From Paludibacteraceae bacterium (GTDB lineage Bacteria; Bacteroidota; Bacteroidia; Bacteroidales; Paludibacteraceae): a stretch of 38,907 nucleotides of DNA. Shown here one piece after another: positions 1 to 38,907 of the stretch. The notes under the pieces are model-generated. The model was not told where the DNA came from, did no database searches, and was given only the letters and a program-made list of their open reading frames with translations. The stretch's first letter is position 1. The number at the start of each line of letters is the position of its first letter. Made by a program: the position numbers and the translations under genes. The DNA is taken from positions 1 through 38,907 of the forward strand of contig JAFYWK010000009.1 of the NCBI GenBank assembly GCA_017558065.1, in the 5' to 3' direction.

Positions 1-1
1 A

Positions 2-271
2 TGGTCTGCAGCTAAGGTACAATTGGGTTGGTATGGCGACAAACCATTGCATGTGTTTGTGTCCAAGGATAAAGACTTCTTTGTAGCGATTTATCATGAG
101 GATGTGGTGTTGTACCAGAAGATAGAGGCAGTTGATCCAACGAGTGTAGAGCCACAGGTGTTGGTATTGGATATGTCCGCTTTGCGTGCATATGTCAATG
201 ACGGCAAGTTGTATGTACGTTTCTTGACCGACTCCGATGCTCGTTTGGTGATTGAGCCATTGACGGAGTAA
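2..271 (+). CDS. C-terminal fragment of an unknown protein
   Basis: The frame is open from the window edge and ends at TAA 269-271, so the gene begins upstream and only about 89 residues are visible. The fragment alternates hydrophobic and polar residues like beta strands and has no membrane segment. I do not recognise the family. The ATG at position 1 is out of frame and stops after four codons, so it is not a start. A TTG at 23 is a possible internal start but has no promoter. It is followed by a strong hairpin at 292-323 and then composite repeats. Confidence 0.6.
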   Translation, partial: WSAAKVQLGWYGDKPLHVFVSKDKDFFVAIYHEDVVLYQKIEAVDPTSVEPQVLVLDMSALRAYVNDGKLYVRFLTDSDARLVIEPLTE

Positions 272-291
272 TATATATAATGTTCGCGTGA

Positions 292-323
292 CGTGCATGT
301 GCGCACACCTGCGCACATGCACG
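292..323. other. Perfect 14-bp hairpin downstream of the first gene
   Basis: CGTGCATGTGCGCA and its exact reverse complement are separated by a CACC loop. The site lies 21 nt after the stop of the first gene. It could stop or stabilise the upstream transcript, but there is no T tract, so an intrinsic terminator is not proven. A related GTGCACGTGCAC palindrome lies inside the antitoxin gene at about 815-826. Confidence 0.65.
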
Positions 324-385
324 ACGAGAACACCCCGCCTCGGGCGATAACATAAAACAGTTTAGAGCGTAAGCGATAAAAGCTC

Positions 386-420
386 CTTGCCTTTAGCCTT
401 TCGCCTCTAACCTTTAACCT
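386..420. repeat. Heptanucleotide tandem tract, 5 units
   Basis: On the minus strand the tract reads AGGTTAA, AGGTTAG, AGGCGAA, AGGCTAA, AGGCAAG. This is five 7-bp units that keep AG at positions 1-2 and A-purine at 6-7 while the middle three bases vary. The same unit type occurs at 1934-1961, 4110-4137, 16084-16104, 21991-22025 (inside a gene) and 28663-28690. Confidence 0.8.
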
Positions 421-514
421 AAAACCGCAGCTCCGCCGCGCAGTGATCTTTGTAATTGCAGTCGGTTGTACCCTCGGCGATGCCGAGTAACGCCGCAAAA
501 GAACAGCCCTCTCA

Positions 515-559
515 TTTGTGGATTGTCAATGTGCATGGCACATTCTTCCAATCCACAAA
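515..559. repeat. Nested 45-nt hairpin, copy 1 (core of the 122-nt block 494-615)
   Basis: An outer 11-bp perfect stem (TTTGTGGATTG with CAATCCACAAA) encloses an inner 7-bp perfect stem (AATGTGC, loop ATG, GCACATT), with bulges TC and CTTC between them. The same 45 nt recur at 1711-1755 and 3905-3949 without change. The rest of the 122-nt block is nearly conserved. It could be a cruciform, a structured RNA or a recombination site. Confidence 0.8.
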
Positions 560-721
560 AGGGAAAAAAAATGACAATAATTGACGAATAAAATTGACTT
601 GAATTGTTGTTTAATCCCCGCGGCTCCGCCGCCCACAATGCTCGCTCTGCGAGCCTAAAGCGATCTTTGAAATAGTGGAATTACCAAAAAATGAGAAAAA
701 ATGCATTTTTTTCTCTTATTG

Positions 722-754
722 CTTGTGTATATCAGAAAAAAATACTACTTTTGC
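722..754 (+). promoter_or_regulatory. Promoter of the toxin-antitoxin operon
   Basis: CTTG (722-725), a 20-nt spacer and TACTTTTGC (746-754) fit the Bacteroidota -33/-7 pattern. Transcription would begin near 760, about 20 nt before the antitoxin start at 779. Confidence 0.7.
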
Positions 755-778
755 GCACAAAAGTAATCAATAATTATT

Positions 779-952
779 ATGAATACGCAAGCACATGTGA
801 ATTATGATGGTGGCGTGCACGTGCACGAGGAGCCATTGGTCAATCCTAATTGGCAAAGTCAAGCCCATTATTCTCACGAAGAATTTTGGGATATGGCATA
901 CGCTGACATGGGCAAACGCTATGGCATGAACGACATCCGTGAGGCAGAATGA
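779..952 (+). CDS. Putative antitoxin of a ParE/RelE-type pair (57 aa)
   Basis: A 57-residue acidic protein begins 25 nt after a clear -7 box. Its stop overlaps the start of the toxin gene by 4 nt (ATGA, 949-952), the usual arrangement for translationally coupled toxin-antitoxin genes. It is rich in His, Asp and Glu, with a C-terminal part (EEFWDMAYADMGKRYGM) that could form the toxin-wrapping helix. No ribbon-helix-helix or Phd fold is obvious from sequence, so the DNA-binding type is unknown. The role as antitoxin is inferred from position and size. Confidence 0.65.
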   Translation: MNTQAHVNYDGGVHVHEEPLVNPNWQSQAHYSHEEFWDMAYADMGKRYGMNDIREAE

Positions 953-1245
953 TGCGCGTGATTAGATATAGTGCCGATGCCTATAGCGATATCGTCAATC
1001 TAAACGACTATATCGTTCAGCAATGTTGCGCTCCTTTGACTGCTAAACGCTATCTTGCAGGTTTGGAGCAACGGATTTTGTGGCTGAAGCAAAATGCAGA
1101 TTTGTTTCCTATCGTGCCCGAGTTATCTTTTCAGTTGGGTTCACCCATCCGCCGCTTAAATTATGAGCGAATGGCAATCTTGTATTCGATGACAGATGAA
1201 GCGGTGTATATCCATCGTATCATACCTCAGAGCATGATTTATTAA
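949..1245 (+). CDS. ParE/RelE-superfamily toxin (98 aa)
   Basis: The length and pattern fit the ParE_toxin family: an N-terminal strand (RVIRYSADAYSDI), two helices with a conserved Tyr/Leu pattern (NDYIVQQ, RYLAGLEQRI), a Pro-rich turn near residue 55 (FPIVPEL), then RRLNYERMAILYSMTDEAVYIHRIIP, which matches the closing strands of the fold. Members act as gyrase inhibitors (ParE) or ribosome-dependent mRNases (RelE). The sequence does not settle which, though the lack of an obvious RelE catalytic set favours ParE. The start is at 949 or 952. A strong terminator follows, so the pair is a closed two-gene unit. Confidence 0.8.
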   Translation: MMRVIRYSADAYSDIVNLNDYIVQQCCAPLTAKRYLAGLEQRILWLKQNADLFPIVPELSFQLGSPIRRLNYERMAILYSMTDEAVYIHRIIPQSMIY

Positions 1246-1265
1246 ATAAATAATACATTAAAGTT

Positions 1266-1300
1266 AACGGTAATTCCACAAAACGGAGTTACCGTTTTTT
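1266..1300 (+). terminator. Terminator after the toxin gene
   Basis: A 12-bp stem (AACGGTAATTCC with GGAGTTACCGTT, one G-U pair) has a 7-nt loop and a run of six T. A sister terminator with the same core follows the first ATPase gene at 3604-3638. Confidence 0.9.
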
Positions 1301-1351
1301 ATATGGAATCACATATACCTATGGCTTGCCACTTATGTGCCCCCTATCACC

Positions 1352-1395
1352 ATTGGAACCTCATTGGAACCTCATTGGAACTTGATTGGAATCTC
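1352..1395. repeat. 11-bp tandem repeat, 4 units
   Basis: Units ATTGGAACCTC, ATTGGAACCTC, ATTGGAACTTG and ATTGGAATCTC follow with no spacer. The period is about one helical turn. Other 11-bp arrays lie at 34435-34478 and 34553-34596. Confidence 0.85.
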
Positions 1396-1576
1396 ACTAT
1401 AGGATAAGCATAGGATAAGTATGGGATGGCTCTCCTTTCTATGTCCATTACGCCGAATGTTATTCGGGTAATCGCAGAGGGAGAATGAGCGCCCCGCCGT
1501 CTGTTTAGTCTGCGGGGTCCCCGATGACGCTTGCGTCATGGGGTGCATTTCGGCGGTAGTCCGCCGAGTATCCGCA

Positions 1577-1693
1577 GTCGGTCGTACCCTCGGCATATTT
1601 GCCGAGTCTCCCGTGGATGGTTGTACCCTCGGCATATTTGCCGAGTCCCCCGCAGTCGGTCGTACCCTCGGCATATTTGCCGAGTATCACCGC
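1577..1693. repeat. 39-bp tandem repeat, 3 units, each with a hairpin
   Basis: Three contiguous 39-bp units (1577, 1616, 1655) each carry CTCGGCATATTTGCCGAG, a 7-bp stem with a TATT loop. Units 1 and 3 share GTCGGTCGTACC and unit 2 reads GATGGTTGTACC. Single copies lie near 461-489 and 3849-3880. Because 39 is a multiple of three, all frames stay open, which explains the long false ORFs here. There are no spacers, so this is not a CRISPR array. Confidence 0.85.
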
Positions 1694-1710
1694 AAAAGAA
1701 CAGCCTCTCA

Positions 1711-1755
1711 TTTGTGGATTGTCAATGTGCATGGCACATTCTTCCAATCCACAAA
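1711..1755. repeat. Nested 45-nt hairpin, copy 2 (block 1691-1811)
   Basis: Identical to the hairpin at 515-559, with the same 11-bp outer and 7-bp inner stems. The flanking block differs from copy 1 at a few positions only. Confidence 0.8.
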
Positions 1756-1933
1756 AAGGAAAAAAATTGACAATAATTGACAAATGAAATTGACATTAAT
1801 TGTCGTTTAATACCCGCGCCCCTGCCGCCCCTAGTACTACTAGTCCGGCTAGCGCAACTATAACAACTATAGCAACACCCCGCCCTCGGGCGATAACATA
1901 AAATAACTTTGAGTGTAACGAAAAGTGTCCCTG

Positions 1934-1961
1934 CCTTTACACTTTACACCTTACACTCTAC
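1934..1961. repeat. Heptanucleotide tandem tract, 4 units
   Basis: Units CCTTTAC, ACTTTAC, ACCTTAC and ACTCTAC are read on the plus strand. On the minus strand the unit is AGTGTAA or AGGTGTA-like, the same AG-NNN-A-purine design as the tract at 386-420. An almost identical tract is at 4110-4137. Confidence 0.75.
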
Positions 1962-2160
1962 ACCAAAATAACCCTCTATCACTCCCCTTCTTTTAGGAAG
2001 GGGTTGGGGGTAGGCTGATAACCTAAAACAGCAGCTCTGCTGCCCACAACGCTCGCTCTGCGAGCCCACAGTGTTCTTTGAAATATTGAAATTACCGCAT
2101 ATACGCGAGAATTATTCATAACGATGTAGTTCTTGTGTATATCAAAGAGGATGGTATTTA

Positions 2161-2223
2161 CCACAATTCTTCCAAGTGAAATACCACAATTTTTCCAAGT
2201 GAAATGCCACAATTTTTCCAAAT
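2161..2223. repeat. 23-bp tandem repeat next to the first ATPase promoter
   Basis: Two full units (2161-2183, 2184-2206) and a partial third (2207-2223) share CCACAATTTTTCCAAGTGAA; the first has one T-to-C change. The array ends two bases before the -33 box at 2226. Direct repeats abutting a promoter are typical of operators, so binding by a regulator is possible, but no regulator is identified. Confidence 0.8.
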
Positions 2224-2225
2224 TA

Positions 2226-2258
2226 TTTGCATAAGTCAATTATTATTAGTACCTTTGC
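2226..2258 (+). promoter_or_regulatory. Promoter of the first DUF4143 ATPase
   Basis: TTTG (2226-2229), a 20-nt spacer and TACCTTTGC (2250-2258) form a canonical Bacteroidota promoter. It rules out a translation start upstream of about 2264. Confidence 0.85.
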
Positions 2259-2283
2259 AGCGGATTTGAAAAATGATAAAGAC

Positions 2284-3573
2284 ATGAGGTATTTTAAGCG
2301 TATTTCAGATGAATTGTTGCACCAACGTTTGCAAGCGATGGGTGCCGTGTTGATAGAAGGCCCCAAGTGGTGTGGTAAGACTACTACGGCTGCCCAACAA
2401 GCCCAATCAATCATTCGCTTGCAAGATCCAGACGAGCGAGCCAACTATGATATGATTGCTCAAAATCGTCCCTCGTTGTTCTTGCAGGGAGAAACACCTC
2501 GTCTGATAGATGAGTGGCAGGATTATCCTGTGGTGTGGGATGCTGTGCGTATAGAGGTGGATAAACGCCAAACAACAGGTCAATTCATCTTGACGGGTTC
2601 CAATGTGGTTGATGAAACACAGATTCGCCACTCTGGTACGGGACGCATTTCTCGTTTGCAAATGGGTACAATGAGCCTTTGGGAGTCGCAAGAGAGTAAT
2701 GGACTAATCTCGCTAAAAGAGTTGTTTGATAATCCTCAAATGGATTTAGATGTGTTGTCCAATCTCTCAGTAGATGATTTGATATACGCTGCATGTCGTG
2801 GTGGATGGCCTGCTGCTGTGAGTGCAAAAACTAAAAAGTCTGCATTGTCCGTAGCGCGTGATTATGTGAATACGGTTTGTACTTCTGATATTATGCGTAT
2901 AGATGGCAGTAACCGTAACTCAAAACTCACACGCCAAATACTGCGTTCGTATGCACGCAATATATCCACTTTAGCAAAAACAGGTTCGTTGTTGCAAGAT
3001 GTCGTGGCTTCTGATGATGTGGATTGCTCTCGTACAACTTTTGATGACTACGTAGATGCACTGGAGCGATTGTTTGTGATTCAGAATATTGGGGCATGGT
3101 GTCCTGCTATTCGTAGCAAAACGGCAATCCGTAGTGGTGATAAGCGAGGGTTCTGTGACCCCAGTATTGCTGTAGCGTTGCTTGGATTAACACCAGAATC
3201 TATGCAGATGCAGTTGAATACATTCGGATTTATTTTTGAGCAATTGTGTATTCGTGATTTGAAGGCATATACAGCTGATCAATATGCTACGGTGTCTTAT
3301 TATAATGACCGATATGGTTTAGAGGCGGATATCGTTTTGCATTTGGATGATGGACGTTACGCGCTTATTGAGTGTAAGTTGGGAAGTGCCGAGGTGGATG
3401 CAGGTGCAGCTCATTTGTTGAAGCTACAGGATTTGATTCGTGAGCATAATCTGACGGAAAAGCAAGTGCCTATTCGTGAACCAGACTTGTTGATAGTTCT
3501 TACAGGAGGCAAGGTCGGATTACGCCGAAAGGATGGTGTGTATGTTATCCCGATTGGCTGTTTAAAAGACTAA
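2284..3573 (+). CDS. AAA_14/DUF4143 ATPase, first copy (429 aa)
   Basis: The N-terminal P-loop domain has Walker A GPKWCGKT (residues 26-33) and Walker B RLIDEWQ (73-79). A sensor-like LTGSN motif follows the ATPase core, as in AAA_14 proteins. The C-terminal DUF4143 half has a PD-(D/E)xK-like pattern: D349 in EADIVL, and E363 and K365 in IECK. The family is very common in Bacteroidota and its biochemical role is not established; links to plasmid or archaeal-type AAA proteins are only by fold. The frame is open upstream to 2227, but the -7 box at 2250-2258 makes ATG 2284 the start. It is a single-gene unit between a tandem-repeat operator candidate and its own terminator. It is only distantly similar to the second ATPase, so the two are not a recent duplication. 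Confidence 0.85.
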   Translation: MRYFKRISDELLHQRLQAMGAVLIEGPKWCGKTTTAAQQAQSIIRLQDPDERANYDMIAQNRPSLFLQGETPRLIDEWQDYPVVWDAVRIEVDKRQTTGQFILTGSNVVDETQIRHSGTGRISRLQMGTMSLWESQESNGLISLKELFDNPQMDLDVLSNLSVDDLIYAACRGGWPAAVSAKTKKSALSVARDYVNTVCTSDIMRIDGSNRNSKLTRQILRSYARNISTLAKTGSLLQDVVASDDVDCSRTTFDDYVDALERLFVIQNIGAWCPAIRSKTAIRSGDKRGFCDPSIAVALLGLTPESMQMQLNTFGFIFEQLCIRDLKAYTADQYATVSYYNDRYGLEADIVLHLDDGRYALIECKLGSAEVDAGAAHLLKLQDLIREHNLTEKQVPIREPDLLIVLTGGKVGLRRKDGVYVIPIGCLKD

Positions 3574-3603
3574 TATCGATTAGTGGCTGTAGTATAATTT
3601 AAG

Positions 3604-3638
3604 CGGTAATTTCAATAAGCGGAATTACCGTTTTTTTT
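3604..3638 (+). terminator. Terminator after the first ATPase
   Basis: A 10-bp stem (CGGTAATTTC with GGAATTACCG, one U-G pair) has a 7-nt loop and eight T. Its core matches the terminator at 1266-1300. Confidence 0.85.
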
Positions 3639-4290
3639 GTGGAATCAATAGTCAAGACAAAACATTTTGGACTAATAAGTTCAAAATCTATAAAGGGACA
3701 ACTCACGCCCTTTGGGCGTACAAAATAACAAGCGGCTCCGCCGCATAAAACGCTCGCTCCGCGAGCAAAGTGACCTTTAAAATAAATAACCACGGCTATC
3801 TCCAATTGGCTGTATAGCCTCGCGGTTCCGTCCGCGAGTCCCCCGTGGTTGGTCGTACCCTCGGCATATTTGCCGAGTAACGCCGCAAAAGAACATCCCT
3901 CTCATTTGTGGATTGTCAATGTGCATGGCACATTCTTCCAATCCACAAAAGGGAAAAAATTGACAATAATTGACGAATAAAATTGACTTGAATTGTCGTT
4001 TAATACTCGCGGCTTTGCCGCCCCTAGTACTACTAGTCCGGCTAGCGCAACTACCGCCCTCGGGGCGACAACATAAAATAACTTTGAGTGTAACGAAAAG
4101 TGCCCCTTGCCTTTACACTTTACACCTTACACTCTACACCAAAATAACCCTCTATCACTCCCCTTCTTTTAGGAAGGGGTTGGGGGTAGGCTAATAACTA
4201 AAAACAGCGGCTCCGCTGCCCACAACGCTCGCTCTGCGAGCCCAAAGCGATCTTTGAAGTATTGTGATATTTTGATAAAAAAATGCCAAA
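3639..4290. repeat. Composite non-coding repeat region, copy C
   Basis: In order: a short unique stretch; GCGGCTCCGCCGC and GCTCGCTCCGCGAGC palindromes (3732-3765); a TGACCTTTAAAATAA block (3771-3785); a single CTCGGCATATTTGCCGAG unit (about 3860-3878); the 122-nt hairpin block (3894-4004); CCTAGTACTACTAGTCCGG (from 4023); a GAGTGTAACG block with a heptad tract (4110-4137); the CTCCCCTTCTTTTAGGAAGG block (4158-4177); and a second palindrome pair and GATCTTTGAAGTATT (to 4263). The right half, 3894-4265, runs parallel to region B nearly base for base. The 74-residue ORF at 3970-4194 is a repeat artefact. Confidence 0.85.
3905..3949. repeat. Nested 45-nt hairpin, copy 3 (block 3894-4004)
   Basis: Identical to the hairpins at 515-559 and 1711-1755. 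The three copies precede three separate accessory units. Confidence 0.8.
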
Positions 4291-4293
4291 TCT

Positions 4294-4326
4294 TTTGGTC
4301 TATTGAAAAAAAAGTTGTATTTTTGC
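4294..4326 (+). promoter_or_regulatory. Promoter of the second DUF4143 ATPase
   Basis: TTTG (4294-4297), a 20-nt spacer and TATTTTTGC (4318-4326) are followed by the ATG at 4345. Confidence 0.8.
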
Positions 4327-4344
4327 AAAAAAAATCAATAGAAC

Positions 4345-5601
4345 ATGAAAGAAGTAAGCAGAAATGAGTACCTAACTCGTTTGGAAAGCAAACGAGGCAA
4401 TCGTATGGTAAAGGTAATTACAGGTATTCGCCGTTGTGGCAAATCGTATCTGTTGTTTACCCTGTTCCGTCGTCATCTATTGGCGCAAGGTGTGGATGAA
4501 CAACATATCATTGCGTTGGCTTTGGATGATATGCTCAACGAAGAGTACCGCAACCCTAAGGCGTTATATCAGTATGTGTTAGACCGCGTTACTGATAATC
4601 AAATGTATTATATCCTCTTGGATGAGATACAATTAGTTGAAGGCTTTGAGGCGGTGCTGAATGGCTTTCTGCATCGTGATAATCTGGATGTGTATGTCAC
4701 AGGTAGTAACTCACGTTTCTTGTCCTCTGATATTATCACGGAGTTCCGTGGTCGAGGTGATGAGATTCGCGTCTTTCCATTCCGTTTTGCAGATGTATGT
4801 ACGCTCTACGAGGAGCATCCACAGGTATTGCTGAGTCAGTATTATTATTATGGCGGTATGCCACAAGTGTGGATGACGGATAATACAAAAGAACGTGAGC
4901 AATATCTTCGTGCTTTGTTTGACAATGTTTATTTGTCTGATATTATTGGTCGTTATCATTTGCGCGGAGTAGAGGAGATAGGTATGCTAACGGATGTCTT
5001 AGCTTCGGCAGTAGGTTCTTTGACTAATACTACGCGCTTGAGAAACACTTTCAAAAGCGAGTGTAAATCCGATATTTCTCAAAATACCATTGGTAGTTAC
5101 ATTGAGTATCTGAAGGATTCTTTTCTTTTGAACGAAGCCAAACGTTATGATATCAAGGGGAGGCAGTACATTGGAGCGCAGCAGAAGTACTATTTTATAG
5201 ATTTGGGTTTGCGTAATGCGCGTTTGCAATTCCGTCAGCAGGATGATGGTCATTTGATGGAGAACATGATATACAATGAGTTACTTTCTCGTGGTATGTT
5301 AGTGGATGTGGGTATTGTACCAGTTTGGGAAAAGGATGAAAATCAAAAGTTGATTCGTAAGCAGTACGAGGTCGATTTTGTGGTGAATAGTGGTAGTCGT
5401 AAATACTATATTCAATCTGCTTTTGAGATGCCAACTGGCGAGAAACGCAAGCAAGAAACGCAATCTTTCCGCAAGATTGGCGATGGTTTTAAGCGAATCT
5501 TGATTCAAAACGCGCCTGTTGTTCCGTGGCATGATGACGATGGTATTTTTACTATTTCGCTAACGGATTTCTTGCTGAAGCCAGAAGCATTAGATTGGTA
5601 G
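4345..5601 (+). CDS. AAA_14/DUF4143 ATPase, second copy (418 aa)
   Basis: Walker A is GIRRCGKS (residues 27-34) and Walker B is YILLDEIQ, with D93 and E94. VTGSNS follows as the sensor region. The middle has the family hallmark YYYGGMPQVW and NVYLSDIIGR. The C-terminal DUF4143 part has EVDFVV and then YYIQSAF where other family members have an ExK; this Gln/Ser form suggests the nuclease-like site is degenerate, as is common in this subfamily. The start is ATG 4345, 19 nt after the -7 box. The gene belongs to a different subfamily from the ATPase at 2284-3573. Cellular role is unknown. No strong terminator follows, only a 6-bp hairpin at 5644-5660. Confidence 0.85.
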   Translation: MKEVSRNEYLTRLESKRGNRMVKVITGIRRCGKSYLLFTLFRRHLLAQGVDEQHIIALALDDMLNEEYRNPKALYQYVLDRVTDNQMYYILLDEIQLVEGFEAVLNGFLHRDNLDVYVTGSNSRFLSSDIITEFRGRGDEIRVFPFRFADVCTLYEEHPQVLLSQYYYYGGMPQVWMTDNTKEREQYLRALFDNVYLSDIIGRYHLRGVEEIGMLTDVLASAVGSLTNTTRLRNTFKSECKSDISQNTIGSYIEYLKDSFLLNEAKRYDIKGRQYIGAQQKYYFIDLGLRNARLQFRQQDDGHLMENMIYNELLSRGMLVDVGIVPVWEKDENQKLIRKQYEVDFVVNSGSRKYYIQSAFEMPTGEKRKQETQSFRKIGDGFKRILIQNAPVVPWHDDDGIFTISLTDFLLKPEALDW

Positions 5602-5902
5602 TTTGATTCCCAGTTGATGGATTAAATAAGGCATTTTAGATTTTGTACGCTTAACGTACACAATTATCAAAATAGGAGCAATTTGCATAGTGCAAGTTGT
5701 TCTTGTTTTATTGTCAAAATATCACATTGCACTTCCAAAGAGGCGACAACATAGAATCCGCAGCATTGCTGCTGTAGGCTATAAGTCGAGAGGCTAAAGG
5801 CGATGAGGTGCGGATTAGCGGCTTCGCCGCGCAAGTGACCTTTGAAATATTGAAGCAATAGTAAAGAAACAAAAAAAAGGCATTTTTGAAATTCGCTCGG
5901 CA
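5602..5902. repeat. Non-coding gap with reduced composite repeat, copy D
   Basis: This gap is mostly unique AT-rich sequence. The right part has pieces of the composite repeat: GGCGACAACATA (5742-5753), degenerate heptad units AGGCTAAAGGCGAT (5791-5804), GCGGCTTCGCCGC (5819-5831) and a GTGACCTTTGAAATATTG block (5835-5852). It has no 45-nt hairpin and no clear promoter for the next gene. Confidence 0.7.
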
Positions 5903-5905
5903 GTG

Positions 5906-6715
5906 ATGAGCGAAATAGGAATTGTCCCTATTTCTGTTGAAATTCAGCCGTTTACATTTTGCTCATCAGTGATGAGCGAAATTAGCGAGCAAGATATAAT
6001 GAGTTTTACCTCTATTGGTTTTACACATCATTGTATAATATTTGCACAAGTAAAGGACATTTCTGCCCGTTGGTTCTATATCCGCAGAGCGGCAACTGAG
6101 TTTTGGGGCACGCGGCGTTTGGAGCAAGCTTTGCGCGATGACCTATATCACACATTAGGGGCAATGCCAAGCAATTTTGAGTTAACTATTCCTAATGAGA
6201 AACAGCGTGCAGTTGCTATGCAGACTTTCAAGGAGAACCATGTGTTGGACTTCTGGCATGTGGATGATCCCGACCATGTAGATGAGCGTGATGTAGAGCA
6301 ACATATTGTGAATAACATCAAGAACTTTATGATGTCATTGGGCAATGAGTTTACTTTTATGGGTAATCAGTATCGCGTGATAGTGGATGAGAAGGAGCGT
6401 TTTATTGATTTGCTCTTTTATCATCGAAGGATGCGTTGCATGGTAGCCATAGAGTTGAAGAATGGAGAGTTCCAACCAGAGTATGCTGGCAAACTCAATT
6501 TCTACTTGTCTGCTTTGGATGAATATGTCAAGTTGCCCGATGAGAATCCAAGTATTGGTATTATCTTGTGTAGAGATAAGAGTAATACGGAAGTGGAGTT
6601 TACTTTGCGTGATATGTCCAAACCCTTGGGTGTGGCAACATACCGCAGCGTAGATGAATTGCCAGAGCATTATCGTTCATTGCCTTCGGCTGATGAGTTG
6701 CGCAAGTTGATGTAA
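5906..6715 (+). CDS. YhcG/DUF1016-family nuclease-like protein, N-terminally short (269 aa)
   Basis: From about residue 35 the sequence follows the YhcG (DUF1016) C-terminal region: HHCIIFAQVKD, FYIRRAATEFWGTRRLEQ, LRDDLYHTLGAMPSNF, VEQHIVNNIKNFMM, then a PD-(D/E)xK core with D168 in FIDLLF and E183-L-K185 in VAIELK, and NPSIGIILCRDKSN. Family members usually have 330-380 residues, so most of the N-terminal DUF1016_N domain is missing. The first codons carry a 16-nt direct repeat (5901-5916 and 5967-5982) exactly 66 nt apart, so VMSEI is repeated in frame, which suggests deletion or duplication at the 5' end. Candidate starts are GTG 5903, ATG 5906, 5972 or 5999. The family is often found near restriction systems. 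Whether this copy is active is uncertain. Confidence 0.75.
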   Translation: MSEIGIVPISVEIQPFTFCSSVMSEISEQDIMSFTSIGFTHHCIIFAQVKDISARWFYIRRAATEFWGTRRLEQALRDDLYHTLGAMPSNFELTIPNEKQRAVAMQTFKENHVLDFWHVDDPDHVDERDVEQHIVNNIKNFMMSLGNEFTFMGNQYRVIVDEKERFIDLLFYHRRMRCMVAIELKNGEFQPEYAGKLNFYLSALDEYVKLPDENPSIGIILCRDKSNTEVEFTLRDMSKPLGVATYRSVDELPEHYRSLPSADELRKLM

Positions 6716-6744
6716 TCCCATTGATTGATATATTTCGTTTCTTT

Positions 6745-6775
6745 ACCGATATGCCTAATCGCATGTCGGTTTTTT
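6745..6775 (+). terminator. Terminator after the YhcG-like gene
   Basis: A 10-bp stem (ACCGATATGC with GCATGTCGGT, one G-U pair) has a 6-nt loop and a T run. Confidence 0.85.
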
Positions 6776-7016
6776 CTATTGTTTCGATAAAATATCCCCG
6801 CGGCTTTGCCGCCCCTAGTACTACTAGTCCGGCTAGCGCAACTATAACAACTATAGCAACACCCCGCCCTCGGGCGACAACATATAATCAATTTCTATCA
6901 CTCCCCTTCTTTTAGGAAGGGGTCGGGGGTAGGCCAATAACTAAAACAGCGGCTCCGCCGCACAAAAACAGAATTATTAACAACTTAAAAATAGCGGCTC
7001 TGCCGCAACAAAGCTT
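6776..7016. repeat. Composite non-coding repeat region, copy E
   Basis: Blocks are CGCGGCTTTGCCGC, CCTAGTACTACTAGTCCGG (from 6814), CCCCGCCCTCGGGCGACAAC (about 6863-6882), CTCCCCTTCTTTTAGGAAGG (6901-6920) and GCGGCTCCGCCGC (6950-6962). A last GCGGCTCTGCCGC lies only about 15 nt before the start of the giant gene. The 45-nt hairpin and heptad tract are absent. No canonical promoter was found for the next gene. Confidence 0.8.
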
Positions 7017-10000
7017 ATGAAAAAAATATTGTCGATTTTGATTTTAGCGTTTCTGAGTGTAACAACTATAGAGGCTGCTACTTTCTATGCAAACGCGTCA
7101 GCACAGGTTGCTACCGAAGCTCAAGGTATGGGTAAGGTATGTGTAACGACTTCTGCTACAGCCCCTGCTGCAAGTGCAGCGGAGTGGAGTGAGTGGATGT
7201 CTTCTACAGGTCCTAAGGGAAAGGATGATGGCAACAATACTAGTGCTACCATTACCTTTTATTACTATGCACAACCTGCTGCGGGATACTATTTTGCAGG
7301 TTGGTCCACCATTGACGGTGGCACTGATATTGGAACGGCATCTTCATATAGTGCCTCTGTCGCTGCTCAAGGAACGAGTAGTGCGCCTACCGCACCTCCT
7401 ACGCTCTATGCAATGTTCAAACCCTATGTTAATGTGGTGCAGCACGATAAGATGATTCACTATGTTAGTCAAGAAGGTGATGAGTATATCAATAATGCTA
7501 CTATCCTCGTGGAGGCGCAAGCAAAAGACATCACGTTCGCGCTCAATGGAGGCGATGCGGGTCTCTTTGCATTGGTTAACCCTCTCACAGCAGAGAAAAA
7601 ATCCTCTTTGTCGGTCTCTGCTAAAGACGGATTGGCGCAAGTAATGTTGAGTTATATTGGTAATTTCAATAATGCGATTGGCAAAACGGTGAATGTGGTT
7701 ATTACTGCGGGAGATAAGTCTCGTACTATCACTACGACCATTGAGGATATGCCTACCCTGACATTCCTTCCTACTAAAGGCGCCTATACGGTTAAGCATA
7801 TTAACCGTACCGAACGCTCTTATACTGTTGCTGCTAATGCTTCTACCCCTACCATTACACAACTCACCGACGAGAGTATGCAGGCGGTGGAGTTGAAACT
7901 TAACGCTACTACTTCCACTGATGGCTACGCTTTTATTGGTTGGCAGGAGATTACGCAAGATGCTAATGGTAATGACATTGTGAAATACATCTCTTACGAC
8001 CAAAACGTCACTTATAATTTCAAAAGCTCGGCACAAGTGCGTCCACAATTTGTTAAGTACGATGAAGCTACTTTCTATATCCAATCGCAGAAAGATAAAA
8101 AGATTGCATACAGCGACTTCGCTTTGGCACTTAAAGAGGCGGAGGCGCTTTATCTCCGCACAGGAGTAAGTCAAGTGCTTATCTTCGAAAGTGTCTTTAC
8201 GATTAGAGGCTATACCAAACCCAGTGCCGTTACTGATGCGCAAAATAAAGAAGCAACCCTCGCAGCAGATGACTACACCATCCCCAAAGGTGTAACATTG
8301 CTTATTCCAGGCGATGCGGAGAGAACAGTAACTATAGGTGTATTATCATCTGCAGATGTATTAAATTCCAGCGTTTTTACGCCTATCCGTGTACTTCATG
8401 TCGCGGAACAAACAAAGATTACGGTCGATGGTAATCTTAGTGTTCATGCAGATTTGTCTCAAACTCAAGGTTATAATGGTCGCCCTGTAACATACGGTCA
8501 AATTGATATGGGAACGAATAGCCAAATTATCGCAAATGAGAATGCTATTCTGTCTATATATGGATATATCACAGGCGACCCAGATAATACTTCAGTTACA
8601 ATCAATGAGAGGGCAAAAGTTTATGAAGCACTCATATTCAAGGATTGGAGAGGAGGTACAGCAACGGTAAATATGGTATTAGATAAGTCGCATAAGGTGT
8701 TTCCTGTACAGCAATATTACGTACAAAATGTAGAAACTCGATTGGTGATTAACCACGGTGCTACGGAAACACTGGTAGCGATAGTAGATATGAATGGAAC
8801 AAAGATGGTAGTAGAAGCTGATTTTGTTATTGATGAGTCCAAGGGTGGAAATGGATTGTTCCAGACGAATAAAGGGGTTACATTTATCAAATATTTTGAT
8901 AGAAAGACCGACCGACTAAAATTCATAGTACAAGGCCAAGACCAAAATGGTACAAATGCTAAACTATCTATAAAAAATATTGAGTTACCATTAGACTTGT
9001 CGCAGTTATTGGGTAGTTTGTCGAGTTTAGGTGATTTGACAGGATTGGATAAAATTAATAGTAAAGATTTTGTCTTGCCATTGAATAATAATATGGATGT
9101 ATCCTTATATAATGTGGACGTAACGATTAGTTATGACCTTGCATTCTTGGCAGGCTCAACATTGTATGTGGATCCCAATTCTACTGCAACACTTTCTGGA
9201 AATGTGTTTGTCTATGATGCAAAGCAACATTATTTGAATACAAGTGAAATAAAAGAATGGACTAGTGGATTATTATCTAAAAAATACACTAAAGTAGTAA
9301 ATTCAGGTAACTACAATTATTTTAATATATCTAATGTTCATGTATCTATATTAGATAAATTTCCGGTTGCATCTTATCACCCTACTGTATATGACCGGAA
9401 AGGTGATTTTGTTGATATGGGAACTTCTGGTGGCGTATATAGCAAGTATGCTACAAAAACTTTATATGCATCGGCTACTGATGCTAAATGGATTATAGAC
9501 GGTGTCGTTTCGGGAGCGGTATTTACTACGACAGATGGCGCAACGATTACATCGAATGGTGGTGGAAAATTAACAGCAACAACTGCTACAAGCAATGTTG
9601 TACTCAAGCAATGCATCCAGTATGATCCTGTAAAACCCTATGATTATTGGGCGGGTCAGCTGCCAAAAGCTATTGCAACACCCAATGTGGGATTCACTCT
9701 TCCTAAACTAAAAATGAGCACTGCGGAAACATTAACTGCTGCCACAAGAAATACCGCCTATTATTACGATAAGTCAAAGGGTTATTGGACCACTTCTGCT
9801 ACTACCCCTACTATAGACAACAAGAACTACACCCCTACATTCACGCTTTCGTCCGTATCTCCTCTCACCGCGAAAGTGGGTGCGTCTGCCACCGCTGCGC
9901 TTACTGCTCGTACGAGCAACGCCAATGTTGCTTGGGCTGATGTGGATTGGTCGTATCGCTTCGATGGGCTAAGTGCTGACCAATTTGCCCTTGCTTGGGG

Positions 10001-13000
10001 AGCCAAGCCAGCGGCTACGGTAACTTTCGCACCTACATCCGTAGGCACTAACAAGGCGGCAACACTCACCGTCACTGCTTCCTATGTGAAGAATCAGATT
10101 CTATATACCCACTCTGAGACTATCAACCTCACGGGTTTAGCTCAGCCATCAGCCAATGACCTCGCGTTTGCAATATCGGCGACTACTACCACACCGCAAA
10201 CGCTCTTCCAAAATGGTAATGGTGCTGCTATCAATATCACTAATGCTGGTGATTTGGCAAGTGCAGTCAAATTGCAACAATCAGGCAATAATTGGACAAT
10301 TACTGCCAATGAGAATGTCAATACCGCTATTACTATTCATGCTACGCAAGCAGCCAACGGTGGAGTCGCTGCGGCTGACATCGCAAAAACTATTATCGTG
10401 GGTAAGGGTAGAACACCATTGCAAGTGCCTATTACGGCAACTTCTTCCAATTTCGCAAACTTCACATGGAGCAAGAGCGCGAATGTGGCATTCAATAATG
10501 GCGTTTCTCTCCCAGTACACTCTCAATGGACAGCATTCTTTACGGGTACACCAGACAAACTGAAATTCACTCCTTCAGTGGCGGCTGTTTTGCAGATTGA
10601 AGAGTTCGATGGTAAGAACTGGACTATCATCCACCCATGGAATACTATCCCTGCGGGCAAGGAATTTGCTATTGCATTGAACCCCGCTGCCAGCAAGGTA
10701 CGCATCAAGAGTGCTAATACTGCTGCTGTACTCGCTAACCTGAAAATTACTGCACTGACAGCAGTGAATGTAACAGCCAATGTGGATACACTCTTCATTC
10801 CAATGGCTACGAGTGCGAACCCATCTGTCACCAGAGAAGTACTATTCACCTATCAGTCAGAGAACTTGGTGAAAATATATACCAGTAACTCTACCACTTT
10901 GGCAGTTCAACCAACCGTGTTTGACCCTGCTGTGGACAATTACAAGCAACAATTGGTAACCCTGACCAGCACTGTCACTGAACCAGGCGAATACCGTATG
11001 GTGGCAATGATTGGTTCTGTTGACTCACAGGGTAATAGCACATCACGAGAGGCTGTGGTTATCCCAATCTTTGTGTATGAAGTGCCACAAATGATACCTA
11101 TCTTGTTGGCTAACGATGCTGATAAGTATAGATTCTACTATGTGGCTTCCAGCACGCAACATACCGAGTGGGATGCTAAGACAAGAACTGCTACTATCAA
11201 GAATATGCCAGGTACATCTGCACCGTCTATCACTTTTGCCTTTGAGGGTGCACCTACATATCTCGGCTTCAACGCTTCTACCTGCAAAGGCGTATGGCAT
11301 GTTGAACAAAGTGCGGATGGCAACAATTGGAAAGATGCAACTACTACCTCTGCACAAGGTGGCAACAATACTGCATATAAAATTGATGCTACTATAGACT
11401 GTAATTATATCCGATTGACATACGAGAGTTTGTATGCTGAAGATGTTACATTATCAGACATCCGAATAGTGGGTGAAGCAAGCGTGGTAGTTGACCCATT
11501 GGAGATGGAACTGTGGAAAGATGAACCAAAAACTCTCACCATCACTGCTGTCAACTTGGCAACAGCACCTACCATCACTCCTTCCGAGGGCTTTACGAAG
11601 GGCGCTCAAGTAATCAAAGATGGCGCATTAGGAGCAAACAGTGTGGCTACAATCACAGTACCAATCACCTATACAGACGATGCGGCTATCAAATACGGCA
11701 CTTTGACAATCAGCTATGGCGATGGCAAAACCGTGATTGTACAACTAACAGGTCTTTCTTCTACGCTTAATGCCGCAACTGGTATTTATTCAGGTGTCAA
11801 TCCAGAGCTTTATACAATTGATGGCTCGCATTTTACGAAGTCGCCATACTCCTATCACGAGGTGAATGTTGCTAACGCGTATGCAAATAACAACACTCTA
11901 TTTGATTACCTTATTGTCTATGGCGAAACTAAGCCTGCCTCAGGAACAAAGATCACTGCACCTACATCCTCAACTGGTTCCAATGCGGTCACACCATGTT
12001 TTATCTACAAGGCAAATGCAAATAAGACGGGATATGAGTTGCATAGATACGAGGAGAATGTCAATACAGCCTACAAGATTTTGATAGGTGCTACCGATGG
12101 TATGGCGGTAAGCGAGGGCGATATTGATGGCAATGGCAGCATGGATGTGTATATCACGGGCTTCTGTCCTTACGCTTCTACTGGATACACTAAGGCGGAA
12201 GAAGGTGTTTGGAACTTCCAAGCAAAAGCAGGAGAGACTCTGAATATCTATCTAGAAGATGCGCATATCTATAGCCGTTGCAAAACCGAAGATGGACATC
12301 CATTCCAAAGCAAACAAGACGGCAATAGTTTTTCGGAGACCTATGTGCGCGGTTCAGGTGCGGTGCTTGTATTTGCATGTGATGAGACGAATAATGTGTC
12401 AAATTCGTTCAAAGTAAACATCCATACCCGAGGTAAGAATGTGCTGATGAGTAACCATGGTTGTTTCTTTGATATCTTGGGTTACCGAGCTTATCAAGTG
12501 TCTTCACCTGTGCAAATTCGTATGATGAGCGAGACTCATGTTAAAGGTTCCAAGACCGAACTTACTTTTGATGATATATGGCCAAATGCAACAACTGGCA
12601 CTGATGAACGTACCAACGGATATCTCGCATTGAAAAAGCAAGTAAACAACGCACCTTCCATTGATATGGGTAACCCTAATACGGAGGTGAATTTCCGTGG
12701 AGGTCGAGTACACTTGGAAAATGCACAAATCGTAAGTACAAACTATCAAACCACTTTAGCGATTTGTTATCGTTCTGGTAATATGGGTGGTATTGATTTC
12801 CACTTTGCATATGGTATTGGTACGGATGATGTAGGTGGTACTGTAAAATTCTATGACGGAACAACTACCGTAGAGCCAATGACTGTAGATGCAAAATACC
12901 GTCAGTATTACTTGATGGATACCGATGCTAACGGTAATGAACTTACAACCACCTCCTGTTTGCGCTTGCCAGAACATACTTATGTATATGGAGGTTCGCA

Positions 13001-14873
13001 TTGTATGATGCGTGCTTGCCAACACACAACATCCAAAGGTGGTGCGCCATCTGATGGTATTAACCAATTAGGTAAATTTGAATACACGCTTAAAGCCAAT
13101 GATGTGGTAGATAATAATTCAAAATTAGCAACCATTAAAGGTTTCCCAAATTCATGTCTTGCCGATTACTACGACGATGCACCAGGTTATGAAAATGATA
13201 CATATGGCTTGAGTAGTGTTACCCCTAAAGACGGTAAATTGACTCTTTGGTTGCCTAATATTTGTGATGATTACGTGGTGAAACCAGAAGTTGATATGGA
13301 TACGCGTACTTGGGTTGCTTGTATGACAAAAATCTCTGCAGAAATGGGTGGTGAAGGAGGTGAAGTGGGTGGTCCTACAACCATTGAGGAAAATACCGAA
13401 GTACAAAATATGTTATATTGCAAAATTGATGAGCATATCTACGATGCAATTACAGATGATGATTATCAAGCTCCAGTACAAATTCCATCTACAAATGATT
13501 ATCAACGTATTCCTATTAGCGTAGAAGGTTATGAGGAGGGGCAAGAAATTCAAAAAGTATTGCAAAATTATGTAAGTAACGAAACCGATTATATCATCAA
13601 AGATAGGGTGTATTATGTGACCACTGCTACTGCGGATATGTGGATGACATTTACTCCTCCATTTGATGTAGAGAAGGTGTATGTTATAGAAACTTATTCG
13701 GAGAACGAACTGCAAAAAGTGAAAGCTACATCTAAGATGACTAAACGTCAAGCAGTGATGAAAGAACAAGCTAAGCATAATGCAGATTTTGCAGCGTTCT
13801 ATGGCGTATCCATGGCATTGTATAGCAAATCTCCTATCGCTTTCTGGGAAATCTATAACAATTTCATTGCCTGGGCAAAGCAAGAGGATATGAATACAAA
13901 TAAGGATGCTCAGGGTAATCCGTTGTACGTAAGTGGGGATTATGACCTGCGTAAAAAATATGAACTTCAACATTACAATGGCTCAAATGCTGCAAAATCG
14001 AACTATTATCTCTATGAAAATACTGGCAATTGGACATTGAGTGGCAATGATGATGGACAATTTGAAACAAAGTGGGAGTTCCCAGATGAAAGTGATGGGG
14101 TCTTGATGAACAAAGGCGTTGCATACTCTATGCTCTTCCCTTATTGTACAGGTTGTGGAGCTGGTGAGCAAATCGAAAAAAGAACATTCTGGGATTATTG
14201 GTCAGGCAAGTTTATTATATTTGAGAGTGTGGCAGGTGCGACTATTAAGGATGCCGAAGACAATGTAGTTGGACATACCATTAAGGGATCAAATTTTGTA
14301 GCGGCTAATGACCCTAATAGTACAACAGATGGCGATTGGGTATTTGAAGGCTTTGATGAAGCAGGTACTGATGCTATTGTCACAGGAAATAGTACGTTTA
14401 GCTTGATGTCAACAACTGAAAGTGAGGTATATACATATCGACCAGAAGCGATTTCTTATGAAACGTTCTATCGAAATGTGGATTATGATGATGATGACGA
14501 AGAGATAACCAATAATGCTTCTATACACCCTACGACTGCATTCTTGTTAGCAACAGTACCAATGAGTAGTGAAGGAGCGCCAGCTCGTCGTATTAGTCGC
14601 ACGGGTGAGATAGATTACGGAAAACAAAATACTCCTACAGGTAACCAAGGTGGACACATTCCAACCGTAGGTGGCGGCAATGACCTCTTCATTACTTCTA
14701 CGGCTACGGGTATCAACATTGCAGTGGCAGAGCCACAGCAGGTGCGTGTGATGTCGGCGACAGGTGCAACCCTCTTCTCGGGCATGGTACAAACTGCAGT
14801 AGATGTCTTCCTTCCAACCGCAGGCGTATATGTAGTAGCAGGCGACAACGAAGTCCACAAAATCCTGCACTAA
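7017..14873 (+). CDS. Giant secreted surface protein, probable type IX cargo (2618 aa)
   Basis: A signal peptide covers about residues 1-20 (MKKILSILILAFLSVTTIEA). Two InlB/Flg_new-like repeat units follow: GYYFAGW...YAMFKPYV (about 90-137) and GYAFIGW...VRPQFVKY (about 303-345). The middle is a long series of beta-rich, Thr/Ser/Ala-rich modules that resemble Ig-like or choice-of-anchor domains (for example around 960-1020 and 1490-1590). A DIDGNGSMD calcium-loop-like motif lies at about 1701-1709, and an acidic patch YDDDDEE near 2487. The last 60 residues (TATGINIAVAEPQQVRVMS to GVYVVAGDNEVHKILH) look like a type A type IX sorting tail. A catalytic domain was not recognised. Codon use varies along the gene, with an AT-richer section at about 8330-9720. 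The PorW-type gene in the same window fits this export route. Adhesin or matrix role is inference. Confidence 0.8.
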   Translation: MKKILSILILAFLSVTTIEAATFYANASAQVATEAQGMGKVCVTTSATAPAASAAEWSEWMSSTGPKGKDDGNNTSATITFYYYAQPAAGYYFAGWSTIDGGTDIGTASSYSASVAAQGTSSAPTAPPTLYAMFKPYVNVVQHDKMIHYVSQEGDEYINNATILVEAQAKDITFALNGGDAGLFALVNPLTAEKKSSLSVSAKDGLAQVMLSYIGNFNNAIGKTVNVVITAGDKSRTITTTIEDMPTLTFLPTKGAYTVKHINRTERSYTVAANASTPTITQLTDESMQAVELKLNATTSTDGYAFIGWQEITQDANGNDIVKYISYDQNVTYNFKSSAQVRPQFVKYDEATFYIQSQKDKKIAYSDFALALKEAEALYLRTGVSQVLIFESVFTIRGYTKPSAVTDAQNKEATLAADDYTIPKGVTLLIPGDAERTVTIGVLSSADVLNSSVFTPIRVLHVAEQTKITVDGNLSVHADLSQTQGYNGRPVTYGQIDMGTNSQIIANENAILSIYGYITGDPDNTSVTINERAKVYEALIFKDWRGGTATVNMVLDKSHKVFPVQQYYVQNVETRLVINHGATETLVAIVDMNGTKMVVEADFVIDESKGGNGLFQTNKGVTFIKYFDRKTDRLKFIVQGQDQNGTNAKLSIKNIELPLDLSQLLGSLSSLGDLTGLDKINSKDFVLPLNNNMDVSLYNVDVTISYDLAFLAGSTLYVDPNSTATLSGNVFVYDAKQHYLNTSEIKEWTSGLLSKKYTKVVNSGNYNYFNISNVHVSILDKFPVASYHPTVYDRKGDFVDMGTSGGVYSKYATKTLYASATDAKWIIDGVVSGAVFTTTDGATITSNGGGKLTATTATSNVVLKQCIQYDPVKPYDYWAGQLPKAIATPNVGFTLPKLKMSTAETLTAATRNTAYYYDKSKGYWTTSATTPTIDNKNYTPTFTLSSVSPLTAKVGASATAALTARTSNANVAWADVDWSYRFDGLSADQFALAWGAKPAATVTFAPTSVGTNKAATLTVTASYVKNQILYTHSETINLTGLAQPSANDLAFAISATTTTPQTLFQNGNGAAINITNAGDLASAVKLQQSGNNWTITANENVNTAITIHATQAANGGVAAADIAKTIIVGKGRTPLQVPITATSSNFANFTWSKSANVAFNNGVSLPVHSQWTAFFTGTPDKLKFTPSVAAVLQIEEFDGKNWTIIHPWNTIPAGKEFAIALNPAASKVRIKSANTAAVLANLKITALTAVNVTANVDTLFIPMATSANPSVTREVLFTYQSENLVKIYTSNSTTLAVQPTVFDPAVDNYKQQLVTLTSTVTEPGEYRMVAMIGSVDSQGNSTSREAVVIPIFVYEVPQMIPILLANDADKYRFYYVASSTQHTEWDAKTRTATIKNMPGTSAPSITFAFEGAPTYLGFNASTCKGVWHVEQSADGNNWKDATTTSAQGGNNTAYKIDATIDCNYIRLTYESLYAEDVTLSDIRIVGEASVVVDPLEMELWKDEPKTLTITAVNLATAPTITPSEGFTKGAQVIKDGALGANSVATITVPITYTDDAAIKYGTLTISYGDGKTVIVQLTGLSSTLNAATGIYSGVNPELYTIDGSHFTKSPYSYHEVNVANAYANNNTLFDYLIVYGETKPASGTKITAPTSSTGSNAVTPCFIYKANANKTGYELHRYEENVNTAYKILIGATDGMAVSEGDIDGNGSMDVYITGFCPYASTGYTKAEEGVWNFQAKAGETLNIYLEDAHIYSRCKTEDGHPFQSKQDGNSFSETYVRGSGAVLVFACDETNNVSNSFKVNIHTRGKNVLMSNHGCFFDILGYRAYQVSSPVQIRMMSETHVKGSKTELTFDDIWPNATTGTDERTNGYLALKKQVNNAPSIDMGNPNTEVNFRGGRVHLENAQIVSTNYQTTLAICYRSGNMGGIDFHFAYGIGTDDVGGTVKFYDGTTTVEPMTVDAKYRQYYLMDTDANGNELTTTSCLRLPEHTYVYGGSHCMMRACQHTTSKGGAPSDGINQLGKFEYTLKANDVVDNNSKLATIKGFPNSCLADYYDDAPGYENDTYGLSSVTPKDGKLTLWLPNICDDYVVKPEVDMDTRTWVACMTKISAEMGGEGGEVGGPTTIEENTEVQNMLYCKIDEHIYDAITDDDYQAPVQIPSTNDYQRIPISVEGYEEGQEIQKVLQNYVSNETDYIIKDRVYYVTTATADMWMTFTPPFDVEKVYVIETYSENELQKVKATSKMTKRQAVMKEQAKHNADFAAFYGVSMALYSKSPIAFWEIYNNFIAWAKQEDMNTNKDAQGNPLYVSGDYDLRKKYELQHYNGSNAAKSNYYLYENTGNWTLSGNDDGQFETKWEFPDESDGVLMNKGVAYSMLFPYCTGCGAGEQIEKRTFWDYWSGKFIIFESVAGATIKDAEDNVVGHTIKGSNFVAANDPNSTTDGDWVFEGFDEAGTDAIVTGNSTFSLMSTTESEVYTYRPEAISYETFYRNVDYDDDDEEITNNASIHPTTAFLLATVPMSSEGAPARRISRTGEIDYGKQNTPTGNQGGHIPTVGGGNDLFITSTATGINIAVAEPQQVRVMSATGATLFSGMVQTAVDVFLPTAGVYVVAGDNEVHKILH

Positions 14874-14925
14874 ACACGCTCGCTGTTAAAGGTTAGATAC
14901 TCCGCACAGCGAGTTGAGATAATAC

Positions 14926-14962
14926 GAAAAATCGCAGAAAAGACAAGTTTCTGCGATTTTTC
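14926..14962 (+). terminator. Strong terminator after the giant gene
   Basis: A 15-bp perfect stem (GAAAAATCGCAGAAA with its exact complement) has a 7-nt loop (AGACAAG). The T-rich right arm acts as the T tract. Its end touches the next promoter. Confidence 0.9.
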
Positions 14963-14994
14963 TTGCAAGTGTCAAATAAATATAGTACCTTTGC
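14962..14994 (+). promoter_or_regulatory. Promoter of the 322-aa secreted protein
   Basis: CTTG (14962-14965), 20 nt and TACCTTTGC (14986-14994) precede the ATG at 15058. The 5' leader of roughly 55 nt is AT-rich. Confidence 0.8.
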
Positions 14995-15057
14995 AGCGTT
15001 TTTAAGAAATTATTATCTTTTAATAATTATAAAGTAATAAAACATAAAAATGATTAT

Positions 15058-16026
15058 ATGAAACAAGTTTACACGATTATTCTCTCTGTGCTGCTCTGCA
15101 GCACGTATGCGTTGGCAAATGTGCAAACGCCTCAACGTTTGGGTGTTACCGACGAAAGTATCTTGGCCAAAGTCCAAGAGTGCGAGGAGACTCGCAATCC
15201 TAATTATCCTGTTCACTACTGTGCTTGTAAACACGCGTACCAACAGCTCGCGGGACTCCCTTTGGATATTGCTGTTTCAGACTCTCTTTGGTTCAAAGGT
15301 TCGGTGAATACCTTCGGAACTGGCGTGACGGCCTATATCTATGGCGAGACAGGCGTACATATCGACCTCTATCTCAACTGTCGTGCTAAGGGACCAATAT
15401 CTGCAGGCACTTTTGTGGGTTCGGTGGATGTAGAGCCTAATAATATCTGGGATATAGATGAGGCGACTATCACAGCGAAGTTGAAAGAGGCCGGCATAAG
15501 TTCTGCAGTATATATGTGCATCTATCCACTGGAGGAGGGTAGTGAAGCGCGTCTCTTCTGCAACCCATACAACGTAGGTCCTCACTCCACCTGTGATGAC
15601 ATACTGCCTGTTGTCCCTGGTATGACCTTTGTTAGCTCGTACGAAGACGATGTGTATGTATTGCGTCACCAAGATATCCCAGCGCAAGGCACATTGCTGG
15701 TTAACTGGTTTAAGCACTCTGGTGCAGGATGTACCTTGACCATCAAGCGCGGTAGCTGCGATGGTTTAGAACTGGCTCAAGTGGATTTGTCCAGCGTATA
15801 TGAGATCAGCCGCGAGTGGCTGAACCTGGGCGAGGATTTGTATTTCCAACTCAGCCATAAAGCGGGTACCGCTGGTCGTATCCGCGTGGACGTGAAGACT
15901 CCTGCTCCTACTGGCTGCGACAATCTTGTAGCACCTAAGACAGATGCCCGCCTTGTACTGGAAAAAGGCATGCTCTATATCGAACGCGACGGCGTGCGCT
16001 ATAGCCTGACAGGCAGCCGATTGTAA
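15058..16026 (+). CDS. Secreted protein of unknown function (322 aa)
   Basis: A signal peptide spans about residues 1-20 (MKQVYTIILSVLLCSTYALA). The mature part has several Cys (HYCACKH near 53-59, LNC, MCIYP, LFCNPY, TCDD, AGCTL, GSCDG), consistent with disulfides outside the cytoplasm. It has no transmembrane segment. The last 30 residues (ARLVLEKGMLYIERDGVRYSLTGSRL) resemble the short C-terminal motif with the pattern vLi-G-lyI-RdG-y---G found at the end of many Bacteroidota secreted proteins, so type IX export is possible. It has its own promoter and terminator and is therefore monocistronic. No enzyme family was recognised. Confidence 0.7.
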   Translation: MKQVYTIILSVLLCSTYALANVQTPQRLGVTDESILAKVQECEETRNPNYPVHYCACKHAYQQLAGLPLDIAVSDSLWFKGSVNTFGTGVTAYIYGETGVHIDLYLNCRAKGPISAGTFVGSVDVEPNNIWDIDEATITAKLKEAGISSAVYMCIYPLEEGSEARLFCNPYNVGPHSTCDDILPVVPGMTFVSSYEDDVYVLRHQDIPAQGTLLVNWFKHSGAGCTLTIKRGSCDGLELAQVDLSSVYEISREWLNLGEDLYFQLSHKAGTAGRIRVDVKTPAPTGCDNLVAPKTDARLVLEKGMLYIERDGVRYSLTGSRL

Positions 16027-16110
16027 TCCCCCGCCCATAGCCCCCCTCTGGAGGTAAGGATTCACGACGAGGTCAGAGACGAAAGGTTAAGGGCGAAAGG
16101 CAAGAAGTGT

Positions 16111-16138
16111 GAAAAAGACGAGGTGACTCGTCTTTTTC
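16111..16138 (+). terminator. Terminator after the 322-aa secreted protein
   Basis: A 12-bp perfect stem (GAAAAAGACGAG with CTCGTCTTTTTC) has a GTGA loop. Just before it, at 16084-16104, lie three heptad units (AGGTTAA, GGGCGAA, AGGCAAG). Confidence 0.85.
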
Positions 16139-16621
16139 CGTGTGAGATATACCAACCACGGACATGCGCAGAACCTCGGCATATACACTACACAAAAAGG
16201 TACTGCTTTTTTTTGATATACACAACATTTTCTTCGGAAATGTGGTCAAAAAAGCACGATTTCCGATAAAAACCTCCTACTCCCGTTGGTCGTGAGATCT
16301 AAACTATCTCAACCACAAAGGGGAATATATTATCACCAACATCACCAACATCACCAACTTAATCCAACAACTTCCTTGGGCGCTCACGGACATTGGTTTA
16401 GATAGTTTGGATTTCTGCCCAGACAGGGCAAGGAGGAATATTTCCTACCACGGACAAGCACAGATTTACACGGAAACACGATACATATATCCTCGTTTCA
16501 GTGTTGTTCAGTGTCCTTCAGTGGTCAGTACATACCCGCTTAACCTCCTACTCGCTAAAGACAAGGGATTGGATTAAGAAGACAATATCGACACATACAC
16601 TAAAAGAGGATTCGTGGTGAA
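16139..16621. other. Non-coding region between convergent units
   Basis: No gene is visible. It holds ACCACGGACA-type short repeats (about 16154 and 16447), three tandem copies of ATCACCAAC (16332-16358) and two related stretches containing AAACTATCT or its complement (about 16300 and 16400). Two regions look like degraded repeat DNA. Nothing resembles a known RNA gene. Confidence 0.6.
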
Positions 16622-16665
16622 CAAAAAAATCAGACACTCGGTATACCAAGTATCTGATCTTTTTT
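16622..16665 (-). terminator. Terminator of the tRNA-Met unit
   Basis: Read on the minus strand, ATCAGATACTTGG pairs with CCGAGTGTCTGAT (two G-U pairs) across a TATA loop and is followed by seven T. A T tract on the plus strand lets it also work for transcription from the left. It starts 1-2 nt after the tRNA end. Confidence 0.85.
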
Positions 16666-16666
16666 G

Positions 16667-16740
16667 TAGCGGGACCCAGGATTGAACTGGGGACCTCATG
16701 ATTATGAATCATGCGCTCTAACCAGCTGAGCTATCCCGCC
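16667..16740 (-). tRNA. tRNA-Met (CAT), probably elongator
   Basis: A complete 74-nt cloverleaf reads on the minus strand. Arms are acceptor GGCGGGA/TCCCGCT (one G-U at the end pair), D stem GCTC/GAGC, anticodon stem CATGA/TCATG with loop TTCATAA (anticodon CAT), variable AGGTC, and T arm CCCAG/CTGGG with TTCAATC. The paired first base excludes initiator-type mispairing apart from the weak G-U. The acceptor stem is unlike the usual lysidine-type Ile tRNA. No CCA is encoded. Confidence 0.93.
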
Positions 16741-16757
16741 ATTGCTCGAAAGCGGGT

Positions 16758-16790
16758 GCAAAGGTACTACATTTTTCTGATATGACCAAA
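16758..16790 (-). promoter_or_regulatory. Promoter of tRNA-Met
   Basis: On the minus strand TTTG (complement of 16787-16790), 20 nt and TACCTTTGC (complement of 16758-16766) precede the tRNA by 17 nt. Confidence 0.85.
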
Positions 16791-16830
16791 CTTTTTTGCG
16801 CTTTTTTTGAAAAAAACATCAAAAAACCTA

Positions 16831-19536
16831 TTATTTTGCCCACTCCAAGTACTCCTCCAAGGTGAAATGCTTGCCAATAAGGTCAAAATTGGATTGCGTA
16901 ATAGTGATGATTTGCGCCTCATTGGCTTGAAGCACCTGCATCAAATCCATGTTCTTTTTCAGCATACCTTCATACCACATCGCATCATCTAGACTATCAA
17001 ATCCAGCAATCTGCAAAGCACAGTCGCCGACACCGAACATCAGTATCTGCTTCAAATCGAAGTCTTTGATCATGAACTGCGAGAAGTTGAAGAGCGCCAC
17101 CTCGTAGAGCAAAGTGTTCAATCGCTGCTCATTGCGTGGCATAATCAACACGACAAAGGATGGTTCTCTGCGCTCGTGGCTGAATGTCACAGTCGTATCC
17201 ACTGCCTCTTCGGTGAGCAACTGCTCTTCTTGGCGGCGGTCTTGCAATGAAGCCATCGTACCATCCATTTGACTCTCAGCGCCTTGTCCCATGAGCGCCA
17301 ACATATCCTTTGCCATAGCTGCCAGTTCGCTGTCTGGATAACGCTTCACCATCTGGCGCAGTTCGCCCACAAAAGCATCCTGTCCATCGGTCTTGGCCAC
17401 AGAGATGGCGTTGAGAAACAAGAAACGAGGCATCAGCGGCGAGAGAGGATAATTATCCTCTACATACTGCTTGTAGGTCTTTACGCCCGCAAAATCGCCT
17501 CGTTGGTAAGCGTGATAGGTGGACTCATAGATAGAGTCTTGCTCTGCCGACATGCGGCGCAAACGGTCAAAATAGTCGGGTTGCGACACGATATATGCCT
17601 CTTGCGAATCAGGAAAACGCTGCATGATCTCCTGCTTGTACAGCTCAGCATCCGCCATACGATTGTCTTTCAACGCAGTCAGGTACTGCATATAATAGAG
17701 GTCCAACAAACGACTATCCTCTGGGAAGCGGCGCAAGAAGTCCTCAAACATCTCATCGCTGAGCACTTGGTCGCCCACTTCGTCGCGGTAGATATACACC
17801 AAGTTGTATAGCGCATTGGCTATCTGCTCATTAGAGCGTTGGAAGTCTGCCTCTGTCTTGGGTATCTGTTGCAGATAATATTCAGGTTTGTGGTTGTCGG
17901 TTTCCACAGGAGCAATCACCGCAGTAGAGTCCGATAGGGTAGAATCGTTGGCTACCAGTTCTTCATCCATATCTTCAGCAAACGAACTAGTGGCAGCTTT
18001 GCTGAGTCGGCGCCAGTTGTCCTCCAATGTGCGGTTGCCCCATTGCTGACGGAAAGTCTGTTGTCCCGAGCGCATGAGTTGAGGGTTGTAGAAATACCAC
18101 TCTCCGCTGCCTCCACCGCCCAGCATATTGCTGGTATTCACGCTGCGCGGACCGCTATTGTTCTCTGCCTCGCGTGCTGCTTGTGCAGCTTTTTCCGCTT
18201 CTTCCTCTTCTGCCTTGATGAGGTCAGCAATGATTTTCTCCACCACTTTCAGTTGCTCCTCCTCGCTCAGTTGTGCCAAGCGCTGCAGCGAGTCTTGCAA
18301 TTGCACCGTGGTGTATTCTACCACCAACTGGTCTAATGTCTCCGAACGGCGTTGGATACGCGCATATTGGGCACTCTCGACGGATAGAATCTGTGTGGCC
18401 TCCTTGTAGCAAGGACTGGCTTTCACATAATCGCGTTGCCCGTAATAAATATCTCCAGCCACAATCAACACGGCTGCTTTGTCCAAACCATGCTTGGTGC
18501 TTTTTTCTATCGCCATTTCATAGTACGACAAGGCTTGTGCGGTGTCTTTACGCTCCAAGAAGATATTGCCCAGTGTACCATAAATCAGGTCTAGACGGTC
18601 TTTGTTTTTGTCCAGTTTAGCCATTTTGGTGAGCATAGCAATGGCCTCTTGTGGGTTCTCAGCCAGTTGTGCTAACTTCAGGCGGGCATTGAAGTCCATC
18701 TCGCTCTCGGTCTGCATTTTGAGTACATGCTGAAAAGCATTGCGCGCTTCTTTTGTGGCGTTTTGTGCTTCGTATAGTTGGCCTAAGACGTAATAGAAAC
18801 GAGGTTTTTCGCCTTTCTTTTTCTCATCGGGCAATGCGATTTTGATGAACGGTATGGCCTCTTTGTAGCGTTCGGTTTTCATCATAATATCTGCACTGAC
18901 GGCTGCGTAGAGAGAGGCGTTTTTCTGGCTGATATTCTCCTGTTGTACCTTAGATATCACATCTTCAGCCTCATAGAGCCATCCCATTTCGCCATAGGCG
19001 CGTGCCGACCACAGTTGGCAGATGGCTACCATTTCTTTGTCGTGCGCGTAGTGGCGGGCGATATAATTAAAGGTACTGATACTGCCCAAGAAATCGCCTT
19101 TGTGGAACTCGGCTTTTGCCAAGAGTAGCCAGGCATTGCCCATTTGGTTATTGAACTCCTCTTGCTCTAGCCACGCTTTGTATTTAGAATCGTTGCGGCG
19201 TTTTTGGTGGTTAATCTTCTTAGGGCGTTCTTTGATGCTGTGCAGCTTGATACACTTGCGGCATTTCTCTATGGTACGCTCCATATGCGAAGCAGACGCA
19301 GCTGCCGCCTTGTGGTCCGATACGGGATACAGGGGTAGGATAGATGAATAATTATCTTCGTGCGCTTCGCGGATGGATTCTTGTCCTTCTTCAAAAGCAA
19401 TTTGTCCGTTGAAATGGATATTGTACTTCGTTTTCATTTGATGAAAACTACGAGAAACCCATGTGTTTTTTTGCGTAGAACAGGACAATAGTGTGGCTGC
19501 AATAGTCAGTAATATGATGATTCTTCCGCCTTTCAT
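16831..19536 (-). CDS. porW: Type IX secretion lipoprotein, PorW/SprE family (901 aa)
   Basis: A lipoprotein signal ends at about Cys19 (TLLSCS). The next stretch, NTWVSRSFHQMKTKYNIHFNGQIAFEEG, carries the family's characteristic N-terminal motif (K-x-N-x-x-FNG-x-x-AFxEG), known as SprE in Flavobacterium and PorW in Porphyromonas. TPR-like helical repeats fill about residues 130-400 and 580-740. An Ala/Glu-rich coiled section lies at about 430-460. PorW is a periplasmic-side lipoprotein needed for type IX secretion and thought to link PorL/M/N motor parts with the outer-membrane translocon. It is cotranscribed with tsaB (11-nt gap). Its presence predicts that the cargo-like proteins at 7017 and 15058 can be exported. 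Confidence is high for the family, moderate for the symbol. Confidence 0.85.
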   Translation of the reverse strand: MKGGRIIILLTIAATLLSCSTQKNTWVSRSFHQMKTKYNIHFNGQIAFEEGQESIREAHEDNYSSILPLYPVSDHKAAAASASHMERTIEKCRKCIKLHSIKERPKKINHQKRRNDSKYKAWLEQEEFNNQMGNAWLLLAKAEFHKGDFLGSISTFNYIARHYAHDKEMVAICQLWSARAYGEMGWLYEAEDVISKVQQENISQKNASLYAAVSADIMMKTERYKEAIPFIKIALPDEKKKGEKPRFYYVLGQLYEAQNATKEARNAFQHVLKMQTESEMDFNARLKLAQLAENPQEAIAMLTKMAKLDKNKDRLDLIYGTLGNIFLERKDTAQALSYYEMAIEKSTKHGLDKAAVLIVAGDIYYGQRDYVKASPCYKEATQILSVESAQYARIQRRSETLDQLVVEYTTVQLQDSLQRLAQLSEEEQLKVVEKIIADLIKAEEEEAEKAAQAAREAENNSGPRSVNTSNMLGGGGSGEWYFYNPQLMRSGQQTFRQQWGNRTLEDNWRRLSKAATSSFAEDMDEELVANDSTLSDSTAVIAPVETDNHKPEYYLQQIPKTEADFQRSNEQIANALYNLVYIYRDEVGDQVLSDEMFEDFLRRFPEDSRLLDLYYMQYLTALKDNRMADAELYKQEIMQRFPDSQEAYIVSQPDYFDRLRRMSAEQDSIYESTYHAYQRGDFAGVKTYKQYVEDNYPLSPLMPRFLFLNAISVAKTDGQDAFVGELRQMVKRYPDSELAAMAKDMLALMGQGAESQMDGTMASLQDRRQEEQLLTEEAVDTTVTFSHERREPSFVVLIMPRNEQRLNTLLYEVALFNFSQFMIKDFDLKQILMFGVGDCALQIAGFDSLDDAMWYEGMLKKNMDLMQVLQANEAQIITITQSNFDLIGKHFTLEEYLEWAK

Positions 19537-19547
19537 TATGCAATGTA

Positions 19548-20258
19548 TTATTTAGTTTCTAATCCTTTAATATGACTGGGAGCTGCTACAAACTCCTTGA
19601 GGTAGAATGGCTCATAGTATGCCACTTGTTTGATATCCAGCATGTGTGCGGTGGGCTGTTCTGCCAGCGCTCCCATATAACGGGCATCGGGTACAACATC
19701 GCTGATGAAATGGGCGTTGCTGGAGGTGAGCACCTGCTGACACTTGGCTGCACCATTGCCAAAGAAGTACATGGGTTGCTGTGAAAGTACGTCAGCAAAG
19801 GACTGCTCATCGATGATTTTAGCTTGTACCTCTCCCGTGCGTTGCAGGTCTTGGGGGTGGTAGAAGGCAGTATAGACCTCCATGCGGCGTGCATCAATCA
19901 TGGGGCATAGCAGCGCGTTGGCAGTCCATTGGTGGCCAGTGGATTGAATGGCGCATGCGCATAGCAGTTGCAGGGTGTCAATAGGTATGAGCGGTATGCC
20001 GAGTCCGTAGCAAATACCTTTGGCGATACTTGCGCCGATGCGCAATCCTGTATAGCTGCCAGGTCCTTGCGATAGAGCCACGGCGTCCAGTTGCCAATTG
20101 TGCTGACGAGCTTCGCCGAGCAGTTGCTCAATGAAGACGGGCAATTCGCTGGCGTGATTGGCACCTTCTAAGTTGGCACGTGATGCCACAGACACACCAT
20201 CAACGGTGATGGCTGCAGAGCAACAAGTGGTGGATGTTTCGATATTGAGTATGACCAT
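19548..20258 (-). CDS. tsaB: TsaB, partner of the t6A tRNA-modification complex (236 aa)
   Basis: The N-terminal ILNIETSTTCCSAAI matches the TsaB ASKHA start (D/E-T-S). GANHASELPVFIEQLL and the signature AVALSQGPGSYTGLRIGASIAKGICYGLGIPLIPIDTLQLL are diagnostic. Length is normal for TsaB. It works with TsaD and TsaE to put threonylcarbamoyl on A37 of ANN-decoding tRNAs; it lacks the metal site of TsaD. It is first in an operon with porW. A promoter lies at 20285-20317. Confidence 0.93.
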   Translation of the reverse strand: MVILNIETSTTCCSAAITVDGVSVASRANLEGANHASELPVFIEQLLGEARQHNWQLDAVALSQGPGSYTGLRIGASIAKGICYGLGIPLIPIDTLQLLCACAIQSTGHQWTANALLCPMIDARRMEVYTAFYHPQDLQRTGEVQAKIIDEQSFADVLSQQPMYFFGNGAAKCQQVLTSSNAHFISDVVPDARYMGALAEQPTAHMLDIKQVAYYEPFYLKEFVAAPSHIKGLETK

Positions 20259-20284
20259 TTCTTTGAAAAAACACTATTTAACCC

Positions 20285-20317
20285 GCAAAGGTAGTGCTTT
20301 TTTTTGAGATGTGCAAA
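20285..20317 (-). promoter_or_regulatory. Promoter of tsaB-porW
   Basis: On the minus strand TTTG (complement of 20314-20317), 20 nt and TACCTTTGC (complement of 20285-20293) precede the tsaB start by 27 nt. Confidence 0.85.
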
Positions 20318-20367
20318 TAAAATCGCCCAAACAAGTGATTTTTCGTGCGCATGCCCGTGCGGCAAGG

Positions 20368-22563
20368 TTAGAAAGTCGCCCCAGTGTTCTTTTCTTCGGC
20401 TCCTGCATCTACTTTGTGTGCATCTTTAATCCAAAGCCATGTGGTGTTACTTTCTTTGTCCAAGTACTGTACTTTGGCCTTTACGATTTCTGTGCCTTCA
20501 GGCAACGCCACCGGCTCACTATATACCTTCCATTCGCCATCATCAAAGTTATAGAGTATCTCGCCACCTTCCATCACTTTGTTCATCACCACGTTCAATG
20601 ACAAGCTGTCCTCTGCCACCGTCTTTACACCGGGTTGTTGAATGTGGAAGTTATGACCGCTGGTAGCCAGTTGAGGGAGAAACACCTCATATATCAGGTG
20701 GTTGTATTCGCTTAGATTGAGTGCGCTGCGGTTGTTCCAAGCCCGCTCTACCAGACCGTAGATCTTGGGGTAGATCTGCCATTCCACTTGGCTGAAGGAG
20801 CGAATCACTTCGCCCCACAGTTGGGCATTCATACCTATCACATTAGGGTGAATGAGTGGTTCCCAATCGAAAGATCGATACTCGTCGGTATAGCCGCCCC
20901 AGTTGAGACCTTTCTCTTCGTGATGGTTGCAGTAGGCGAAATCAAAGTAGAGGCGGTTGGCGTTAGCGAGTACAACAGGGTAGCCCTCCTCGGCCATCTC
21001 CAGCGGCTTGGTGTCGCTGTTGAGCCAAGAGTAGCAAATGGCTTTGCTATGCGCAGGGCAGAAGTGGGTGATCTCTTCCCAGCCCATGGGTTGTAGGTTG
21101 TGTCGATTCAAAATCTCCAATACTGCATCAATAAATGCCTGATGCTCCTCGCGTGTCAATGCTCCTTTGGGTACCTCATCGCCGCCGATATTGAAGATGG
21201 TGAGCGGATAGCCCGCTTCGTTGTGCATCTTTACAATTTCGGTCACGACATGGTCAATAAACCGCACGGCATAGGGCTTGGTCACATCAATCACATTGTC
21301 CGTATAATTTTGTGCAGACTTATATACGCGAGCATCAAACGCGCTATCTGTGAGTAAGTGCCCCATGGCTTTCTTGGCGGCACGCATGTGTCCGGGCATG
21401 TCAATCTCGGGTATCACGCGTATGTGGCGCTCGCCCGCGTACCTCAATAATTCGATGTATTTCTCGCGTGTGATATAGCCATTGGCTGTGGTGGGGGCAT
21501 TAGGGTCCCAACCGCCGCAGTACATGGGCAGGAGGCAGTCACTCTCATCGGTGGTATAGCCGCGTCTGGAGCCGATAGTGGTGAGTTGGGGTAGTCCGGG
21601 AATCTCCAATCGCCATGCTTCGTCATCCGAGAGGTGGAAATGCAGCACGTTGAGTTTGTGGTGTGCCATGATATCCAGAATGCGGTAGATTGAGTCCACG
21701 GGGTAGTAGTTGCGTACGACATCCAACATGATACCACGGTGGTGTAGGTCGGGGTAGTCAGTTACGGTACCGCATGGTATGACTTCGCCCCATTGTCGGA
21801 GTGTCTGTCGGGCATAGAATACGCCTGCCTCATCACTAGCTTCAATCGTTATGGAGGTAGGGGTGATAATCATGGTATAACCTTCTGCCACCATGTTAGC
21901 ATCGGTGCGTGTGATGATCTCTGCCATTGCCACTTCGCACACCCCCTCGGTATAAATAGCCTGCTTAGGCTGTGGCAACAGAGGAAGTATCTCTCGCCTC
22001 TCGCCTTTCGCCTCTCGCCTTTTGCCTAATATCTTTTCTACATAATCATATACATACGCTCCGTCAGCGTAGGGCGTTTTCTCCCATGTGACGATACCGC
22101 GTTTCATCTGTTCTTGACGCGTGAAGGAAGCATAAGTGCAAGGTATACTAATCGGTTTCCCACCTCTCTCCTTTATCAAGAAGAACCCTTCTGGACGCGA
22201 TGTCTGACGGATAACACTGCCGCGGCAACGCAACTGGAATGTGCGGCTCTCGTTGGGCATGAGCGGTTCAAAGTCAGGGGTGGGCTCAAGGCTGTGGTAA
22301 CTGGCTTGCAGTTCTGTTTGTTTGAGTGGTTCGCCCTCAGTGAAGATGGGATGTAGTGACATGTAGTTGAAGTACAATATCCATCCCTCGTTGGTGATGG
22401 GGGCGTTGGATTGATTGGTGATAGTCAAGTACCATTCGCACACACCAGGAGTCACATCGTTTTGTCCCATCTCCCAATGAAGCGACATGGGTGGAGTAGA
22501 TGTGCATGCCATCATAGATACTGCGAAAAAGATGAAAAATAAGTGACGAATACGTGGTTTCAT
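20368..22563 (-). CDS. GH20 beta-N-acetylhexosaminidase lipoprotein (731 aa)
   Basis: A lipoprotein-like signal ends at Cys20 (SMMACTS). Residues about 25-165 resemble the carbohydrate-binding CHB_HEX N-terminal domain. A GH20b-like domain covers about 193-270 and the catalytic barrel about 272-620. The barrel has LHFHLSDDEAWRLEIPG (308-323), IPEIDMPGH (384-392) and FNIGGDEVP with the catalytic Asp462-Glu463. A small beta domain closes the protein (about 645-715). It would remove terminal GlcNAc or GalNAc from glycans at the cell surface. A heptanucleotide tract (21991-22025) codes for the Arg/Glu/Lys-rich linker KRREAKGERRE at 181-191, which does not belong to either flanking domain. It is a single-gene unit with its own promoter. 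Confidence 0.92.
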   Translation of the reverse strand: MKPRIRHLFFIFFAVSMMACTSTPPMSLHWEMGQNDVTPGVCEWYLTITNQSNAPITNEGWILYFNYMSLHPIFTEGEPLKQTELQASYHSLEPTPDFEPLMPNESRTFQLRCRGSVIRQTSRPEGFFLIKERGGKPISIPCTYASFTRQEQMKRGIVTWEKTPYADGAYVYDYVEKILGKRREAKGERREILPLLPQPKQAIYTEGVCEVAMAEIITRTDANMVAEGYTMIITPTSITIEASDEAGVFYARQTLRQWGEVIPCGTVTDYPDLHHRGIMLDVVRNYYPVDSIYRILDIMAHHKLNVLHFHLSDDEAWRLEIPGLPQLTTIGSRRGYTTDESDCLLPMYCGGWDPNAPTTANGYITREKYIELLRYAGERHIRVIPEIDMPGHMRAAKKAMGHLLTDSAFDARVYKSAQNYTDNVIDVTKPYAVRFIDHVVTEIVKMHNEAGYPLTIFNIGGDEVPKGALTREEHQAFIDAVLEILNRHNLQPMGWEEITHFCPAHSKAICYSWLNSDTKPLEMAEEGYPVVLANANRLYFDFAYCNHHEEKGLNWGGYTDEYRSFDWEPLIHPNVIGMNAQLWGEVIRSFSQVEWQIYPKIYGLVERAWNNRSALNLSEYNHLIYEVFLPQLATSGHNFHIQQPGVKTVAEDSLSLNVVMNKVMEGGEILYNFDDGEWKVYSEPVALPEGTEIVKAKVQYLDKESNTTWLWIKDAHKVDAGAEEKNTGATF
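21991..22025. repeat. Heptanucleotide tract inside the hexosaminidase gene
   Basis: On the coding (minus) strand the units are AGGCAAAA-like then AGGCGAG, AGGCGAA, AGGCGAG and AGGCGAG: five 7-bp units. This is the same unit as the intergenic tract at 386-420. Since 7 is not a multiple of 3, gain or loss of one unit would shift the reading frame. Confidence 0.85.
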
Positions 22564-22588
22564 GGTGTAAGATTTTTATAAATACGCT

Positions 22589-22621
22589 GCAAAGGTACAA
22601 AAAATAAACAACTTATACAAA
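22589..22621 (-). promoter_or_regulatory. Promoter of the GH20 gene
   Basis: On the minus strand TTTG (complement of 22618-22621), 20 nt and TACCTTTGC (complement of 22589-22597) precede the ATG at 22563. It is back to back with the phoH promoter. Confidence 0.85.
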
Positions 22622-22635
22622 AAAATCCTTCAAAA

Positions 22636-22668
22636 CTTGCACAAATCAAAATAATTACTTACTTTTGC
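22636..22668 (+). promoter_or_regulatory. Promoter of phoH
   Basis: CTTG (22636-22639), 20 nt and TACTTTTGC (22660-22668). The frame of phoH is open into this promoter, so the first usable start is the ATG at 22707. Confidence 0.8.
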
Positions 22669-22706
22669 ACACTAATTGCAAACAATCCCATAAGCAAAAG
22701 TATATT

Positions 22707-23672
22707 ATGGAAGTGATAATCGAACTCAACGAGGCCTTGGATACCGCCACTTTTTATGGCGTGAACAATATCAATATGCTATGCCTGAAGAACCAGCACC
22801 CCGATGTGCGTATCGTGGCGCGTGGCTATCAGGTAAAAGTGGTGGGCGCGCAGGCGGCCATCGCACGTTTTGAACAGAATATGCGTAAGTGCGAGGCGTT
22901 TTGCATCAAAAACAACACACTTACCGAAGAACAGATACTGCAACTGCTACATGGTGAACAACCCACAGAGTTTCTGCAAGACAACTTGATTTTGCATGGC
23001 GTGAATGGTAAATCGATTGTGGCTCGCAGCACCAACCAGCAGTTGCTGGTGGATGCCTACGACGAGAACGACCTGCTGTTTGCTGTAGGACCTGCAGGCA
23101 GCGGAAAAACCTATACGGCGATAGCGTTGGCAGTGCGTGCGTTGAAGAACCGTGAGGTGAAGCGCATTATTCTGTCGCGACCAGCTGTAGAGGCGGGCGA
23201 GAAACTGGGCTTCTTGCCTGGTGACATGAAGGAGAAAATTGATCCCTATCTGCAACCATTGTATGATGCTTTGCAGGATATGATTCCTGGCGCCAAACTC
23301 AACGAGTATATGGAGCGCGGTGTGATACAGATTGCCCCTCTGGCTTTCATGCGTGGTCGCACGTTGGCTGATGCTATTGTGATCTTGGACGAGGCACAGA
23401 ACACTACCACCGCTCAACTCAAGATGTTCCTCACGCGCTTGGGCGTGAATGGCAAGATGATTATCACGGGTGACTTGACGCAGATTGATTTGCCTGCTAG
23501 CCAAAAGTCCGGACTAAAAGATGCACTCGAACGCTTGAAAGATATTCGTGGCATAGCAATTGTGGAGTTTAATCAGAAGGATATTGTGCGCCACCATTTG
23601 GTGAAGCATATTGTGGCGGCGTATAGTGCGAAACGTAGTTTAGAGGACGCTGCTGACGCAGCTACAGTTTAG
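22707..23672 (+). CDS. phoH: PhoH-like ATPase (321 aa)
   Basis: Walker A is GPAGSGKT (residues 128-135) and Walker B is VILDEAQN (D228, E229). Other PhoH motifs are RPAVEAGEKLGFLPGDMKEKIDPYLQPLYDAL, FMRGRTL, and ITGDLTQIDLP. The N-terminal 110 residues form the usual KH-like PhoH extension. PhoH/YbeZ proteins are ATPases with reported links to RNA metabolism, often working with the YbeY endonuclease; that gene is not in view. The start was moved to ATG 22707 because the -7 box at 22660-22668 excludes upstream codons. The stop codon TAG lies inside a two-unit heptad repeat (23667-23680) that leads to the next gene. Confidence 0.9.
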   Translation: MEVIIELNEALDTATFYGVNNINMLCLKNQHPDVRIVARGYQVKVVGAQAAIARFEQNMRKCEAFCIKNNTLTEEQILQLLHGEQPTEFLQDNLILHGVNGKSIVARSTNQQLLVDAYDENDLLFAVGPAGSGKTYTAIALAVRALKNREVKRIILSRPAVEAGEKLGFLPGDMKEKIDPYLQPLYDALQDMIPGAKLNEYMERGVIQIAPLAFMRGRTLADAIVILDEAQNTTTAQLKMFLTRLGVNGKMIITGDLTQIDLPASQKSGLKDALERLKDIRGIAIVEFNQKDIVRHHLVKHIVAAYSAKRSLEDAADAATV

Positions 23673-23691
23673 AGTTTAAAGGCAAGAATAT

Positions 23692-25326
23692 ATGAAAAAG
23701 ATTTATTTGATATTGGCGCTATGTAGCGCGTGGGTGGCAGGTATGGCCTGCACCAATTTCTTAGTAGGTAAAGATGCGTCTGTGGACGGAAGTACGATGG
23801 TTTCGTACGCAGCCGATAGTTATGCATTGTATGGTTTCTTGCATTATGTACCCGCGGCAGACCATGCTGAAGGTGCGGTGCGCGAAGTGAAGGACTGGGA
23901 TACTGGCAAACCTTTGTGTACTATTCCACAAGTGGCTCATACCTACAACGTAGTAGGTAACATGAATGAGCACCAATTGACCATTGGTGAGACTACTTGG
24001 GGTGGTCGTCCTGAACTGGAGTCTGGCGAAGGAATCGACTATGGATCGTTGATCTACATTGCTTTGGAGCGTTGCAAGACGGCTCGCGAGGCAATCAAGT
24101 GCATGACCGATTTGGTAGCTGAATATGGCTATGCTTCTTCGGGTGAGACCTTCTCTATTGCCGACCCTAACGAGGTGTGGCTCATGGACCTTATAGGTAA
24201 GGGCAAAGCGGAGAAAGGTGCCGTATGGGTAGCCACTCGTGTGCCAGACGATTGCATCGCAGCGCATGCCAACCAAGCACGCTTTACCACAATCAATTTC
24301 AAGGACAAAGAGAATTGGATGTGGAGCAAGGATGTGGTGAAGTTCGCTCGCAAACAAGGCTACTATACGGGTAAGAAAGACGAGGACTTCAATTTTCAAG
24401 AGGCATATGCACCATATGATTTCTCGGGCCTGTATGTGTGCGAAGCACGCGTATGGTCGTTCTTCCGCAAGTTCTCCAATGATATGGACAAGTATTTTGA
24501 CTTCGCGTCGGGAAAGACTTTCGTAGAAACTGGTGGCAAGTATGCAGGCGAGCGTATGCCACTCTATATCAAACCTAATCATAAGGTGAGCGCACAAGAG
24601 TTGAAGAATTGTATGCGTGATCAATACGAGGGTACGCCATTGGATATTACCCAAGGTCCTGATGCAGGGCCATGGAATAGCAAGTTGCGTTATGGTTCGT
24701 TGGGCTTTAAGTTGGATTCGGTGCAATATTGGTTTGAGCGCCCAATCGCTACCCAACAAACAGCATGGTCCTTCGTGGCACAAATGCGTGGCTACGAGTC
24801 GGCTAAGGCTGGTGGTATCTTCTGGTTTGGTGTGGACGATGCGGCTTCTACCGTGTATGTGCCTATGTATAGCACCATCACTGAGGTACCAGAGTGCTTC
24901 AAGGAGGGCAATGGCGATATGTATAATTACTCGCCTACATCAGCTTGGTGGACCTATAACATCGTAGCCAACTGGGCATATACCAAGTACTCGGCTATGA
25001 TGCCAGATATTAAGAAGGTGCAAGCCGCTTGGGAGGATAAGTTTAATAGTCAAGTCGCGGCTATCGATGCTCAGGTGGCTAACATGGATGCTGCTCAAGC
25101 TGCGGAGTTCTTGACTAAGTACTCTTGTGCACAAGCGCAGGAGTCCACTGCGGCATGGAAGGATTTGGGTATCTATCTGTTTGTGAAGTACTTGGATGGT
25201 CAAGAGCGTAAGGAGAAAGATGGACAGTTCCTTCGCAACCCATACGGTGAACCCGAAGGCCCCAACCGCAAGCCTTACCCAACGGAGTTTCTCGAAAACG
25301 TACACGAGCACATTGCTCACGAATAA
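23692..25326 (+). CDS. Secreted C69-family dipeptidase (544 aa)
   Basis: A signal peptide (residues 1-19) is followed by Cys20 in ACTNFLVGKDASVDGSTMVSY. This Cys is the N-terminal nucleophile of MEROPS family C69 and becomes the first residue after cleavage. GETTWGGRPEL, IDYGSLIYIALERCKTAREAI and DPNEVWLMDLIGKG are further family motifs. The enzyme probably hydrolyses dipeptides in the periplasm or outside the cell; this could also be mistaken for a lipobox Cys, but conservation favours the nucleophile. It is 19 nt after phoH, without its own canonical promoter, so readthrough is likely. It stands before a second peptidase gene (pepD). Confidence 0.9.
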   Translation: MKKIYLILALCSAWVAGMACTNFLVGKDASVDGSTMVSYAADSYALYGFLHYVPAADHAEGAVREVKDWDTGKPLCTIPQVAHTYNVVGNMNEHQLTIGETTWGGRPELESGEGIDYGSLIYIALERCKTAREAIKCMTDLVAEYGYASSGETFSIADPNEVWLMDLIGKGKAEKGAVWVATRVPDDCIAAHANQARFTTINFKDKENWMWSKDVVKFARKQGYYTGKKDEDFNFQEAYAPYDFSGLYVCEARVWSFFRKFSNDMDKYFDFASGKTFVETGGKYAGERMPLYIKPNHKVSAQELKNCMRDQYEGTPLDITQGPDAGPWNSKLRYGSLGFKLDSVQYWFERPIATQQTAWSFVAQMRGYESAKAGGIFWFGVDDAASTVYVPMYSTITEVPECFKEGNGDMYNYSPTSAWWTYNIVANWAYTKYSAMMPDIKKVQAAWEDKFNSQVAAIDAQVANMDAAQAAEFLTKYSCAQAQESTAAWKDLGIYLFVKYLDGQERKEKDGQFLRNPYGEPEGPNRKPYPTEFLENVHEHIAHE

Positions 25327-25392
25327 CCCTATTGTCTAACATCTAACAGCCGTAGGCGGTCTAACAGCGCAGCGGTCTAATATCTAATAAAT

Positions 25393-26865
25393 ATGAATAT
25401 CAACGAATTACACCCACAAGAGGTTTTCTCCATCTTCCATGAGATTACCCAAGTGCCTCGCCCATCGAAACGCGAAGGCAAGATCATCGAATGGCTCAAG
25501 GCGTTTGCCGTAAAGCATAACCTCGAACATACAGTAGATGAAGCTGGCAATATCATCATGCGCAAACCTGCTACTCCTGGCTATGAAGATAAACCAGGCG
25601 TGATTCTGCAAGCGCATATGGATATGGTGTGCGAGAAGAACAATGACACCGTGCACGACTTCGACAACGACCCTATCCATGCCTATATTGATGGCGATTT
25701 TATCAAAGCTCAGGGCACAACCCTTGGCGCAGACAACGGCATCGGTATGGCATTGATGTTGGCGGCTATCACTTCGGATACCTTGAAGCACCCTGCATTG
25801 GAGTGCCTCTTCACAGTGGATGAGGAGACGGGTCTCACGGGCGCTTTCCGTCTGCAGGACGGTTGCTTACAAGGCAAACAACTCATCAACCTCGACTCCG
25901 AGGACGATGGTCAAGTGTTCATCGGCTGCGCTGGTGGTATCGACACCCTCGCCAAAATGCACTACTCGCCTATATCCAATTGCCAATTGCCAATTGCCAA
26001 TAGCTTGCTGGCGATACATATTAAAGTCGGCGGCCTCATGGGTGGTCACTCAGGCGATGATATCAACAAAGGTCGTGGCAATGCCAATAAGATCCTTGTG
26101 CGTTTCCTCTATCAAGTGATGCAAGCTACTGATATGCAATTGGCTACGATTAATGGCGGTAACTTGCGCAACGCTATCGCTCGTGAGGCAGAAGCAGTGA
26201 TTGCTATTCCTATGGCATTTAAAGAGGATATCCGCGTGATGCTCAACCACTATATCGCAACTATTGAAGCGGAGATTGGTGATGTAGAGAAGGACTTCTT
26301 TATGCATCTGGAGACAACCGATATGCCAGCCTTGTTTATTCCTACGGACAAAGCTAAGGTGCTCATCCAAGCACTCTATGCTTGCCCTCACGGTATGACA
26401 GCGATGTCAAAGACCATGCCTGGGTTGGTAGAGACCAGCACCAACCTCGCTAGCATAAAGATGAAAGAGGATGAGAAGGGTGCGTTTGTTGAGATCAATA
26501 CCAGCCAACGCTCTTCGATTGAGAGCAAGAAGCATGATATCAAGCAGATGGTAGAGTGTGCTTTAGCATTAGCTTGCGACGAGGTGACACACGGCGATGG
26601 TTATCCAGGTTGGGCGCCTAACCCACAATCGCCATTGTTGGAAGTGACGAAGAAAGCTTATCAAGACCTCTTTGCTGCGGAGCCAAAGGTATTGGCTATC
26701 CATGCGGGCTTGGAGTGTGGTTTGTTCTTGGAGAAGTATCCATATTTGGATATGGTTTCTATCGGACCACAAATGTTCGGTGTTCACTCTCCACAAGAGC
26801 GCTTAAGCATCGCTTCTACCGGAAAATGCTGGGAGTGGCTGAAACGCATACTTGAGACTTTTTGA
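25393..26865 (+). CDS. pepD: Aminoacyl-histidine dipeptidase PepD, M20 family (490 aa)
   Basis: Metal-site motifs are QAHMDMV (H75, D77), TTLGADNGIGMA (bridging D114), VDEETGLTG (catalytic E144, metal E145) and SEDDG (about 169-173). The lid domain starts near 210 with GGHSGDDINKGRGNANKI. The C-terminal end has HAGLECGLF and SIGPQMFGVHSPQERL. This is a cytosolic Zn dipeptidase of the PepD/carnosinase-like group. Residues about 193-205 (PISNCQLPIANSL) are encoded by a 7-bp repeat, unlike the linker expected there. Two heptad-type repeats (GTCTAAC/ATCTAAC) fill the short gap before its start. Confidence 0.93.
   Translation: MNINELHPQEVFSIFHEITQVPRPSKREGKIIEWLKAFAVKHNLEHTVDEAGNIIMRKPATPGYEDKPGVILQAHMDMVCEKNNDTVHDFDNDPIHAYIDGDFIKAQGTTLGADNGIGMALMLAAITSDTLKHPALECLFTVDEETGLTGAFRLQDGCLQGKQLINLDSEDDGQVFIGCAGGIDTLAKMHYSPISNCQLPIANSLLAIHIKVGGLMGGHSGDDINKGRGNANKILVRFLYQVMQATDMQLATINGGNLRNAIAREAEAVIAIPMAFKEDIRVMLNHYIATIEAEIGDVEKDFFMHLETTDMPALFIPTDKAKVLIQALYACPHGMTAMSKTMPGLVETSTNLASIKMKEDEKGAFVEINTSQRSSIESKKHDIKQMVECALALACDEVTHGDGYPGWAPNPQSPLLEVTKKAYQDLFAAEPKVLAIHAGLECGLFLEKYPYLDMVSIGPQMFGVHSPQERLSIASTGKCWEWLKRILETF
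25976..26001. repeat. 7-bp repeat CCAATTG inside pepD
   Basis: Four CCAAT units are spaced by TG (period 7) within the coding region. It codes for the ISNCQLPIAN stretch in a surface linker between catalytic and lid domains. Confidence 0.85.
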
Positions 26866-26893
26866 TGCTGTATCTTGATAATTTGTTATTATT

Positions 26894-26926
26894 TTTGTAT
26901 ATATCGTTTTTTTTCACTATCTTTGC
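26894..26926 (+). promoter_or_regulatory. Promoter of lpxC-lpxA
   Basis: TTTG (26894-26897), 20 nt and TATCTTTGC (26918-26926), about 50 nt before the lpxC start. Confidence 0.85.
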
Positions 26927-26977
26927 AGCGAATTTCATACTACATTGGAGTAGTGTGTCAAAAACGATAATAAAAGA

Positions 26978-27883
26978 ATGAAACAACATACATTGAAAGC
27001 GCCTTTTTCTTTAGAGGGGAAAGGACTACATACAGGACTGTTTATTCACGCTAACTTCCTGCCCGCAGAGGAGAATACAGGTGTGCGCATTTGCCGTAGT
27101 GATTTGGATGGTCGTCCGACCTACGAAGCTATTGCTGACTACGTGACCGCTACTGAGCGTGGTACGGTGCTGGAACGTGGCGCATGGAAGGTGTCTACTG
27201 TGGAGCATGCGCTTTCGGCTCTCTATGCCATGGGCGTGGATAACTGCCTAATAGAGGTGGATGCACCTGAGATGCCAATCCTGGATGGCAGTGCGAAATA
27301 CTATATTCAGTCTATCGAACATGTGGGATTGCAGGAGCAAAGTGCCGAGCAGAAAGTGTTTGTGGTAACCGAACCAATAGAGTATATCTCGGAGCGCGGC
27401 AACAAGATGGTCATTCAGCCCTGTGACCACTACGAAGCAGGAGTGACGGTGGCTTATGATAGTGGTATCTTGCGTGAGCAGAGTGCGGAAATAAAAGACC
27501 TCGCCGATTACAAACGCGAGTTATCTGCTGCGCGTACTTTCTGCTTTGTGCGCGAGATAGAACCGCTACTGCGTATGGGGCTCATCAAGGGTGGCGACTT
27601 GCAGAACGCCCTTGTGATATATGAAACGCCTATGTCGCAAGAAGGATTGGACTATATGACCGACAAGTTGGGGCAGCCACGATTGGATGCCAGCAAGTTG
27701 GGGTATCTCAGTCCGCTGAACTATCCTAACGAGCCCGCTCGACACAAGTTGCTGGATTTGATAGGCGATATGTCGCTCGTTGGCTGCCGTGTTCAAGGCA
27801 AGATCGCTGCGTTGCGTCCAGGACATACGTTTAATACGCAATGTGCTAAACAATTAAGAAACAAAATATTAGCAAGTTTATAA
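26978..27883 (+). CDS. lpxC: LpxC, UDP-3-O-acyl-GlcNAc deacetylase, not fused to FabZ (301 aa)
   Basis: The Zn ligands fit LpxC: H77 in STVEHALSAL, H256 and D260 in RHKLLDLIGD, with catalytic H283 in PGHTFN. KAPFSLEGKGLHTG and LDGSAKYYIQ are also typical. It catalyses the committed step of lipid A synthesis in the cytoplasm. In many Bacteroidota lpxC is fused to fabZ (about 460 residues). Here the protein stops just after the LpxC domain and lpxA begins one base after the stop. The next gene is not fabZ, so that dehydratase must be encoded elsewhere. Confidence 0.95.
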   Translation: MKQHTLKAPFSLEGKGLHTGLFIHANFLPAEENTGVRICRSDLDGRPTYEAIADYVTATERGTVLERGAWKVSTVEHALSALYAMGVDNCLIEVDAPEMPILDGSAKYYIQSIEHVGLQEQSAEQKVFVVTEPIEYISERGNKMVIQPCDHYEAGVTVAYDSGILREQSAEIKDLADYKRELSAARTFCFVREIEPLLRMGLIKGGDLQNALVIYETPMSQEGLDYMTDKLGQPRLDASKLGYLSPLNYPNEPARHKLLDLIGDMSLVGCRVQGKIAALRPGHTFNTQCAKQLRNKILASL

Positions 27884-27884
27884 T

Positions 27885-28649
27885 ATGAACTACATTCATC
27901 CAAACGCAAAGCTTCATCCAAGCGTAACTGTTGGGCATTTCTCTTGTATCCACGAGGATGTGGAGATAGGCGAAGGCACAGTGATTGATAATAATGTGAC
28001 CATCTATAGCGGTACGCGTATAGGTAAGAACTGCCATATCTATTCGGGTGCGGTGGTCGGCGGTGATCCCCAAGACTTGAAATACAAAGGCGAAAAGACC
28101 TATGCTATTATTGGCGATAACACTACTATCCGCGAGTTTGTGACTATCCACCGCGGTACAGCCAGCAAGGGCAAGACGGTGGTGGGCAATCATTGTCTGA
28201 TCATGGCGTATTGCCATGTGGCACACGATTGCTTGCTGCATGACCATATCATCATGTCCAACGCGACACAACTTGCAGGCGAGGTGGTCGTGGATGATTG
28301 GGCAATTATTGGTGGTGGTAGTCTGGTGCATCAGTTTAGTCATATCGGTGCACATGTGATGATCCAAGGTGGTTCGAAAGTGAATAAGGATGTGCCTCCG
28401 TATATTATTGCGGCACGCGAACCAATATCTTATTGTGGTATCAACTCCGTAGGACTCAATCGCCGTGCGTTCACCCAAGAGCAGATTACTGCTATTCAAA
28501 ACACCTATCGTCTGGTGTACCTCTCGGGGTTGAATGTGAGCCAAGCGGTGGAGCAAGTGGAGAACACATTGCCACAAAGCGCAGAGCGCGACCTGATCCT
28601 TGAGTTTATCAAAGGTTCACCACGAGGAATCGTTCGTGGATATAATTAA
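27885..28649 (+). CDS. lpxA: LpxA, UDP-GlcNAc acyltransferase (254 aa)
   Basis: Hexapeptide repeats (VGHFSCIHEDVEIGEGTVI and following) build the left-handed beta helix. GGDPQDLKYKGE, REFVTIHRGT and MAYCHVAHDCLLHD are diagnostic; H114 corresponds to the catalytic His. It performs the first acyl transfer of lipid A synthesis. It begins one nt after the lpxC stop and is surely cotranscribed and coupled with it. Length is normal. Confidence 0.96.
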   Translation: MNYIHPNAKLHPSVTVGHFSCIHEDVEIGEGTVIDNNVTIYSGTRIGKNCHIYSGAVVGGDPQDLKYKGEKTYAIIGDNTTIREFVTIHRGTASKGKTVVGNHCLIMAYCHVAHDCLLHDHIIMSNATQLAGEVVVDDWAIIGGGSLVHQFSHIGAHVMIQGGSKVNKDVPPYIIAAREPISYCGINSVGLNRRAFTQEQITAIQNTYRLVYLSGLNVSQAVEQVENTLPQSAERDLILEFIKGSPRGIVRGYN

Positions 28650-28662
28650 ACACTTCGTGTTG

Positions 28663-28690
28663 GTTTAAAGTTTAGAGTTTAAAGTTTAAA
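28663..28690 (+). repeat. Heptanucleotide leader before glnS, 4 units
   Basis: GTTTAAA, GTTTAGA, GTTTAAA and GTTTAAA are followed by GACAAGAATA and the glnS ATG. A two-unit version (GTTTAGA, GTTTAAA, GGCAAGAATA) leads into the C69 gene at 23667-23691. Confidence 0.85.
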
Positions 28691-28700
28691 GACAAGAATA

Positions 28701-30392
28701 ATGGAAATGGAAGAAAGAAGTCTCAATTTTATTGAGCAAATCGTAGAGAAAGATTTACAAGAAGGTAAGAACGACGGACGCATTCAAACGCGTTTCCCGC
28801 CAGAGCCAAACGGTTACCTGCATATCGGTCACGTGAAGGCCATCTGCATGGACTTTGGTATTGCTGAGAAATACAATGGCGTGTGCAACCTCCGTTTTGA
28901 CGACACCAACCCTGTGAAGGAGGATGTTGAATATGTGGACTCTATCCAGCAGGACATTGCTTGGTTGGGTTTCAAGTGGGGCAATATCTACTACGCTTCT
29001 GACTATTTCCAACAACTCTATGATTTGGCGATTGAGTTCATCAAACAAGGCAAGGCGTATATCGACGAGCAGACGGCCGAGCAAATCGCAGAGCAAAAGG
29101 GTACTCCCACCGAGCCAGGCGTAGCGTCGCCCTACCGCGATCGTCCAATCGACGAGAACTTGCGCCTCTTCCAAGCGATGCAAAATGGCGAGATTGAGGA
29201 CGGCAAGATGGTACTCCGTGCGAAGATTGACATGGCTAATCCAAACATGCACTTCCGCGATCCTATCATGTATCGTATCATCACTACCCATCCTCACCAC
29301 CGCACAGGTCGCCGCTGGAACGTATACCCAATGTACGACTTTGCGCACGGCCAATCTGACTACTTCGAGGGTGTGACACACTCCATTTGTACGCTGGAGT
29401 TTGTGGTGCACCGTCCACTCTATGACTACTATATCGACCAATTCATCACAGGCGACTATCGTCCACGCCAATACGAGTTTAACCGCCTCAACATCACCTA
29501 TACCGTGATGTCGAAGCGCAAGATGCTTCAACTCGTGAAGGAGGGACTCGTGAGCGGTTGGGACGACCCACGTATGCCTACTGTATGCGGACTCCGCCGC
29601 CGTGGTTATACGCCAGAGGCTATCCGTGCGTTTATTGATAAGATTGGTTATACCAAGGTTGAGGGTATGATTGACCTCGGCTTATTGGAGCACACCGTTC
29701 GTGAGACACTCAAAGAAACAGCGCCACGTGTATGCGCTATCTTTGATCCTGTGAAGTTGGTTATCACCAATTACGAGGGCGATGGCGAGACTATCGTAGC
29801 AGAGAACATCGACGGACATCCAGAGTTGGGTACCCGCGAGATGAAGTTTGCTAAAGAACTCTATATCGAGCGCGGTGACTTCCAAGAGGAGGGCGACAAG
29901 AAGTTCTTCCGCCTCAGCCCTGGTGGTCGTGAGGTACGCCTCAAAGCTGCGTATATCATCCAAGCCACTGGCTGTGAGAAAGATGCTGCGGGCAATATCA
30001 CCACCGTATATGCAACCTACGACCCAGACTCTAAGTCAGGTACCGAGGGCGGCAACCGCAAGACGAAATCTACCATCAACTGGGTAGAGTGCAACTCTTG
30101 TGTGGACGCAGAAGTTCGTTTATACGATCGCTTGTTCGCTTGTGAGAACCCATCAGCTGAGGAAGGTGACTTCCGCGACCTCTTGAACCCAGAGAGTCTG
30201 AAGGTGGTGAACTGCAAGATTGAAGGAGCATTGAAAGCCGAGATGCATGCGCCAGAGGTGGTGAATGGTATTGCGAAATGCAATAACTACCAGTTCCTCA
30301 AGCATGGCTATTTCGTGGTGGATCCTGATACTACGAGCGAGAAACTCATCTTCAACCGCACCGCTTCGCTGAAGGATAATTGGCAGAAGTAA
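28701..30392 (+). CDS. glnS: Glutaminyl-tRNA synthetase (563 aa)
   Basis: Class I signature HIGH is at residues 41-44 (PPEPNGYLHIGHVKAI) and the KMSKS equivalent is MSKRK at 270-274. RFDDTNP, the PMYDFAHGQSDYFEGVTHSICTLEF block and GLRRRGYTPEAIR place it with GlnRS rather than GluRS. The C-terminal anticodon-binding beta barrels cover about 345-555. The enzyme charges tRNA-Gln directly. The start at 28701 follows a heptad leader; 28707 is an alternative. Its stop shares one base with the next gene. Confidence 0.96.
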   Translation: MEMEERSLNFIEQIVEKDLQEGKNDGRIQTRFPPEPNGYLHIGHVKAICMDFGIAEKYNGVCNLRFDDTNPVKEDVEYVDSIQQDIAWLGFKWGNIYYASDYFQQLYDLAIEFIKQGKAYIDEQTAEQIAEQKGTPTEPGVASPYRDRPIDENLRLFQAMQNGEIEDGKMVLRAKIDMANPNMHFRDPIMYRIITTHPHHRTGRRWNVYPMYDFAHGQSDYFEGVTHSICTLEFVVHRPLYDYYIDQFITGDYRPRQYEFNRLNITYTVMSKRKMLQLVKEGLVSGWDDPRMPTVCGLRRRGYTPEAIRAFIDKIGYTKVEGMIDLGLLEHTVRETLKETAPRVCAIFDPVKLVITNYEGDGETIVAENIDGHPELGTREMKFAKELYIERGDFQEEGDKKFFRLSPGGREVRLKAAYIIQATGCEKDAAGNITTVYATYDPDSKSGTEGGNRKTKSTINWVECNSCVDAEVRLYDRLFACENPSAEEGDFRDLLNPESLKVVNCKIEGALKAEMHAPEVVNGIAKCNNYQFLKHGYFVVDPDTTSEKLIFNRTASLKDNWQK

Positions 30393-30811
30393 TGCAAATT
30401 CGAACGCAGAACGGCAAGCAATATGTTCTCTGTGCGTGGAGGCGGCGATATGTCCGCCTCACGCCGGAGGAACTGGTGCGGCAAACGACCTTACAACTCT
30501 TGGTCAATGAGTTTGGTTATCCGCATAGTCTCATGGCTGTAGAAGTGCCTATAGAGGTGGCTGGCGTGCAGAAACGTTGCGATGCCATTGTTTATAACCG
30601 ACAGTTGCAGCCCTTGATGCTCATTGAATTTAAGGCGCCATCGGTGCACCTCACGCAGGAGGTGTTTGACCAAGCTGCTATCTATAATCGTACACTGCAT
30701 GTCCCCCTGCTGATGCTCTGCAATGGCCGCGAGAGCATAGTGGCGCAAGTGCAACCGAATCAATACCAATTTATTGATAGCATACCTGCATACAACACAC
30801 TGACAACCTAA
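30392..30811 (+). CDS. HsdR N-terminal-like small protein (139 aa)
   Basis: The whole protein matches the N-terminal nuclease-like domain of type I restriction subunits (HSDR_N_2 type): LTPEELVRQTTLQLLVNEFGYP, VEVPIEVAGVQKRCDAIVYNRQ, then LMLIEFKAP. D and E-x-K form a PD-(D/E)xK site. No helicase domain or HsdM/HsdS follows, so it is a stand-alone version common in Bacteroidota with unknown function. ATG 30392 overlaps the glnS stop by one base (TAATG), indicating translational coupling; a TTG at 30380 is possible but unlikely. Confidence 0.85.
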   Translation: MQIRTQNGKQYVLCAWRRRYVRLTPEELVRQTTLQLLVNEFGYPHSLMAVEVPIEVAGVQKRCDAIVYNRQLQPLMLIEFKAPSVHLTQEVFDQAAIYNRTLHVPLLMLCNGRESIVAQVQPNQYQFIDSIPAYNTLTT

Positions 30812-30881
30812 ATCAGGTACTGAAAATTCCTTGCGATTTGCTACTTATGTTTTGCAATCCACCAAGTTATGGTGGAAATAT

Positions 30882-30912
30882 TTTGTTATGTCAAAAAAAA
30901 GTAGTACCTTTG
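30882..30912 (+). promoter_or_regulatory. Promoter of fba
   Basis: TTTG (30882-30885), 19 nt and TACCTTTG (30905-30912). A GTCGCC-GAAA-GGCGAC hairpin directly overlaps its downstream edge (30912-30927). Confidence 0.8.
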
Positions 30913-31123
30913 TCGCCGAAAGGCGACGATGCCCGATAGGACGGACGTCTGTTGAAAGAGTTTCACGCCCTTTGGGTTGTTTCACGCTTCGTTGTTTCAA
31001 ACCTTGAAACTTTGAAACTCTGAAACAAGTGCCAACGGCACATGAAACAAGCGACCTTGTCGCCTGAACCCTTAAAACTGTTAAAACTATTAAAACATTT
31101 TAAACAATAATTTTTTTACAACT
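30913..31123 (+). promoter_or_regulatory. Long 5' leader of fba with several repeat types
   Basis: About 200 nt separate the promoter from the start. It contains short TGAAAC repeats with an 8-bp period (about 31003-31027), a GCGAC/GTCGC hairpin in a 27-nt sequence (31042-31068) that returns after the CoA-transferase gene (34299-34325, two differences), and four 9-bp units of type NNTTAAAAC (31070-31105). I see no known riboswitch. Confidence 0.65.
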
Positions 31124-32125
31124 ATGGTAAGTTACAAAGAACTCGGCTTGGTGAACACCAAAGAGATGTTTGCTAAAGCAATCAAAGGCGGATACGCTAT
31201 CCCTGCCTTCAACTTCAACAACATGGAGCAACTCCAAGCTATCATCAAAGCAGCTGCTGAGACCAAGAGCCCAGTGATCCTCCAAGTATCTAAAGGTGCG
31301 CGTAACTACGCTAACCAAACTCTTCTCCAATACATGGCACAAGGTGCTGTAGAGTATGCTAAGGAGTTGGGTTGGGAGAAACCACAAATCTGCTTGCACC
31401 TCGACCACGGAGATAGCTTCGAGACTTGCAAATCTTGCGTTGACTTCGGTTTCTCAAGCGTAATGATCGACGGTAGCCACCTCCCATACGAGGAGAACAT
31501 TGCCCTCACCAAGAAGGTGGTTGAGTACGCTCACGCACACGATGTGACCGTTGAGGCAGAGCTCGGCGTGTTGGCAGGTGTAGAGGATGAGGTTTGCGCT
31601 GCTGAGAGCCACTATACCAAACCAGAAGAGGTAGTAGATTTCGCTACTCGCACAGGTTGCGACTCATTGGCTATCTCAATCGGTACAAGCCACGGTGCTT
31701 ATAAGTTCACCCGTGAGCAATGTACAGTAGATCCACAAACTGGCAAACTCGTTCCTCCTCCATTGGCATTCGATATCCTCGACGCTATCATGGAGCAACT
31801 CCCAGGTTTCCCAATCGTACTCCACGGTTCTTCTTCAGTTCCACAAGAGTATGTGGACATCATCAACCAATACGGTGGTAAATTGCCAGACGCAGTAGGT
31901 ATTCCAGAGGAGCAACTCCGCAAGGCATCTGAGAGCACAGTTTGCAAGATCAACATCGACTCTGACAGCCGTTTGGCTTTCACCGCTGCTGTTCGCAAAG
32001 TGTTCGCTGAGAACCCAGGTGAGTTCGACCCACGTAAATACTGCGGTCCAGCTCGTGACCTCATGACCGAGCTCTACAAGCATAAAATTATCAACGTCCT
32101 TGGTTCTAACGGTAAAGCTGAGTAA
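31124..32125 (+). CDS. fba: Class II fructose-bisphosphate aldolase (333 aa)
   Basis: Zn-site motifs are CLHLDHGDSFE, VEAELGVLAG, SIGTSHGAYKF and LHGSSSVP. AIPAFNFNNMEQLQAI is the typical start of the barrel. It cleaves or forms fructose 1,6-bisphosphate in glycolysis and gluconeogenesis. Codons are strongly biased to C-ending forms, as expected for high expression. It has its own promoter and long leader. Confidence 0.95.
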   Translation: MVSYKELGLVNTKEMFAKAIKGGYAIPAFNFNNMEQLQAIIKAAAETKSPVILQVSKGARNYANQTLLQYMAQGAVEYAKELGWEKPQICLHLDHGDSFETCKSCVDFGFSSVMIDGSHLPYEENIALTKKVVEYAHAHDVTVEAELGVLAGVEDEVCAAESHYTKPEEVVDFATRTGCDSLAISIGTSHGAYKFTREQCTVDPQTGKLVPPPLAFDILDAIMEQLPGFPIVLHGSSSVPQEYVDIINQYGGKLPDAVGIPEEQLRKASESTVCKINIDSDSRLAFTAAVRKVFAENPGEFDPRKYCGPARDLMTELYKHKIINVLGSNGKAE

Positions 32126-32175
32126 TCGCTTAGCGATTAGATAGTTGAAAGAGTTTTAGGCGCACCTGCGGTGCT

Positions 32176-32201
32176 GTTTTAATAGTTTTAAAGGTGAGAT
32201 T
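32176..32201. repeat. Left arm of a 26-bp inverted repeat around the S23 gene
   Basis: This arm matches the reverse complement of 32704-32729 at 24 of 26 positions, including the non-repetitive GGTGAGATT. The two arms lie 502 nt apart and bracket the whole S23 gene. Confidence 0.8.
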
Positions 32202-32237
32202 GGTATCGACTAATCCACCTTTGAAACCCTAATACCC

Positions 32238-32271
32238 TTAAAACCTTTAAAACTCTTAAAACTCTTAAAAC
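32238..32271 (+). repeat. 9-bp tandem leader before the S23 gene, 4 units
   Basis: TTAAAAC occurs at 32238, 32247, 32256 and 32265, an exact 9-bp period, and ends 10 nt before the ATG. Matching leaders precede fba (31072-31105) and the CoA-transferase gene (32714-32738). Confidence 0.85.
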
Positions 32272-32281
32272 TTTTATCCTA

Positions 32282-32698
32282 ATGAAAGCAACAAGTTTTG
32301 AGGAATTGAAGATTTGGCAAAACGCGCGAGAATTGACAAAAGAGATTTATGTCATAACTCGTTTGCCCGAATTTAGCAAGGACTATAGATTTGTTGGACA
32401 AATCACGGCTGCAATGGGTTCTGTGATGGACAACATAGCAGAAGGATTTGAGAGAGATGGAAACAAAGAGTTTTTACAATTTCTATCAATCGCAAAAGGA
32501 TCATGTGGCGAGGTTAGAAGCCAAATATACCGAGCATATGATGTGGGGTATATAAATGAAGAAACCTTTCAAATACTATTGAATAAAATTAAAATGCTAA
32601 GTTCTGGTATTTTCCATTTTATACAAAGTTTGAGAGCTTCTGAAATAACCGGCAAAAAGCGCAAGGAGATAGTGACTCCTACTATGCTTAACTATTAA
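32282..32698 (+). CDS. S23 / four-helix-bundle protein (138 aa)
   Basis: The sequence fits the S23 (23S rRNA intervening-sequence-like) family: FEELKIWQNARELTKEIY at the start, FVGQITAAMGSVMDNIAEGFER, FLQFLSIAKGSCGEVRSQIYRAYDVGYI, and a helical C-terminal end. The fold is a four-helix bundle that forms pentamers; the family also includes Avd of retroelements. No 23S gene, reverse transcriptase or variable repeat is present. Codons are less biased than in fba and the CoA-transferase gene, between which it sits. The flanking inverted repeat suggests it moved as a cassette. Function is unknown. Confidence 0.85.
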   Translation: MKATSFEELKIWQNARELTKEIYVITRLPEFSKDYRFVGQITAAMGSVMDNIAEGFERDGNKEFLQFLSIAKGSCGEVRSQIYRAYDVGYINEETFQILLNKIKMLSSGIFHFIQSLRASEITGKKRKEIVTPTMLNY

Positions 32699-32703
32699 AA
32701 TCT

Positions 32704-32729
32704 AATCTCACCCTTAAAACTTTTAAAAC
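32704..32729. repeat. Right arm of the 26-bp inverted repeat around the S23 gene
   Basis: Reverse complement of 32176-32201 with two mismatches. It begins six bases after the S23 stop. It overlaps the 9-bp leader of the next gene (TTAAAAC at 32714, 32723, 32732). Confidence 0.8.
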
Positions 32730-32746
32730 TTTTAAAACTTTTTCAC

Positions 32747-34249
32747 ATGTTAAAATACATGACCGCTGCTGAAGCAGCACAGCTTGTACCTCACGGAGCA
32801 ATATGCGGCATGGGTGGTTTCACCCCTGCCGGCGCTCCAAAGGATGTTCCTTCTGCTATCGCTGCGATGGCAGAACAACTCCACGCTGAGGGCAAACCAT
32901 ATAAGATTGGCATGTACACCGGTGCTTCTACTGGTGACAGCTGCGACGGTGCACTTGCTCGCGCACACGCCATCGAGTTCCGTACTCCATACCAAGGTAA
33001 CAAAGACCTCCGCACCGAGCTCAATGCACAAGGTGCACACTACTACGATATGCACCTCTCAGAGTTGGCGCAAGACCTCCGCTACGGCTTTATGCCAAAG
33101 CCAGACTTCGCTATCGTAGAGGCATGCGAGGTAGTAGAGAAAGGTGACCAAGTAGAGATCGTTCTCACCGCAGGTGTAGGTAACGTACCTACTTTCTGCC
33201 GCTTGGCTGACAAGGTGATCGTAGAGCTCAATGAGGCCATGCCTGCCGCTATGCGTGGTATGCACGATATCTACGAGCCTGCAGACCCACCTGTACGCCG
33301 CGAGATCCCTGTATATACCGTTGCTGACCGCATCGGTGCAGACTGCGTGACTATCCCTGCTGAGAAATTGGTGGCTGTCGTTAAGACCAACCGTCCTAAC
33401 GAGGTAGGTGGTTTCACTCCGCTGGATGAGACTACTGCTAAGATTGGTGCGAACGTAGCTGCTTTCCTCGAGAACGAGATGAAAGAGGGCCGCATCCCAG
33501 CATCTTTCTTGCCAATCCAATCAGGTGTAGGTAACATCGCTAACGCCGTACTCTACGCTTTGGGTGATAACAAGAACATCCCTGCTTTTGAGATGTACAC
33601 CGAGGTGATCCAAGACTCTGTAGTGGAATTGATGAACGCAGGTCGCGTGAAGTTTGCAAGTGGTTGCTCACTCACTATTGGTTCTGATAAGCTCCAAGAG
33701 ATTCTTGACAACCTTGATTTCTTCCGCAGCAAGATCGTGCTTCGTCCACAAGAGATTAGTAACAACCCTGAGGTAGCTCGTCGTCTTGGTCTCATCACCA
33801 TCAACACCGCACTCGAGGCAGATATCTTCGGTAATATCAACTCTACCCACGTTTGCGGTACGAAGATGATGAACGGTATCGGTGGTTCAGGCGACTTTAC
33901 CCGCAACGCATACATCAGCATCTATACTACTCCATCTACCGCTAAGGGTGGTGCTATCTCAGCATTCTTGCCTATGGTTAGCCACCACGACCACAGCGAG
34001 CACTCTGTGAAGATCATCATCACCGAGCACGGTATTGCTGACTTGCGTGGTAAGAGCCCAATCCAACGCGCTCATGAGATCATCAACAACTGTGTGGATC
34101 CACAATACCGCCCATTGTTGACTGAGTACTTGGAGATGTCTAAGACTGCTCACACCCCTCACACCTTGAGCTGCGCATTGGCTATGCACGAGGAGTTCCT
34201 CAAGTCAGGCGATATGCGTAACACCAAGTGGGAGAACTATAAACGCTAA
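32747..34249 (+). CDS. Acetyl-CoA hydrolase/transferase family CoA-transferase (500 aa)
   Basis: The family pattern is complete: N-terminal GGFTPAGAPKDVPSAIA, the QSGVGNIANAVLYALGD stretch, the active-site Glu286 in EMYTEVIQDS, FASGCSL, GSGDFTRNAY and a long C-terminal part ending HEEFLKSGDMRNTKWENYKR. Relatives such as Cat1 and SCACT act as succinyl-CoA:acetate or acetyl-CoA-dependent CoA-transferases in acetate and succinate fermentation. The exact substrate is not decided by sequence. Codon use is highly biased, like fba. A 327-bp second copy of its 3' end lies at 38358-38684. The start follows three 9-bp TTAAAAC units. Confidence 0.92.
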   Translation: MLKYMTAAEAAQLVPHGAICGMGGFTPAGAPKDVPSAIAAMAEQLHAEGKPYKIGMYTGASTGDSCDGALARAHAIEFRTPYQGNKDLRTELNAQGAHYYDMHLSELAQDLRYGFMPKPDFAIVEACEVVEKGDQVEIVLTAGVGNVPTFCRLADKVIVELNEAMPAAMRGMHDIYEPADPPVRREIPVYTVADRIGADCVTIPAEKLVAVVKTNRPNEVGGFTPLDETTAKIGANVAAFLENEMKEGRIPASFLPIQSGVGNIANAVLYALGDNKNIPAFEMYTEVIQDSVVELMNAGRVKFASGCSLTIGSDKLQEILDNLDFFRSKIVLRPQEISNNPEVARRLGLITINTALEADIFGNINSTHVCGTKMMNGIGGSGDFTRNAYISIYTTPSTAKGGAISAFLPMVSHHDHSEHSVKIIITEHGIADLRGKSPIQRAHEIINNCVDPQYRPLLTEYLEMSKTAHTPHTLSCALAMHEEFLKSGDMRNTKWENYKR

Positions 34250-34345
34250 AAGCGTTGGTTGAAAGGTTTCAAAGTTTCAATGTTGAAACAGCGAAGCGAT
34301 GAAACAAGCGACATCGTCGCCTGAAACTTTTTAACAATACACAAC

Positions 34346-34370
34346 AAAAGACTGCTTCGGCAGTCTTTTT
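34346..34370 (+). terminator. Terminator after the CoA-transferase gene
   Basis: AAAAGACTGC pairs with GCAGTCTTTT around a TTCG tetraloop, followed by T. A variant with the same GACTGC core follows the duplicated 3' end at 38709-38738. Confidence 0.93.
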
Positions 34371-34762
34371 GTGTGTAAATATGCTATTTCTTAATATTCT
34401 TTTCCCTTATACCTTATATATATACATTGGACAAAAGACCAAAGAAGAACCAAGGACGAACCTAAGATGAACCTAAGAACTCCTAAACACACACAAATGC
34501 GTTTTGTTAAGATTACAATCTCTTTTATCTCTCTTATACCTTGCCCTATTCCACCGAGAGACGACCGAGAGACGACCGAAGGAACTCCGCATCAACTCCG
34601 AACCACAAAAAAGCACTTTTTTAAGACTGCCTTCCTAAAAAGGTTGACTCGATTACTAAAAAAGTTTGCCTTCTTCGCTTGCTCTCTTTGTTTATTACTC
34701 CTGAATCCTATTCGGGTACTTATCGCCTACAAACTGAAAAATGCGCCCCAAAGTGCATTTTT
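34371..34762. repeat. Non-coding gap with two 11-bp periodic arrays
   Basis: First array, 34435-34478: AGACCAAAGAA, GAACCAAGGAC, GAACCTAAGAT, GAACCTAAGAA. Second array, 34553-34596: ACCGAGAGACG twice, ACCGAAGGAAC, TCCGCATCAAC. Both have an 11-bp period like 1352-1395. The rest is AT-rich. A 116-residue plus-strand ORF (34467-34817) runs through both the repeats and the promoter and is not a gene. Confidence 0.75.
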
Positions 34763-34795
34763 CTTGCACATCTCAAAAAAATATTGTACCTTTGC
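34763..34795 (+). promoter_or_regulatory. Promoter of the kinase-like gene
   Basis: CTTG (34763-34766), 20 nt and TACCTTTGC (34787-34795), 29 nt before the ATG at 34824. Confidence 0.8.
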
Positions 34796-34823
34796 AGCGC
34801 AAAGGTTGAATTACTAAAAAGCT

Positions 34824-35630
34824 ATGTCTCAATACACACAAAATAGCACATCAATGATTGAACTTGAGTCAATCTATGCTGCTATTCGTGACAATGGCTT
34901 TTCGGAACAGACAATACAATTGATTGACAATTATACAAACGATATACTCAATGGAAAAACAAACCTTACTCAATTCAATCAAGCGGAGCATGCAGGTCTC
35001 TGCTGCGCAGGTGAGATGCTCATTGGGGCGTACCTCGTCTGCTGCTACGCGCGAACAAGCATTGCAGCAAGTGCAGATGCTTCAGCAAGCCAAGTTAGCC
35101 CAGCAAATTGGCAAATAGACGAACTCCAAGAAAAACTAGTTCAGCAATGGGCAGAAGCCCGTGGCGTATGGTTTGATAATGCAGAAAAAGAAATCGAAAC
35201 AGAATATGGTTCGATGATTGCTCAAGGAGCAGAAGCAAAAGTGTATTATCAAAATGGAGATACATCAGTGATTAAACTCCGCACCTCGATTTATGCCACA
35301 TTTGGTAGAGCATTAGAATCCATTGCTTTGCATAACGCGTTGTTCGCAGAGACACCGATGAATGTCATAGGATTCACACGCGATACAGAGGGGCTACTCC
35401 GCACCATTTGTACGCAACCATACATAACATGCAAAAGACTGGCTACCAAGCAAGAAATAGATCAGATGGTCGCCAAAAAAGGTTTTCGTGATAACTGTGA
35501 AGGCAAAGGTGTTAATTATATTGGCGACCGATTACATTTGGAAGATATGCACCCAGCTAATGTGTTTATTGACGCAGTGTCAGATATGCCAGTCTGCATT
35601 GATTGCATCGTAAAGTTTATAAGAAACTAA
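34824..35630 (+). CDS. Polyvalent-kinase-like protein, stand-alone (268 aa)
   Basis: Residues about 125-265 resemble the polyvalent protein kinase domain seen in large mobile-element proteins. Visible kinase-type positions are Lys151 in SVIKL (strand 3), then FTRDTEGLLRTICTQPYI, the ATKQEIDQMVAKKGF helix, a catalytic-loop-like LEDMHPANVFID with D241 and N246, and D260 in VCIDCI in place of DFG. The N-terminal 120 residues are helical, with a Cys-rich patch (GLCCAGEM, LVCCYAR) and an Ala/Ser-rich linker, and have no recognised family. Stand-alone copies are uncommon compared with fused ones. It opens the block that ends in the duplicated CoA-transferase 3' end. Whether it phosphorylates a partner, such as in a toxin-antitoxin or defence role, is unknown. 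Confidence 0.6.
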   Translation: MSQYTQNSTSMIELESIYAAIRDNGFSEQTIQLIDNYTNDILNGKTNLTQFNQAEHAGLCCAGEMLIGAYLVCCYARTSIAASADASASQVSPANWQIDELQEKLVQQWAEARGVWFDNAEKEIETEYGSMIAQGAEAKVYYQNGDTSVIKLRTSIYATFGRALESIALHNALFAETPMNVIGFTRDTEGLLRTICTQPYITCKRLATKQEIDQMVAKKGFRDNCEGKGVNYIGDRLHLEDMHPANVFIDAVSDMPVCIDCIVKFIRN

Positions 35631-35965
35631 CATACCGTCGCTCACCGACGTAAAACAGGAGGACATATTATAAAAGCGTTTATTAGCGCTTGTTTTGGTC
35701 AATAGAAAACTGGAAACTTTCTAACCTATCCAAAGCAAGAAGGCAGTAAACGCCCTTTGGGATATGTATATCCCACCCGCAGAGCGTCCTTCGGGATTGC
35801 TCTGTTTGGTGGCATTTCATATTCGGCGTGGGCGTTGCTTGCTTATTCTTATAGGAAAGGTTTTCCAGTACCTCTATTGAGAGAATAAGCAAAGGTAAGG
35901 TTCCACGCTTTTTCATATCTATTTACGGGCAGTTAGGAGCCAACTACCCACAACAACGAAAAACA
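35631..35965. other. Non-coding leader region with a conserved-looking element
   Basis: A CGTCG/CGACG hairpin lies at 35637-35651, and a weak AAGCG/CGCTT hairpin with T run at about 35673-35695 may end the kinase transcript. The stretch 35683-35916 has a 77-residue minus-strand ORF with CHQTEQSRRTLCGWDIHIPKGVY. From memory this string resembles short hypothetical proteins that recur in many Bacteroides and Prevotella gaps, so it is more likely a repeated DNA or RNA element than a gene. No canonical promoter was found for the downstream lipoprotein. Confidence 0.5.
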
Positions 35966-37873
35966 ATGAAAAAACTCAGTTTGCTCCTGCTCACGCTAAC
36001 AATCTGTTTCTTCACAGCGTGCCACAAAGACATTTGGGCAGAATTGGAAAACCTCGACCAACGCGTCACCAAACTTGAAGAACTCTGCAAGGAGATGAAC
36101 ACCAACATCACATCTTTGCAGACCATCGTCTCTGTACTCCAATCCAACGATTACATCACTGGTATCGTTGAAATCAAGAAGAATGGCGAAGTAATTGGCT
36201 ATACCATTACCTTTGGTAAACACGATCCTATTACTATTTACCACGGACAAGACGGCAAAGACGGTCAGAATGGCGCTGACGGTAAGGATGGACAAGATGG
36301 CTCATCAAATACCCCTGTAATCGGCGTAGCAAAAGATACCGATGGCGTTTACTATTGGACTTTGAACGGCGAATGGCTGTTGGATGACAATGGCAACAAA
36401 CTCCCTGTATCTGGCACCAATGGCAAAGACGGTCAAAATGGCTCTAATGGTCAAGACGGTACTGATGGCAAGGATGGTCAAGATGGAACCGACGGCAAGG
36501 ACGGACAGGATGGTGCTGATGGAAAAGATGGCGTAACTCCTCAGTTGAAGATTGAGGATGGCTATTGGTATATCTCATACGATAATGGCGCAACCTGGAC
36601 ACAACTCGGCAAGGCCACAGGTGAAGACGGTAAGGATGGTGCTGATGGTCAAGACGGACAAAATGGTACCAACGGCAAAGACGGTCAAAATGGTGACTCT
36701 ATGTTCCAATCTGTAACCCAAGATGAGAACTATGTTTATTTCACACTTGCTGATGGTACAGTTATTAAGATAGCAAAAGGAAATGGCAATAGCCAACCTA
36801 ACGGAGATGAGTATATTGATTTTAAGGATTTAGCCGTAAAAAGGAGATTGATAGAAAAGTATGACTTAAATCAAGATGGAGAGATTTCATACAATGAAGC
36901 AAGAAGTGTTTTCGGCAGATTAGTACTTTATCATCCTGGATGGAGCGACCCAATAGACTTCTATTCTTTCAAAGAATTTAAGTACTTTACAAATGTTACT
37001 TCATGCCGCATTGGTTCCTGTAGTTTATTTGAGATAGAGTTTCCAGAGGGATTAGACAGTATAATTTCATGTAATGGACATATCACTTCCCTAAGAATCC
37101 CTTCTGGTTGTAAGTATATAGGAAAAAATGCCTTTTGTATTATGAAAAATGATGAAGTGGGAAATCCAGAGGTGGGAAATACATGTAGCATAAAAAACAT
37201 AATTTGGAATGATAGTATTGAATATATTGGCACAAATGCTTTTGGAGATAATGTTTACAATTTTTCATGCTTACCTAATTCTATTAAAATTGCTGAAAGT
37301 GGTGCGTTGATTATATCTTCTCAAACATTTACATTTCCTAACTCTTTTCAAGGTAAACCTAATGGTATTAGAGTAAGTGCAGATACTATATATTGGAATA
37401 CAAACCACTTTATAGGGTCATATAGTAATGTTCCAACTACATCATGGATATATTGTGGATTGGGTTGGGTAACAGAACAAAGTGTGCAAACTTATAATAA
37501 AAAGATAAAAAAAGTAATATTTGGTAGTGAGGTGCAAACTATTCCAGATTATTTATGCAGTTGCTTAGATAGTCTTACGGAAGCAAACATACCTGACAAT
37601 GTGCAAACAATTGGTTATCGAGCATACTATAATTCTCGTTATTTAACAAAAGTAACATTAGGCGCTGGGATAGTAGAAATCAAAGATGAAGCACTTTATT
37701 ATCAATATGCAAGGTCGTTAAAGGTATATTGTAAAGCAACAACCCCTCCTATAATCGGGAAGAATGCATTTTCACCCGATGTAATAATTTATGTTCCTAA
37801 ATCATCAGTAGAAGATTATCGAACATTTTGGAGCGATTATGCAGATCGAATTGTTGGATATGATTTTGAGTGA
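35966..37873 (+). CDS. DUF4988/collagen-like/BspA-like surface lipoprotein (635 aa)
   Basis: A lipoprotein signal ends at Cys19 (FFTACHK). A coiled coil (about 22-61, ending EMNTNITSLQTIVSVLQ) and a DUF4988-type domain with NDYITGIVEIKKNGEVIGYTI follow. Three Gly-x-y stretches rich in KDG/QDG lie at 94-113, 150-189 and 218-243, separating two small beta modules (NTPVIGVAKDTDGVYYWTLNGEWLLDDNG; LKIEDGYWYISYDNGATW). An EF-hand-like D300-LNQDGEISYNE311 is next, then leucine-rich LRR_5/BspA repeats from about 380 to 620 (YIGKNAF, YIGTNAF, TIGYRAYYNS, EIKDEALYY, IIGKNAF). The first 800 nt use codons like the core genes, while the part after about 36790 is AT-rich. A cell-surface binding role is likely but inferred. 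Confidence 0.85.
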   Translation: MKKLSLLLLTLTICFFTACHKDIWAELENLDQRVTKLEELCKEMNTNITSLQTIVSVLQSNDYITGIVEIKKNGEVIGYTITFGKHDPITIYHGQDGKDGQNGADGKDGQDGSSNTPVIGVAKDTDGVYYWTLNGEWLLDDNGNKLPVSGTNGKDGQNGSNGQDGTDGKDGQDGTDGKDGQDGADGKDGVTPQLKIEDGYWYISYDNGATWTQLGKATGEDGKDGADGQDGQNGTNGKDGQNGDSMFQSVTQDENYVYFTLADGTVIKIAKGNGNSQPNGDEYIDFKDLAVKRRLIEKYDLNQDGEISYNEARSVFGRLVLYHPGWSDPIDFYSFKEFKYFTNVTSCRIGSCSLFEIEFPEGLDSIISCNGHITSLRIPSGCKYIGKNAFCIMKNDEVGNPEVGNTCSIKNIIWNDSIEYIGTNAFGDNVYNFSCLPNSIKIAESGALIISSQTFTFPNSFQGKPNGIRVSADTIYWNTNHFIGSYSNVPTTSWIYCGLGWVTEQSVQTYNKKIKKVIFGSEVQTIPDYLCSCLDSLTEANIPDNVQTIGYRAYYNSRYLTKVTLGAGIVEIKDEALYYQYARSLKVYCKATTPPIIGKNAFSPDVIIYVPKSSVEDYRTFWSDYADRIVGYDFE

Positions 37874-37878
37874 TAGAC

Positions 37879-38274
37879 ATGTTAAAAAAAGGATATATTT
37901 ACAGTGTAAGAGATTATGATAATAATCCTCACAAAATAGTCTTGATGGAAGACTATGACGGAGTCAGCACGCGTATAAAGGCAGTTGCATTTACACATAA
38001 CGAAAAAGGGACATCAAAATACCCGAACAAACCTATCAACAAGGAATTTTTTGTTGAAATGGATGAGAATGGGAATCCTTACAAATTCCAGTGGGAATGC
38101 TTAGGTGTTGGAAGAAGTACCAGTATAATTCTTCATGGCTTCGAAAAAATAGTGTTAAATATCAAATCAAGAATAATCGGACAAATTACAGAAGAAGGGC
38201 TAAAATGGATAGCCGAGCATGTTGAAACATACATAATTTGTGATGTTGACATAAAGACGGATTCGCAATCTTGA
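37879..38274 (+). CDS. Small protein of unknown function (131 aa)
   Basis: The gene starts at ATG 37879, five nt after the stop of the lipoprotein; a GTG at 37870 overlapping that stop is possible. It is AT-rich like the 3' half of its neighbour, so both probably arrived together. The protein is soluble with beta-rich N-terminal part (LKKGYIYSVRDYDNNPHKIVLMEDYD, then TRIKAVAFTHNE) and a helical C-terminal end (ITEEGLKWIAEHVETYI). The beginning faintly recalls PemK/MazF-like proteins (KG-x-IYSV), but the match is too weak to assign. A strong terminator follows. Confidence 0.6.
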   Translation: MLKKGYIYSVRDYDNNPHKIVLMEDYDGVSTRIKAVAFTHNEKGTSKYPNKPINKEFFVEMDENGNPYKFQWECLGVGRSTSIILHGFEKIVLNIKSRIIGQITEEGLKWIAEHVETYIICDVDIKTDSQS

Positions 38275-38285
38275 TATTTTCTTCT

Positions 38286-38328
38286 CTCACCCCGCCAGTC
38301 ATTCATTGAACTGGTGGGGTGAGTTTTT
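38286..38328 (+). terminator. Terminator after the small unknown gene
   Basis: A 14-bp stem (CTCACCCCGCCAGT with ACTGGTGGGGTGAG, one G-U pair) has a 10-nt loop and five T. Confidence 0.92.
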
Positions 38329-38357
38329 ATGCTCGCGAAATAGTCGCTGCGTGGTTT

Positions 38358-38684
38358 TATACTACTCCTTCTACCGCTAAGGGTGGTGCTATCTCAGCAT
38401 TCTTGCCAATGGTAAGCCACCACGACCACAGCGAGCACTCTGTGAAGATTATCATCACAGAGCATGGTATTGCTGATTTGCGTGGTAAGAGCCCAATCCA
38501 ACGCGCTCACGAGATTATCAACAACTGTGTGGATCCACAATACCGCCCATTGTTGAACGAGTACTTGGAGATGTCTAAGACCGCTCATACCCCTCACACC
38601 TTGAGCTGCGCATTGGCTATGCACGAGGAGTTCCTCAAGTCTGGCGATATGCGTAACACCAAGTGGGAGAATTATAAACGCTAA
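38358..38684 (+). pseudogene. Second copy of the CoA-transferase 3' end, truncated
   Basis: These 327 nt align with 33923-34249 without any gap. I count 15 differences; 13 are synonymous third-position changes and two fall in one Thr-to-Asn codon. The encoded C-terminal 108 residues are therefore all but identical, and the stop and a related terminator are also kept. The upstream homology ends abruptly at TATACTACTCC; before it lies unrelated sequence. A false ORF starts at 38319. No promoter or start of the family is present, so it is a fragment. The pattern shows that the two copies diverged as working genes before one was cut. Confidence 0.9.
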
Positions 38685-38708
38685 ATTTAGCGTTGGTACT
38701 ATAATACA

Positions 38709-38738
38709 AAAAAGACTGCTCCGAAAGCAGTCTTTTTT
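38709..38738. terminator. Bidirectional terminator between convergent genes
   Basis: AAAAAGACTGCT pairs with AGCAGTCTTTTT around CCGAA, with A and T runs on both sides. It serves the fragment and the minus-strand gene, and its core matches the terminator at 34346-34370. Confidence 0.88.
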
Positions 38739-38744
38739 ATATCT

Positions 38745-38907
38745 TTAGTACTTAATCTTGAAGTACTGCAAGTGTTCTTTGTAATAATCTTGTGCGGTAA
38801 GACAGGTGTCGGTTAAGAATCCTTTGATATGATCCCAGTTTTGGATACCTCTATAATAATATAGGCGCAAGTCCTCTGTGATAATAAATGGTACGATATT
38901 ATTCTGC
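38745..38907 (-). CDS. C-terminal end of a probable Fic-family protein (partial)
   Basis: A minus-strand frame is open from the window edge to the stop at 38745-38747, giving 54 residues. It reads NIVPFIITEDLRLYYYRG, then NWDHIKGFLTDTCLTAQDYYKEHLQYFKIKY. The pattern PF-I-x(6)-L-x-YYRG followed by GYLxDTCLxAQD is one I associate with the C-terminal end of Fic-domain AMP-transferases and related proteins. The catalytic HxFx(D/E)GNGR motif would lie outside the window, so the call rests on the tail only. Confidence 0.55.
   Translation of the reverse strand, partial: QNNIVPFIITEDLRLYYYRGIQNWDHIKGFLTDTCLTAQDYYKEHLQYFKIKY

Follow-up and report, generated by a model that had tools for sequence, protein, structure and literature searches.

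A candidate integrase-free hotspot for accessory genes behind a CoA-transferase gene in Paludibacteraceae

The CoA-transferase locus and its second gene end

The window, by which we mean the whole stretch of DNA analysed (38,907 nucleotides of contig JAFYWK010000009.1, from a Paludibacteraceae bacterium), carries near its right end an intact CoA-transferase gene, a block of accessory genes and, behind them, a second copy of the 3' end of the same gene. Below, G000 denotes the window's own genome, F the live 3' end and P the displaced tail. The parts of the block are as follows:

32747..34249, + strand: intact CoA-transferase gene of the acetyl-CoA hydrolase/transferase family, succinate or butyryl-CoA:acetate type (Pfam PF02550/PF13336; NCBIfam NF053666, TIGR03458 and NF053853 above cut-off)
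33923..34249, + strand: F copy, the live CoA-transferase 3' end, gene nucleotides 1177-1503 (repeat search, BLAST, alignment)
34347..34370, + strand: terminator-like hairpin behind the live gene, GACTGCTTCGGCAGTC (sequence; same core in tail-free relatives)
34387..34670, + strand: A element, non-coding, with many copies in the genome; G014 and G101 also have one here (sequence comparison)
34757..34799, + strand: promoter-like stretch whose end is TTTGCAGCG, repeated in window and genome (repeat D9)
34824..35630, + strand: cargo slot 1, Kinase-PolyVal protein of 268 aa (Pfam)
35662..35973, + strand: B leader, a block recurrent in the genome that forms the 5' leader of the surface protein; likewise present here in G014 and G101 (sequence comparison)
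35966..37873, + strand: cargo slot 2, surface lipoprotein-like protein of 635 aa with DUF4988, collagen repeats and BspA-type LRR (Pfam)
37870..38274, + strand: cargo slot 2, small gene unmatched by Pfam and other family models (family searches)
38285..38357, + strand: trail, a terminator-like hairpin with the J1 joint sequence TATGCTCGCRAAATAGTCGCT (sequence)
38358..38684, + strand: P copy, the displaced and truncated second CoA-transferase 3' end (repeat search, BLAST, alignment, codon comparison)
38708..38738, + strand: terminator-like hairpin behind the displaced tail (sequence)
38748..38907, - strand: 3' part of a convergent Fic-family gene (Fic/HTH_17), the right flank (Pfam; complete on contig C45)

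The promoter type of the stretch at 34757..34799 is putative. No known RNA family reached its gathering score in the block, and seven of eight weak matches lay on the hairpin behind the tail.

The two gene ends (33923-34249 and 38358-38684) are separated by an insert of 4108 bp and align over 327 bp, gapless and at 95.4% identity, in both the repeat search and BLAST, a match that by sequence comparison is far above chance level. Over 109 codons F and P differ by 14 silent changes and one amino-acid change. Both the gapless repeat and the nearly exclusive synonymy of its differences had been described in an earlier note on this DNA and are confirmed here. The note had also taken the terminators with a shared GACTGC core as a clue to the event. 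A GACTGC..GCAGTC hairpin does stand behind both copies, but the same core lies behind the gene in the tail-free relatives G064 and G068, and the matched hairpins are therefore no evidence for the event.

A search of G000 with the CoA-transferase gene gave three places of match: the gene, the tail and the end of contig C45. The last overlaps the right end of the window by 344 bp at 97% identity, and we read C45 as the continuation of the window or as a strain variant. Further right on C45 lies a transposase-like pair of open reading frames, named by sequence alone. In G000 (C7/C45), G067 and G175 contigs end within the repeat or close to it, which would be in keeping with an artefact of assembly or binning, an explanation to which we give almost no credence: in G014 the arrangement is internal to a 282-kb contig, and it recurs with other cargo or another joint in G101, G103 and G172. 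Misassembly is unlikely because G014, on that long contig, and G101 show the same joint as the window with other cargo.

Two joints with differing cargo and right flanks

We surveyed 178 genomes of the genus, in 159 of which the CoA-transferase gene was matched, and defined as the near set 14 genomes with near-identical CoA-transferase ends (92-97% identity to the window's copies). Six of the 14 have a displaced tail separated from the gene by cargo, and seven are tail-free, a state that the earlier note had expected in relatives. The same convergent gene lies 77-87 bp behind the stop codon in five of the near genomes, four of them tail-free and the fifth G175, with the gene split between contigs. 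As a control, the tail of the neighbouring aldolase gene, taken at equal length, gave exactly one match each in 13 of the 14 near genomes and none in G172. G088 gave two CoA-transferase matches in one search and one in another.

The duplication starts at either of two positions, gene nucleotide 1177 or 1412. The first joint, J1, with a 327-bp tail and surface-protein cargo, occurs in G000, G014 and G101 (3 of 178 genomes), and the tail starts at the same base in all three; the joint sequence is present in one copy in each and absent from the rest of the 178 genomes at up to two mismatches. Slot 1 holds a RhuM-family gene in G101 and is empty in G014. At a BLASTP threshold of E 1e-3, the J1 cargo of G000 and G101 shares only one 99-aa piece of the surface proteins, and no G014 protein resembles the cargo of either. 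The J1 right flanks also differ, being Fic, RecO and a Big_2 protein. The other joint, J2, is that of G067, G103 and G172, where a tail of the last 92 bp follows an insert of 1509-1534 bp with a single gene for a DUF4143/AAA_14 ATPase of 376 aa (Pfam on the G103 copy; the other two assigned by clustering). Its right flanks are Fic, two proteins clustering with G014 cargo, and an Eco57I-type methylase. G103 and G172 can be aligned without a gap over 2225 bp, and this alignment ends three bases past the displaced stop codon. In G067, an 82%-identical relative of the window's DUF4988 lipoprotein lies on the opposite strand past the Fic gene, adjoined by a relative of the small gene at 37870-38274. 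Accessory genes turn over behind the CoA-transferase gene, and the right-hand neighbour varies.

The earlier note had foreseen that relatives might hold different cargo here, as G014 and G101 do. Its suggestion that the CoA-transferase gene is a preferred entry point for surface proteins holds for repeated entry (six of 14 genomes, two joints) and fails for cargo of surface proteins only, since J2 carries an ATPase. The strain it had looked for, with an uninterrupted gene followed directly by the Fic gene, does not occur among the 14; Fic follows the tail in G000 and G067.

Further short tails of 46-123 bp were seen outside the six carriers (G175 C48, G041 C15, G132 C27 and G077 C101; context read for G175 and G041). 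Self-comparison of 20 other stretches with A or B-leader sequences (15 in G000, five in G014), for direct repeats of at least 60 bp lying at least 400 bp apart, revealed no pair like the CoA-transferase pair. There were eight repeat pairs in five stretches, seven at 76-82% identity; the sole pair above 85%, on G014 C9 (133 bp at 92%), is intergenic. Weak gene-end pairs may still be present in these stretches.

The outcome resembles that reported for prophage e14 and icdC, where the gene still works with its new end and the native one lies displaced (PMC4444293), and could reflect site-specific integration of an island, or of a CIME-like remnant moved in trans, with its site in the CoA-transferase end and a replacement end brought along as by e14 at icd. 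The identical start base of the three J1 tails favours this explanation, and PF00589 tyrosine recombinases, with one to nine matches per genome in the six carriers and at least one of them elsewhere in each genome, would make action in trans possible. We nevertheless consider it quite unlikely. No recombinase or integrase was detected by Pfam in the J1 cargo genes (G000, G014, G101) or in the J2 ATPase (G103), in agreement with the earlier note, and PF00589 has no match on the contigs holding the locus in the six carriers. Furthermore, two start points leave no single fixed attachment core, and the J2 inserts are short and hold one gene. Grouping of the live ends of the J1 hosts (G000, G014, G101) as one clade was rejected (AU p = 0.005), which argues against an element-borne end common to the carriers; together with the two start positions, this tells against the earlier note's element with one fixed replacement gene end. 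Finally, in a test for phage origin, IMG/VR held no exact match to the J1 joint pattern and none to the one tail pattern of the CoA-transferase that was searched. The IMG/VR result also weighs against a Campbell-type single crossover of a circle carrying a gene fragment, which we regard as very improbable. Such a crossover would produce the same anatomy, with reversible loss via the direct repeat and no illegitimate step per entry, and both the 327-bp direct repeats at 95% and the tail-free relatives would suit it.

Divergence of tails and live ends

The seven tail pieces contain only two residues that are absent from the 13 full genes (one gene is partial). Pooled against their host genes, the tails differ by 45 silent and six amino-acid changes (p = 6.5e-5 versus neutral decay since duplication), and the window tail taken alone gives p = 0.01. 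By this measure the tails look like live alleles rather than decayed copies. In the same three genome pairs, four-fold divergence is 0.06-0.08 for the J2 ATPase versus 0.16-0.22 for the CoA-transferase gene (p 0.004-0.006). Between two contigs of G067, the cargo side runs for 911 bp without a difference, and the adjoining CoA-transferase sequence differs at 7 of 109 bases (p = 1.3e-7).

The last sense codon is CGC in the live ends of all six carriers and CGA in seven of the eight others. In G103 and G172 the displaced tail ends in CGA, which fits its being the resident end in these two genomes. The tails of G000, G014 and G067 carry CGC, as in the live ends, and the resident-end reading is therefore direct only in G103 and G172.

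A tandem duplication in place, by slippage or unequal exchange with loss of the second cargo, and with gene conversion keeping the tail gene-like, would account for part of this pattern. In the tree of ends, F and P of G000 fall into a loose cluster with the live end of G101 (86/91) and are sisters of each other in the best tree (45/69); F-P identity within a genome is about that between species; and in G067 the live gene and tail are identical over the last 92 bp. We regard such an origin as unlikely, however, as a second copy of the preceding cargo never follows the tail in the stretches read, the G000 tail matches the gene of G101 slightly better (96.9%) than that of its own genome (95.4%), the tail of G103 does not differ from the end of the G086 gene at any of 92 bp, and three right flanks per joint would require extra events anyway.

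Four-fold divergence is 0.25 for the CoA-transferase gene versus 0.39-0.42 for rpoB, glnS and gltX, a comparison in which the markers conflict and codon bias may account for part of the low CoA-transferase value. At the outgroup, the four-fold distance is 0.565 versus 0.547 and 0.610 for markers. Divergence of the CoA-transferase gene drops toward its 3' end, most markedly for G101 (0.42 to 0.16) and less so for the group (0.24 to 0.19) and the outgroup (0.57 to 0.50), which we take only as a hint. We tried rpoB as a species tree and rejected it: G000 and G172 are near-sisters by rpoB, at 97.1% identity, versus 82.9% by gltX, and we therefore claim no species tree. Since the marker genes conflict with one another, exchange is widespread in these genomes.

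Proposed entry by recombination and likeness to known systems

Taken together, we think that the block is probably an occupied form of a hotspot behind the CoA-transferase gene, one that lacks an integrase and is filled by import through homologous recombination. The recombination and its direction are what we propose. DNA of a related species, with a CoA-transferase 3' end and cargo behind it, would pair with the resident gene; one crossover would fall within the 3' end common to both, and at its other side the incoming DNA would be joined without homology. The gene would keep a complete working end, F, and the resident tail, P, would be pushed downstream. The cargo would then lie between two pieces of the same gene, the second serving as another homology arm. 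Being flanked by stretches of the same gene, the cargo could be moved or removed by homologous recombination with the gene left intact, and a target relative would need only the CoA-transferase gene, whatever lies behind it. At J1, the cargo lying between the leader and trail blocks common to the hosts would later have been exchanged.

Further observations count against this hotspot reading: none of the 14 near genomes shows a donor state, that is, the gene followed by the same cargo without a tail; no extra identical bases extend leftward of the five joints compared with the gene (G000, G014, G101, G103 and G172); and the seven named genome records are all metagenome-assembled. ComEC-family matches occur in all six carriers; since 10 of 14 control genomes, E. 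coli among them, have such matches too, they are no proof of natural competence.

More tentatively, it is conceivable, though we are doubtful, that end, cargo and tail form a mobile unit that needs no enzyme of its own and finds its target by homology alone. It would leave one genome through recombination between the two ends, enter any relative harmlessly at the same gene, and be kept by selection as a self-restoring dock for accessory genes, those for surface proteins among them.

Many accessory-gene hotspots without an integrase have been described (PMC5635113). Gene entry into such hotspots is rarely visible, and here it seems to have left a scar that can be read, in the form of the displaced tail. 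Counting such scars in metagenomes would give a direct estimate of integrase-free exchange between gut species. These observations suggest that genes for surface proteins and other functions are swapped here by ordinary recombination without a dedicated insertion enzyme, one possible way of surface-protein swapping in uncultured Bacteroidales.

We found nothing on this locus in the open-licence PMC literature. The proposed entry resembles homology-facilitated illegitimate recombination, reported in S. pneumoniae, Acinetobacter and P. stutzeri (PMC2884548, PMC3240628), which combines one homologous anchor with one non-homologous joint (PMC2884548). At our locus one border likewise lies in homologous DNA, the CoA-transferase end, as the earlier note had suggested. 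Such recombination could duplicate the border. The events described in PMC2884548 are single ones, whereas each joint here is common to three wild species, and the product of illegitimate joining seems itself to spread between species. Vibrio T6SS effector-immunity arrays and Rhs orphan 3' ends, as presented in PMC5361080, also have a conserved upstream anchor with old 3' parts displaced downstream, and are transferred by homologous recombination with no fixed integration site; their displaced parts are immunity or toxin pieces, whereas here the anchor is metabolic and the tail a mere gene fragment. Prophage e14 at icd, with its icdC remnant, shares a metabolic gene with a new 3' end and an old end that is a pseudogene, and its excision restores icd; e14, according to the same account, has its own integrase, intE, and one site (PMC4444293), in contrast to the two start points, and no integrase found at the locus, here. 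Also similar are the integrase-free hotspots of PMC5635113, with high accessory turnover beside a core gene and no mobility genes; in our interval, neither Pfam on the scanned cargo genes nor PF00589 detected an integrase or transposase. In the hotspots of that study recombination takes place at flanking core genes, whereas our cargo is bordered left and right by parts of a single gene.

The repeated gene end and the block it encloses

The window corresponds to contig C7 of assembly G000, which totals 2.44 Mb in 83 contigs. As the earlier note had claimed, the live CoA-transferase 3' end (F copy, 33923-34249) aligns without a gap over 327 bp with a displaced, truncated tail (P copy, 38358-38684). 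The two copies are 95.4% identical, and the 4108 bp between them hold the kinase-like gene (Kinase-PolyVal), repeated element, surface protein and small gene that the note had listed.

32747-34249: CoA-transferase gene; its 3'-terminal 327 bp are the repeated stretch
34387-34670 (A element) and 35662-35973 (B leader): a shared 5' leader of surface-protein genes with many copies in G000 and the related genome G014
34824-35630: stand-alone Kinase-PolyVal domain (Pfam family named after polyvalent proteins), with a promoter-like stretch on one side and a lipoprotein leader on the other

From F to P, the block is composed of a terminator-like hairpin, the A element, the promoter-like stretch, the Kinase-PolyVal gene and the B leader, followed by a DUF4988/collagen/LRR protein, the small gene and a hairpin-bearing trail. 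The A element and B leader could possibly serve the common regulation of surface-protein genes, or act as a substrate in cargo exchange. To the right of the P copy lies a convergent Fic gene. It is full-length on contig C45, and the end of that contig overlaps the right end of the window by 344 bp at 97%. Past the Fic gene, C45 (extract L032, 1-2249) encodes another BspA-type LRR protein, accompanied by an A element and a hairpin resembling that of the trail; a transposase-like ORF pair comes next. AT-rich intergenic repeats of the TTAAAACTCTTAAAAC type occur at 31042-31100, 32142-32282 and 32698-32745, with similar stretches 3' of the CoA-transferase gene in G014, G103 and G172, and the left part of the window (458-6955) contains several direct repeats of 60-450 bp (85-95%).

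Displaced tails, cargo and flanks among related genomes

The repeated CoA-transferase tail is real and recurrent. A first whole-gene search of 41 genomes restricted the second tail to G000 and G014; in G004 the two matches are the parts of one gene divided by a contig break. When the best three candidates per genome were scored across 178 genus genomes, 159 had a CoA-transferase match and at least 14 had more than one. G078, G108 and G139 each have two aldolase and two CoA-transferase matches, the second CoA-transferase being ~67-70% identical to that of the window. Ends at least 92% identical were present in 14 genomes, the window's included, and six of these carry a tail 3' of the gene, which begins at gene nt 1177 (joint J1) or comprises the last 92 bp (joint J2). 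The expectation of other cargo at the same site was borne out, as relatives with either joint hold cargo other than the window's between live end and tail.

Cargo and right flank of the six carriers
G000 (J1): kinase, BspA-type protein and small gene; Fic
G014 (J1; tail broken by a ~190-bp MITE-like insert, L031:11080-11275, with inverted-repeat ends CCCAAATCGGTCATTAG..CTAATGACCGATTTGGG): single 284-aa lipoprotein-like protein without Pfam match; RecO
G101 (J1; tail reduced to nt 1177-1311): RhuM-family gene, Por_Secre_tail protein and DUF4988/Flg_new protein; Big_2 protein
G067 (J2; gene and cargo distributed over contigs C20 and C99): reverse-oriented 376-aa DUF4143/AAA_14 ATPase; Fic, followed in inverted orientation by a gene 82% identical to that for the window's lipoprotein and by the associated small gene
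G103 (J2): same ATPase (the copy assigned by Pfam); two proteins clustering with the G014 cargo
G172 (J2): same ATPase; Eco57I-type methylase

The three J1 loci have the A element, B leader, trail and joint in common. At up to two mismatches, each of these three genomes has a single copy of the J1 joint sequence and the rest of the 178 have none. From one joint having three right flanks, the simplest reading is that the tail itself would act as the right-hand homology arm. G103 and G172 align without a gap over 2225 bp, stopping 3 bases beyond the displaced stop codon.

In five of the 14 (G068, G086, G096, G106, G175) the stop is followed after 77-87 bp by a convergent gene, all members of one cluster (an FGE-sulfatase match in G086), and no tail lies there; the G175 CoA-transferase gene is split over two contigs. 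The 3' neighbours differ again in G064, G087 and G088. Short tails were also found in G175, G041, G132 and G077. The seven matching records (six genomes) are Paludibacteraceae or Bacteroidales MAGs, from deer, buffalo or cattle gut in four of the six. With the best four candidates per genome scored, the adjacent aldolase end, taken at equal length, matched once in each of 13 near genomes, while the fourteenth, G172, gave no match; nine of the 178 genomes had two, and the second matches listed for five were all >300 bp and represent second gene copies. Twenty further stretches that carry the A/B leaders showed no gene-end pair above 85%.

Divergence of tails and cargo

The claim that nearly all differences are synonymous held, the P and F copies of G000 differing by 14 silent changes and one amino-acid change. 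Every residue of this P copy is found in full genes of relatives, and only two residues over seven tail pieces are absent from the full genes compared. Pooled, the seven pieces show 45 silent versus 6 amino-acid changes, a count that excludes the contig-end pieces C45, G067 C99 and G175 C63. On the assumption that half of the changes were neutral, p = 6.5e-5 (0.01 for the window's tail taken singly); both values assume independent changes. On this evidence the tails are not decayed copies. The scarcity of amino-acid changes implies that divergence arose while both ends belonged to working genes, which fits the proposed selection on both copies before truncation, or that conversion keeps the tails fresh, the alternative to that proposal.

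The J2 ATPase is less diverged at 4-fold sites (10/140, 9/144 and 11/140 in three pairs) than CoA-transferase in the same pairs (17/84, 38/237 and 19/86; Fisher p 0.0053, 0.0058 and 0.0040). Contigs C20 and C99 of G067 (L117/L118) place one ATPase cargo on two CoA-transferase alleles within a single assembly. They share 911 identical bases spanning gene end and cargo, and 7/109 differ just before (p = 1.3e-7). The two alleles reflect either a strain mixture or a second tail.

Mean 4-fold divergence in the group was 0.39 for rpoB, 0.40 for glnS, 0.42 for gltX, 0.25 for CoA-transferase and 0.15 for aldolase, and the outgroup G017 is about equally distant (0.547 for rpoB, 0.610 for glnS, 0.565 for CoA-transferase). 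The markers conflict (glnS-rpoB correlation 0.05; the pair G000-G172 is 97% identical in rpoB versus 83% in gltX). Exchange is therefore widespread and extends beyond the CoA-transferase locus, which counts against a clean story.

Proposed recombination at the CoA-transferase end

An integrase-free hotspot with homologous recombination anchored in the CoA-transferase end appears to be the best explanation, and we consider it somewhat probable; because all data are assemblies, the mechanism is supported rather than demonstrated. The J1 and J2 tails begin at different gene positions, and a single clade of J1 hosts' live ends was rejected (AU p = 0.005). In keeping with the claimed absence of an integrase, no recombinase was present among the cargo genes scanned. 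Tyrosine recombinases are encoded in all carriers (G000 3, G014 3, G101 2, G103 3, G067 9, G172 1), and none lies on a contig holding the CoA-transferase locus. The last sense codon of the live end is CGC in all six carriers and CGA in seven of eight others; that of the displaced tail is CGA in G103 and G172 and CGC in G000, G014 and G067. The codons thus support, in two of five readable cases, a live end that would be incoming and a tail that would be resident. Comparison of five joints showed no bases shared on their left side. ComEC-family genes are present in 6/6 carriers and likewise in 10/14 controls, so they do not bear on natural DNA uptake either way.

Related known cases include CIMEs and the hitchhiking of gnd with rfb. 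Homology-facilitated illegitimate recombination has been described in three naturally competent species (PMC2884548; PMC3240628), e14 integration at icd leaves the remnant icdC (PMC4444293), and an 80-species survey reports hotspots without integrases whose flanking core genes recombine (PMC5635113). A Vibrio T6SS study invokes homology-facilitated illegitimate recombination for immunity arrays, mentions the same mechanism for orphan Rhs ends, and proposes that completed arrays spread via homologous recombination (PMC5361080). This array model is the closest working likeness to the CoA-transferase locus, although the anchor here is a metabolic gene.
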